Source: Icerya purchasi (taxonomy: Eukaryota > Arthropoda > Insecta > Hemiptera > Monophlebidae). Taken from it: a stretch of 64,000 nucleotides of DNA. A program made the translations under genes and the position numbers. The notes under the pieces were generated by a model. The model was not told the origin of the DNA. It ran no database searches and saw nothing but the letters and a program-made list of their open reading frames with translations. The stretch is from assembly GCA_039619475.1 (NCBI GenBank), contig CM077116.1:252574440-252638439 (forward strand). Direction: 5' to 3'. Positions 1 to 64,000 of the stretch are shown in pieces; the first letter of the stretch is position 1; each line of letters starts with the position of its first letter.

Positions 1-666
1 AAAACAATTATTTTAAATGTTTAATTCATATGCGGTAATTTTCTGAACATAAATAAGTTACCACATAAAATTGTTCGATTTGATTTGGGTAGAAATTTTA
101 AATAAAAATAGCATACAATTTGCAGCGTTCGCGAAATATTTTATTCAACCAGATAATCTACTTAAACGTTCGAAAATAAAACATACTGGTATGAAACAAT
201 TTGTAACTTTTACAATAATCGATTTTCATCTTTTATTTATTATTAAATTGTTTGCGTACATTAATTTAAGTAACAAATTCTTTCTTTCGTTTACTTTACA
301 AATACGAGAATACGATCCGGTTTTTTATTGCGTATTTTTTTTCGCACTATTACTATTCGCTTCAATTATATATTTTCTTCATCGACATTTTTAAACTTCG
401 ACATGTCGCTACGATTCGACACAATGAATTTTAAAAAATGTCGTGTGACGTCATGTTGCTGAAATGCAGCTTCGTTCGCTGCTACGTTTATTCGTTTGGT
501 TTCGTGTGCTAATTTTTACAAAAGCTATACGTAATTAATATAAATCTTTATATTTTATTAATTATTGCATCTACCATACTTCAGCGATCATCGCCACTTA
601 CTTTTTGTACTACGCTTGTCAAAACAGAAAAATGAACAAAATGCCGCATATTACTTAGTGTGCAAA
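1..666. other. AT-rich flank, no recognised gene
   Basis: No domain, RNA gene or repeat end is recognisable here. An open frame on the plus strand at 71-394 encodes 107 residues rich in Phe, Ile and Leu. Its composition is what AT-rich DNA gives by chance and I see no motif in it. Confidence 0.5.
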
Positions 667-667
667 T

Positions 668-668
<1 letters not shown>

Positions 669-736
<68 letters not shown>
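669..736. repeat. (TA)n microsatellite
   Basis: About 33 uninterrupted TA repeats near the inferred 5' end of the Helitron. Confidence 0.95.
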
Positions 737-741
<5 letters not shown>

Positions 742-744
742 AAG

Positions 745-1165
745 TCGTGTTAATTACACCACTTATAACTCAAGAACGGCTGGACCGATTTTCATGATCT
801 TTGATTAATTTGCATCCACGCCGAATAGCAGAATACGTAATTTAAAATAAAAATTTCAATAATTTTTTTTTTTTTTCTGTGTAAAAAAACTAAAGTCTGG
901 TGTGTTACACCATTTATAACTCAAGAACGGCTCGACCGATTATTTTTATCTTTGATTTGTTGGATTTGTCTCCACCCACCGAATAGCAGAATACTAAATT
1001 ACAAAAAAAAATTTTCGATGATTTTTTTTTTAATAAGTTGGGTGTGTATACCATTTATTGAACGGCTGGAACGATTTTTATGATCTTAGATTTGTTGCAT
1101 TTGTCTCCACCCCGAATAGCAGATTAAGAAATTTAAAACTAACTTTATTAAGAAATTTCATTTTT
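745..1165 (+). repeat. Three tandem ~150-bp modules
   Basis: Three imperfect direct copies start near 745, 897 and 1043. Each contains an ACACCA(c/t)TTATAACTC-like start, an AACGGCTGGACCGATT-like block and a CCGAATAGCAGA block, followed by a T-rich spacer. The third copy is shorter and has lost part of the first block. They belong to the Helitron body. Confidence 0.75.
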
Positions 1166-1728
1166 TTTTTTGCTGATTTTCGTCCCAATCAATTATTTAA
1201 CCTTAATTTTTGGATTTTATGAAAGGGCTTCTGTGTTTTGTTTTATATTTTGAATTTCGCTTTAAAAGGGTCATCTAGTGATGAGTTATGAATTTTTTTA
1301 AGGTGATTTTTCAGGTCGTTTTAAATTCCATATTATGTATTCTAGGCAACCAGTTGCTTTCCAAAGTAATCGCTCAGGTTAAAGTTGTAAATTGTCATAG
1401 ATAGAAGTTTAATTGTAATTTATGACCCAACTCTGATAAGTCAAACTGTTTCCGAGCTATTGTATAATTGAATAATTTTGTCTTTTGTGAACCATCGTAT
1501 TGGGTTATACTGATCTTTTTGCCAATTAAGGCGAATAATAATGCGTTGCAGCCACGTGAATTACATTCATTTCAATGTAATTAAAATACTTTTCATTTTG
1601 ATTTTTGTACATTTATTGGACTTAATTCATTTTGAGTATTAATTTTATCCTAATAAAATTTAATTCAGCTAATAAGTTATCACAACATTTACTTTCTAAG
1701 GCGGTACGAAGTTCGCCGGGTCAGCTAG

Positions 1729-4700
1729 TATTCTAATAAAAATTCTACCATTAATAGTTTCAAACTTTCTCTTCACCGGATATGGCCTAAAGGACCATCC
1801 TGCAAAACGATTGTTATTCTTTGATAAATGAATTATTTTTTAAGACATCGAAACAACAACGATATACCGCGAACGAAACTGTTCGTCGAATAAACGGAAT
1901 TTTAAATTCAGCCTTAAAAGTTTAGAGTCGGTTTAAGATATTTTAGCATTAAACTGTGTTTTGTTTTTCGTTAGTGTTGTTACTATGAAAGAAAAATAGC
2001 AATCGGGCAGGCAACACTTCAGAAAATAATAAACGTTTTAACATAGCTTCTTGTCTCGAATATCGTTTTTTTTAACGTATACGGGGGCTAGAGAAAAGAA
2101 TTTGAAAAAGAATTGAAAAAGAAGCACACATAGCGAAAGGAGGCAAGAGATGAATTTAATAAATGGAATTTCCCCTTTTTTTGTAAATCGAAAATTTTTC
2201 TTCGAACAGCCGAAGTCGTCGGTAATTGTAAACATGTTTTCGAATTTAGACGTGGAGTAAAATGTAAATAAAATTAAATGAATATAAATTTTTCGCTTAT
2301 TCGGTTCAATTTATTCGAAACCATTTTTGCTTTTCTAAAATAATAAATAATGTGCTAATAATAATGACGTTGACGTCTTTTTTGGCTCCCTTTTTTTCAC
2401 GTCACCCTCCAATTCTTTTTCTGCTCTCTTTCATTTCTCAATCTCTTCGTCTTCGTTCTCGCGAAGAAAGAGAAATATTATCGGCAGAGTAAACAAAGTA
2501 GTAAAATAAATATGTATGCCGGTTTGTTCTCGCAACAAAAAGGACGAAATTGAACGAAAGTTGTCGATTCAGCTTGTTCAGTTCTTAAAATTTAGCAAAC
2601 GATTTTAGCCTGCCGGTCTTGCCTATTTGTTTATTTATTACCGCTGCCGACTATGGATATACGCAGCCGCCGTTTTCGAAACTTGCAACTAACTTTCTCT
2701 TCAAAAACGTGCGTGTTTATGTTTATCTTTCGAAATAGGACTTTTAAAAAGTTTGTTTTGATTGATAGGGGAACCACCGTATCGCTTTGAAATTTAAGCG
2801 TTCCCGCATGCACTCGGTCGAATCGTTTTTAATCCGCTTACAATGATGCCTTCATTTTTAATGTAAACGTGAGAAATTAATAATGTCGAAAAAACAAAAA
2901 ATACATAAATAAATTGTGCTCTACGTGACCTTTTTTTTTTTTTTTTTTTTCTATTTTTTACGAACAGTTGAATTATCAACGTGTAATTATGAAATATTAA
3001 ATTACGGAATTTAAAAATGAGTTCAAATTCGGTTACAGATAGCGAGAATGCGAATAGGCAAGAATGAAGCGCTAAAAGTTTGGAATACGGAAAACATTAT
3101 TAAGGCGCTCGGGTGCCAAACCGGAGGTGTCATTATCGGGAGTTGTCTCGTAATTCAAGCATCACGCCGCTGTCACCGGTATAAATACCTAATATGCGAC
3201 ATTTAATAATACCGCAGAAATGATAGTCCGGTTGAAAGTAGAATCATCCCGAAACGAAAAAGGAACTAGATACTCTCTTTAGATTCATACTAGAAACCCT
3301 CTCAAGTATATTATGAAAATAGTTCGATTGCGCCCTATAACGGTAACATCAATAGTATGCTTAATACAATAATAGTGGAAAGTATATATGAACTGGTAAA
3401 TGCTAAGCCGTATGTCAGATGTAAATATGTTCGGTTTTGAGGGTTGCGTCAATATTGGCACATAGGAAAACTATACTTTAAATGTAGTAACCGGCCATGA
3501 TGAGAATTTTTAACAGTAGTTGCACGTACAAAAATAAAGCGGGTTAAAATTTAAAAAAATGTTTTTTGTTAAAATCTAAGTTTAATCTTTTAGTCTGCTA
3601 GTGCATAACAGTGATATAGATACAGTTTCCCCGTGATTATTTAGAAAGAAAAGTTCTTCGTAATTCGAGTAAATCGTGTGAGCTGTCGATTTTATACCGC
3701 GACTATGTTTCCGTTCAGTACTCAAAACACAGCGGACGAAAAACTATACACAAACAGCATTTATGTTCACGAGCATGTTCGTGTTGGGTTAAATTTGCGA
3801 AAGTCGAAGGATCCGTATATTGTTTATAAATATTTTTATTAATTACAATGTAAACCTTATTCAAATCATATCGTAGTTTACATAAAGTATTATTAATTTC
3901 TAAATATTTACTTTGCGATGGTTACTTACGTATAGTGTTCCATTATTTTTGAAACAAAACCGATGTGACGGTAATCGGTTTCTAATTTGACTGTATATAT
4001 TTAAATCCAATTTTTCTTGGAATTTATCTATTCCACTTTGAGTTGTGTTGAGATTAATTAAATTTACTAACATAGGGTTAATTTTGTTTATCTGCTTTTT
4101 AATGTTCTTAATTTGATTTTATCTGGATGTGGAACTTTATTATTAGCAAATTTTTTTAATCAATGGTTGATAATCACTTCTAGTGAAGTTTTAGAGATAA
4201 AAAATGACTCCTGACGAGTGTACATGTATTTTCTTTTCGTAATAAGAGCTAATTACATACGTGTTTATTGATATGTGTTATATTTTCAGAATAGGAGTAA
4301 GATCAAAATTTTTCTGCCGCGTCTTATCGGCAAAATTTCCCATTAATCGTGTTATTTTTATAATCTCTTACATCGTTTGTTTATATTGTGAGCGTATTTT
4401 CAATTTTGAGTAATATCTGAATTTTTTTTTTTTTTTAAAATTAATCTGGCCTTGTTTTCGAAGTTTTATTATTGAATTACTTTCCGGCAATACAAGTCGC
4501 TAATTTGTATCTAATAATGACATACGTGATTTTCCGTAATTTAATTTGAACGTCTGGTATATTAACGAACTCGTTTAGCTTATTTACATGCATACATAAA
4601 ACTATATGGAGTAAAAGGCAGAAAAATGCAGCATGAACGTTCCAAAAAGTTCTAAAAATCTATTTAATATACCGAAAATGTAGAAAAAATGTTATACCAG

Positions 4701-4830
4701 TACAGCCCGAGCGATACGAGAAACAAAACGTGAATTGTTAAAATAATGAAAATAATTGATTACGAGTACAAAGAACACATCTTAAAACACGAAAAAAATT
4801 ATGAATAAGTGAAAGAACAATAAAAACCGT
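1729..4830. other. Unassigned AT-rich DNA
   Basis: I see no gene here. There is a T run at 2931-2950 and a pyrimidine-rich stretch at 2376-2460. On the plus strand around 3000-3560, broken frames contain a weakly gag-like phrase (YWHIGKLYFKC) near 3450, too poor to call. Confidence 0.5.
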
Positions 4831-5280
4831 TTGATTTATCATCTCGTATTGCCGCCTCGAGCTTCGATCACCGCAGCGCATCGTGTTGGCATCGATTCAA
4901 TAAGAGTGCGAATAGTGCCCTACGAAATTGAATCCCACTCCTCTAAAAGGGCATTACCCAGCTGTAACAATGAATTTGGTGGTGGAGTACGACTTCGAAT
5001 ACGTCGTCTGAGGATATCCCACAACTGCTCTATCGATTTGAGGTCTGGACTGTGTGCTGGGCAATCCATTGTAGAGAATTTTCCAACTTGTTTTTGTAGC
5101 TTTAGCAACGTGAAGGCGGGCCTTGTCTCGTTGTAGGAGGAATTCTTCAACCACAAATGGTGCAAACGGCACGACATGGGTCTGGAAAATGGAAGTAATG
5201 TAAAAAGGAGCGTTTACCGACAGTCGTTGATAAATATGGAGTTCAGTTTTGGCATTATATTGAATTTCGCTCCGCGCCAT
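4831..5280 (-). pseudogene. Tc1/mariner transposase relic
   Basis: Two overlapping minus-strand frames together read as the C-terminal catalytic half of a Tc1-type transposase. The upstream frame (about 5100-5280) has DAKTELHIYQRLSVNA-like and RDKARLHVAKAT-like blocks, the latter matching the usual second-Asp region (HDNARPHVA). The downstream frame (4920-5110) has CPAHSPDLKSIEQLWD, which carries the third acidic residue, and then an EEWDSIS-like stretch. A frameshift near 5100 separates the two. In the second-Asp block the usual D-N-A-R reads D-K-A-R. The N-terminal DNA-binding half and the inverted termini are not visible, so this is a dead fragment. Confidence 0.85.
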
Positions 5281-5968
5281 TTTAGAGTCCCTGAAAAAAT
5301 TAGCGCGTCAGGCGAGAGGAATGTATTTATTCATAAAGATGTGGGAATATATGATAATGACAGATAAGGAAATAAAATTGGGGGAAAGAAGAAAAATAGA
5401 ATACGGGCTGAGGGAAAACTATTTGTATAAATTGTCGTTAGCTAAAATAAAGATGGAGGAGCAAGCAGACAAATATAACTCAGTTGTTAAATAAAATGCC
5501 TAAGGAAATAATAGAGGAGGAAAAAATCGGGGTGAAAAAAAAGAAAATAAAGGCGAATGGTTACAGAAAGAGGGAAATATAGGAACAATCATTAAATAAG
5601 AGAAAAGGGTACGGAAATAGTGATAAACAAAAGTGAAAGAAAAAAGTGGAAGGAAAAGGGACGGAAAAAAAATAAAATAAAATAAAATAAGAGATTAGTT
5701 ATAGCTGAGTTAGAAATAAGGAAAAATAGGGTAAGTCTGTAATAAAATGATTTGCACGAGACATATTTAGATGTAAGAAAACTCGTCGACACTAGCTTGA
5801 CGAGGAAATGCGTGAATATTAATAAATATAGGTATATTTTCAAAAAAAAAAAAAAAAAAAAAATGGAACATGTTTTTATTTGCAACAAGAAAACTTAGAA
5901 CTGTTCGAAGTGCAACATGTAATTAAGTGGTCGGAAAGGACCGACTTTATTACTCCCGATGGAATTTG

Positions 5969-5999
<31 letters not shown>

Positions 6000-6729
6000 T
6001 TTTTTTTAATGTTAAATATTGTCTCTTCTCCTACTGGATTGGAGACAATGATTAAACAAAATACCCTTAGCTTATATCTTATCCGAAGATAAACAATACA
6101 TGCGATGGAACTATAAAGGATAACTTAAATAATACAAGTAGTTAATTAAAAATCGACGGAAAGTCAATACTTACAGTAATCATATTTAAGAATTCACGTG
6201 TACAAATCGGCAATAGGTTTTAAAAAAATTTAAATCACCGCAAATAAGGATCCCTGTGCAAAAGCCTTTTACTTTTTTTTACTCGATGAAATCATCATGT
6301 GATTCGAATTTAAATTTGTAATGTATTTCCAAGTCGGATAAATGATGATTAGCGCACCGGTTACCGCTCAACATCAATGAAGTGCACCAGTGTTGCTCGC
6401 AGTTTCTCTTGAACATTAATCTTCCGTCACCGGCATTCTCTCTATTAACCCAAAAGCCGCTCGAAAGTCTTCAGAATATATGCCTTTTTGTTTTTTTCTT
6501 CCCCTAGTTATGGACTAAATGTGCAGCATCACAGATAGAGTTTCCCGTACTTTCAGTTTTCAAAACGCGGAATTTGTTAAAAATTTGCAGTGGTATTATT
6601 TGTGCAGATGTAAGTTGCAATTTTTATACAGAAAAAAAAGGAAAAGTAATAAAAAATAGAAAAACATTTTTTTAATTTAGTCGGTACCAATCTCTTTACT
6701 CGTAGCTAATACGATTTTTTCATAAGGTT
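5281..6729. other. Unassigned, purine-rich and simple-repeat DNA
   Basis: No gene is seen. It holds a purine-rich stretch (5370-5700), an AAAAT-type repeat near 5669-5690, an A run at 5841-5862 and a tetranucleotide repeat described separately. Confidence 0.6.
5968..6007. repeat. (ATTT)n microsatellite
   Basis: Ten or so tandem ATTT units ending in a T run. Confidence 0.95.
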
Positions 6730-7330
6730 TTTTTTTTTTTTATTTTATTTTATGGACACATCAGCACAGGGGACATTCACCCAACACAAGGAATATCATT
6801 TCCGACAGTAGAAATGTCACGTTGGAAGATAGCTGTGGAATAGAGTGGAGCGAAGGTGCTAAATTGTAAAAGTGAATAGGTTTAATGAAAAATTGGGGAT
6901 CTGGAAAAAGAGGAAGCAAAAAAATCTTGCGACCTGATTATAAAAAAAAAACAAAAAAAAAACAAACAATAAAACCCAGAGACGTGAGAAGGAAACTTTA
7001 GGAATCGGGAAACTGTTTGAAACTTGAGCTAGAGGATAGAAGTTGCCGAAAGTGATAGGAATGGAGAGGATTTGTGTTTCGAAGTCAAGACCGAGCGGAG
7101 GAAGAAGTGAAAAAACGTAAGAATGTTTCGGGGAAAGATCGTCATCGACACGAAGGAAAGCCGATTAACTGACGAGAGAGTATTAATGAGATGCCGATGA
7201 TGAAAGTGGGGGGTCACATAGGCTTTGTGACGGAGATGGTTGCCGGTGAGAGTCGGTCGGTTCTATTCGCCTGCGGAGTAACTCCCCGGAGGCGTCAAGG
7301 TGAAGTTCGACAGTAGGGAAGGGTGCGCAA
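6730..7330 (-). pseudogene. Possible LINE 3' end fragment
   Basis: On the minus strand a broken frame contains a Thr-His-Ser/Pro-rich block and an HFHHRHLINTLSS-like segment near 7170-7215. These resemble the Cys/His-containing C-terminus that follows RNase H in I-like LINEs (form C-x2-C...H-I-L..C). It is followed toward lower coordinates by a T-rich run at about 6729-6750, which would be the complement of a poly-A tail. The key cysteines are not preserved, so the call rests on layout and similarity to the LINE at 21.6-22.4 kb. Confidence 0.3.
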
Positions 7331-8539
7331 GTCGAAGTTAATGATTTCACGGCCGTTAACGGGAATACATAAAGTTTCGCCTTGAATTTTCCGGAAAATT
7401 GAGCAATTATGATTGACGATTTTCGAAGCAGCTTAATCCGGCGCCTGTTTTTCCATTAGGACAATTAGCGGGCGCAGTTTAGGCGTGATGTGTGAGAGAC
7501 TTAAAATTGGATTAGTCGGTGTATTTCGGCATTGAAAAAAAAATTGCGCACGCGTGTACGTTCAGCGAAGGAACAACGTTCGAAAAAAGCGCTTTCGTTA
7601 TTATTCGTTGCGTAACGTTGGAGCGGACTTTGAACAATCTATTAGGAGGGGGGGGGGGGATAAACGAAATGAAATAAACGTCTAGCGAATAAATAGACGA
7701 GGAAAAAATCGTGTAGGTTAAAAATGAAACGAAAAAATCTCCCACGGGACCGTGAAATTAGGAGATTAAAATTCAGATGGCGAACTCGGGCAATAATTTC
7801 TAGCGGCCCCGTTGCTAGTTCGCAGTTGAATTAAATTTTGATCTTAATTCATTTCAGTCGACACGGATCGAACAAGTACCGGAAAATATGTCTTTTTTAA
7901 CTCGGCTCAGCGAACGTTAATTTATTTTTGCCCCGTTACCGTTCGTTTTTCGCTCGCCAAACGGCCTTTTCCCGTCCGAGGAGCGAAATCGAAAATTGAT
8001 CATGGCAGATAAGTTTAGACTGAAACAAGTTTTGCTGTAAAGTTTTACCGGGCGAAAGCGAAAAAGTGACCAGGTCGCCAATTTAGGATGTCGGCTGATT
8101 TGGCCCCGGCAGTTGATCATCCGAGCTGGAAAAATATTCAGAGTAATAGTTTTAAAGAAAGATGTTTAAGAGAAATCGACTAATCAGAAATCGGTCGGTT
8201 CTAAAAATTCCGCGAAAAACGCTGGAAGGTTAAGAGTAAAGAAGAATAGCTTTATTATTAAAAACAAATCGCGGTTAAGGTTAATGCAGTAATGGATGAT
8301 TAACCGATTTACAAAAAAAAAAAAAAGTAAAAAATAAAAAGTAAAAGAAACTTAAATTTAATTTAACCATAAATTAAAACTTTCTCTACGTAGAGGATGA
8401 GAAGCATACACGTAATAAAATATCGCTGATTTAAATAACAGAATTTAAATCGAATTAACCCCTCTGATGTATAAATTACACAAATTACACAAATTACACA
8501 AATTACACCATCTTTGTTTAGGAATGCTTTAAAGGGTTT
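7331..8539. other. Unassigned DNA with a short 9-bp tandem repeat
   Basis: I recognise no gene. A 9-bp unit (ACAAATTAC) is repeated about four times at 8472-8508, and a poly-A stretch lies at 8311-8326. Confidence 0.6.
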
Positions 8540-10110
8540 TTTACATAGCTGACGAGGGACTAACTTTACGGATGAAGTGTCAAACCATTTTCTGACATCT
8601 TACATGCACACGAGTATCCGGGTCTTCTGCTGGATCCTTTCCCTGTTATAGCCCCCTGGTGTATTATTTTGTACTTCTGCTAACGTATGATTACTTTTGC
8701 TCGGGTAGAATGATGTTTTTCTTTATACGTTTTTTTTTTTTTTTTTCCGGATCTGCGAAGTTTTGTAAAATTCAACGTTAAAAGCCTATCAAAAAAAACG
8801 GCGTCCACCGACAAGTATGAGTAGATGAAACATTTCAGGAAGTCCAAGTCGTGGTATCTCAGACCAATTTTTTTCCCCGCTAAATAAGTTTCTCATAAAC
8901 TTTGGTTGTTCAGTTCGAGATCCGATTTATTTTTTTCAGCTGCAGTTAGCGTCTAAACATGTATAATAAATGTGATCAGTTCTTTACTACCTTTGATTTT
9001 TGTACTGCACTCGGTATATGGGTTTTTTCAAAAATACCACCTCATCTTTGCCCTGGAAGTTGTGTGTTCGTTGAGAAAGTTCTTGGCTCTAACGAACGAT
9101 TTTATTTAACATTATCTGTATTTCGGTTTTTGACTGTTAGCGAGGATTAAGCAGAAATCCCCTGATATTTTTTCGTCTAAAGTCTTTTTGATTATTGTCT
9201 TCGTACGGAAATTAAAAAGAAACGGTGTGATAAATTCTCATCGAACTCTTGATGATCATGTCTGCAGGGATATTCCCATCTCCCCCTTATCGGTTTGGTT
9301 TTCTACTGTGATCCGCTCGTAATATGAAGGTCCCCTTTTCGAATTTGTTTTAGCATTTTCAGCAGTTCATGTCAGACACGGTCGAAAGCTTTACAGCGGT
9401 CTATCTCACACTTTCCCCGGTAACATTCATGTTACGGTGGCATAGTATCCGCGTACGGACTGCGATAACAACTTTCAGAGATTGTGCGAGACACGAGGCT
9501 TATCAATCGGTAATCATCACACTCGATGTGGAACACTTGGCTTCTTTGGTAGAATTTCGAAGTCAATCAAATCACTCCTGCGAGCGGTACACATTATTGA
9601 ATATCTGAGTTACCAAACAGCTTCATCTTGTTCTGCGATAATTTTGAGAACTTCGACACGATCCGGTCCGATGACTTTTTTATTTTTTTGTCAACTGATT
9701 GCGTGAACCAGTTTTTCTCTTGTTATCGAAGTATCCGAAGTAGTCGTGTTCGGTTTCTGTTACCGTTGAAGAGCTGAATGATGTATGATTCCCAGTTCTA
9801 TAATTTTTCGTCATCATGAATCGGCGTTGAATTTCTTATAATTTCCAGTCATTTCTTTCTTCTTTTTGTGCAAATCAGAAAGATCACCGTAGCTCTTCAA
9901 TTTTCTCGCATTTAATATTCCAGTAGTTCTCTTCGTGCTTTCCTTACATACCAATGTTTTTGTTCGGTCGTTTATATACAGCTTTTTTTTTTTCCCCTTC
10001 CATTAGATTCACCATCTATTAACTTAACGGTACTAATGATTTTTTTCTTCTCTGTTCTATTGATTTTTCGTAGGGATTCTTCATTCGGTCAATATTCTTC
10101 CGTCTTCTTA
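8540..10110 (-). pseudogene. RTE-like LINE reverse transcriptase relic
   Basis: A succession of minus-strand fragments in shifting frames follows the order of an RTE-type endonuclease/reverse transcriptase. A WESYIIQLFN block lies before the RT (about 9790), then VIGPD and EVLKIIAEQDEA-like (9610-9690), LPKKPS (about 9550), DYRLISLVSRT-like (about 9500), CKAFDRV (about 9385, the first catalytic Asp block) and an SPxLFNF-like block (about 9230). A KTR...DVRKWFD-like C-terminal block lies near 8600-8640. Stops and frameshifts occur throughout and the YADD box is not visible. It is an old, decayed insertion; a separate RTE-type C-terminus lies at 16.3 kb. Confidence 0.75.
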
Positions 10111-11966
10111 TTTCTTGCAATTTCGCCTTTGAAGGTTTTGTTCTTTAATCTTTCGAGTTAAACGTAAAAAAGTAATGATTGTAACGTTTATGTTCTTGCA
10201 ACTTCTAGATTTTATATTTGACAAATGTAGAAAGTAAATAGCCGGAAATAACTAAAAACTGAGAAGACTCGAATTTGCATTTGAAAATCGTTGCTCGCTT
10301 CTTCCGTGTTGCTCCTTAACGACGTATCTGGCAGCTAGACGTCTGGAAGAATATGTTTTATAGAGAATATTAAAGCGTACTACTCTGCATATTTTTATCG
10401 TAAATTGCAACTTACAAGGCCGGTATTATTTCATGGTGCACGGGAGTGGATGAATATTTAATGTTTTCACGATTGAAGGGAATTTTTATAGGATGTTTAA
10501 TAGCCTAAGACTAGTGTCTCTGTAATGTAATCTGTTTAGGAGAGGAATAGTTCGTGTACGCGTAAAAGTAATTTAGGATTAATATTTTATATTTGTAATT
10601 AGATGTACATTTTAAAATTAGATATGTGGGAAGGACATGATCTAGTTTAGTCTTAAGAATTTATCATAGGAGGTGGAATGGAAGAGTTTGAGAAAAGAGA
10701 ATGTACTGAAACACAGAAGAAACGAAAAAAAAAATCGAAAAAAGAAAACGATTTTATGTAAAAACCAATAAGTAGCGTTAAAAAAGTTAATTAAAAGCAA
10801 AAATATTTTTTTAAAATATTACGAGAGGCTATGTTCGAAGACACAAGTGTAGAATAAACACAAAAATGCGCCAACTTGTTATACTTTTAAATATTAATCG
10901 GAATTATCCGAAATGTGACGAGTTGCACTTTTTTAAAATTCGAATAATTATATACAATATATAGGCATTTGGTATTTTAAAATGTTTTTGGCGAGATTAC
11001 TTAATTAGTAAGAAATATACACGGGTTCCTTTGTTTTTAAAAAAAAAATTTTATGATATTTTTCCAATTTCGAAATAATTATTATTTGTAATAAATACGT
11101 AATTTTGTTTCTGACAGAAGCGTATTTTTTCTAAATCACAAACATTAATTGTACCTATATATTTATAGCTAAAATTTATATTATGTTCAGTTTCTATGTG
11201 TATATTTCATCTCATAAATTACGGAAGTTTCGTTTCTCCTTATGACTGTTACGTTAACTTATTGCTAGCTCCGTCGCCGTGTTATATGTGTATTGCAAGG
11301 CCAAAGGCGCGGATGGACGCATAGTTAAATGTGTTTGTTTACACGTACTAAGGAAAAAAGGGATGTCTTATCGTTTGTTCGTTGTCCTGAAGTAGAACGG
11401 AAAGCGCGCGGGAAAATGTAATCAAGATCGAATAAACTTGGAGCAATCTAAAAAAAAAAAAATATGTTGAATGGGAAATATCGTCGGCAGGACGAGGAGG
11501 TTTGCTAAGAATACAAAAGAGAAAGATTTTAGGGTGGCGAATGCGCAATCGATACAGCGCTACTTTCTCTGATCGGTCCCCGTAGTTACCGAACGATCTC
11601 TAGTCAGCCGAATTATACAAAGTTTATCTGATAAATTTGTTCTGAATTGTAGACCATTTATTAGTGAACAATGTTTTAACCAGCGCAGAAAAATCTAATA
11701 AAGGAATCGCGATATCTGGAGTGGACGAGCTTCTTGTACGACCAGATCGACTAGTTTATTTTGCACTATGTTTTTGCGGCACAGTATCCAAACGAAGGTA
11801 TTACGACTTAATTCTTAGCACAGCCGTGAAATAATATATCTTTGGTGATCGCGACTTCAAACGGAATTGCCGAAGGAAAAATAAACGCAGACAAAGATAT
11901 AAGAGCATCTAAATTAGACTAAATTATGAAGTCAAAGGGCAAGTTTGACATCAGATGGCAGAAATT
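10111..11966. other. Unassigned AT-rich DNA
   Basis: I see no gene, RNA or terminal repeat in this stretch. Confidence 0.5.
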
Positions 11967-12398
11967 AAAACATATCTGCTGATGAATGTATGATATCCGC
12001 TTGATCTGCGACTATTGCGCAACAACTAAATCTGATCTAGAGCAATTGAATATTTTTATCCGATCAGGATAGTTTGAAAGCAAATTTTGAAAGTTGCAAA
12101 TAATTACAGTGAATGAGACATATTTACCAACTTCTTGCAGTGACAGATTAACATGGATTGAATAGTTTGACCATGTTGAAAGAATTGCACGCGCTTTATC
12201 ATGTAACTTGGGAAAGTTGTTAATGGATGCAGAGTTTAAAATTCTTGTTATGTAAGATAAAAATGAAAGTCTTTTAACGGGGTAGATATGTATTAGAAAA
12301 CTTAAAAGGCAGGAATTGAGGATTTTAGATTTAGTTGTTCACGCAGTAGTCGCAGATCAAGCGGATATTACACATTTATCAGCAGATAGATTTTGGGA
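11967..12398. repeat. Imperfect inverted repeat, ~68-bp arms
   Basis: The left arm (11967-12034) and right arm (about 12327-12394) are reverse complements with few mismatches. Both contain TATCTGCTGAT and ATATCCGCTTGATCTGCGAC. The spacer is about 290 bp. The layout suits a small non-autonomous DNA transposon (MITE), but I cannot define a target duplication. Confidence 0.6.
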
Positions 12399-12639
12399 TG
12401 AGTTAGCAAATGAGTATAAAATTGTCGCCGGGGATGGAGAGTTCATCGCTATTTTCGCATAAAAAGCTGACGGTTACAGAAGTACGAAAAGTTCTGGAAA
12501 TCGTTGAATTACATAACGTTGAAAAACGGTTAACTTGTTTAGAATGTTTTTCTTACATATATATATATATATGTATACGGGAAATCCGTGGTGGATTTTG
12601 GTTAAATATTAAGCCCGGATACTTCACACTTTCACATAT

Positions 12640-13560
12640 TGATATGTGAGTACCGTTGATATCAATTTGAAGATCGTGATCGTAGTTTCGTATCTGACAA
12701 AGACGAACAGCTATGATTTTGGAAAAAACTGAGGTAGCTTTCGGTTGTCCACTTGTACAGACTATTTACGGTGCTTCGTATTATTTACGTGACTACACGA
12801 CATGAATATAACAAAATCATGCGCTAACAGAAAACATTTCACCGGAGGAAGAAGACCGTCCGTGATATCGTTTATAAATAATTGGGTTAAGAGGGCCGGG
12901 CTGAGTACCGAATCCTGAAGAACTTTATTTCTTAACTGGAAAGGATCCGAATAATGTTGACTTAAATGTGCGCTTATTTGCCGAAAAAATTTCGGATAAA
13001 ATAGGTAGTCGTCCTATTCTTATTCCGGTATCTTGCATCGCCATATCGTGTCAGATGGTTTGGAAAAATCAAAATAGACTACCAGAAAGTAACGTTTATA
13101 AAGCATTTTGTAGGAGTAGAAGTTGATCCTATGCAGATCTTCTAGTACGAAAGATATTTTGTTGTGTTTACAATAAGTCTCTTTAGCTCCCGGATGAGCC
13201 TAGTTTTATTAATTCTGTCCAAAAGTTCAGTTATCATCGAAGTCAGGTGGCAATAACTATCTGGCGGTAAAAGATTTTTGTTGGCCTTAAGATAACTTCT
13301 ATTTTTGAGGTATCTTTCCTGACGTCCACATCTTGTTAAATGTAGCTAAAAGTTCGTGGATTACTTCACATAGAAGGGCAAGATGGAAATTATCGGACCC
13401 GCTTGGTCTGGTACGCGTAATAGATGTTTTCAGTTCGCGATAACCACTGCATTGTAAGGTCCTCCGAGTGAAGATGAGAAGTCTAGATTTAGCACTGATT
13501 TCGAATTTTTGACTGGTCGGAAAAATGTATTACGGTCGTCATCTATCGTGGAACTTTGAT
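12640..13560 (-). pseudogene. Jockey-like LINE reverse transcriptase relic
   Basis: Minus-strand fragments in successive frames follow a non-LTR reverse transcriptase: an HELLATFNKMWTSGKIP block (about 13340), YFDFSKPSDTIW (about 13060, corresponding to xDxSKAFDxVW), VLQDSVLSPALL and LFINDITDG (about 12900, corresponding to GVPQGSVLSPxLF), then FLLAHDFVIFMS (about 12820), which stands where the catalytic FADD motif belongs and has lost one Asp (AHD). Frameshifts and stops are frequent. Endonuclease and 3' end are not identifiable. Confidence 0.8.
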
Positions 13561-15540
13561 CGGCAAACATATTTCCGATATAAATGAGATGTCATTGCTG
13601 ATAATGTAGTCGCTATTTCGATGCCGGATGGTATACGAAACGTTCCAAAGTTTTTCAAATCATCTAATTTTCTGCAAATGTTACTGGTATACTCGCGTTA
13701 ATTTCCAGGAATGTACGTTTTCGCCGATGTATCTCGCTCTAGAACGTATCTCGTTCGCAATCTAGCTGATTTTGCATTGTCGGATTATAATGTTTTGGTT
13801 TTTTTTTCGCATCTACGACGACAGTTTGACACGACGCGAGCGAACGAATATTACAACGGTTACGCGTACTGTCTACATGAGATAAACAAAAACAATTACG
13901 TACATTCGATAAATAGTTTAAAGGTAGTTGCATGAATCGTGCAATAATTTTCCTCTCATTTCATGAATATCTGCGTGTAAGTGCACCTTATATAGCAAGT
14001 TGACATACTTTACTAGATCAATTACAGGTGTTTCGATTACGGTTCAGGTACTATTTCGCTGTTCGTTGCCGGCAGAAATCTAGAATATCGTTCCGAATGC
14101 GGGAATTTTCGTACTAGAACGAATTCAGCCAGCAAACAGCTAGACTTCCGTCCTAGTTGGACATTTTTATTTATTCATTTTTTCACTCGGCTGCAACAGT
14201 GTCGCCGAGATGAATAAAATCTAAACACGTCGTTCAAATATTTAGCAGCACCGGTGCGTGCAACATTTTAATTAAAAGAGATTTCGCGTGAAAAATATTA
14301 ACAAACGGGAAAAAAGGATGTGGTTTTTTTTTGGAATTTTCTCGCCTTCCGATTTCTCGTCCCTCCCCGCTTGCTAACGTAAAGTAGCTGTTCTGATTTC
14401 GTTCACACCTCTCAGTTTAGTCGGAGGCTTTGCTTCAATTAAATTTTATTTCGCCGCCGCCATCAGAGGGCCCAACATCGAACTGCCACATTGGCAGAGT
14501 CGCTTTGTGAGGTCGTTTCGAGACAACGAACGAAACAATTTTTATATTTACTTTAGCAATTCGTTTTTAATACTCGATACTTTTTTTGTCTTGAAAAAGA
14601 ATGAAAAAATGTTAAAAAAAAAAAAAACATATTTTGAATACCCATAAATATATTTTTAAGAAAGCAGTGTGTCCTAGACTTTTTTCTTAAACTCTCTTTT
14701 TTTTTTTTTTTTTCTTTTTAAATTTTGAAAAATTTTAAATTCGAATCGTGACATCAAAAAGAAAAATGCGAAGAAACGATTTTCTAGTTCTGTTTGCTAC
14801 AGAAAATATTGCGAAGGAGAACGCGCTCGTTGGTAGCCATTTATTTTGTCACCGTTGAATCGAAAATACCGTTTTGACAGTCGAACGTTTTAACCTCACT
14901 TGACCATCGTCGCGGCGACAGCGTATGAGTATTACTGTCGCTGCTATTACTACTACCAGTGCCAGCGCTGTTTTTATGTATACACTTTTTTTTTTTTTAG
15001 TTATATCCAGAGGGTTTTTAAAAAAGTATATAAAAGCATTTAGCCGAGAAATGTACGATTTTATTTCTCTTCTTCTTCTTCTTCTTCTTCTTCTTCATTT
15101 ACGTTACATGATGTTATACATAACTACACATGTATATGTATATGTTTCGTTTCTGTCCCGTGCTTGCTTGTTTGAGCATCGAAACTTTCCTCCCTGGTGG
15201 TTGCCTATAATAAATTCATAAATGGAAATTTCACCAGCCATCTTGCTGCCGCTGATACTTGCACTTCTGCACTAATGTTTATCTATCTTCATTTCCGGGA
15301 ATACTGTAACGAATTTTGTTATTCCGGACACGGAACCAAAAAAAAACCCAGCCGGAATGAACTACTCACCGAGGCGCGGGCCATTCGTCTTTTGTAAATC
15401 GTAAAAAGGAAAAACCTTCGCCAAATAAAAAATAAATAAACAAAAGCTAAAAAACAGATTAGAAAAAAAAAAAAGGGAAAAAGGACTGTTAAACCGATCG
15501 ACTTGAATAAGAAAAAATATACGAAAATTATCTAAAATAA
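13561..15540. other. Unassigned DNA with T runs and (CTT)n
   Basis: No recognisable gene. There are long T runs at 14697-14714 and near 14986-14999, and a trinucleotide repeat described separately. Confidence 0.55.
15066..15097. repeat. (CTT)n microsatellite
   Basis: About ten tandem CTT triplets. Confidence 0.95.
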
Positions 15541-16240
15541 TTAACTGCCGTATTTTAATAAGAAATATAAATAAACAAAAAAGGTTTTCATTGTAAAACA
15601 ACTTCGCATACGATTATCATGAATTATTCTACTTTCTGGTTTACCTTCAATTTTAATACTTAACAATCGTAATCTCGAGATCATTATAAAATTACCAGGT
15701 ATTCTTCTGAAACAAACAATTAAGCTAATTTTATCGAATGTTTGACGACGCCGTGCTTTTGTAGTCATTGAAAATTCATTACGTACCGGAAATTGTGTTC
15801 TTTTTAAAACGAATGGCATATCGAAATCATCTTTTGTGTCTAGTGTAATGCGTCGTATATGTACAATCTCTCCTTTTTTATTGGCCCGTAACCATTTCAC
15901 GTGTTAAAATGGTTTTGTGTACTTGTTTTACCAGCATATTCGGGTTCCGTTACATAAGTCATCTCACTAATACATAAGTTTTAGGGGTAGTAACATTACA
16001 ATGTGACCATTTTTTAACTAGAACTCAGCTGGTGGCCTACCTGATGGTGTTTACGATGATGAATATTCAGGAGATATTGCAAATCTAGACTTTCATTAAT
16101 CAGCAGCAAGAGATTCTACTTGATCGATAGACGAACATTTAATTATTTCACCATGAAGTCTTTTTTAGTAAAGATCCATTGTCATTTCTAACTTCATTAT
16201 TTCGAGCAGCAAGAATAGCTCTACTAATTAATTCGTATCT
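15541..16240 (-). pseudogene. Helitron helicase (Rep/Hel) C-terminal relic
   Basis: Minus-strand segments in order match the C-terminal part of the PIF1-like helicase domain of Helitron transposases: RAILAARNNEV (about 16200), LHGE (about 16150), YSSS*TPSGRPPAEF (about 16040), GHIVMLL (about 16000), LCNGTR (about 15945), MVTGQ (about 15890), KKGEIVHIRR (about 15870), then MPFVLKRTQFPVRNEFSMT and QTFDKISL (about 15730-15820). The family's usual counterparts are TPSGLPPH, LCNGTR, QFPIRLAFAMTINKSQGQTFDK. The SQGQ helicase motif is degraded to ARRRQ. At least three frameshifts or stops are present. The Rep HUH part is not seen. Confidence 0.85.
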
Positions 16241-16319
16241 ATATTAAATGGAGTATAATTCGTTTATTACAATTTCACATATTATTAAATTGTCTGCGAC
16301 TGTAAGATGTTTTATTTTA

Positions 16320-16620
16320 CTATCCCGAAGATAACATTTTTTTGAACACTTCATGAGAGGTGAAAAATACAAATTACTACAGACAATAATAATGCGCATG
16401 ATAGAAGGAAGAAGAAATCCGGGAAGAAGAAAGACCGCTTGGATAGATAATATAAAAAAGTGGACCGGAATTAAGAGAACAGAAGATCTAGTCAGAATAG
16501 CAAAAGACCAGAATTTATTACATCAGATAATCCTATCCATACATGATGTGATTAAGCAATACCCGAATCGGGTGGCACGAGAAGAAGAAGATCCCGAGAC
16601 GGAGCTCTCATATTTTTAAA
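16320..16620 (+). pseudogene. RTE-like LINE C-terminal fragment
   Basis: An 88-residue frame (16353-16619) opens with MRGEKYKLLQ and continues with GRRNPGRRKTAWIDNIKKW, the conserved C-terminal block of insect RTE-type LINEs (HIMRG...Y.LL...I.EG+...GRR...W...+++W). The frame stays open to a natural stop at 16617. No reverse transcriptase precedes it, so it is a 5'-truncated copy or a relic. Confidence 0.75.
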
Positions 16621-16847
16621 GTCGTGTATATTAAAGAAATATATATTGCCATATCTAGGTAAAATTATATACAATTACAAAAGAGTGTATTTTATATTGT
16701 AAAAAAAAGGATTTTACATAATAGGGAGATTAAGCGATTTTTCGACAAGTTGAACAACGAACAGCTGTCGATCGTTTTTTTAATCTTAAACGACACGGAG
16801 AACAAGGTAACGATGACTGAATGCGCTTTTAAGAGAAATATCTTACG

Positions 16848-17341
16848 TAATATGATAATTTATAAATATTATATTTTAAAACCCTTAAATTACGTTACAA
16901 ATGTTATATACAATTTTTATATATTGCACGGACACAGAGTACCTTTCAATTCATTAAAACATATAACTTTATTTATATTAAATTATTAATTAAATTAAAA
17001 TACAAGTTTAAAAAACATAATTAATTCACAAAAATATATATATATAAAATTCGTCCTACCGGTTTCGTCCATGAATATGTCAAGTAGACGAAACCGGTAG
17101 GACGAATTTTATATATATATATTTTTGTGAATTAATTATGTTTTTTAAACTTGTATTTTAATTTAATTAATAATTTAATATAAATAAAGTTATATGTTTT
17201 AATGAGTTGAAAGGTACTCTGTGTCCGTGCAATATATAAAAATATATAACATTTGTAACGTAATTTAAGGGTTTAAAATATAATATTTATAAATTATCAT
17301 ATTATCGAGACAAGCGATTACAGGAAGAAATAACACATAAT
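16848..17341. mobile_element. Fold-back element, 494 bp, with 12-bp target duplication
   Basis: AAATATCTTACG occurs at 16836-16847 and again at 17342-17353, directly flanking the element. Inside, the left arm (about 16848-17069) and right arm (about 17083-17306) are near-perfect reverse complements around a roughly 13-bp centre, so the transcript could fold into one long hairpin. The right end has an unpaired tail of about 35 bp. Each arm carries GACGAAACCGGTAGGACG near the centre (see hammerhead-like motif). No protein is encoded. A long target duplication fits target-primed reverse transcription better than a cut-and-paste transposon. Confidence 0.8.
17052..17104. ncRNA. Hammerhead-like 3' core, two inverted copies
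   Basis: GACGAAACCGGTAGGACG appears on the minus strand at 17052-17069 and on the plus strand at 17087-17104. GAAA followed by a self-complementary CCGG and then TA fits the 3' half of a type I hammerhead with a palindromic helix III. The 5' CTGATGA box is not recognisable, so activity is not implied. Confidence 0.25.
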
Positions 17342-17353
17342 AAATATCTTACG

Positions 17354-19480
17354 AACTAATTTATCGTAACTAGCCTGTTAAGGAGCGATTTTGGAAAAGT
17401 CGTTCATCGTTCAATCCTCAGTCCAAACGGTGCGAATTATTCAAAGATCAGGATGCGATATTGTCAAAAATGAATTTCGATTTTGGACATCGTCAAAGGG
17501 TGTCGCTCCGAGCAACGAATTATTTAAAACGTTGCCTATTCATTTTTTATCGTACTTTACCTTTCTTACCATTAACCTGCTTGAAAGTAACTCCTTACTT
17601 CTCCACCACTGTGCACACGGTACTCTTCTGAGCAAGTTTGTTGCTGTCGTTTCGAAACTCCGGTACGTTTTCTTTTTTCGAAATATTTACACTACTAGTA
17701 ATAGCGTAACCGCAAATTATTTTCATCCTTTTCCTCATTGCTGTCCGATGAAATATCTGCACCTATTCTTACGTTCGTTGTACACTGTTTATAATACGGA
17801 GTTTTAATTAGGCCGAAAAATTCCTTAGCCCCTTTATTCATCTTTTCACCTGTTCCTTTTTGCATTCGCTTCCTCTATAAAGTTTCCTCCGTCGCATTGT
17901 TTCTTTAGACAGCGCGTTCCCCGTAAATTGCCAGCAGTTTCTACTCTCTTCGAAAACACATTAGAGCTACATTTATAATTCACGCCGCTTTTACTTAGAT
18001 ATTCTCCGATACCGTTGCCACTGATCGCGTTGTTCGTCTCTCTCTTTTCGTAGCTATTCTATCCTTTTTTCCTTTTTTTTTTTTTTTTCATATTCCCTAC
18101 GTCATTCCAGTTTCATTATAATGCTCATTCTTTTTTCTTTTTTCCATATTTCACCTCCTCCCGACTTGCGGTCGTTGTTTTTCCAGATGCGACTTTCGTA
18201 ACAAAATACCAACCAGACGGTTTTGCGTGAATTCGGATCGCTTCCTTAAATGCGAGTTTGATAAGGTTATTACGGTGTTTTATCAGCGAACTTCGAGTGT
18301 GTTTTACGCTGTGGTTGAAGTCCGCGTTCAGAAGAAACTCTCACGTGTTATAGTCTGAAATCGAATTACGTAATGGAGAAATCTGGAACAGTATAAACGG
18401 CGAAAGCAGATAAAAATGCGGGTGCTTCGTTTTCCTCTATGCGTATCCTCCCACGGGAAACGTTTAAGAAATTTTAGAACGCATTTTATTCGGCTTTAAG
18501 CAGATCTTATTTTAAGGACTATTAAAATAAAGAGGATCCCTTTCACATTCCAAATGTAGAATATTAAATCTTTATTAGACAAAAATGAACCTTTTTTAAT
18601 CTTCATTAATCTTTACTATATTCCAGCTTCTAGCCGAAAATAGGAAATTCTCGAAAACGTTTTTGAAATTTTGAAATATTCATTTATATTCAATTCAAGC
18701 GTTTATTATGTCGCTTTTATCATTTCAATATTTCGTTAATAATAATAGTTCATTTAAAAAGATATGAGACTTTTGCGAAAGAACCAGATAACCGGGTAAG
18801 AAAAAAAATTGAAAATTAAGTTTTAACACTATTTTTTTTTTTTCAATAGTAACGGTTAGCGTTGAATTTGGGAATTTCAATAAAGGGGAAAAAGATTTTT
18901 CAGTGTCGATAGCGAAATTCAGTCGAAAAATTCTAAACATATCAATAGTTCGGAAAAGATCGATCTAGCGCAAATTATAAATGAATAATTTTGAACGAGA
19001 ACCGAATAAAAATGACCGAATCGAAAAAACTAGATACGAATTTGCGCAACTGAAAAAAAAACCTCCAATAATTAGAAACGAAAAACAAGGTTGGATTTTA
19101 AAAAAAATAGCGAAAAGAAAGCTTTAGCGTTATGCGAAATTAACCCGGTTGTAGATATGTTTTTACGATTTTAGGAAAAAAATTTGAATATTTCCGCAGG
19201 CGGAAAAAATATCAAATGGCAAAGGTGTATTTCGACAGCGTACGGTACAAAAGAAGTGAACTATATTTCTTAGATTTTTATCAATCAAAATATTGATAGC
19301 TAACTGGTAGAAAATAAGGTACACACTGTGCTAAGGGGTTTGCCAGGAAGAAACTTCCACTTTTACATTAGTGCGCTCAGGAGATCCATTAATTTGCTCT
19401 GTCGCCTACTCGGTACTGTAGCGGTATTATTAATGGCACATGGAGAGTAAGACAGGGAAAAACGAAAATATGGAGAGAAG
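17354..19480. other. Unassigned AT-rich DNA
   Basis: An open frame of 138 residues at 17391-17807 (plus) has no motif I recognise. A T-rich run lies at 18061-18090. Nothing else is supported. Confidence 0.5.
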
Positions 19481-20840
19481 GAAAGAGAGTGATTAAATCG
19501 CAGTCTGATTTTAAAAAAAACGATCATGAAACGCTGATAACAAGTGAATTCCATAAAAACATACGCGATGTCGAGCAGTTACTACAAAAAAACATCGACA
19601 AAGTTTTGAAATGGGCCACAGATCGCGGACTTTCCGTTTCAAACGAAAAAACTAAATGCATAATTTTCTCCAACAAACAACAGCCTCCTTCCACCATTGA
19701 TCTAAAGCTTGGGAAATAATCCTATTAAAACATCTAATACAATAAAAATTTTGGGAATGAAATTCTACCAGAAAATGACCTGGAAAAGTCATATCGAAGG
19801 TCTCAGAACTAAATGCCATAATTCCTTAAATATTATAAAAATGGTAGTTTATAGAAATTGGGGAGCAGATCGTAAACACTTGAAAATATTATATAGTTCT
19901 CTGGTGCGTTCGAAGATAAATTATGGAGCAATAGTGTACGTTAGCGCTAAGAAATCACAACTTCAAAAAATATCATTTAAAACAAGGCGATACGATTAAT
20001 TACTGGAACCCCTTATATTCGAGCCCAACGTCAAGTCTGCACGTAGAAGCAAACGTACTTTCGCTAGTTCATAGAAGAATGCTACTCTGTTTGAAATATT
20101 TTATAAACCTTTCCTATCATAGCCATCTACCTACAAAAACACCTATAACCCAAAGTACGTCGGACTATATGCAATTAAAACTAAAAAACCGAAACCAGTT
20201 GGCATCAGATGCGGATTATACTCCGAAGAATTAAACTACAATCTTCGAAACAGACTAAATCACCTAACAAACGAATCATTGGGAATCCAAAAAAGTCTAT
20301 TAAAATCTGAATTCAAAAAAATCGCAACCATGGTGGAAAATCTATGGCAGGCAGAATGGGACACTGCAAATAACAATAACCTGCATCAAATAAAACTCAA
20401 TACCGCAAAGTGGTCATCCTCGTACAGGACGTCCGGAAAGGAGGAAACTATCTTAGCCAGACTAAGAATAGGTCACAGCATCTTTACACACTCGTACTTG
20501 CTAAGTCGCAGGCTAGCTCCATATTGCGATTAATGTGGAGTACAAATCACAATTCAATATATCCTACTGGAATGCAGAAATTACTCAGATCAAAGATTCA
20601 AACATTTCGACTCGGAACCGACGTTGACAGACATACTTGGAGAAAATGCTAACTCTATTTTCCACTTCTTGCAACACTATGGTATAATTAATCTAGTGTA
20701 GTTTTTTAGTTTACTTACTGCTCAATGTAAATTTTTGATTGTATAGCTTACTTAAATTGACGTAAATCTATTTTTGCGTCGCAAATAACCTTTCGGTTGC
20801 GCGACACAAAATAAATATATTTAAAAAAAAAACAAAAAAC
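19481..20840 (+). pseudogene. RNase H-type LINE, 5'-truncated 3' portion
   Basis: Frames at 19489-19719 and 19709-19999 (plus) give the RT thumb: LLQKNIDKVLKWATDRGLS, NEKTKCIIFS, then IKILGMKFYQKMTWKSHI and a YSSLVRSKINYG block. A fragment at 20430-20690 gives LARLRIGHSIFTHSYLLS, APYCD, LLECRNYSDQRF and ILGENANSIF, typical of the Cys/His tail that follows RNase H in I-like LINEs. The 3' UTR contains the usual hairpin-like AATAACCTTTCGGTTGCGCG and ends in A-rich sequence at 20821-20840. Several frameshifts and stops separate the parts. No catalytic RT box is included. Confidence 0.8.
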
Positions 20841-21633
20841 AAGTGGATTCATTAGATCAACGTGAATTGGATCAATCGAAGTACATGTATCATAAATAAG
20901 GAAATGTAATTCAAGCATCTCCCGCGTAATCACAAACAGCGGCTCGTAAAAGAAATATTTAAAAACGGTAAAAAAAAAATTGCTTTCTTAATTCATTCAA
21001 CGACAAAAAAAAATAAATAAATGTACCAGATTGCACGCATAAGATGAAGATATCGTTTGCGAGAAAAATGAGAAATTCCTATCGCTAAAAGAAAATGAAT
21101 AAAATATTTGGTACAAATGAAGAGTTTCAGAATTTTTACTTATGTAACATGAAACGGAAACGTCGATAAGTTGGGCAACACATATCGGGATAACGTAAAA
21201 AAATGATAAAAAAATCGGTCGTTGGAATTTTTCTATTCGCTAAATGAATGACCCCTTTAGAAACACACTACAGTGTCGTTTACTCCGAAATACATGTCGT
21301 CTGAAAAATTGTTATTCCAAATTTTTTATGAAAATTCTGCGAATATGTGAAATATGGAATCGTTGTTTGGACCATTTACGGAGACTATAAAAAATAAAGG
21401 AAGCTGGAATTGATTGAAACAGTTAACGAACGGATATTACAAGACATGCAGTTAGAAAAAATAAGGAAACTTTTGGAAACTTCTTTTTAACATGGAGGTA
21501 CATTATGTCATCGCAGGCAATTATTTATGTAATAGTACATATATTAGGATGCTTGTTTGAATTTCGGAATAGCAGGTATAGAGATGTTTTTCACAAGTTG
21601 ATAAATATCTCCACAGGTTAAAAAAACTTCTCT
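20841..21633. other. Unassigned DNA
   Basis: Nothing recognised between the LINE tail at 20840 and the target duplication of the next LINE at 21634. Confidence 0.55.
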
Positions 21634-21644
21634 TAGAAGAATGT

Positions 21645-22440
21645 TTTTTTTTTATTTTTTTTGGGCGCGCCAGCGGCATTGACCTAACAACAGGGAAACT
21701 AAGCTAAAAAACTAAATAGCTAGGCGGTCCGAAATGAACACAAAAAAGACAGCAGTGCGGACACCACAGAAGATGAAGGAAAGGAGAGGATAAAGGAAGA
21801 GTTATAGGGAGTAGGGAGACCTAATGACAAGAGCTGACTGTATAAAAGGGAGCGTTCGTTACGGAGAGTAGGACACTCGAAGAAGAAAATGTGATCAGCA
21901 TCACATGTACGAGGAGGATCACAATCATGAAGAGAACAATAAGGAAAATGTGACAGAGCAAATCGAAAGTGTGAAAAGGGGAGGCCGGAGACGAATTAGG
22001 GAGACAATAGAAGAGCGACGACCGAAAGGAATAGAATGGAACCAAGGAAGGGAACGAGGAATCGGTTGAATAAAACGGTAATGCGAATGGAGGTTAGCAA
22101 ATAGGGAGGGATAAATATCCCGTCAAAGTCTGGCGTGATAGGAGGTGGACAAGGAAAGGATATCTGAAGAAGAACGAATTGAGAGAATAATACTATCAGA
22201 GGAATGTGAAGGAGGAGAGGATAGGGCTTGAAGGACGTCTTTAGAGTCCGAAATAATGAGGAATTGGGAAAGATCGCTTAAAGAGGAAATATAAGAGATA
22301 GCCTGAAGGATGGCGATCGACTCGGCAGAAAAAATAGTAGTGTAGAAGGAAGGAAGCCGGAAGGACTCAGAATGCCGAAGCGACGGGGCAGTAAACGCAC
22401 CACCCACGCCGTCCTCGCTCCTGGAACCATTAGTATAGAT
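21645..22440 (-). pseudogene. LINE ORF2 RNase H and Cys/His tail (3' half)
   Basis: Reading on the minus strand from 22440: IYTNGSRSEDGVGGAF (start of RNase H), SAESIAILQAI, LIISDSKDVLQAL, then after breaks IPFGRRSSIVSLIRL and CDADHIFFECPTLRNER (the Cys/His tail). The first catalytic Asp of RNase H (usually YTDGS) is Asn here. Glu in AES and Asp in SDS remain. Stops and frameshifts occur in the second half. The reading frame resumes from the other side of the hAT at 25715, where FPAHLLIYT leads into the duplicated target. Confidence 0.85.
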
Positions 22441-22456
22441 CAGGGGTCTCCAAACT
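22433..22456 (+). repeat. hAT left target duplication and inverted terminus
   Basis: GTATAGAT followed by CAGGGGTCTCCAAACT. Confidence 0.97.
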
Positions 22457-25400
22457 TTCCAGCCTTAGGGCCATACTGATTACTCCAGTAAGTTCCGAGG
22501 GCCAAAACCATATTATCATTGTTGCCGGTGGCAAAAAGTGAAATAGTCCACTGCAAATCGGACTAAAGTCCGCAAAACGGCACCACTGCATATCATGGCC
22601 GTAACCAGAGGGGGGGGGGGGTTAGGGGGTCCAAACCCCCCGCGAAATGTTTTGGATTTCTTTTTTTTATTAAGAAAGAAATTACATTTGATATTTAAAG
22701 AAAAACAAATACAAATATGAATAAAATGAAAAAAAAACGTTTACTACACAAATTGAAACGCACGTGTTTAGAATTGGGCTTATGCAGCTGAGCGCGTAAG
22801 ATGCTTGCTGCTCGAATCTCGATACTCGCTCGATCGCATGCACACACACTGTATACGTACAATATAACAGAAAGGGACAGAGTGAAGATCGGCCGGCGGA
22901 AGACGTAGCGCACAGTTTTCGGTAGCTCGCCTTTCTGTTAATTTACTGCCACCGACAAGCTGCCTATAGGCAGTATAGGCGAATCTCGTTGGAAAAAAAA
23001 AGCTCGGCAGGCAGGCAGAATTTTTGTCATGTTCGGACGCGCTTGTTCGATAGATCGGCTGCGGCTCGCGCACCCGGCGGCGAAAAAAACAAATGCCTAC
23101 GCTGCAGAAAATTGATCGTGTACAGGCTGTTTTTTTCCTTTGCTACGTCGTCTATTGTAAATAACGGAAAATGAAGAAAGCGTTTTAGCAGTTGATCGTT
23201 TTTCTGTACTCTTCGTGCCTTCCTCTACTGATTGCGGTCTCATTTCCATTAATGTGTATGCGCGCGCAAAGTGCCGAAGAGTTTTTTGTTTCATTATTGT
23301 GTTAATAAAGTTTAAAGGTAACTCGAGTATTGTTTCGGTTTTTTTGGTCCAGTTTTCAAATTCATTGCTTATCTTGAATTTACTTCGTAGCTGTTATTTT
23401 AAATCGTGTTTGTGCGTGTTTACTTCCTTAAAACGTCGTGGTTGTGCCTGTTTAAGTTTATTAAACCATCTTTGTAACAGTATTTTGATTTGAATTATTG
23501 CTTTTGTGTGTGATTTAGTAGTATGGAAAAGAAGCGAAAAATTCATAGTGAATGCAGAAAATTCAAACATCAGTGGAACATTCAGTATTTCGTAATTGAG
23601 TCCAGTAACAAGGCGCTATGTTTGATTTGCAATGAAAGCATAGCCGTTCTTAAAGAATATAACATTAAACGTCATTATGAAACAAAACATTTTCAAAATT
23701 ACTCAAAATATACAGGAAGTTTGCGGACAGAAAAATTCGAAGCTATGAAGCGCGGATTGAAATCGCAGCAATCTTCATTTACAAAACTCAAAACTGAACA
23801 AGAGGCTGCAACTCGTGCCAGCTTCCGTGTGGCTCTTGAAATTGCAAAACGTGGAAAACCATTCACCGATGGAGAAATGATCAAAGAATGCATAATTACA
23901 GTAGCCGAAGAAATGTGCCCTGAAAAGGTAAATTTATTAAAAACTGTCAGTATGTCAGCAAACACTGTGGCTCGAAGGGTAGAAAACATCGCTGAAAATA
24001 TATCCTCTCAACTGTTCGACAAAAATGGACATGTTGAGTGGTTTTCTTTGGCCTTGGATGAGTCAACGGATGTGTCAGATACTGCTCAGGTGTTGATTTA
24101 TATTCGAGGGGTAGATAAAAGCTATGAAGTGCATGAAGAACTTCTTGATATGTATAGTATTCATGGCACAACTACTGGTACAGATATTTTTAAAGGAGTT
24201 GAAATGGCCATTAATCAAAAGAACCTTCGATGGAAAAACTTGAAATATATTACAACTGATGGAGGCAAAAACATGAGTGGGAAAGATAAAGGAGTGGTCG
24301 CTCTTGTGTCAAAGGCTGTGGAAAATGACGGTGGTTCAAAACCATTAGTCTTACATTGTATCATTCATCAACAGTCTTTGTGCGGAAAATGTTTGGATAT
24401 GTCTGAAGTTCTGAAACCAGTCATATCAACTGTTAATTTTATCAGATCTTTTGGGCTGAATCACCGACAATTCCAACAATTTATTGAAGAGATTGGAGAA
24501 AATGACTTGCCTTATCATACTGCCGTACGCTGGCTTAGTTGTGGGAAAGTCCTTCAGCGCTTTTTTGAACTTCGAGCAGTGATCGAGATTTTTTTGAATG
24601 AAAAGCATCGCCCTCTTACTGAATTACAAAACAACTCATGGCTGTGGAAGTTAGCATTCTATGTTGATTTGACAAAACATGTGAACGAACTGAATTTGAG
24701 ATTGCAAGGAGAAAACCAGCATCTTCCTGATTTATACACTAATATCAAATCATTCCGGAAGAAATTGATACTGTTTCAATCACAACTACGAAGTAAATGT
24801 TTTTCACATTTTAAAACATGTGAAATATTCAGCCACACCACTGAGACTGAGTTTCCTATCGATTTTGCAATCCAAACTTTGAGTGCTTTGAAAATTAATT
24901 TTGATACTCGTTTCTCGGACTTTGATGCCATTGCGAATCAAATTAAGATTTTTGAGAATCCTTTTGATACTGACATTGAAACCCTAGCCCCGGAACTTCA
25001 AATGGAAATGATTGATCTACAATGCAGTGATATAATTAAGAACCAGTATCAAAACTCATCTTTGTTGGAATTTTATAAGAGTCTTCCACTGACACAATTT
25101 GATAATTTGCATAAATTTGCTCGTGGGCTGTTTTCTGTTTTTGGTACTACTTATTTGTGTGAGAAGACCTTCTCCAAAATGAAGTACACAAAAAATGTTT
25201 ACAGATCTAAATTAACTGATCAGCATCTTAAATCTCTTTTAATAATTGGTACAAGTAAAATTAGTCCACAACTACAAACTATTGTCAGTGGAAAATCTCA
25301 ATTACATAAATCTCATTAGTATTTCATATGTCATTATAACTTATCTTTTTATTCAAAATGTATGAAATGTTGGTTCAGATTGAATATATTTAATAAAAAT

Positions 25401-25714
25401 AAAATTAAATTAAAAAAAAATTAAATTAAATTAAAATGTTGCTTGTACTCATTGCAATAATGTGTTAGTTATAATATACTGAATTATAAGCCTACAATAA
25501 TGTTATGAATAGTTAGCCCATGACCATGTCAATGTAGATGTCATATTAATAATTATTCAACATAAAATTAGAATACTTCAGTAAACTAAATTTAATTTGC
25601 TATAAAAAATATGTTCTCTAAAAGGAGTTTTCAAGTAAGCTAGCTCTCCACGGGCCGGACAAAATCTGTCGGCGGGCCGGATGTGGCCCTCGGGCCGTAG
25701 TTTGGAGACCCCTG
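22441..25714 (+). mobile_element. Complete hAT transposon, 3274 bp
   Basis: Both ends carry the same 16-bp inverted terminus, CAGGGGTCTCCAAACT (22441-22456 and complement 25699-25714), beginning with the hAT-typical CAGGGG. GTATAGAT is duplicated at 22433-22440 and 25715-25722, the 8-bp duplication expected of hATs. Subterminal GGGCC-rich blocks occur at both ends. One open transposase occupies the middle. The insertion interrupts a LINE exactly at its LIYT codons, and the perfect termini, perfect target duplication and open frame indicate a young copy. Confidence 0.97.
23523..25319 (+). CDS. hAT transposase (GTF2IRD2/ZBED-like), 598 aa, open
   Basis: The protein should bind the element's ends and catalyse cut-and-paste transposition in the nucleus. 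A BED-type zinc finger lies at residues 33-56 (C33-x2-C36-x14-H51-x4-H56). The RNase H-like core begins with LALDESTDVSD, where D179 is the likely first catalytic Asp; ITTDGGKN gives the second (D246), and LHCIIHQ holds the hAT-typical C-x2-H (C279, H282). The C-terminal dimerisation region contains FARGLFSVFGTTYLCEKTFS and SKLTDQHLKSLL. Overall it resembles the hAT group domesticated in vertebrates as GTF2IRD2 and ZBED/SCAND-like proteins. The first ATG at 23523 precedes the zinc finger by 32 residues, a normal spacing. A leader of about 1.08 kb separates it from the left terminus and may contain a promoter or a spliced 5' exon. No stop or frameshift is present. Confidence 0.93.
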   Translation: MEKKRKIHSECRKFKHQWNIQYFVIESSNKALCLICNESIAVLKEYNIKRHYETKHFQNYSKYTGSLRTEKFEAMKRGLKSQQSSFTKLKTEQEAATRASFRVALEIAKRGKPFTDGEMIKECIITVAEEMCPEKVNLLKTVSMSANTVARRVENIAENISSQLFDKNGHVEWFSLALDESTDVSDTAQVLIYIRGVDKSYEVHEELLDMYSIHGTTTGTDIFKGVEMAINQKNLRWKNLKYITTDGGKNMSGKDKGVVALVSKAVENDGGSKPLVLHCIIHQQSLCGKCLDMSEVLKPVISTVNFIRSFGLNHRQFQQFIEEIGENDLPYHTAVRWLSCGKVLQRFFELRAVIEIFLNEKHRPLTELQNNSWLWKLAFYVDLTKHVNELNLRLQGENQHLPDLYTNIKSFRKKLILFQSQLRSKCFSHFKTCEIFSHTTETEFPIDFAIQTLSALKINFDTRFSDFDAIANQIKIFENPFDTDIETLAPELQMEMIDLQCSDIIKNQYQNSSLLEFYKSLPLTQFDNLHKFARGLFSVFGTTYLCEKTFSKMKYTKNVYRSKLTDQHLKSLLIIGTSKISPQLQTIVSGKSQLHKSH

Positions 25715-25722
25715 GTATAGAT
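25699..25722 (-). repeat. hAT right inverted terminus and target duplication
   Basis: Complement of the left terminus followed by GTATAGAT. Confidence 0.97.
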
Positions 25723-26755
25723 CAATAAATGAGCAGGAAAAGAGGAATTCAATAAATGAAGAAATTCATTGTTGATTGCACCGTGAGAGGAGGAATTGGC
25801 TCGAAGTGGGAGAGAGGAAAATTTGATAGGCTGCCATAGGCTATTGAAGTCATGAAAGAAGTAAGGAAGAGTGTTGCAGGAAAGGACAACAGGAGAAAAA
25901 TTAGAAAGACGGGTAGCAATGAGCGACAGGACTGGGATTTTATGCGGAGAAAAACGGCAGCGGTTTTTGATATACAGATAGGAAGAAATAAGTTTGGACG
26001 AGGAGATGGGAAGCCGTTTAATTAAGAAGCGATAGCCAAGCTGAGAACGGCGAATAAACAGTGGTTGGGTAACCGACTCTGATAGAACTGCGGGAATGGG
26101 GGAGGATTTCAAGGCTCCAATGCGCAAACGGAGGCAAGACTTCTGGATCGCGTCAAGTTTAGAGAGGAGAGACTTGGAGGAATTACCGTAGATAAAGAAA
26201 CAATAGTCGAGATTAGACCGGATGATGGCTTTGAAAAGAATTAGAAGGATAAACGGATCGCCTCCCCATCTGAGGGGAGAGAGAGTTTTAAGAAGATTAA
26301 GTCTTTTAAGACAGGATTTATAGAGAAAATTAATGTGCTCATGGAATGTGAAGCGGCTATTTTAAAAAAGGCCAAGATAGCATATGGAATCGACAACGGG
26401 GATAGGAATACCAGATACAGTGATGCGAGTTAGAGCTCGGTTAAAGGGAGGAGAGAAAAAATGATACAAGACGACTTGGTAGGAGAAAGGGAGAGGTGAA
26501 GGCGAGAAAGGGAATTATTAAGAATAGACAGGGAATTATTCAACTCATCAATAGCGGCGGACAGATTGTCAGAGGTGGAATAGACCAAAATGTCGTCAGC
26601 GAAGAGGAGGTAGGAGGAAGGAATAGGAAGAGAAGGGATATCAAAAGAGTAGATATTAAAAAGTGTAGGACTCAGACAGGAACCCTGTGGGAGCCCACGA
26701 TAAACGCATCTAGAGGAGGAAAAGAAGGGAGAAGAAATAAAGAGAGTTCTGTTCA
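25715..26755 (-). pseudogene. LINE ORF2 reverse transcriptase part
   Basis: Minus-strand reading from about 26750: RTLFISSPFF, GLPQGSCLSPTLFNIYS, YLLFADDILVYSTSDNL (the FADD catalytic box is intact), LSPTKSSCIIFS, VDSICYLGL, a stop, then LLKTLSPLRWGGDP, RSNLDYCFFIYGNSS, AIQKSCLRIGALKSSPIP and finally FPAHLLIYT at the hAT boundary. This is the palm, thumb and linker of a non-LTR RT with a C-terminal RNase H. The 169-codon stretch at 25618-26127 is open but runs into hAT terminal sequence at its end. At least one stop (about 26355) breaks the frame. Confidence 0.88.
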
Positions 26756-26905
26756 GTCTTTCCTAAATAAAAAATTCACCATTGCCTCCATTGTGGACGT
26801 CTCTTCTGCCTTTGATAATGTGCATCTTCCCTCTCTGGGTTCCAAACTATTTTCTCTTAACCTCCCTCTCGTCGTCGTCATTCTCATACTCAACCTCTTC
26901 CAGAA
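26756..26905 (+). pseudogene. Inverted 5' segment of the same LINE
   Basis: On the plus strand the segment reads FLNKKFTIASIVDVSSAFD followed by NVHLPSLGSKLFSLNLP, the RT block with the first catalytic Asp (xDVSSAFDNV). In an unrearranged element this would lie immediately upstream of the GLPQGSCLSP block that here is on the minus strand. It ends at the target duplication (26906). The junction with the minus-strand part lies near 26752-26760. Confidence 0.85.
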
Positions 26906-26916
26906 TAGAAGAATGT

Positions 26917-28088
26917 AAAATGTAATCTTTTTACATTTTTTGTCAATTAGCGGGACTTTTACTAAACATGAAAATTTCTCCGTCCAAAGTATTTAAAATT
27001 ATCGGTATATACTAATGTTATTGACGTATCTTAAAATTATTATGGGCATATACTAATGTTATCGATATCTCAAGTCCTTCGATCCAGAACGGAAAGTCCT
27101 GTGCAGAAAAGAAATTAATTATTGGAGAAAGTGCTCGTGAGTGACTTCGGTCTAAAATCCATGCATGAATATATTTATACACAGCCATCACACACAGACA
27201 CCAATTAATAACTCTGATTCCTCCTCCGGGGTGGAACTTTTCTCTGTGAGGACATTTCCAAGTATTCGGTGTATGTAATGTGGAAACAATGTGTCTCTAT
27301 AATTAAGCGGTTTTTGAAATATTTCGATTGCAGGTAATATATGCTATTATCGAAAAATCGCATTTAGATTACTCGTATTTCCAGGACTACAAAGTGGTTT
27401 TTCTGATGCGATAGCTGCCATCTGCTGGTGCCCACATCGCATTCGCGTATTATATTTTCAAGTGCCCACCGAACTCTCATCCGTGCATCGGGTAATTTAC
27501 TTTCGACTCGGGTTTACATTGATTGCGCTATTTTTAAAATTAAAGTTCGAGTCTTTCATTGTACGTTCTAGCAATAGCGGATCGCTAGCGAAAACGTTAG
27601 GTTTTTTTTTTTTAATTTTTATTTAGAAATCTAGGTGTTGCAATTAACCCGGCTATTATCTAAGACCACAATGGAAGTTACAATAGGCGATTTATTTAGG
27701 ATTGTTGGAACAAAGTCTGGTTGATTCGACAACAATTGGTGCAGTGTTTTGGCAGACGTTCTACAGTTAGTTAGCCTGCGAATCCACAAAGTGAGCATGG
27801 ACTCGTTGGAAGATGTAGTCATGAGACAATATGTACTTTGTGTCTCAAGTGTAGCTCGATAAAACTGAGATTGATTTTCCGTATATTAGAAGTCTCATTG
27901 TTGCGTTTCGCGTAACAATCCATTGAGCCGCCGGTATTACTTAACTCAGCAGAGACGGGAATGCCACAGTTCACCGTGAGCAAATTTTTCCGCGAGCATA
28001 GTTTGTCAAAATTACACTTCATGGTCGAGGGATTATCCTCAATTCGGCTAATCCGATAAAGTTTCTTTCATTTGTTCATTCGATTAGT
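26917..28088. other. Unassigned DNA
   Basis: No gene recognised. T run at 27602-27613. Two short open minus-strand frames at 27631-28022 have no motif. Confidence 0.55.
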
Positions 28089-28094
28089 GTTGAA
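28089..28094 (+). repeat. Left 6-bp target duplication (GTTGAA)
   Basis: Identical to 45002-45007 on the other side of the palindromic element. Confidence 0.85.
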
Positions 28095-28139
28095 AGTAGC
28101 TAATAAATGGGCGTTCTGGGGCGTCTGACGTCACCAACC

Positions 28140-28390
28140 CCTATTTGTCCCCCGGTGCTCAAAACTCACCCCAATTTGTCCCCCGGTGCTCAAAACTCAC
28201 CCCAAGTTGTCCCCCGGTGCTCAAAACTCACCCCAATTTGTCCCTCGGTGCTCAAAACTCACCCCAATTTGTCCCCAGGTGCTCAAACTTCACCCCCAAT
28301 TTATGTCCAGGTGTCCAAAATTCACCCCAATTTATGTCCAGGTGTCCAAAATTCACCCCAATTTATATCCATGCGATCAAATTTAACCCA
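28140..28390 (+). repeat. 31-bp tandem array in left arm
   Basis: Five units containing GGTGCTCAAA(A/C) and CACCCCAATTTGTCC start near 28154, 28185, 28216, 28247 and 28278, followed by three diverged units to about 28385. Further relics occur at 28470-28560. The unit has no stop codons, so all three frames stay open without being a gene. Confidence 0.9.
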
Positions 28391-29131
28391 AGTTTCCCCC
28401 CAGTTCCTCCTAGTTCCCCCCAATTTTCCTGGACAGTTCCGCTAATTCGATCCCTAATTCCCATCAAGGTAGACAAAATTCACCCCCAATTAGCGTACAG
28501 GTGCTGAAAGTTCACCCCAATTTGTATCCATATGGTTAAAATTCACCCAAGTTTCCCCAAAATTTCTTCAAATTTTCCCGATTCCCCGTTCATACTGTTA
28601 TCTGTAAATGCGCTCGCACCGTTTCCACGCATATATTCAACATAGCCTTAGCCGCTATGAAAGTGTACTCGCTTTCCCATACCCGCGCCTTCTATCATCA
28701 TATGTTTGTATTATACATGACTCTGCGTGTAATGTATACAACATAATTTTTAATTTTCATTTTTCGAGGTTGGGAGGGGTAAAATTTTGCCAGGAGTGAT
28801 AAAAACGTTTGAATCTCAACACTTAGAACCCAAAATTTAAAGGAATTTTCCGAGTCGTGCTCCGTTCCGACACTTTTTTTTTTTTTAAATTTATTTTTAA
28901 AGAAAATATTTGAACGATCCATCCATCAGTCGAATGAGAGCGGGCGAGTGTGCTGCTACGGGATGTATTATGTAAGCGCGAGCGCGGCTGTAATGGAAAT
29001 ATTTAAATGTTCAAGCAACTAGTTGAAACTGTCACCAGGTGAGGTGAATTCCAGCCATTCGTTTTGAAATTAACTATCCGATCATCTATGCACACTTTCG
29101 TGCATATTTTATTTTCGTGTCTAAGTATTAT

Positions 29132-29804
29132 TGCATCCAACTCAGTGGTCACGTACGCGAACGTTGCTGTACAAAACCACCTAGACAAGCTGGCTGAATG
29201 GGCACAGAGCTGGCGCATAATGTTTAACCCCAACAAGTGTCAACACGTCGTGTTTACAAACAGGAAAACTAGCTGTCCAGCGGTGAAAATTGGCAACGCT
29301 CAAATTCCCCAAACCAACTCGGTACGGTATCTCGGCATGTACCTGGACAGGAGACTTACTTGGCGAATACACGTGGCACAAATCAGAAGAGCCATTGCTG
29401 CTCGCGCGAAGTCACTACATCCGCTTTTGGGACGGAAGTCTGCTCTCAACTTAACTACCAAACGAATCATTTACCTTGCTGCAATCGCTCCCATTTGGCG
29501 CTATGGAATTGAATTGTATGGAAGTACTTGTAAAAGCAACCTTCGAAGAATTCAACAGCAGCAGTCCAGGATACTCCGCACTATCACGTCTGCTCCACCT
29601 TACGTGTCCAATTTGACGTTACATAATGACCTCAGGGTCCCATATGTCAGTGATGCACACATTGCACAGTACAAAAGATTGTTTGACAAATTCGAGTGTA
29701 GCAGCAATCCTGTCATCCGTAGGATGCATACGGACAGTCTTCCAGATAATCCTCCAAGGCGACTTAAAAGGAAATGGTGTCGGGATGCTATCCCGATCAC
29801 TTAA
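29132..29804 (+). pseudogene. Jockey-like ORF2 C-terminal fragment
   Basis: The frame is open to a natural stop at 29802-29804 and reads LQNHL-like VQNHLDKLAEWAQSWRI, NPNKCQHVVFTNRK, SVRYLGMYLDRRLTWRIHV, IAPIWRYGIELYG, IQQQQSRILRTITSAPPYV and TLHNDLRVPYV. These are the thumb and C-terminal blocks of Jockey-clade reverse transcriptases. Endonuclease and catalytic RT motifs are absent because of 5' truncation. The upstream part of the open frame (29064-29131) is arm sequence, not LINE. It differs from the full-length Jockey element in the right arm, so it is a different family. Confidence 0.9.
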
Positions 29805-30048
29805 TTCCTCACTTTAAGTTACTTGCATAATAACATGTACTTATTCTTAATCACGGCACGCGTTCATTCCTATAATTGATCCTCTGAACATTCTTATCTT
29901 ATTGTGTTACTCCCTTTCCCTTCTCACAACCTAATGTCTCGCTGGAGTCATTAGATTTTATTATTATTAGTTCCTCTTCCTACAATATCGCCGTTGTTTG
30001 CAGTAAGTTGTGCTGGTATGACGTATTAAAAAAAAAAAAAAAAAAAAA
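29132..30048 (+). mobile_element. 5'-truncated Jockey-like LINE in left arm
   Basis: AAGTATTAT flanks the insertion at 29123-29131 and 30049-30057. The right arm preserves the uninterrupted site at 43996-44004. The element ends with a poly-A tail of about 21 bases or more at 30028-30048. Only the 3' 0.9 kb of the LINE was inserted. Confidence 0.93.
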
Positions 30049-31041
30049 AAGTATTATAGAATTAGCCTAAGTATACTTTTCTTTTACACTTCTGTTCATT
30101 TCTTCCGAACGTTCATAATTTTCTTATTTTATTATTTTCTCAGGTTCTAAAAATAAATCCATTGATATCTTCACTAGTATGATTGCATAAACATCTTCTA
30201 ACGGTATTCCTCATATTGTTCATAATAATTTTTCACGTCTATGTATTATGGAATTAGTCTAAAATATATTTTTTCCCCTCTAAAGTCTTTTTCCAATCGT
30301 AGGTATTCAAAAATTAATTCGAGTATATTTTTATTTAACGCTGTTTCATATTTTCCGTCTCCCCTATCCACCCTACACAAATTTAAATTCTTTTCTATTA
30401 TTTTTCATGAGTACATCCCCCTGAAACTACAGTGAAACTATACCATTTATTCCCACGCACCCATCTGCTAACAATGATTTTCTCATCATTCATAATAATT
30501 TTTTTCGAATCTGTTAGTTTAAGATTATTTCATTTTTTTTTTCAAACCCTAAGTATTTTTTTTTTTTTTCAATATCTTCCATATTTTCCCCCAATATGTC
30601 CCCATACGCTCATAATGCAAAGGTACTCTGCTTGTTTCCTTGCATGAATGTTGCTATGCCGTTGATTTCGATCATGTGTCAAGGTCATCGAGTCTGCCCG
30701 GATCTTCTCCTTCATATCTTTTGTAGAAAAACCGGTTGACATGTACACATCTACACACAAACACCCATAACCCAAAGATCACCTGTAAATTTCGTTCATC
30801 TGCGTATGTAACCAGCTTTCACCAAAGGAATGTGGTTTTTCTGGTGCAGCCCGCCCTCTTCAAAGACATGCATCGAGCTAGAATCTCGAAAGAATCTGTT
30901 CAGGCAGTCAGTATTAGTGTTACATTAAACGTGTAGAATTTGTTGAAGCTGTGTTCTTCACGCATTAATAAAAGTTTGCTCTAACGTTAAAAGTAATAAT
31001 TTTCTACATTCTTAGTAAAAAGTTAAAAATATTATTCAAAC

Positions 31042-31491
31042 ATGAATAACACTACCGATTCGATTGATATTAAAGTCGACGAATTTATTCAGAATTCATT
31101 TTCGAGTGATAGTGTCTCGCATACAACTTCATCACCTCCATCACAGCAATCAGATGATGGTTATACAGCAGAAGGATCAACATCTTCTGTACATAATATC
31201 ATTGGACCTGTATTATTATCAGAACAAGCAGATATAGCGGAATATTTTGTAGATATCAGCATCCATATAGATTGTGATTATGGTTTTCGAGTAACTGAAC
31301 TAGCAATGATTGATATGTCTGGCGGAAAGTGTTTGCATACAGTGTATAAGCCAAGCAGAGCATGGCATGCATCAAAAATGCCACATTTACAATGTTCTTC
31401 GATGAGTCATTACTTGAAAAATCCTTCATTATTTCTCTACCCCCCCCCCCAACTTGAAGTACTGATAATGATGAATATTACAAAAATCTGA
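31042..31491 (+). CDS. Small element-encoded protein, left-arm copy (149 aa)
   Basis: An ATG at 31042 follows an A-rich leader. Residues 1-60 are Ser/Thr/Asp-rich and look disordered. Residues 70-115 read EYFVDISIHIDCD, YGFRVTELAMIDM and KCLHTVYKPSRAW, a compact pattern (hydrophobic strand, KE/TEL, later KP.W) that I remember from uncharacterised proteins of insect mobile elements. The frame then crosses an 11-base C run (31440-31450) and ends 14 residues later. The right-arm copy has 12 bases in this run and ends differently, so the true C-terminus is uncertain, or the frame continues by splicing. Function unknown; an exonuclease-like fold is only a guess. Confidence 0.55.
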   Translation: MNNTTDSIDIKVDEFIQNSFSSDSVSHTTSSPPSQQSDDGYTAEGSTSSVHNIIGPVLLSEQADIAEYFVDISIHIDCDYGFRVTELAMIDMSGGKCLHTVYKPSRAWHASKMPHLQCSSMSHYLKNPSLFLYPPPQLEVLIMMNITKI

Positions 31492-33889
31492 GCCAGTTGT
31501 GTAAAGTGTACATATAATTATTATCTAATTTTCGAATATAATCCCACATAATTTGTTCATATCTTTTTAAATTAAAAAATTTTATTTTTTATTTTTTCTA
31601 TAACAAACGAATCTAACTGTTCAACTTTTTCATGTACATCACGTACATCAAGTATTTTCCACAGCTGCGTGAGTTTTCATTAATTTGTAAGTCACAACCT
31701 AAGACCTGGAGAGTTCTCTCAAATTTTTTAAAATCTTTCATAATCACATTTTTATAAAAATATGTATTAAGTGCACATGTTATTTAATATTTTTTTATTT
31801 CACAAATATTTTGTCTATGAGGTGTGTTGATCAATAGAGCAACAGGTAGAAAACCTACTAGCTTACGAGACACAGCATGTTTATAGAAAAAACGTGCTAG
31901 CATGAGCAGATCAGAGTTGCAATGTGCGAGTGAGAGACTGTATGCATGTATGTGTGCGAGAGCAACAGCCTGATTATAAAAAACGTCGAAGATACATGCA
32001 TCTATCTGTGAACAATTATCACATCAAACATAAAAAGGCAGACTAAAAGATTATTATTTTCTTTTTTCATTCATTCTCGCCACTATTACCACTCGCGCCC
32101 CACTGTCAAGACCTCTGAACATACATTACTAACCTCACCGACACTATAATATTTTTTCTCTGTGTTATTAAATTAACCCAAGTATATTTTTATTCATTTG
32201 TTACGCAAACATTTGTTCAAATCTTTCGTAATATGTCATGCACAAGCCCGCAGACACTACTCGCTTTATTACCACGAATACATCTCTTTCATTCTCACTT
32301 ATCATAACATAGTTTTTCTTGAAATTGTAAAAAAATCCTCTTTGCTCCATTCTTCCAAGGTGATTTATTTCCAAATTTCAAATCACTCATAATTATTTTA
32401 GAATCAAATTAAGTATATTTTATCATTTCCAAAAATCAATCATCTCTGTACAAGGCATTAACTCATTTTCACATCAAACATATTATTTTTTATCATTTAA
32501 ATTTTTTTCTCAATTCACAAATAGCTAACCTATAATAACATATTGTTGTAAACATACATGACGAACTCACTCCTCATAATTACATCATGAATTATTTTTT
32601 TCTTCATTTTTTTTTTACCATCATGACAAAAGCAATAGAATCACGGCATTTATGAATGTGTACACCACACGCTTCCAATAACCTATCATACATTTTTTTA
32701 AATTAGTCCAAGCATACTATTTTTTCAATAACAAAGTCGATCATACATACTTTTTTCTTCTATATAATCACTAATCTATGAAAACACTTCGTTTGTTTTA
32801 CCCATACCATAGCATTCACTCCTTTTCCCTCATGCTAACAAACTTCAAAATTTAATAATATAACACGAAATTATTCTAAATACATGTTCATGCTATTAAA
32901 ATTATTATATCAATTAATCTATATATTCCTTTTGCTCATTTCTGAAAAAAGTCCTACAACATGTTTTAAAATTAATCGAAATATACTATTTTATTACCTA
33001 AAATCAATTATTCTCCCATACAGTTTTTTCCAATCATACATAATTTTTGTTTCCCATATTGTCATTATTGCAAAGTCATACAAAACAACAACATATTTTT
33101 AATCATAATGAATCCTTCATCCCGTTCCATTCATGCTATATACCATTATCATTCATTTCAATGTTATGAAATTAGTCTAAATATACATTCATGCTAGCAA
33201 AGTTATTATCTCACCCTTTGCATTGTTCCAAAAATGATTTATTTTACATTTTTTCTTTAAATTTCCCTCATACTATTATTTTTGAAATGCAGGATGATGA
33301 ATATGATTAGAATTCTTGATTATGAAGAGAGAGACGCATGCTGAAATTGTATTGTCATTGTATATGCGGGATGATGTGTGATTGTGGGTGAGTATGCATG
33401 CATGTAAAATATATGAGTGTGTTAGTAGAAAACATCCGTTCAAGCATGAACACAGCTACAGATAGAGTTATAGAATGAGAGAGATAAAAATATATATTTT
33501 GTTATGTTTGATATGTGTATGATAAAGAGGTTAACAAAGAATAATCACATTACCTTCACAACTTAGACATTGAGTTATACCTTTGCAATATTTTATATGT
33601 GAAAGCAGTGACATTTTTTGACTCATTATAACCAATTTTCCAACATTTCTCTTCGCTTTTCCTACATTTTAATACTTTTACACTGTTTTAGTCAATTTTT
33701 GCTATTTAATGCCATTTTTCCAGTGTTTTTACCACCTTTCTCGCGATTTTCATCATTCTTTCATAATCTTTGTTAGGTTCTTTTCTTACAACTCTTTACC
33801 ATTTCGACCGTCGTTAGTGATATCCATCATTATTTATGCTTTCATTCCTTCTGCTTAATCTATGCACACATACAGCTTAGCAATCGCCG
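31492..33889. other. AT-rich inner arm with a recurring motif
   Basis: No gene is supported. A degenerate motif of the form GAAATTAgTCtAAaTATAC recurs at irregular spacing (32170, 32402, 32701, 32867, 32970, 33168; further copies at 30057, 30250 and 30310 in the outer arm), suggesting a decayed satellite-like array. The mirror lies at 35638-38050. Confidence 0.5.
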
Positions 33890-33934
33890 AAACAGTTATT
33901 GGATAATCGGGAAACACTACAAATACCTAAAAGG

Positions 33935-34690
33935 ATGAAAAATGAATCTGATGGAATAAGTGATACATCAATAATAAAACGTCATAAACTTTCTAATGAC
34001 AGTAGGAAACATGATTATGAGATTGATATTGAAAATGAAGAAGAATGTGAAAATAGTGATAATAAGTCTGGATATAAGACCATTAATATGCGTGAAATGG
34101 CTCCATTTCAAATAGATGTTGGTGAACCTGTACCAAATGATCCTGTATATGGAATACAATATAATGCTACCACTCATGAGTATATGATGGGTTCAACACC
34201 AGTTTCGTGGAATCGAAAATGTGGTGAAATTTATTTAGGAAAAGGAAGAACACTAACTAAATTTCCTTACACACCAGGACTGATTCATTTACTGATGGAA
34301 ACAAATGTTGATGAGAATAAATATACAAATAATGATTTAGCTTTGTATAAACAAATACTGGAATTTACCAGAGCTCATGTACGTGTTACTGGTGTATTAA
34401 AGGGTACTCCACTTCCTAAATACAGAAAAATAATACGTCCTCTGTTTCAATCTACAATACAGAATGTAAAAGTTTATCCAGATAAAACGAAAAAGAAACG
34501 TGCATATAGTACTGTTCGAAAAGTATATCTCGAAGACCCTCATTTCAATTATTCTGACGATCCTAATGAATTGGTTGAACGATTATTGTTACTACACACA
34601 TCTAAACAATCAGGAAATAATGGATTAGATACTGAAATTCAGATGATTGAAGAAAAGTTGGCTGAAGAAGGATATATTCAGTTAAATTAG
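33935..34690 (+). CDS. DUF8207-like protein in the unique centre (251 aa)
   Basis: The frame is open from 33881. The first ATG is at 33935, 45 bp inside the arm boundary. The N-terminal 60 residues are charged and include RHK and a Glu/Asp-rich run. From about residue 75 the protein has DPVYGIQYN, YMMGSTPVSW, IYLGKGRTLTKFPYTPGLIHLLM, YTNNDLALYKQILEFTRAHV and PKYRKIIRPLFQ. The order (YGI, short beta strands, TPGL..LL, YT..DL..YK.IL..T.AH, KY..II.P) is what I remember of Pfam DUF8207 proteins, which are frequent in arthropod genomes and linked to Maverick-like elements. The domain's function is unknown. A TTAG at 33877-33880 behind a pyrimidine-containing tract could be a 3' splice site, so an upstream exon in the left arm is possible. 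It is the only gene in the single-copy core, which makes it a candidate maintenance or mobilisation factor. Confidence 0.7.
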   Translation: MKNESDGISDTSIIKRHKLSNDSRKHDYEIDIENEEECENSDNKSGYKTINMREMAPFQIDVGEPVPNDPVYGIQYNATTHEYMMGSTPVSWNRKCGEIYLGKGRTLTKFPYTPGLIHLLMETNVDENKYTNNDLALYKQILEFTRAHVRVTGVLKGTPLPKYRKIIRPLFQSTIQNVKVYPDKTKKKRAYSTVRKVYLEDPHFNYSDDPNELVERLLLLHTSKQSGNNGLDTEIQMIEEKLAEEGYIQLN

Positions 34691-35637
34691 ACGTTTTATG
34701 GTGTAAATTATTAATTGCTGATAATGATATATTAGAATTTAACATCGAAGCATTAAAGCAAATGATTATTTTTATTGGTTATAATGAATGTCATAAAAAT
34801 TATTGAATAAATTGTAAACAATATTGAATTAAATCTTTCATTATTATTTATAATCGTATCAAATTATAAAATATAGTTAAAAGGATGTATATTCGACACA
34901 TCCAGAAATATAATGTATGAGATAAATGAAAAAAATCTTCAAAGATGTGGGAAAAATTGAGTAAAATTGTGTGAAAGTTAGTAAAACACTAGAAAAACGA
35001 TGTTAAATAACATAAATTGATGAAAAAATAGTGCAGAAAGGTCCTAAAACGGAAGAACATGTTAAGAAATAGTCGAAAATAATTAGTAAAATTGTGTGAA
35101 AGGCACTAAAATCAGCAGAAAAACGATGTGAAATAACATAAATTGATAAAAAAAAAAAATAGCGCAAAAAGGTCCTAAAACAGAAGAACATGCTAAGAAA
35201 TAATGTAAAACTGGTTACAATTAGTTAGAAGCGAGGAAAAATGATGTAATAGTGTTAAAGCATAACAGAATAGTAAAAGAAGAAAATGTTTATTACATGT
35301 CTGTGCAATGGCGAGTGAAACCATGGGCGATGGACGATGAAGTGCTGATTAAGAAACAAAGGAATGGTTACAGAGATGTTTAAAGATTTCCTTAGTGTAC
35401 AGGGTAGGTCTGTGAATGTGTTGGGAAAACGTTAAGTAAATGTCTTGGGTCTTACGGATTCTCTTATTAAACGACTGTATGATAGTCTGTTGAAGATATT
35501 AGGTGGAACCTTCAGCAGCGGGTGGGCGAATACAAAGATCATATTGATGCATTAGATCAAGCGTTCAAAGATGTGACTTTTAAATCCTAATAATCAAATG
35601 GAGATCACGATTGTGGTCCTACAACGTTCAACAGCTG
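34691..35637. other. Rest of the unique centre, no gene recognised
   Basis: After the DUF8207-like frame the centre is AT-rich. A reading fragment around 35280-35600 (plus) contains MSVQWRVKPWAMDDEVLIK and VGEYKDHIDALDQAFKDV, separated by stops, possibly a decayed second gene. Confidence 0.4.
34960..35210 (+). repeat. Two ~120-bp direct repeats in the centre
   Basis: Copies at about 34965-35079 and 35085-35205 share GTAAAATTGTGTGAAAG, AAAACGATGT.AAATAACATA and GGTCCTAAAAC.GAAGAACATG in the same order. Confidence 0.8.
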
Positions 35638-38076
35638 CGGCGATTGCTAAGCTGTATGTGTGCATAGATTAAGCAGAAGGAATGAAAGCATAAATAATGA
35701 TGGATATCACTAACGACGGTCGAAATGGTAAAGAGTTGTAAGAAAAGAACCTAACAAAGATTATGAAAGAATGATGAAAATCGCGAGAAAGGTGGTAAAA
35801 ACACTGGAAAAATGGCATTAAATAGCAAAAATTGACTAAAACAGTGTAAAAGTATTAAAATGTAGGAAAAGCGAAGAGAAATGTTGGAAAATTGGTTATA
35901 ATGAGTCAAAAAATGTCACTGCTTTCACATATAAAATATTGCAAAGGTATAACTCAATGTCTAAGTTGTGAAGGTAATGTGATTATTCTTTGTTAACCTC
36001 TTTATCATACACATATCAAACATAACAAAATATATATTTTTATCTCTCTCATTCTATAACTCTATCTGTAGCTGTGTTCATGCTTGAACGGATGTTTTCT
36101 ACTAACACACTCATATATTTTACATGCATGCATACTCACCCACAATCACACATCATCCCGCATATACAATGACAATACAATTTCAGCATGCGTCTCTCTC
36201 TTCATAATCAAGAATTCTAATCATATTCATCATCCTGCATTTCAAAAATAATAGTATGAGGGAAATTTAAAGAAAAAATGTAAAATAAATCATTTTTGGA
36301 ACAATGCAAAGGGTGAGATAATAACTTTGCTAGCATGAATGTATATTTAGACTAATTTCATAACATTGAAATGAATGATAATGGTATATAGCATGAATGG
36401 AACGGGATGAAGGATTCATTATGATTAAAAATATGTTGTTGTTTTGTATGACTTTGCAATAATGACAATATGGGAAACAAAAATTATGTATGATTGGAAA
36501 AAACTGTATGGGAGAATAATTGATTTTAGGTAATAAAATAGTATATTTCGATTAATTTTAAAACATGTTGTAGGACTTTTTTCAGAAATGAGCAAAAGGA
36601 ATATATAGATTAATTGATATAATAATTTTAATAGCATGAACATGTATTTAGAATAATTTCGTGTTATATTATTAAATTTTGAAGTTTGTTAGCATGAGGG
36701 AAAAGGAGTGAATGCTATGGTATGGGTAAAACAAACGAAGTGTTTTCATAGATTAGTGATTATATAGAAGAAAAAAGTATGTATGATCGACTTTGTTATT
36801 GAAAAAATAGTATGCTTGGACTAATTTAAAAAAATGTATGATAGGTTATTGGAAGCGTGTGGTGTACACATTCATAAATGCCGTGATTCTATTGCTTTTG
36901 TCATGATGGTAAAAAAAAAATGAAGAAAAAAATAATTCATGATGTAATTATGAGGAGTGAGTTCGTCATGTATGTTTACAACAATATGTTATTATAGGTT
37001 AGCTATTTGTGAATTGAGAAAAAAATTTAAATGATAAAAAATAATATGTTTGATGTGAAAATGAGTTAATGCCTTGTACAGAGATGATTGATTTTTGGAA
37101 ATGATAAAATATACTTAATTTGATTCTAAAATAATTATGAGTGATTTGAAATTTGGAAATAAATCACCTTGGAAGAATGGAGCAAAGAGGATTTTTTTAC
37201 AATTTCAAGAAAAACTATGTTATGATAAGTGAGAATGAAAGAGATGTATTCGTGGTAATAAAGCGAGTAGTGTCTGTGGGCTATAAATGTGTGCACGACA
37301 TATTACGAAAGATTTGAACAAAAGTTTGCATAACAAATGAATAAAAATATACTTGGGTTAATTTAATAACACAGAGCAAAAATATTATAGTGTCGGTGAG
37401 GTTAGTAATGTATGTTCAGAGGTCTTGACAGTGGGGCGCGAGTGGTAATAGTGGCGAGAATGAATGAAAAAAGAAAATAATAATCTTTTAGTCTGCCTTT
37501 TTATGTTTGATGTGATAATTGTTCACAGATAGATGCATGTATCTTCGACGTTTTTTATAATCAGGCTGTTGCTCTCGCACACATACATGCATACAGTCTC
37601 TCACTCGCACATTGCAACTCTGATCTGCTCATGCTAGCACGTTTTTTCTATAAACATGCTGTGTCTCGTAAGCTAGTAGGTTTTCTACCTGTTGCTCTAT
37701 TGATCAACACACCTCATAGACAAAATATTTGTGAAATAAAAAAATATTAAATAACATGTGCACTTAATACATATTTTTATAAAAATGTGATTATGAAAGA
37801 TTTTAAAAAATTTGAGAGAACTCTCCAGGTCTTAGGTTGTGACTTACAAATTAATGAAAACTCACGCAGCTGTGGAAAATACTTGATGTACGTGATGTAC
37901 ATGAAAAAGTTGAACAGTTAGATTCGTTTGTTATAGAAAAAATAAAAAATAAAATTTTTTAATTTAAAAAGATATGAACAAATTATGTGGGATTATATTC
38001 GAAAATTAGATAATAATTATATGTACACTTTACACAACTGGCTCAGATTTTTGTAATATTCATCATTATCAGTACT

Positions 38077-38493
38077 TCAAGTTGGGGGGGGGGGGTAGAG
38101 AAATAATGAAGGATTTTTCAAGTAATGACTCATCGAAGAACATTGTAAATGTGGCATTTTTGATGCATGCCATGCTCTGCTTGGCTTATACACTGTATGC
38201 AAACACTTTCCGCCAGACATATCAATCATTGCTAGTTCAGTTACTCGAAAACCATAATCACAATCTATATGGATGCTGATATCTACAAAATATTCCGCTA
38301 TATCTGCTTGTTCTGATAATAATACAGGTCCAATGATATTATGTACAGAAGATGTTGATCCTTCTGCTGTATAACCATCATCTGATTGCTGTGATGGAGG
38401 TGATGAAGTTGTATGCGAGACACTATCACTCGAAAATGAATTCTGAATAAATTCGTCGACTTTAATATCAATCGAATCGGTAGTGTTATTCAT
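38077..38493 (-). CDS. Small element-encoded protein, right-arm copy (138 aa)
   Basis: Identical to the left-arm copy up to the Pro-encoding homopolymer. There the run is 12 bases and the frame ends three codons later (PPPPT). The duplicated gene is read outward-to-inward in both arms, so both copies point toward the centre of the palindrome. Which homopolymer length is ancestral cannot be told. Confidence 0.55.
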   Translation of the reverse strand: MNNTTDSIDIKVDEFIQNSFSSDSVSHTTSSPPSQQSDDGYTAEGSTSSVHNIIGPVLLSEQADIAEYFVDISIHIDCDYGFRVTELAMIDMSGGKCLHTVYKPSRAWHASKMPHLQCSSMSHYLKNPSLFLYPPPPT

Positions 38494-38954
38494 GTTTGAA
38501 TAATATTTTTAACTTTTTACTAAGAATGTAGAAAATTATTACTTTTAACGTTAGAGCAAACTTTTATTAATGCGTGAAGAACACAGCTTCAACAAATTCT
38601 ACACGTTTAATGTAACACTAATACTGACTGCCTGAACAGATTCTTTCGAGATTCTAGCTCGATGCATGTCTTTGAAGAGGGCGGGCTGCACCAGAAAAAC
38701 CACATTCCTTTGGTGAAAGCTGGTTACATACGCAGATGAACGAAATTTACAGGTGATCTTTGGGTTATGGGTGTTTGTGTGTAGATGTGTACATGTCAAC
38801 CGGTTTTTCTACAAAAGATTTTTTTTTTTTTTTTTTTTTTTTTTGCCAAATTGCTCCTAGCTGATAACAGCTATCTGGCAATTTTAGTATTAGAGCGTAA
38901 CATTGAGTAGCACTCTATCCAGCGATAGGTGCAGAAGATTACTTTTCCTTTTTG

Positions 38955-41615
38955 TTAGGCTAAGTCCATCGGCTTGACTCTGTCAAGCCGCCGAACTTCC
39001 ATCGAATTATCCAACAATACGATCGCTAAGTAATTTGGATGTATCTCCAGTCTGCTAGCATACTTTTTTGCATCATTAGTTATTACTTCTAGCACGGTCT
39101 TGATTTTTAGATCTTCATGTAGTGTTAAGTTGGTGATATACCACGGAGCATTGACTATCATTCGAAGGATTTTATTCTGTATCCGTTGGATGATCGCTAT
39201 ATTGCTCTTTTTCGAGCAGCCCCATAAGGGGCAACCGTACCGCCAAATTGGCTTTAGGATTTGAGCGTATATTAATAGTTTATTTTCAGGAGATATTTCT
39301 GATTTTCTGTTTAATAGCCAGTACATTTGCTTCAGTTTTGCATTTAGTTCGATCCGTTTTGCTGTTATGTGTTTCTTCCATGTTAATCTTTGGTCGAGAT
39401 ACATACCAAGATATTTTACATCTGTGTGTTGTGGAACTGGAACATCATTCAGGATTATATCTTCCGTTGGCACAATTCTTCTGTTAGTAAAGATTACTCG
39501 CCTTGATTTGCTTTCATTAGTTTTAATCTTCCATTGGCTAAACCACGATGAGAGTTCAGTAACAGCTTCTTGAATGGTGTTACGCGCTTTAACCGGGCAT
39601 ACATCCGAGCATAAGATCGCGGTATCATCAGCAAATGTTGCTACCTGCACGTTGGAGGGCGTAGGAATATCTGACGTGTATATGAGATAGAGTAGTGGCC
39701 CCAGCACACTTCCCTGCGGAACGCCTGCTTTTATCGGATATATATCTGATGAGTCATCTCCATACTTCACAAAGAAGTATCTTTCGTGTAAGTATGACCA
39801 AAGTAATTGATATATTTCATGGGGAAAGTGACGTTTTATTTTGTGTAACAGACCGTCGTGCCAGACTTTGTCAAAAGCCTGGCTTATATCTAAAAACACT
39901 GCGTCACAGTACTTTTTCCCTTCGAGGGATGCCTCTATAGTGTTAACTATGCGGTGCACTTGTTCTGTTGTACCGTGCTTAGCTCTGAAACCGAACTGAT
40001 GTTCCGGTATTAACTCTTTGTCGTTAATAATTGGCATTAACCGCTTCAGCAACAGCTTTTCATAAAGCTTAGAGACTACGGACAGCAAGGAGATGGGCCG
40101 ATACGAGTCCGGTTCTGTCGGTGGTTTAAGCGGTTTCTTAATGACGATAATTTGTGACAGTTTTAGCTGTATCGGAAAATACCGTAGCCGGAGCATCGCA
40201 TTGAAGACATATGTCAGAAATATAAAACCTTTTCTGGACAATTCCTTTAAAATCCGTGCCGTAATTAAGTCATAACCCGGAGATTTATGCGGATTTAAAG
40301 TTTTTACTAAGTTATTAATTTCCCCCGGAGATGTGAGTTTTATTGGTTTAGAAACATCATAACAGTAAGCATCAGGGGTCAGCGTTGAATTTCCAGGATA
40401 TGGCTGAAATATGTTTGCGAAATGTTTTGCAAAGACTTCTGCTTTTTCTGAGTCCGTTTTAGCCCAAGTTCGACTTGATTTTCTTAACGGATGCACCGCA
40501 TGTACAGGTCTTTTAAGATTTTTTGTTATTTTCCACAACGAGTAGTCATGTTGCGGCAGGGGCGATAGATTTGTTAACCTTTGTTTTAAGGATTTGTTTT
40601 TTAAATCTTGCAATAATTTCTTTAAAAACTTCGTCTGCTTATTTAATGCTGTTTTATGGGTAGGGTTTCTCGATAATTGCCATTGTTTTCTCAGTTTCCG
40701 TTTTAACTGGACCGCTTTTTTAATTTTATCTGGATAATAGATAACAGGCTCATAACCTCTTTCCTTTGGTGTGGATTTCCACGCAGCTCGTTGTATGACT
40801 TTAATGAAGTATTCTACCGCTTCATCTATTTGTTTTGCAGTTTTCAGCGGTATTTTAACGTTCATTGTACGTTCAAGCTGCTCTCGAAATGCATCCCAAT
40901 CTGTGAATTTATTATGGAGTTTTGGTTTCCGCATTTTTCTAACTATATGCTGACTAATTGTTAGTGTAACCGATGAATGATCTGATGACAATATTTCGTC
41001 AGTCCTAACATCAATAAATGGGGATGAAATTCCTTTTATTATGAAGAAGTCCAAGAGATCCGGTGTTTTATTAAGGTCGGTTGGCCAATAAGTAGGTGTT
41101 CCCGATGAATAGACCATGCTGTATGTTTCGTCCATGGATGATTTTAATTCTTTCCCTCTGGGCACTGTCAGTCTTGACCCAAAGTGAATATTTTTCGCAT
41201 TGAAATCTCCTCCTACAATGTATCTGTTACCTAAAGTTCTGAAGAAGTCGGTAAAATGTTTTTTTTTTATAATATGCCTCGGAGGGCAGTATACTGCTGA
41301 GAGAGTAATATTTTTATTTGGACCTTCAGTGATTACTACACTGGTCGCTTGTAGGTAATTGAATTTATATTTGTTCAGTTCATAGTGTTTTATATTACTT
41401 TTTATTATAACACCAGTGCCACCGTGTGCTGTATTATCTGGATGATTTGTATAATATGAATTGTATCCCGGGAATGTAATATGTCTTGTGTTAGTGAGAT
41501 GTGTTTCAGATATTAGAAGCGCATCAATATTGTTTTGCAAAATGTACATTTGTATTTCATCGATATGATTAAGAACACCGTTAGTGTTCCAGGTAACTAT
41601 TTTTAAATTCTTCAT
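38955..41615 (-). CDS. Jockey LINE ORF2: endonuclease-reverse transcriptase, 886 aa
   Basis: This enzyme nicks chromosomal DNA and copies the LINE RNA at the nick. The N-terminal APE-type endonuclease shows VTWNTNG (residue ~8), ISETHL (~36), GGDFNAKNIHFGS (~134) and SSDHSSV (~208). The reverse transcriptase follows with KSPGYDLI, YRPISLLSVVSKLYEKLL, HQFGFRAKHGTTEQV, AVFLDISQAFDKVWHDGLL (first Asp), AGVPQGSVLGPLLYLIYTSD, the catalytic FADDTAIL, NESKSRRVIF and KYLGMYLDQRLTWKKHI. The Jockey C-terminus (WRYGCPLWGCSK, ILRMIVNAPWYITN, TLHEDL) completes it. No RNase H is present, as usual for Jockey. The start codon overlaps the stop of ORF1 in an ATGA (41612-41615), suggesting reinitiation after ORF1. 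Length is normal for the clade and every catalytic motif is intact. Confidence 0.96.
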   Translation of the reverse strand: MKNLKIVTWNTNGVLNHIDEIQMYILQNNIDALLISETHLTNTRHITFPGYNSYYTNHPDNTAHGGTGVIIKSNIKHYELNKYKFNYLQATSVVITEGPNKNITLSAVYCPPRHIIKKKHFTDFFRTLGNRYIVGGDFNAKNIHFGSRLTVPRGKELKSSMDETYSMVYSSGTPTYWPTDLNKTPDLLDFFIIKGISSPFIDVRTDEILSSDHSSVTLTISQHIVRKMRKPKLHNKFTDWDAFREQLERTMNVKIPLKTAKQIDEAVEYFIKVIQRAAWKSTPKERGYEPVIYYPDKIKKAVQLKRKLRKQWQLSRNPTHKTALNKQTKFLKKLLQDLKNKSLKQRLTNLSPLPQHDYSLWKITKNLKRPVHAVHPLRKSSRTWAKTDSEKAEVFAKHFANIFQPYPGNSTLTPDAYCYDVSKPIKLTSPGEINNLVKTLNPHKSPGYDLITARILKELSRKGFIFLTYVFNAMLRLRYFPIQLKLSQIIVIKKPLKPPTEPDSYRPISLLSVVSKLYEKLLLKRLMPIINDKELIPEHQFGFRAKHGTTEQVHRIVNTIEASLEGKKYCDAVFLDISQAFDKVWHDGLLHKIKRHFPHEIYQLLWSYLHERYFFVKYGDDSSDIYPIKAGVPQGSVLGPLLYLIYTSDIPTPSNVQVATFADDTAILCSDVCPVKARNTIQEAVTELSSWFSQWKIKTNESKSRRVIFTNRRIVPTEDIILNDVPVPQHTDVKYLGMYLDQRLTWKKHITAKRIELNAKLKQMYWLLNRKSEISPENKLLIYAQILKPIWRYGCPLWGCSKKSNIAIIQRIQNKILRMIVNAPWYITNLTLHEDLKIKTVLEVITNDAKKYASRLEIHPNYLAIVLLDNSMEVRRLDRVKPMDLA

Positions 41616-43168
41616 TTTTTATTAAGTAAAGCAGTTGTAATAGTCTGTATAACATTGTTAAGCACCTGATTTTGCTGTTGCATCATTTCAAGAAAAAGGG
41701 TTTTTATTTCAGTTAAGAATGTATGTAGCATTGTTGCAATGTCATTATTATTACTGTCATTGACTTCAGAAGTTCTATTTATTTCTCGTTTATGCCGCTG
41801 TCCTGCGATTTGCGCATAAGTCAAGCGCTGTGTTGAATTAAGACCTTCAGTTTGATTTGTCTCTGTATGTTCTTGGAGACCGGAAGGGGGCAAATGTCTG
41901 GAGTTTGCGTATTTGTCTAATGTATTGTTTCTACTTTTTACTGCATGTTGCTGGTGATTTCTGATATTTTGCAGCTTTTTATAGACGGCACATCCTTTAT
42001 AATTTGATGGATGATCTCCATGACAATTGGCACATTTTGGTGTTTCGTCCCGTTTTTTATTACAATTGGTGGATGCATGGTTATTACCACATTTGATACA
42101 TGCATACGCCCTGTTACAATAGGTTTTAGTGTGGCCATACCTTTGGCAGCGAAAACACTGAGGGATAATATTCTTTTTATGCGGAGATTCTATCTTAACT
42201 TTCATATGAAGTAATGTTTCAATTTTGTATATATCAGAATTGTTTTCGTGCGGTTCGAGGTCTACAAAGAATAATGGTAAGGGTTGCTTAGTTACCCTAT
42301 GCTTGATATTAGTTATATGCCTAATTTGGTGTCCATTTTCTTCTAGGGCAGTCTTGATATCATTTATTTCTACCGAGTGATGTAGGTGTCGGATTACTAC
42401 CCGAAAGCTTCTTTCAGATTTAATTTGATATGTGTGATGTTCTATTTCTTCCTGACGTAGATATTTAACTAGTGTACGATAACTGTCTATACTGTTTGAT
42501 TTAATTTCGACTCTTTTGTCTGTTAGGGATCTGCAACGTATGTCACCAGTTGGGATGACGCTGGCAATATCTGACAACATTTTGGTATAATCTACTACTC
42601 CATAAATTGTTATAGCAGGAGGTTTTAGTTCCTTTTTGTGCTGTGTAGGTTCTATATCTTCGTTCTCGCTAGAATCATCAGATGCCAAGCAAGCAAACCT
42701 GTTTTTATTTTGCTTAAGTATCTTTTTCTCTACTTGCTCCGAGGAAACACTTCTAACGTATTCTCTTTGCCTTTTCCTCTTATTTACGATCTCTTGCCAG
42801 CTGTGGTCTTTTACTTGAATATTGTCAGTTTGCATGGAGGCTTGCAGCGAATAATTTTCCTCTGTTGGGATAGGAGATAATACATTGGTATAAACAGATT
42901 TCGGTTTATCTAACGATCGGTTTTTTTTTGTATTTGTATTTATTTTATTGTTAGAATTGTTAGTATTATTATTTTTCGTCACATCACCGTTAGTGCATGC
43001 GAACGGAGGTAAAGGAACGAACTCACCGCCGGTTTGCATTGAGCCGTCATTTTCTGTGTCAGGATTTTCGGAAGCATTATGTGTGTAATGATGCGATGAG
43101 GCAGCAACATCTTCGATTTGTCGGTTGTTATCCGATTTACGGTTTAGAATAGGCGAGCGCATGACCAT
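41612..43168 (-). CDS. Jockey LINE ORF1: gag-like RNA-binding protein, 518 aa
   Basis: ORF1 proteins coat the LINE RNA and form the nucleic-acid particle. Residues 1-190 are polar and low-complexity. Residues 190-340 form the PRE_C2HC-type/RRM-like region typical of Jockey gag proteins, with ITIYGVVDYTKML, RSFRVVIRHLHHS and PLPLFFVDLEPHENN. Three zinc knuckles follow from about residue 345: CFRCQRYGHTKTYC (CX2CX4HX4C), CIKCGNNHASTNC and CANCHGDHPSNYKGC. The C-terminus (about 460-518) has the hydrophobic pattern of a helical segment. The ATG at 43168 lies 167 bp from the element's 5' end. The stop overlaps the ORF2 start. Confidence 0.93.
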   Translation of the reverse strand: MVMRSPILNRKSDNNRQIEDVAASSHHYTHNASENPDTENDGSMQTGGEFVPLPPFACTNGDVTKNNNTNNSNNKINTNTKKNRSLDKPKSVYTNVLSPIPTEENYSLQASMQTDNIQVKDHSWQEIVNKRKRQREYVRSVSSEQVEKKILKQNKNRFACLASDDSSENEDIEPTQHKKELKPPAITIYGVVDYTKMLSDIASVIPTGDIRCRSLTDKRVEIKSNSIDSYRTLVKYLRQEEIEHHTYQIKSERSFRVVIRHLHHSVEINDIKTALEENGHQIRHITNIKHRVTKQPLPLFFVDLEPHENNSDIYKIETLLHMKVKIESPHKKNIIPQCFRCQRYGHTKTYCNRAYACIKCGNNHASTNCNKKRDETPKCANCHGDHPSNYKGCAVYKKLQNIRNHQQHAVKSRNNTLDKYANSRHLPPSGLQEHTETNQTEGLNSTQRLTYAQIAGQRHKREINRTSEVNDSNNNDIATMLHTFLTEIKTLFLEMMQQQNQVLNNVIQTITTALLNKK

Positions 43169-44734
43169 AACGGTAGTTTACGCAGAAAGCAGAGATAACA
43201 AATACCGGCTTGCTGATAAGCAAGCCGATCACTGTACCGTACTTACGATAATTATACGCGATTAGAATGTAAATACTGTCAAGAGCAATTGAACGCGAAC
43301 AATGAACAATAACCCGAAACATTAAAACGTATTTTAAAAGATATGAAGGAGAAGATCCGGGCAGACTCGATGACCTTGACACATGATCGAAATCAACGAC
43401 ATAGCAACATTCATGCAAGGAAATAAGCAGAGTACCTTTGCATTATGAGCGTATGGGGACATATTGGGGGAAAATATGGAATATATTGAAAAAAAAAAAA
43501 TATTTAGAGTTTGAAAAAAATTAAATAATCTTAAACTAACAGATTCGAAAAAAATTATTATGAATGATGAGAAAATCATTGTTAGCAGATGGATGCGTGG
43601 GAATGAATGGTATGGTTTCACTGTAGTTTCAGGGGGATGTACTCATGAAAAATAATAGAAAAGAATTGAAATTTGTGTAGGGTGGATAGGGGAGAGGGAA
43701 AATATGAAACAGCGTTAAATAAAAATATACTCGAATTAATTTTTGAATACCTACGATTGGAAAAAGACTTTAGAGGGGAAAAAATATATTTTAGACTAAT
43801 TCCATAATACATAGACGTGAAAAATTATTATGAACAATATGAGGAATACCGTTAGAAGATGTTTACGCAATCATACTAGTGAAGATATCAATGGATTTAT
43901 TTTTAGAACCTGAGAAAATAATAAAATAAGAAAATTATGAACGTTCGGAAGAAATGAACAGAAGTGTAAAAGAAAAGTATACTTAGGCTAATTCTATAAT
44001 ACTTAGACACGAAAATAAAATATGCACGAAAGTGTGCATAGATGATCGGATAGTTAATTTCAAAACGAATGGCTGGAATTCACCTCACCTGGTGACAGTT
44101 TCAACTAGTTGCTTGAACATTTAAATATTTCCATTACAGCCGCGCTCGCGCTTACATAATACATCCCGTAGCAGCACACTCGCCCGCTCTCATTCGACTG
44201 ATGGATGGATCGTTCAAATATTTTCTTTAAAAATAAATTTAAAAAAAAAAAAAGTGTCGGAACGGAGCACGACTCGGAAAATTCCTTTAAATTTTGGGTT
44301 CTAAGTGTTGAGATTCAAACGTTTTTATCACTCCTGGCAAAATTTTACCCCTCCCAACCTCGAAAAATGAAAATTAAAAATTATGTTGTATACATTACAC
44401 GCAGAGTCATGTATAATACAAACATATGATGATAGAAGGCGCGGGTATGGGAAAGCGAGTACACTTTCATAGCGGCTAAGGCTATGTTGAATATATGCGT
44501 GGAAACGGTGCGAGCGCATTTACAGATAACAGTATGAACGGGGAATCGGGAAAATTTGAAGAAATTTTGGGGAAACTTGGGTGAATTTTAACCATATGGA
44601 TACAAATTGGGGTGAACTTTCAGCACCTGTACGCTAATTGGGGGTGAATTTTGTCTACCTTGATGGGAATTAGGGATCGAATTAGCGGAACTGTCCAGGA
44701 AAATTGGGGGGAACTAGGAGGAACTGGGGGGAAA

Positions 44735-44957
44735 CTTGGGTTAAATTTGATCGCATGGATATAAATTGGGGTGAATTTTGGACACCTGGACATAAATTGG
44801 GGTGAATTTTGGACACCTGGACATAAATTGGGGGTGAAGTTTGAGCACCTGGGGACAAATTGGGGTGAGTTTTGAGCACCGAGGGACAGATTGGGGTGGG
44901 TTTTGAGTACCGGGGGACAAATTGGGGTGAGGTTTGAGCACCGGGGGACAAATAGGG
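44735..44957 (-). repeat. 31-bp tandem array in right arm
   Basis: Mirror of the left array with four instead of five canonical units and several private substitutions. Confidence 0.9.
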
Positions 44958-45001
44958 GTTGGTGACGTCAGACGTCCCAGAACGCCCATTTATTAGCTAC
45001 T

Positions 45002-45007
45002 GTTGAA
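45002..45007 (+). repeat. Right 6-bp target duplication (GTTGAA)
   Basis: Identical to 28089-28094. Confidence 0.85.
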
Positions 45008-46229
45008 TGAATAATTTTAGGGAGTAAAAACAAATTATGAAGAATATTTTACGATGATAAAAGCATTACTAAAAGTCAAATTAGAATGGAAATTGTTCTA
45101 GAAAAAAGTAACGATAAATTAAACGCGTTGTACTTTTTCTGAAACAATTTTTTCAGCTTTAAAATATTTGCATTTTGACTTTCAGTAATGATTTCATTAT
45201 AAAATATTGTTTATAATTTAACTCTGTAAGTGTTCATTCGGCACTGATCGAATGAACAAAAATAAAACTTTAACACATCAGCGAAATTGAAAATTTTTCT
45301 TCGAATTTAAAAACAAGCACCTGTTTATTATAACGTCGTCTACGAACCGTGGCTTCTAGTGTAATGGTGCTAGCGTAGAAATGTTCCTACGTGGAAACGT
45401 GTCGCGGAAAAACGTGGCTTCCGTGAGTTCGCCACGAAACATACCCGTGACAAAACTCCCAGACTCGCACAAAGATTGCCTTGTTGGTTTTAAATACATC
45501 AATCAACGCGTTGTATGCATGCTGAAACGTATCAGTACTCGTTGCTGGTAACGTAGACTACAGACGCGTTGCCACTAGTAACTCTGGATAAAACTTACGT
45601 GTCTTAAGCTAATATCCCATTGATCTGCAGCGATAAGCGTTGAATAAACTGTTAGTTTTAATATACCTCCGCCACTAATTTGCTTTTTCACACCCATTCC
45701 GTCTCGTGAGCGTTCTTTTTCATTTACTAAATATAATATCGCCGTAAGGTTTCGACGATATTTTCAAGTCGCCGTTTCCCATATAATTGACAAATGGATC
45801 ATTGCGTGCCGCAGAACGCTGAAGCAGCAGCGATGATTAAGTTGAAGAAAGCTGACTAAATCGGAGAAGCCGTGCGAGAATTTAGCGAAGAACTAGCTTC
45901 GTGTAATGGCGAGAGAAGAAAAGAGAGAAATCTTAAAAAAATGCCTAATTTGAAACCAATTTTAAAACCATGGGAACCATAGTCGTACAGTGCGGAACTA
46001 CACGTGAGCTTACAGAGAGACTCGGTGTTTACCAATGAAAAATCTTGACTGCTGAAATTTACTTGAAAATTTTTAAAAATGTTCACTGATGCTACCGCAT
46101 CGAGAGAATGGTCTTTTAATTTCCATCCGGACAATGCGAAGCCGGGATTATTCGAGAACGGCTTTCATTATTTTGCGTTCCTTTACCCGGAAATAGTTAG
46201 AAATGAAGAGAAAAAGCTGTTCAGGTAAC
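45008..46229. other. Unassigned DNA
   Basis: No gene recognised. An open minus-strand frame at 45856-46134 has no motif. Confidence 0.5.
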
Positions 46230-46858
46230 GTTAACAAATAACAGGAACAATATGTGAAGAAGGAAAGGACAGGATGTAACAATAAGGAACAGGAAGTCCA
46301 AGTCTAAGCCAACGGGAATACAGAGCGGAACGCTCCACCGAAAGAGATGAATACCCTTTAATAACCTCAGGCAACTGCATCATTTGAACGGACAGGACAA
46401 CGTGGGGAAGAGTAAACGGGAGGAAGATAATAGAATACGATTAAAAGGTAGGCGAATAATGAAGACAATAACAGAGCGTCGAAGAGAAGGGAATATCTGG
46501 AAAGAGGATACTAGATTGAACACTGGCAGGAAGTAGAAGGAGCGAAGAGGAAGAAGCATATACATCTCACTAAAGTGTCTGAAATGGAAATTCTTACACA
46601 GCAGTAGGGGGTTAGGATATTTCGGAAGAAGAAGAAAGAATAATCATCAACCCGAGCCGAAGAGAACTAGCTACTTTATTGCGAAAGATGCCAGAATGAT
46701 CGAGAACTCACAACAAATGAACATGAAAAGAAAGAATATGAATGAGTAAACGTATACGGGGAATACTAAATAAAGTCACAGGAGAGATCAGGAAGGGGAG
46801 AACAAATGTCCTGAAAAGTGAATTAGAGATAATCATAAATTGGAAGAAAAACGCTTGT
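46230..46858 (-). pseudogene. LINE RNase H and tail fragment (same family as 21.6-26.9 kb)
   Basis: Minus-strand fragments read VLDHSGIFRNKVASSL (about 46690, the final RNase H block HSGI.GN..A) and then IFPSLRRSVIVFIIRL (about 46470), which lines up with IPFGRRSSIVSLIRL of the LINE at 22.0 kb. Several stops are present. The fragment is cut on its upstream side by the T run of the next LINE. Confidence 0.6.
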
Positions 46859-47085
46859 TTTTTTTTTCCCTTGGGCATGCCAGCTAAGGACCTACATGCA
46901 GAACCAACAAGAAAGAAAAGAACCGTCAGTTAGATTTTAATACGATCAGATACAGATAGTATAAAGGAACCAACGGATGAAATTATAGATGACGAGGGGA
47001 AGGACAAAATATAAGATGCACAATAAGGAGTATGAGTTTCAGTAAAGAAGAATATAGAATACTGCGTTCGACGGAAAGGAATGGA

Positions 47086-47366
47086 ATGTAGGTGAATATA
47101 TCCTGTTTGTTAAAACTGTATAATAAAACAAACTTTAATAACAAACAATATAGAACAATAAATTAGATAAATACCTATTTAGAAACGTTTTCGGTATATA
47201 ACCCATCATCATCTAAAACTAACTTAAAGGAAACTTAAAACGTTTTAAGTTTCCTTTAAGTTAGTTTTAGATGATGATGGGTTATATACCGAAAACGTTT
47301 CTAAATAGGTATTTATCTAATTTATTGTTCTATATTGTTTGTCATTAAAGTTTGTTTTATTATACA
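47086..47366. mobile_element. Fold-back element, 281 bp, with 13-bp target duplication
   Basis: GGAAAGGAATGGA occurs at 47073-47085 and 47367-47379. The arms (about 47117-47240 and 47243-47365) are almost perfect reverse complements. About 31 bp at the left end are unpaired, the mirror of the unpaired tail at the other fold-back element (16848-17341). A hammerhead-like core lies in each arm. It sits in a dead LINE, and comparison with the 21.8-kb copy of that LINE shows the interrupted site. Confidence 0.85.
47270..47301 (+). ncRNA. Hammerhead-ribozyme-like core
   Basis: The sequence GATGATG, then GGTTATATACC (a GGT/ACC stem with a small loop), then GAAAACGTTTC gives the order box 1, helix II, GAAA, self-complementary helix III (AACGTT) and U-C, as in the dimeric type I hammerheads of Penelope-like elements. 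The canonical CTGATGA reads GATGATG-like here and one extra A follows GAA. The mirrored copy is at 47182-47213 on the minus strand. Activity is untested. Confidence 0.35.
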
Positions 47367-47790
47367 GGAAAGGAATGGACATTCAAAAAAGATGTGATTG
47401 GCGTCACAAACCACCGCTTCGTTATGGTGGAGAGGAGACAAGGGAATAGCGAAAACGAGAAGAAGGGAGAGCAGAATTAATGAAGATAACGGAAGGTAAA
47501 ACATCCATCAACTCAGCCGTAAATATGGAACAGAAAAAAGAAAGACAAAAAGGTCCTGAAATATTAGGCGTTCTTGAACCATCCGTGAAAATGGGTACAT
47601 GAGAAGGAATCCGGAAATTAATGATGCTGTAGAATTTCTGTTTAAATGCTGCCCGGAGAGAAATTTTGAAAGTGAGGGCACAATAAATACCTTAGAAGGA
47701 TGACAGAGGTGATAGAAGCTGAAGGAAAAATAGGGGCGCTATTAAAGAAAATTGTGTGGGACTTATACACGGACTTTTATATAATAAATA

Positions 47791-49169
47791 GTTGTGTTAT
47801 TGTAAAATATTATTAGCTCAGTTCCTATTGAAAATTTTCCGAACGAACTAGAATGTAGAGTTCACGGAACTCCGGGAAACAACTGACAACTGCAACAGTG
47901 TCGAATGCATTCCTTAATCCTAGAGAAAAATCAATTAAATTTCATGGTATAATAAGCGAATGAAGTATTTTGTTTCCATAGCTTTTCTAAATTGTCTCCT
48001 TTTATTTTTACCGCAGAATCCGTCGTTAATCTGTTCGTCCGCATTTCTTTCGGGTTATCGATAAATTTCTCTCTTAGCTTTCAACTATAAAAGCGTTTTA
48101 CACATTCGATTGCACTTCTTTTCGCGTCTTAGACCTCGCAATATCCCTTATCCATAGTCTGCCATACTTCTGCCCTATTAAAATTAAGTGTTTTTACAGA
48201 TTATCGGTGTCACGGTGGAATTAATGGTAATAATTAAGTTGACGGCAAAAGTCGCTGCTGAAACAGAGAAATTAATAACTGAGCGAGCTTTCAAGTTTTT
48301 CTTTCAATTCACGAAGCATGTCGTCCATACAATTATTACCGATTGAGGCAAATGATTTATTCAAGCTGGTCTCTTTCAATGAAAAAATACGCGTTTGCGA
48401 AAATCGCTCATGATATAATTGTATACGCCCTAATGAACACGTTATTCAGTTCGTCAACCTGCTCAGTGCGATGTTGATTAAAAAACAAATTATTTAATAA
48501 AATCTCTCAGCTGCGTTCGAACGATTTTTGACGAAATTGTTTGCAGCTAGTAATAATTTGTAAAAGCGACGGAGAACTTTCCTTTCATTAGATGACAAAT
48601 CTGCTAGTGCAAAACAAGTTCCACGCATTCTCGTTCTGCCCGTTTTCTGCGAGTCATGAGCTCGTATTCGATAAACTCGAGTTTTATTGCGAAACTCGCG
48701 AGCGTTGTCGGCGTTCACAAATTTTTCTCAAAGATCGACGATTACGGCGAAAGTTCTGGAAGCGCGTAATATCTTTTCGAGTGTAGAGAGGCGGCAATAA
48801 ATAAAGCGGGCGTACGGCTGTTGTTGAATATGAACCTTTTTTCACGGGTGAGCTGATTGTTAATAGAGGAATAAAATGTCTGACGAGTAATTTAAGGAGT
48901 CCTGGCAACGGTAAAATTACGAAGCAGTATCTCGACAAGTGCCTTCGCGTCGGACTTATTTTACTTACTCGCTATGGCCTGTCATTTATATTTCCGATGG
49001 TTCTGCTGGTTGCGAAGAAGAAAGCTATACATCTTTGTAAGTCCATATCTGGAAAATAACATCTTCTGTCTGATGTTTTCGGCTGCGACTGCTTCGGACG
49101 AAAGTTGGAGTTTATTTCACTTTTATATCAGTGAGAACCAGTTAAATAATCAGCTCTATGCAGTTAATA
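47791..49169. other. Unassigned DNA
   Basis: I recognise no gene or repeat boundary here. Confidence 0.5.
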
Positions 49170-49345
49170 AATATCGGTAAATTTAAAATAAGTAAATTCC
49201 CCTTATTAACAAATAATATAAAAATAAGTATAAACATAAATTATTTTAATAAATTAAAATAAATACCTCAAATTGAAAGAAACGTCTTCGGGCTCTATCA
49301 TCAGCTAACAATGTACAGAGCGTACTCAGATATAACTAAAAACAC
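49170..49345 (-). repeat. Single arm of the fold-back family
   Basis: This block is similar to the left arm of the repeat at 53.42-53.75 kb: AATTGAAAGAAACGT, then GGGCT, TATCATCAGCTAAC and TACAGAGCG in the same order. No inverted partner lies next to it. On the minus strand 49279-49304 reads CTGATGA ... CCC GAAGACGTTTC, a hammerhead-like core with one inserted base. Confidence 0.65.
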
Positions 49346-50574
49346 ATTTGTCTACATTTAATAAGTACCGTACATGTTTTTTCTTTTTCCGATAAGTAAT
49401 GTTGCTTTTGTTTCGTTAATATACGCGGTGAAATGTTAAATTCGTTAGTTTTTAAGTGTCAACCCTCAGAGATGCCACTGTGAACTCAAAAATTTTAAGT
49501 TTCTTTAATCTCTAGAAAAAATTTTCCGTTTTCCTTTTAATAATGACACGGAATTTAAAATACTTCAGCCGAAATATTTTATTACGAATGTAGTATAAAC
49601 CTCTTTTATTTGTTGGTCGAGCGATAAAAATTATCAAATAATACGAAATTACAATTTAATTGCGTTAAAAACAAATATACATATCTCAGTTGTCGGTAGG
49701 CGGTGGTCCGGTATACGTAAGTTGGTGTTTGATGAATGGTTGGAATCTGCTTATGATCGGAAAAACGTCATCTTCTATCTCTATCTATGTATATAAAAAT
49801 GAATGTCTGTCGTTCTGTATGTCCTCGATAGATTTCGAAATTATCCATCCGATTTTTATGAAATTTGGACAGTGTATTTATGGGGTCAGGAGGAACAATG
49901 CGGGCTACTTAAAAATCAAAAAAAAACAAACATGAAAAAATGCGTTTTCGTGAGTTTAAGGGCTTTTCACAAATTATAAAGCTGAATGAGAATAAGTCGA
50001 TACAGACGAATATTTCAGAAAACATAAACAAAATCGGAAAAGACATACATATATACATATATGTATATATATGTATTGACATGGTTGTTTTTTTCTTTTC
50101 TTAGTTAGGCCATTTGTAAAAGATTTCGTGAATCATTTTTTGTATTTTTCGTGTTCAGAGTTATTCAGACTTCTTCGTATTTAATTTTCGATAAATGTGG
50201 TTTATTATGTCCACAATTTTGAATCGTTTAAGACCCAATCGTTTCTGTTAACAATTATAAATTATCTGATTGCAAAATCGTTGTTCTTTAATTTTTGACT
50301 TAATTGAATTTTTTTATTCACCATTTGTAAATTCTGAAATCGCGCTTGATAACCTACGTTCGCATGTACAATTCGTCCGTTACTCGCGTATTTTCCTATT
50401 CGTGGTTTAATGTGCGTTTCGTATTTTCGCAACGTGTGGTTATGTTCTCATAAAATATTCTCACATTTGTGCGGTGAGTGACATTTTTATATTTCAATCG
50501 TAAAAATATTGGGATTTATTATTTATAACGCACTCGTTTTTGTTTGAATACAGTAAAAGAGAAAAAAAGTCGAA

Positions 50575-50890
50575 TAGTATAATTTAATTTCTGAGGACGG
50601 TATGATTTTGTGAGCCGAGCAACTACTCAGTGCGTCGGGTACTTACAATTAAATAACACGACGCGTGATTCGGTTAGGCAATGATGTTTATTTTTTTATT
50701 GCAAATTAAATGTTTTTTTATGGGATAAACGGTTGTAATTAGTTATAAGTTCCATAAGTGTCTAACAGACCTCTGTATAAGTGGCGAATCGTATAATTTA
50801 ATTTCTGAGGACGGCGTGATTTTGTAAGTCGAGCAACTGCTCGGTACGCCGGGTACTACGCGTGATTCGGTTAGGCAATGATGTTTCGTT
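50575..50890 (+). repeat. Two ~110-bp direct repeats
   Basis: Copies at about 50575-50688 and 50786-50885 share TATAATTTAATTTCTGAGGA and CGTGATTCGGTTAGGCAATG with a GAGCAACT.CTC block between them. Confidence 0.85.
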
Positions 50891-51280
50891 CAATGGAACA
50901 TTCGCTGCTGTAGTTAACGGAAAAGCGTAAACAAAAACGATAGTGCGCGCTAGATTAATAATAGCCGACGAGCCCAAAAATAAATAAATAAATAAATAAA
51001 TAAAAACAAAGATAAAATTCGTTTGTTGCGTTAATGATTATTTTCGAGGGAGGTAATTATATTTACATATATTATCGTGCGAACTACAGCGCGTCTGGAT
51101 TATCCAATTAACTGCGTGGAACGTGCGGCGGTCAATATGAAAGACGACTGCGCGAGCAAATGTAATAATTTAAATGACTAAAAATAAAATAAAAAATGAA
51201 ACAAACTAAATGAATTTAGCGAGATACGAAATGGAATTTGCAACGAAGTTATCTATATACATATATATATATATCTATAT

Positions 51281-51647
51281 CTCAAGTGCCGTACGCTACA
51301 TAGCGCGTTGGCGCAACCTATTCGTACATTTAGCTGTACCGATATAGGTTGTGTACCAGGCAATTGTAATATGCAACGCAGGTGTACACACGCAAGACTA
51401 CATTCGGGACTGATTAAAGCCGCTTGTTATCGCGCTACAAGTGCAGTCCCCGTCCGGTGTGGGTCTGCTGTGTAGTGACCTAGCGCGCATATGATGTTGT
51501 ATGTGGTGGTTTGCCATTGCCTTCCACGTGACTATTAGCGATTATTTATTTATTTAATTCTTGTAATAAGTTTGTCGTCGCTCGGGATCGAACCCGTGAC
51601 CGCCATATCGGAAGTCAAGCGCTCTAGCAACTAGGCTATCGCGACGA

Positions 51648-51650
<3 letters not shown>
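51281..51650 (-). mobile_element. tRNA-derived SINE
   Basis: On the minus strand the head (51650-51575) has a pol III A box (TAGCCTAGTTGCTAGAG) and a perfect B box (GGTTCGATCCC). It cannot be a functional tRNA gene because the acceptor ends do not pair and a long non-tRNA body follows. The body contains CACGTGGAAGGCAATGGCAA (complement of 51511-51530), a block I remember as recurrent in arthropod SINEs, and TAGCGCGATAACAAGCGG, shared with the SINE at 60.63 kb. The tail is TA-rich (51250-51280). Confidence 0.85.

Positions 51651-51716
<66 letters not shown>
51650..51716. repeat. (TA)n microsatellite
   Basis: About 33 TA units between the SINE head and the second Helitron-like 5' segment. Confidence 0.95.
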
Positions 51717-51720
<4 letters not shown>

Positions 51721-52487
51721 GAATGTATATAAACTCCGAAACTATCCATCCGATTTTTATGAAATTTGGACAATGTATTTATAAGGAACAATGTAGGCTA
51801 TTTAAAAGTCCAAAAAAAGTAAATACATTACAAAATAAATGAAAACTGATCGAAAGTGTGGCCATTGAGGGGTGATGAAAAAAAGAGAAGAAGAGGAATG
51901 GGTAATCCTATGTTTAAAAATGATACGTATACATTTGTTTTGTGTTTTCTTTCGTTTAATTATTTAGATTTTTCGTAAGTTTTATTTTTAATTATTTAAA
52001 TTTTGCTGATCACGTAAAATGTTTTACTTTGTTTTTTTTTTTATATTTATTTACGTTTTACAAGATGATTTATTTTTTTATTATTTAAAACTGAAGGTTA
52101 TTGTTTAATGTGGGTGTTTTGTTTTTCTTTTTTTGTTTAAAAATTGTATTTCTTTTGTGTAAAGCTATAGGTAAGCGATGAAATTTATTTAGTCTAATTG
52201 GGACTGATTGGTAAATCTATTAATAGATAAATTTAATTTTAGTATTATATCGTGCTCATTCACATTCCAGCTGTGTAGGAACTAATTTTACGATTTCATT
52301 AAATTTTTGAAACAATTGTAAGTTTCACGAGAATTGAACGGCGCAGGATAACGAGAAATTGCACTTCTTTTTTGGAATTTGCTTTGAGCAACGATAGAAA
52401 ATTAGAATATCGAAGAAACGTTTCCTTAATCTGCTAATAGTAGACAAGCCAACGTTTAGGCAGGACAATGTCTGGCGCGTCCACTAG

Positions 52488-53419
52488 TAATATATAAATT
52501 TACGATGAGTCTCGGAATCGGAAACTTTATTCGTACTTCGCGATAATGATTTTTTAATACGACTTAATTCGCGACTCAAAGATAAGGTAACCGCTCTTCT
52601 TTGCTACAAACGGTGTGGTCTCTTTGAACTTTTAGTGATTTTCCAGTGAGCTAAAGAAAATCGGACTGCCGCAAACTTCGCAAATTGACTGACCTGTATA
52701 TTCTTCTCCGGGCCTTATTTCTTTATTGATGGTTCTTTTCTTAGCCTCGCCGCCGATTCATAGATCTTCCTGACGTGCAACTCAATCGGCGTCGCCGCTG
52801 CATGGTCCAATCACTACCAACCGACAACAGGACCACACAGCATACACATATGCACTCTCTCACCGCGATCTCCGAGATTTGTTTGTATCATGTAATGGAC
52901 ACATTACGGCGATAGAGGCGATTGGTTTTTAATTTTCGTACACGGGAAATTCTCTGGTTATTTCAAAACGATTATAACGTTAAAATGTCTTTTAACATCA
53001 ACAGCTTTCAGACTCTACGACATTAACAAAGTAAATAGGGGTGACTCCGGTTAAAACTAAATTGGGTCATGAAAATTCAGGTTTTACAATTCTTCGTCGA
53101 AAATAAAATCGTATTCGAAAGTGTAACATCTTCGCACTTAATGACTAAAACCGGAACACAATACTGGCGCCGAATGTAATCGGCTTATATTAAAAAACTT
53201 TTTTTCCTTCTAATATAATTTTTAAGGTATACGTGTTTGATCAAAAGTGATTAACGAAAGCGCGGCCCATATATGACATATATTTAAATACTATAAAAAA
53301 CCACGAAATTTGCTGATTTTTAGAGACATACAATGTAATACTGTTCATTGTATTTTCTTGTCTTATTTAATTGCCTACACACATTAAGTAAATGATCTGT
53401 TAAATAAGTATTTGTTTGT
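52488..53419. other. Unassigned DNA
   Basis: No gene recognised. Confidence 0.5.
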
Positions 53420-53745
53420 TAATACTTATAAATTTAAAATAAATAAATACTCAGGGGATTAACAAACAAAAATAAGTATTAAATCACTTTAATAAATTGA
53501 AATAGAAATATCTTAAATTGAAAGAAACGTTTCTGGGCTATATTATCAGCTAACAGTAATACAGAGCGAACTCAACTAAATAAATATCTTCAGTTTTATT
53601 TGAGTGTACTGTCTATTGTTAGCTGATGGTATAGGCCTAAATCGTTTCTATCAATTTAAAAGATATTTGTTTTAATGTATTAAAGTAATTTAATACTTAT
53701 TTTTGTTTGTTAATCCCCTGGGTATTTATTTATTTATTTTCTATT
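53420..53745. repeat. Older fold-back element, ~320 bp
   Basis: The left arm (about 53430-53580) and right arm (about 53595-53742) are diverged reverse complements sharing GGGGATTAACAAACAAAAAT outside and GAAACG/GCTGAT blocks inside. On the minus strand 53524-53549 reads CTGATAA ... CCCA GAAACGTTTC, and on the plus strand 53623-53648 reads CTGATGG ... AAATCGTTTC, two decayed hammerhead-like cores. I see no target duplication. Confidence 0.7.
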
Positions 53746-53839
53746 TAAAAGTGATAATTTGCTCTTGAAAAAAAGAAATTCCATAAAACAAACATTGCTT
53801 TAGAGTTAACATGAAAAATCGAACAATAACCTGGAGGCA

Positions 53840-53876
<37 letters not shown>

Positions 53877-55011
53877 TTTTGTACAATGTCGGGTGCGGTA
53901 AATTCAAATTGCTAACTTTTTCGCGAAAACTGGTTCAGTTCCAGTTTTAAAACCGATTACACTTTCTCATGCGGATACGTTTTTGTCCGGGTGTAATAAT
54001 TTTGATTTACTCGTGCTTTTGTCTAGAGCATTAGTATCCTGATTATAAACGTTACTACTAGATTCTGATCAATAGGTTAGTGGAACAACGTTACGTCTTA
54101 AGTGAGATAATGTTAGTTTGAGTTATATACGTATAATTTTTTTTTTTTTATATGCTTATTTCTACGGTAACTTCCACGACGGGACTAGAGCGACTATAAT
54201 CGTGTTGTCGGAGTCGCGAGGCTGTCATTTAGCGAAACAAATATGATCTCCAATAACGCGTTTAGGGACGCGTCACCGAATTACGACGGTGACTTGAATT
54301 GTATGTTCTGGTCATTATGGACTTCAGTAAATCGCACGATATTGCTGATGTTTTTTTCCCCGGTTTCTGAAACTTCTAATCTTTCGCATTCCGAAGCCCT
54401 TTGGTTGATGTTATTGCTGTCGTTTTAACACGAATCTTTAAGCCTTTTTAGATAACTTGTTTTTTATAAATTTCTCCGGTTCTACACGAAAAAAAATTAT
54501 GAACATTTATGCGAAGTTCAATTATCAATTAGTGCGTAATTATTACTTTTCCGTTAGCTATTTTAATAACTTTTTCATTTTCAAAAAGGTTCGCTGTTCA
54601 TAGTATTCTTTAATATTAATCGGTATCTTGATGCATCTTTATCGGTTTCAACCGCTTTACCGCTTTTTTTTCTTTATCTTTCAGCCTATCGTAAACTTCA
54701 CCGAATACGATATTCGTTTTATAATACTTAATTTTTAATTTTATTCATCCTTGATGAATTATACAACGTTTTCCTTTTTCAATTTTTGACTCTGACTAAG
54801 AGAATTCGAGTAATACAGGTATTATAATACTGAGTTGGTAAATTAAGAAAAAAATCATCAAAATTTTACACCTCCCTAAACGGATTGGTTCTGATCCAAG
54901 CTTGCCCCGTTCAGAATTTTATGTTATTTTTCGTTCTATGGCTTAGTAACTAGGTTCACACTAATAAAGTTATTTTGTACTTTTTAGTGCATGAATAAAG
55001 GCTATTTTTAA

Positions 55012-55047
<36 letters not shown>

Positions 55048-58000
55048 TTTGTTTTAGCGTTATTAATAGAGCTATCTTTATGTTCTAAACGGTATTTGGT
55101 TCACGATGCCGTGAAAACAACTCTCGTTCATAGGAATTACAACAGACGATTCCGGTCTCATGCAGTTTTTACAATTTAGATCGCGTGAATAGAGTCGCTA
55201 CAGGAGAAACACCTTTAATTCGTAAAAACCTCACTAAAAGACAGTTGTATGGAAAATGTTTTATACTTCAAAATATTCATTATAATTACGGAGCACTACT
55301 AGTCCTCGAAACATGCCGTCCTTTTGATTATTTCATAATAATTAAACCATACGGTTGTCTTTTCAGCGAAGCTTAATCTGTATTAAATAGATGCACCTGA
55401 AAAATAAGTTTTTGTAAATTACACCTCTCTCGGTGGAATAATACGAAGAATTATGTTTTGATTAGAAAATTTAATCGGAAATTTTACATACTGGCGCTGC
55501 TTTTTTTTAAAAATTTCCATTCACATTAGTTCCGAATTTTATATACTTTTTTTTCTAGGGAAATCCCACGTAAAGGTTTTATTGTACTGCAATACTTCGC
55601 TACGAGGTAAATTCGGAAAATACATGCGAAAAAACTAGTGTTTATGAGTATTATAAATTTGAAAACTCGACAGTGAATAATATGTGATTTTAGAAAATAT
55701 TATTTTGATACAAATGATGAATTGGTTTCTATTTTGAAAAAAAAAAAAAAAAAAACCTATAAAAAATTTCTTTATTTTCCTGTGAAATGTGATTTCGCCC
55801 ATTCTCAAAATGGATTTTTGCAATGCCAAGGTCTATAATCTGAGTGAAAGCGATCGCTTCTTGTGAGATTGTAATGCGTGTGATTAGAATGGAATAAATT
55901 GATTCTGGTCGAGTACGGATAGAACTAACATAGAACGGACACGAACACCTCTGTCTGTATGCATTCAAAGAAAAACTCATTAAGAATCTGGAGCTTCGCA
56001 CAAAACAATAAACTGGAGTATGTAAACGTATTTCCATCGCGCTCATCACAAATGCGCGAAAATATCTTAAATCATCAGACAGAAAGACGTCTTTAAGGGA
56101 AAATAAAACAAATTCGGTTGACGTCGTGGAAAAGCGAAAAAATCTCTTCTCGTTCTTTCGTGATAAGTTAACAGAAATCGTTACATTTCGTTGGCAGACT
56201 AGACGGCTAGAAGGTTTCTCTGCAATACCATTTCCGAAATTATAGCGCGTAAATTTCCGAAAAATCGGAAAAGCCGCGATATTTGTTTGCAGCCAGCGCG
56301 ACGGAAAAGGCCGCATGACGATCGCCTTGAACATGGTAGGACATTTAAATAATAAGGGAAAATCTGAAGCGCGCTCTGCTACCGTGAAAATTCTGAAAAG
56401 AAATACGGTCCATATCTTAATGTAGCCGCCTAAGAGCTCGGAAAAGTCGAAACAAACAAAGAGTTGTCGAGCAATCCGGGAAAATTCGTTGCCGGAAATC
56501 GGCGCGTTTTAACCGTAATCTCTCCAGCGCGTATTTTCAGTGGCGAAGGCAATTTTTCGAAATGAAAGACGCCCAGCTTCTCACTGTCTCCGAATTTCGT
56601 AATATCGTAATGAAACTTTTCAAAATTGATAATGCGAACGCTTTGTGAAAATGACTGTAAAATGGTGTATTCGAGCGAATTTCGGACTAACAAGAAGGGC
56701 CGTTATTCATCAGGCAAAGAGATCGCGAACGTTTGTAGGCTGCACAGATTGATATGCCGTTGGTGTTAAACCTGCACCTACAGCGAAATGTGTCTTGTTT
56801 TTCTCCATTTTCTGTAGGCAGACCAGCAGAGGCTATTGACTGACGACAAAATGGTAGATCCTCTGGACTTACCCCTTTGCATATATTGCGCTTAATAATT
56901 TTCTGCGTCATCAAGTGTGGCCGGGGGGAATTTTTGAGGCGATCGGGAGATTTGCAAAATCTCCTTTGTCAGTGCTGTTATAAGATAAGCCTTTTTTCTC
57001 CCCCTTTTTTTTTTTTTTTCCTTTTTTCGTTTTTATTTCGTTCTCGTTTAATTAGTTTGAAAGGCTTTAAATTTTCAGATTTATCGCTTTCGTAATTTTT
57101 TCCCATCACTTTTTTGTGGAATAATTTTCGTCTCTCACACTGAAATTTGAATGCCGATATAAAAAAATTTCCCAAACTCTAAACAGCTCTTATTCGATGA
57201 TTCTCAAAGCAGCAGGCGCGCATATTGTAGAAACGAGCAGAAGAATTCGCGAATAGAAGTACACTCTAGGTGCATTAACTGGAAAGGTGGATTTCCGCGG
57301 GAACCACTTTCGACTGAAAATGTGCGACGATATAATTTGCGTTCTTTTTTTTCTTTTTTTTTGGCTCTCTAACGTGTGCCGGTCTATTGTAAAACTGGGC
57401 CCTTGTTATGACGTGCAGACCCTTTGTTCGCAGTTCATCGCGCCGGCTGGGAGAGGCTTTTTTGTCTGCTCTGGTCACTTTTAAGTCCGATTTTCGCTAC
57501 TTCGAAATTTAAACTGAACCAGTCCCGGAGCGTTTCTGTTTACGCCATGTACGCGTGATGTGAGCGGTTCGCCAACCACATTTCGACTTTTCGCATACGC
57601 TCTCTGCCTATAATCTTATTACACGGCGTAACGAAATTTTGCACGGTCAAAAAAACATTTTTTTGCTCGCGCAAACAAGCAATGTTCGTTGTTTTTTTTT
57701 TGGTTTTTTCGTGTTTTTTTTTTTTTTGGCGCTCGGTGACTGTGATTTTGGATATGGGCCGCGAACAGAAATAACGGATGATGGATTAGAGCAATAATGG
57801 TGTATAACTCTCTAAATTAATGGCTGGCAGTTTTCAACGAAGGATAATTCTAAAACTGCCGCTTCGTTCCACCTACATCATAATGGCGATATTTTTGTCA
57901 ACTGGTGGCGCAGACCGCCGGGCACTTCAAAATTCAAACAATGTCCATTACGCACCCGTTCCGTGTCTCTGTCGTGCTTTTAGAATTTCGTTTACTCTAC

Positions 58001-58591
58001 GCATTTTATTCGCTCGATGAAGGGCGATTTAATTAACGTTGACGAAAGAATTTTCCTTTTTATACAGTGTCAGTTTTAGCGTTTTAATACGTTTTCGAGC
58101 GATATTCTCGACCATAAGGTTTTCTAGCGACCGCGATGAAAATATGACGGCCCCTAGCATTGTATACGACGAAAGTCGAATTAAAAAGAAATCCAATCTA
58201 CTATACTGATTTTTGGTATTTCGATAAAAGCTCTTTGCAATTTGTACACATTCATTTATATCGTTTACTGTAAGGTATTCGAGGCACTCACAAAATTATA
58301 AATTAACAAAGAAAAATCAAAAAGGGAAAAAACAGATATACTCAACTGAAATTCGTACTTAACAATTTACACACTGATGTTTACTTCGAATAATTCGATT
58401 AGATTAGCGTCGAATCCGACGACTACTGATTTATTCGACTAACATAAATTCACGAATACGCCGATGAATATTAGCTTCCCGCAGTAAACAAAGAAAAGAA
58501 AAAGGTAACCATTTATGACTTGTTTGGCTTGTAATGGTACATTCGCACCAACAAAGTAGAATTTAATCCCGTAAAAAAACATAAATGTAAA
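53746..58591. other. Unassigned DNA with simple repeats
   Basis: No recognised gene or transposon. There is a TA microsatellite at 53839-53873 and T runs at 55016-55044 and 57007-57020. A 201-codon open minus-strand frame at 55729-56334 is listed separately. Confidence 0.5.
55729..56334 (-). CDS. Unassigned open frame, 201 codons
   Basis: The frame is longer than most chance frames in this AT-rich window, yet I recognise no domain. It is rich in Phe, Arg, Ile and Ser without a signal peptide or membrane segment, and its last codons read through a homopolymer (FFFFFFSK), which argues against a real C-terminus. It may be chance or a piece of a decayed element. Confidence 0.12.
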   Translation of the reverse strand: MFKAIVMRPFPSRWLQTNIAAFPIFRKFTRYNFGNGIAEKPSSRLVCQRNVTISVNLSRKNEKRFFRFSTTSTEFVLFSLKDVFLSDDLRYFRAFVMSAMEIRLHTPVYCFVRSSRFLMSFSLNAYRQRCSCPFYVSSIRTRPESIYSILITRITISQEAIAFTQIIDLGIAKIHFENGRNHISQENKEIFYRFFFFFFSK

Positions 58592-59170
58592 AATGGGTGC
58601 CAAGTTCTGTAGATAATCCTGAAATTTTGTTTATAGGAACATACAACAATATAAAAGAAATTTTTAAAATCTAAATTTCTTGTTTTCTTCATAGACAACA
58701 ATGTTTGCTATTTAAAAATATAAAATCCTTAAATTGGAATTGTAACAGTCGAATTATTTGCACAAAGCAGATAATAATTTAGGATTAAAGCTTACGATTT
58801 GACTTGGTTAGTTTTTACCAGCAAACGAAATTTTTGGAAGAGTAAGGTTGTGATCTTACAATATAAAAACAGACACTTGCGTATAATATAAAGAAAGTAA
58901 GTTGATTATTAGCAAAATATGTATATACAAGACAACTTGTATGTGAAAACTAGCCAAGTGAAATCGTTAGAATTTATCCTAAATTATTATCTGCTTTGTG
59001 TAAATAATTCGACTGTTCCAATTGCAATTGAAGGATTTTATATTTTTAAATAGCAAACATTGTTGTCTATGAAAAAAACCAGAAATTTAGATTTTAAAAA
59101 TTTCTTTTATATTATTGTATGTTCTTATAAACAAAATTTCAGGATTATCTACAGAACTTGGTACCCATTT
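58592..59170. repeat. Fold-back repeat, ~228-bp arms
   Basis: 58592-58820 and 58943-59170 are reverse complements with scattered differences, sharing GGATTATCTACAGAACTTGG at the outer side and AGTCGAATTATTT and TAATAATTTAGGAT further in. The loop is about 120 bp. No protein and no clear target duplication are seen. I see no hammerhead-like core. Confidence 0.8.
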
Positions 59171-59286
59171 AGATACTAATTCTTTGATCGGCGAAGTCGA
59201 CAACCACGCATATTCTTAATATTGAACTTGGCTTCCACTTTTAAAATTAATGTTTTTGATGGGATTTGAATTAATTTTGTGTAAAG

Positions 59287-59307
59287 AAATTATTATTATT
59301 ATTATTC
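59287..59307. repeat. (TTA)n short microsatellite
   Basis: Six to seven TTA units. Confidence 0.9.
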
Positions 59308-59509
59308 ATTTAAAAAATTCAAATTGTTTATTCTTCAAAAAATAGGCTTACAGAGTGAGCACTTTTCGAAAGTCAAGTTATCGAGTCCGTCTGTCGCCTA
59401 ACTCTAAAACTAAAACCACTTCGGACCTGTATGGCTAAGGGGAAGAAGTGGCAAGAAACCCTTATTGCAGCACACAGGGCCCTACAAATATGTCATGTTA
59501 TTTTCAACT

Positions 59510-59760
59510 CTTTTTTTTTTTTTTTACAACGATGTCCAGATCAGCTGTGTTCATTCCCTGTGCTGTGCTGGAATCGCATTGTTCCATAATATATGTTTAT
59601 CATTAAGATAGTCATTTATTTTATAATGAGCTTTGTCAAGCAGAACTTGCTTCGCAACAATGTTAATAAATTTATTTTCCGGCAGGTCTCAAGTATCTCG
59701 ATTGGAATTTTATTATAAAAACGCACTGCGCTATTTCAAATCGTAAAAATTCACTGTTTT
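59510..59760 (-). pseudogene. Probable LINE C-terminal fragment
   Basis: The minus strand reads VRFYNKIPIEIL (about 59720), then in another frame KQVLLDKAHYKINDYLNDK (about 59630). The pattern FYNKIP..I......FK..L...LL.KAYY...DYLND is the C-terminal end found after the reverse transcriptase in several insect LINEs (CR1/Rex1-like, from memory). The RT itself is missing. Confidence 0.45.
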
Positions 59761-59839
59761 TGTGATTTTTTCCCTTTGTTATATACACACAATTACGCAG
59801 CTGGACGCAAAATTTCCACCTTCTAGGTCATCTGGAAGT

Positions 59840-60000
59840 GGGTTAGGTTTTTGATCTACATATATGTCAGTCAGTGATAAAAATGTTAATATCTCAATAA
59901 CCGTTTGAGTTGTATTTATGAAATTTGGGGTTCTAGTTAATCTAAGGGGGGTTTTAATAAATAAACCGAAACGTGTTTATGTTTAATTAAATATTAAGTT
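59840..60000 (+). mobile_element. Possible Helitron-type 5' fragment
   Basis: The phrase AACCGTTTGAGTTGTATTTA followed by GAAATTTGGGGTTCT resembles the start of the Helitron-type units at 0.75 and 49.8 kb (CCGATTTTTATGAAATTTGG). No matching 3' end is seen. Confidence 0.25.
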
Positions 60001-60627
60001 ATTAAATGATTCGTATAAAATAAAGCACATGGCTGCTGCGTCGTCGCCAGTTCGCTTTTCTCGGCTTGAACTTGGCTTGACACGCTGCCGCGGGTCTAGA
60101 TAAAGTACACACGGAAATAAATAATTGTCCTTCTACTTGCTTGCTACATACGACTTCAAAACGCACACTGGACGGTTCTGGTTCCGCTGTCACGGTAAAC
60201 AGGATCACAGGGGGAATCGGTTTGGACAATTTGAGCCTTAATTCCTAAATGCCGGTTAGCGAAATTTTAATTTCCGTCGTGAATCTGTAAACAAACAATA
60301 AAAGTCCGTTCCGCGAGAGAGTATCAATAACAATATTTTCCGATGGAGTTCTTCTAATTAAAATGCAGCTTGGCTGTATCGACTTAATAAGCTTCTACAT
60401 GTAATGAACGAGATAGCTCCGCGGTTAATAATAAGTGGCGTATTTTCGATTGCGACTACAACTGGACAGCCAGAACAACACATATATACCTTTACTCATA
60501 GTCATACACATGAATTAGATAAAAGTCTCCAGCAACGGTACACCGAGCATCCTATCAAACCTTTTTTGCCGGCTTTCATTGCTTCTCAGCAATTACCAAT
60601 TCAACTTGAACGCAATATTATATATAA
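60001..60627. other. Unassigned DNA
   Basis: Short open frames on both strands have no recognised motif. Confidence 0.5.
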
Positions 60628-61011
60628 GTCGTTGCAATGGCCTAGTGGCTAGAGCGCTTGGCTTCCGTTTCGGAAGTCTCAAGTTTGATCGATCCCGGGT
60701 GATGACAGAATATGCACGCTAGTTAGTATACAGCATTATAGACACACTTAAGGAACTGCATTTATAGCGTAATAACAAACGACTATAGTCAGTTCCGCTG
60801 GCGTCGCATAGAACTATTCAGTCTGGCAGCAATCGCGTCAACGTGAGTAGGCCAGTTGTCTCGGTTCGCTCCGCCTTTGATAACTTTTTTTACGTTGGTC
60901 GGCAGCACTGAAGCTAGGTTGGGCTTCGACTTACGTGTTTCTTAATTGCGCTGCTATCGATCGTCCAATTCTCCTACGAATTAGAAGATAATCTCACACT
61001 TGTAATCGAGG

Positions 61012-61014
<3 letters not shown>
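60628..61014 (+). mobile_element. tRNA-derived SINE, second copy of the family
   Basis: The head has an A box (TGGCCTAGTGGCTAGAG) and a B-box-like GATCGATCCC (60690-60700). The body shares TAGCGTAATAACAAACGACT and GTCAGTTCCG with the minus-strand SINE at 51.3 kb, but lacks its GGAAGGCAATGG block. The 3' end runs into a TA microsatellite, like the other copy. Confidence 0.75.

Positions 61015-61044
<30 letters not shown>
61013..61044. repeat. (TA)n microsatellite, SINE tail
   Basis: About 15 TA units directly after the SINE body. Confidence 0.9.
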
Positions 61045-61046
<2 letters not shown>

Positions 61047-62280
61047 TGAAGTAGAAAACGAGGCTGGGGGTTGTGAATGTTTTGAAAATGAATGGTTAAC
61101 TCGGTATTCTTTGGAATAGTTAATATTAAACAAAATAAGGTTAGGGGCGAGTCTCGTTTTCGAATAATATTTAAAGAAACGTCAGGGTTTAGATGTTTTT
61201 TGTTAATGCGAGGAATATTACGAAAAAGTGTATTTTCCAAAAGTTACACGCCAAAATAAAGCGTAGAATGGAAGAAGCGAGCAAAAAATTAAACTAATAC
61301 CTGTGTACCTTTCATATAGAAGTGCATTGTGATATATATATCTCTTACGAATTGTGCGTAAAGGTAGGGGAGGGCTATTTTAAGTGGGGTTTTTTTGGAT
61401 AGTGTGGTGCTACCACTGGCCGCTGAGGCAAAAGTATGTCGGATATGCGCTGTCTTGCACTACCGTCAGTAGCTACGACTTGATGCGTTGGTAGCGTGCT
61501 ACATGTGGTCTTTGGATGACCTGGTAGAGCGGCTGGTGATGTCTCCGGGGCATCGGTACGTTCACGTCGTCCGGGGTAGACGCTGATTGTACGGTCGTTG
61601 ACAAAAATCGACGGCTACCACGACAATTTCCGTTAGGGACACAACTTTCCTAGATGGTAACCGGCTGAATTTAAAGGTATTCTTCAGAGGTAAACAATTG
61701 CCGCCGGTAACGCGGCAGCTCTGATCACGCCGGAAACTTATAATATAGAGCGTAATCTATGCGCACCTGTGCTTGAAAGATCTAATATTGACTGCGATGA
61801 TTTATATATTGTCCTAATTAAAACGGTAAAGTGTTTAACTGAATTCACTAATCATTCGAGAGAGGTGTTAAATTTCGAATGAAATTCCCAAAGATCAGAG
61901 TACTTTTATCTAGTATTTCCGTCGGTGAAATGAGCGCGGAGAGTATTATTTTTAATTCAAAAGAACAAGCGGAAATCAGAAAAAACGAATTTCATATAAC
62001 ATTCAAAAATCAAAAGTAAAACTATTTAGTTTTGAAAAAAATTCGAACTTATTTTAATCACTGGGCATGATATGCGTGCAGGTTTTTTTTACTTTGTAAG
62101 TTTTCCTGCAAATTAAACCTTGTTAAAGTAATTTATATTAAGTAAATTATTATCCGGTAAGAAACAGTTTCTCTTTCGGTACGGATAAGAATTCCTATTA
62201 AATTTCTGTATTGCATTGTATATCGAATGTGTGTACAAATATATCATTTTTCTTCTTTTTTCTTCTTTTCAATGTCAGGA
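61045..62280. other. Unassigned DNA
   Basis: No gene or repeat boundary recognised. Confidence 0.5.
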
Positions 62281-62305
62281 TATCTTTTTTTTTTTTTTTT
62301 TTTTT

Positions 62306-62998
62306 GTCTGAAATAGCAGAAGGCTAAAAACATTGAGATATGGCACAACTTATACCAATTACCCCTAAAGGGCAGTCATGTGTCACTGATATGGGTTCCC
62401 GGACACACTGGAGTGCCTGGCAACGAGAGGGTTGACATAGCAGCACGGTCTGCCTTGCTCTCGCCAATGCGAGAAGACGCGGAAGTACCGACATCAATGG
62501 AATACACATTATTAAGAGCGTGCGAAAAACAGTGGAGAACTGAATGGGCAGCTGCTACAACATTCTTAAGAAGCATAAAGCCCGCAGTTGAACCATGGTG
62601 GCCACCAAAAGGAACATCCAGAAACGACTTTAAGATCCTCAGCCGACTGCGAATCGGGCATATCGCTATTTCCCACAAACACATAATTGATAAAACCCCG
62701 CCTCCGGCTATGTGTCCCCTGTGCGGCCAGATAACCATACCAACAGTCTCTCATATACCGCTCACCTGCCAAAAGATGAAGGTATTACGAAAACAACTGG
62801 ACTTGCTGGGAAACATAGAGGGGGCATACTCTCTAACGAATCAATAAACATCACTCGAATTTATAGCCTTTGTTAGAATGAGTGGCCTAACACAACAAAT
62901 CTAAATAACCTCCCCTTGTGTGTGCTGTAATGACCTCAGTAGTTACAAACAGCACACACAATTTAAAAAAGGGAAAGGAGAAAAAAAAAAAAAAATTA
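62306..62998 (+). pseudogene. LINE 3' end with RNase H C-terminal half
   Basis: An open frame from about 62350 to the stop at 62847 starts with SHVSLIWVPGHTGVPGNERVDI, the last RNase H block with its catalytic D (VDI). It continues with LSRLRIGHIAISHKHII and CPLCGQITIPTVSHIPLTC, an intact CX2C...HX4C tail typical of I-clade LINEs. The RT and the first RNase H blocks are missing through 5' truncation. The 3' UTR (62848-62980) contains a TAATGACCTCAGTAGTTACA hairpin-like block and ends in poly-A (62981-62995). A T run (62286-62306) lies just upstream of the truncation point. Confidence 0.88.
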
Positions 62999-64000
62999 TG
63001 GGAGAGAAAATAGCATAGGCGTTGGGACAGTCGCACATCCAGTCTGGCGAAGAATCTTGATTTTCTAAATCGTATTTATACACTTACACTAGACACGAGA
63101 GAATTTTTTTTGAAGTGTAACATGTCCCAAAATGGCTCGATGATGAACTTGTTTCAGAAAAATTTATGTTTGGTTACCCAGCGAAAAAGAAGTGCGGCGT
63201 TGGAAAGTTTTCAGCGCCTGGACCGATACTACTTTCGGTTAGAGAATAAAATCGGATTATCGTCAGAGGCTGTCGTTTGGTTGACCAATGAGTGAGGGTG
63301 GAAAGAAATCGCCTATTCGCTGCCAGTTAATATTTCAAAGTGACCCGTTCGTTTGACTGATTGTCAGGCGACGCGGTCATTCGGCGGTGTGAAATGAGTC
63401 GAAAGATGAAAAATTTCGCTGTCATCTGTACGTATTTTCTTCGGCGAACGCAATTTTCTAGACGTTCCCTCTTCGTGCAAAATTGATTTTTAACTTTTTC
63501 ATCTCAGCGGCGGCGATTGTGTTCCTACTGGAAACTTTTCTCTTTTTTTCTGATGATAATTTAATTTTTTCGAATTTCGTTCCACACTCGCCCGCCTACA
63601 CCGTTTCCGCTTGCAAAAAGACTTTTTTCTTTCCAATCTGGAACGTCTGTTAAAATCCGCATCAGTCCGGTATTATTTTTTCATTTTGCGTCGCTGAAAC
63701 ACATGCCCCCCGCTCCTTGCAGCGACTCTGTCTGTTTAGCTGGAAATTATCTACCGTGAACGCGGTAATTTAATTTCGCGTGAACTAAACTTGGTCTTCT
63801 ATTCGGCAGGGTTCGACAGCGGCTTAAAATCGGTATATCGGTACGTCGGTATATCGCGCTACATCGGTACCGAGCTATACCGATATCGGATGCTTTTCGA
63901 GTTTTCCGATATTTTGACATATCCCGTGCTCCTTGATGAAGGCGTTTGTTCTTTCGGTCTGGTCGCCGTTATTTTTCGGTCGTCGGTAAACACGTTATTT
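62999..64000. other. Unassigned DNA
   Basis: No gene recognised. A short cluster at 63826-63890 repeats TCGGTATATCGGTAC-like units in both orientations. Confidence 0.55.

Follow-up and report, generated by a model that had tools for sequence, protein, structure and literature searches.

A transposon insertion that is symmetric in all but its core poses two questions: which enzymes moved it, and how did it become a palindrome? The insertion studied here, between positions 28095 and 45001, spans 16.9 kb of the window, i.e., the whole stretch of 64,000 nucleotides of Icerya purchasi DNA that was analysed, and has matching ends (AGTAGC...GCTACT). The terminal sequence AGTAGCTAATAAATGGG begins at 28095 and its reverse complement finishes at 45001. 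A sequence-only reading of this DNA had described perfect inverted termini of 17 bp, a 6-bp target duplication, GTTGAA, and arms of about 4.85 kb around a 1.75-kb core. We recovered the termini, but their perfect inverted match covers the first 26 nt rather than 17. The duplication is present immediately outside both of them, and the lengths hold: net of inserts, the arms measure 4,878 bp (left) and 4,848 bp (right), and the core 1,748 bp. The parts of the element are, in order:

28089-28094, no strand: left copy of the target duplication GTTGAA, abutting the left end
28095-29131, + strand: outer part of the left arm, beginning with AGTAGC; pairs with 43996-45001
29132-30048, + strand: 5'-truncated non-LTR retrotransposon, a later insertion, with poly-A and target duplication AGTATTAT
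30049-33889, + strand: inner part of the left arm; pairs with 43336-44004 and 35638-38819
33890-35637, + strand: single-copy core
35638-38819, - strand: inner part of the right arm
38820-43335, - strand: longer non-LTR retrotransposon, a later insertion, with poly-A and target duplication TCTTTT
43336-45001, - strand: outer part of the right arm, ending with GCTACT
45002-45007, no strand: right copy of the target duplication GTTGAA, abutting the right end

Within the inner arms, 30049-30722 pairs with 43336-44004, and 30716-33889 with 35638-38819. Each arm thus carries one later non-LTR retrotransposon, with its own poly-A and its own target duplication. The left one retains the tail of an RVT_1 reverse transcriptase domain (E 0.00012, under the Pfam cut-off), and the right one has both ORF1 (PRE_C2HC) and ORF2 (endonuclease and RVT_1, the latter at 5.5e-39). 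These insertions account for 5.4 of the 16.9 kb and lie outside the palindrome proper; with both removed, the element measures 11,474 bp (about 11.5 kb as inserted).

A palindrome of this kind could be produced by the assembly, if reads, or both haplotypes of one arm, were joined in inverted orientation, and the arms are indeed 99.5% identical and differ by insertions, as two haplotypes could. A false join would not, however, give a symmetry that stops exactly at AG..CT ends, followed by a non-palindromic 6-bp direct duplication and unrelated flanks, and each arm has a separate retrotransposon with a target duplication of its own. The independent insertions in the two arms, together with the target duplication outside them, make an assembly product very unlikely, to the point of being barely credible.

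The ends are specific to the element within the window. With up to three mismatches allowed, the terminal 17-mer matches two sites only, which are the element's ends, where 0.15 matches are expected, and none of 100 shuffles contained two. An unfiltered screen for inverted pairs with a 6-bp duplication was non-discriminating: it returned at least 2,794 rows, dominated by AT repeats and palindromic 6-mers, and the rows listed include false 6-bp duplications from self-complementary 6-mers within the arms. GTTGAA differs from its own reverse complement. The palindrome therefore cannot have generated it as a by-product, and the symmetry truly ends there. Just inside the termini, both arms contain tandem repeats:

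28137-28364, + strand: subterminal 31-bp tandem repeats at the left end, 7.3 copies
44763-44959: right counterpart of these 31-bp repeats, 6.3 copies

Neither the terminal 26-mer (in prokaryote genomes) nor a 24-mer of the 31-bp unit (in IMG/VR) had any match. The terminal 17-mer does occur in three IMG/VR contigs, which have no further similarity to the element (blastn and tblastx, E 0.001), and we attribute these matches to chance. The octamer TGACGTCA, which we take to be a CRE-type site, occurs about 30 bp inside each end (28126-28133 and 44963-44970). There is a third copy at 446-453, and about 0.7 copies are expected per window from base composition, so the presence of the octamer near the ends may be due to chance.

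Which family makes such ends? Intact vertebrate Mavericks produce 6-bp duplications and most commonly end in (AGT)2//(ACT)2 or (AG)3//(CT)3 (PMC8097293). The pair AGTAGC//GCTACT matches the first of these at five of six positions, the motif being vertebrate-derived. About 0.5% of random 6-mers match the motif at five or more positions (19 of 4096, counted by hand), and about twice as many if (AG)3 is allowed. The element thus has in common with Polintons/Mavericks the 6-bp target duplication, five of the six end-motif positions, and terminal inverted repeats (PMC8097293, PMC6431247, PMC6035795). The end motif and the 6-bp duplication point to a Polinton integrase. We class it as an element with Polinton-type ends that was most likely mobilised by Polinton enzymes.

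Long inverted repeats also exist outside Polintons, and the element could be a long-TIR non-autonomous member of another superfamily that makes 6-bp duplications. One example comes from Galileo, of the P superfamily, in Drosophila willistoni: copy 112 consists almost only of TIRs (4,246 and 4,680 bp in 9,021 bp), with tandem repeats within them and no transposase-coding segment (PMC4168063). Our element resembles this copy, which has lost its transposase, in being nearly all TIR and in having tandem repeats inside the TIRs. It differs from Galileo in its AG..CT ends, its two orphan ORFs, and its 6-bp duplication, since Galileo in D. willistoni makes 7- or 8-bp duplications (PMC4168063). The duplication length thus argues both against identity with Galileo and against this family as the other superfamily in question. 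The groups with 6-bp duplications that we found in print, IS3EU and GingerRoot, share that length with our element, but their ends are TA..TA, occasionally TG..CA (PMC10045372). Ends of AG..CT rule out identity with these groups and weigh against the wider alternative, which we consider unlikely. Copy 112 is nevertheless a close architectural precedent in another superfamily. Non-autonomous elements with long TIRs are already known; the present one has Polinton-type ends.

The coding content of the element bears on whether it could move by itself. The open reading frames of note are one in the core and one that is present in both arms:

31042-31491, + strand: left copy of the arm ORF, 149 aa, only probably coding
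33935-34690, + strand: core ORF, coding, 251 aa when counted from its first ATG
38077-38493, - strand: arm ORF as it stands in the right arm, 138 aa, with a C-terminus that differs from that of the left copy

The core ORF is coding beyond reasonable doubt: its frame length was reached in none of 1000 dinucleotide-preserving shuffles of the core, and A and T together occupy 83% of its third codon positions, C only 4%. The arm ORF is only probably coding, as its frame length was reached in 20 of 1000 inner-arm shuffles, and its right copy has a different C-terminus because of a 1-bp difference within a run of C. Past the end of the core ORF, at 34955-35202, the core contains 1.9 copies of a roughly 131-bp tandem repeat.

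Pfam contains no match for the core protein up to E = 1, and no relatives of it turned up in IMG/VR, NCBIfam, PHROGs, or phage records. In a set of 5.8 billion proteins it has none at E 0.001, with residues 70-251 giving none even at E 10, and its single row among PDB sequences (E 0.26) is at chance level. The arm ORF has no relatives in Pfam, NCBIfam, the large protein set, or IMG/VR, and its lone PHROG and PDB rows (E 0.21 and 3.1) are also at chance level. The searched collections seem poor in animal sequences, so that this silence says little about animal relatives. Single-sequence structure models, made without an alignment, were too poor to use (mean pLDDT 49.7 for the arm ORF and 40.5 for the core protein). 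No tRNA or Rfam match was found in the window.

Overall, none of the 31 ORFs scanned in the arms and core has a Pfam match. This set comprises the core and arm ORFs (E 1) and 29 pieces of at least 50 aa (E 0.1), of which 28 are all the remaining ones of that size in the core and the left inner arm, while the last lies in the outer arm. The outer 1 kb of the arm is thus represented by one piece, and the right arm by its left counterpart. Among these 31 ORFs, Pfam reveals no protein-primed PolB, RVE integrase, protease, ATPase, or capsid gene, and the element differs from Polintons in having no recognised gene of these five kinds. It is therefore not an autonomous Polinton.

These results can be set against the remaining claims of the sequence-only reading. 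It had noted almost no Polinton genes, and indeed none is recognised in the element (0 of 31 ORFs with a Pfam match). It had called the ends and the 6-bp duplication Polinton-type, which agrees with five of six positions of the vertebrate motif and with a duplication of the right length. It had also held the inverted repeats to be far longer than is usual in Polintons, and the arms are in fact 3.4 times the vertebrate Maverick maximum of 1,447 bp. Its proposal of one small protein per arm stands as to the ORF, present in both arms, with coding status only probable. By contrast, its description of the core protein as DUF8207-like was not reproduced: there were zero Pfam matches up to E = 1, in a Pfam copy that may omit DUF8207, and the literature search found no paper naming that family. 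The protein search with the core gene that it proposed returned zero relatives in Pfam, NCBIfam, PHROGs, IMG/VR, and the large protein set. Of its suggestion of a non-autonomous or novel Polinton-derived lineage, the non-autonomous appearance is borne out (0 of 31 ORFs), whereas descent from a Polinton is not, no Polinton gene or relative having been found, nor is a lineage, a single copy having been seen.

The orphan proteins raise the alternative that the element is complete and of a kind not yet described, with the core protein, alone or together with the arm protein, acting as recombinase or as the DNA-binding part of one. In favour of this, the core ORF is a long, uninterrupted, clearly coding frame without a match to anything known. 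Against it, the 251-aa product has no recognised domain and no sign of a catalytic core, the structure model (mean pLDDT 40.5) being too poor to judge, and an animal protein may be missed in collections of mainly microbial and viral sequences. We regard this alternative as highly improbable.

No Polinton gene, autonomous relative, or second copy was seen; the assignment to Polintons is carried by the ends by themselves, and several points count against it. One of the six motif positions differs, and the motif is a vertebrate one. Nothing in the core protein can be recognised as related to a Polinton protein. The net length of 11.5 kb falls short of the range for intact vertebrate Mavericks (12.7-24.6 kb), and the arms of 4.9 kb contrast with TIRs of 46-1,447 bp (mean 402) in these elements (PMC8097293).

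How did the arms come to be so long and so alike? They differ by 25 mismatches in 4,857 aligned bases (0.51%), by one 31-bp tandem unit, and by small indels. Three mismatches lie at 33890-33894, immediately beyond the arms' inner edge, and the remaining 22 fall into three patches, at 28121-28238 (5), 30187-30659 (12), and 32157-32250 (5), with mismatch-free tracts of about 1.0, 1.5, and 1.6 kb between and after them. In 20,000 random placements of the 22 mismatches, the summed length of the three longest clean tracts was never reached, and the longest tract alone was reached 68 times. The mismatches are thus clustered; the test excludes indels, one of which (1 bp, at 31439) lies within a clean tract, the others being in the patches. 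Such patchy identity is expected from arm-to-arm gene conversion or from tract exchange with other copies, and the latter could equally account for it, which is a point against conversion within the element. In either case, the divergence of 0.51% is only a lower bound on age. The left arm (28095-33889) has an excess of C over G on the + strand (GC skew from -0.05 to -0.41 in five pieces), the core has a skew of opposite sign, and the right arm mirrors the left.

The explanation that we favour, with slightly better than even confidence, is a non-autonomous DNA transposon with Polinton/Maverick-type ends, in which end-copying repair made the palindrome and gene conversion homogenised the arms. 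An integrase from an autonomous Polinton elsewhere in the genome would have recognised the AGTAGC ends in trans, with the 31-bp subterminal repeats perhaps serving as extra binding sites, and insertion with a 6-bp stagger would have duplicated GTTGAA. The palindrome would have formed through recombination repair in which one end of a larger parent served as template for the other. This copying would have run inward far beyond the original TIR, taking the arm ORF along, and most of the parent's interior would have been lost. Later gene conversion between the arms may then have removed most differences and left the three unconverted patches.

There is precedent for such TIR growth in Galileo, whose TIRs lengthen by recruiting internal sequence in copies that have no transposase (PMC3573991, PMC4168063); the proposed mechanism is recombination repair that copies one end onto the other (PMC3573991). 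In the latter study, the longest-TIR Galileo copies have no transposase ORF, and expansion of inverted repeats in Polintons is stated as reported, citing three references including a 2007 review (PMC3573991). By analogy with Galileo, it is plausible that most of the element's length was converted to inverted repeat, as the sequence-only reading had it. Among the matches listed, a literature search of titles and starts of abstracts, covering few subscription journals, found no further kilobase-armed or palindromic non-autonomous Polinton, which is weak evidence of novelty.

A different origin within the Polinton family would be snap-back, in which a displaced strand folds and is copied during protein-primed linear replication, so that both ends derive from one parent end. 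The defective palindromic genomes of adenoviruses arise in a comparable fold-back fashion. All but the 1.7-kb core is symmetric, which a single fold-back gives in one step, and Polinton-type ends imply a protein-primed replicon (PMC6431247). Yet the element has no replication gene (0 of 31 ORFs), the unique core and the patchy arm differences are equally expected from repair, and one literature search for such a mechanism returned no paper, a second listing four candidates. We consider snap-back distinctly improbable. About as doubtful is the broader proposal of a standing family of palindromic, satellite-like mini-Polintons that arise by snap-back of a protein-primed genome and are replicated and inserted by a helper Polinton. 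Such elements would have shed everything but their ends, a single orphan gene in each arm, and another in the core, and each insertion would be an integrated record of protein-primed genomes making defective palindromes.

If the Polinton assignment holds, the element is a non-autonomous Polinton whose arms exceed the longest TIR in the published vertebrate set more than threefold. The spread of Polinton ends without their own enzymes would become testable, as would growth of inverted repeats by repair versus protein-primed replication. In the host genome, two 4.9-kb arms 1.7 kb apart would also be likely to undergo gene conversion and inversion and to give rise to hairpin RNA.

The rest of the window contains other traces of mobile elements. 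A 601-aa open frame (23514-25316, + strand) with zf-C2H2_12 and hAT dimerisation domains probably encodes a transposase of the hAT type or represents a gene that descends from such a transposase. There are two retrotransposon remnants on the + strand, at 26445-26915 (a weak RVT_1 match, E 0.0033, under the Pfam cut-off) and at 62317-62844 (an RNase H fragment, E 4.8e-7). Two smaller inverted pairs are also present, one at 16913-17243 (157-nt arms, 99% complementary, 17 nt between them) and one at 58576-59185 (243-nt arms, 91% complementary, 124 nt between them).
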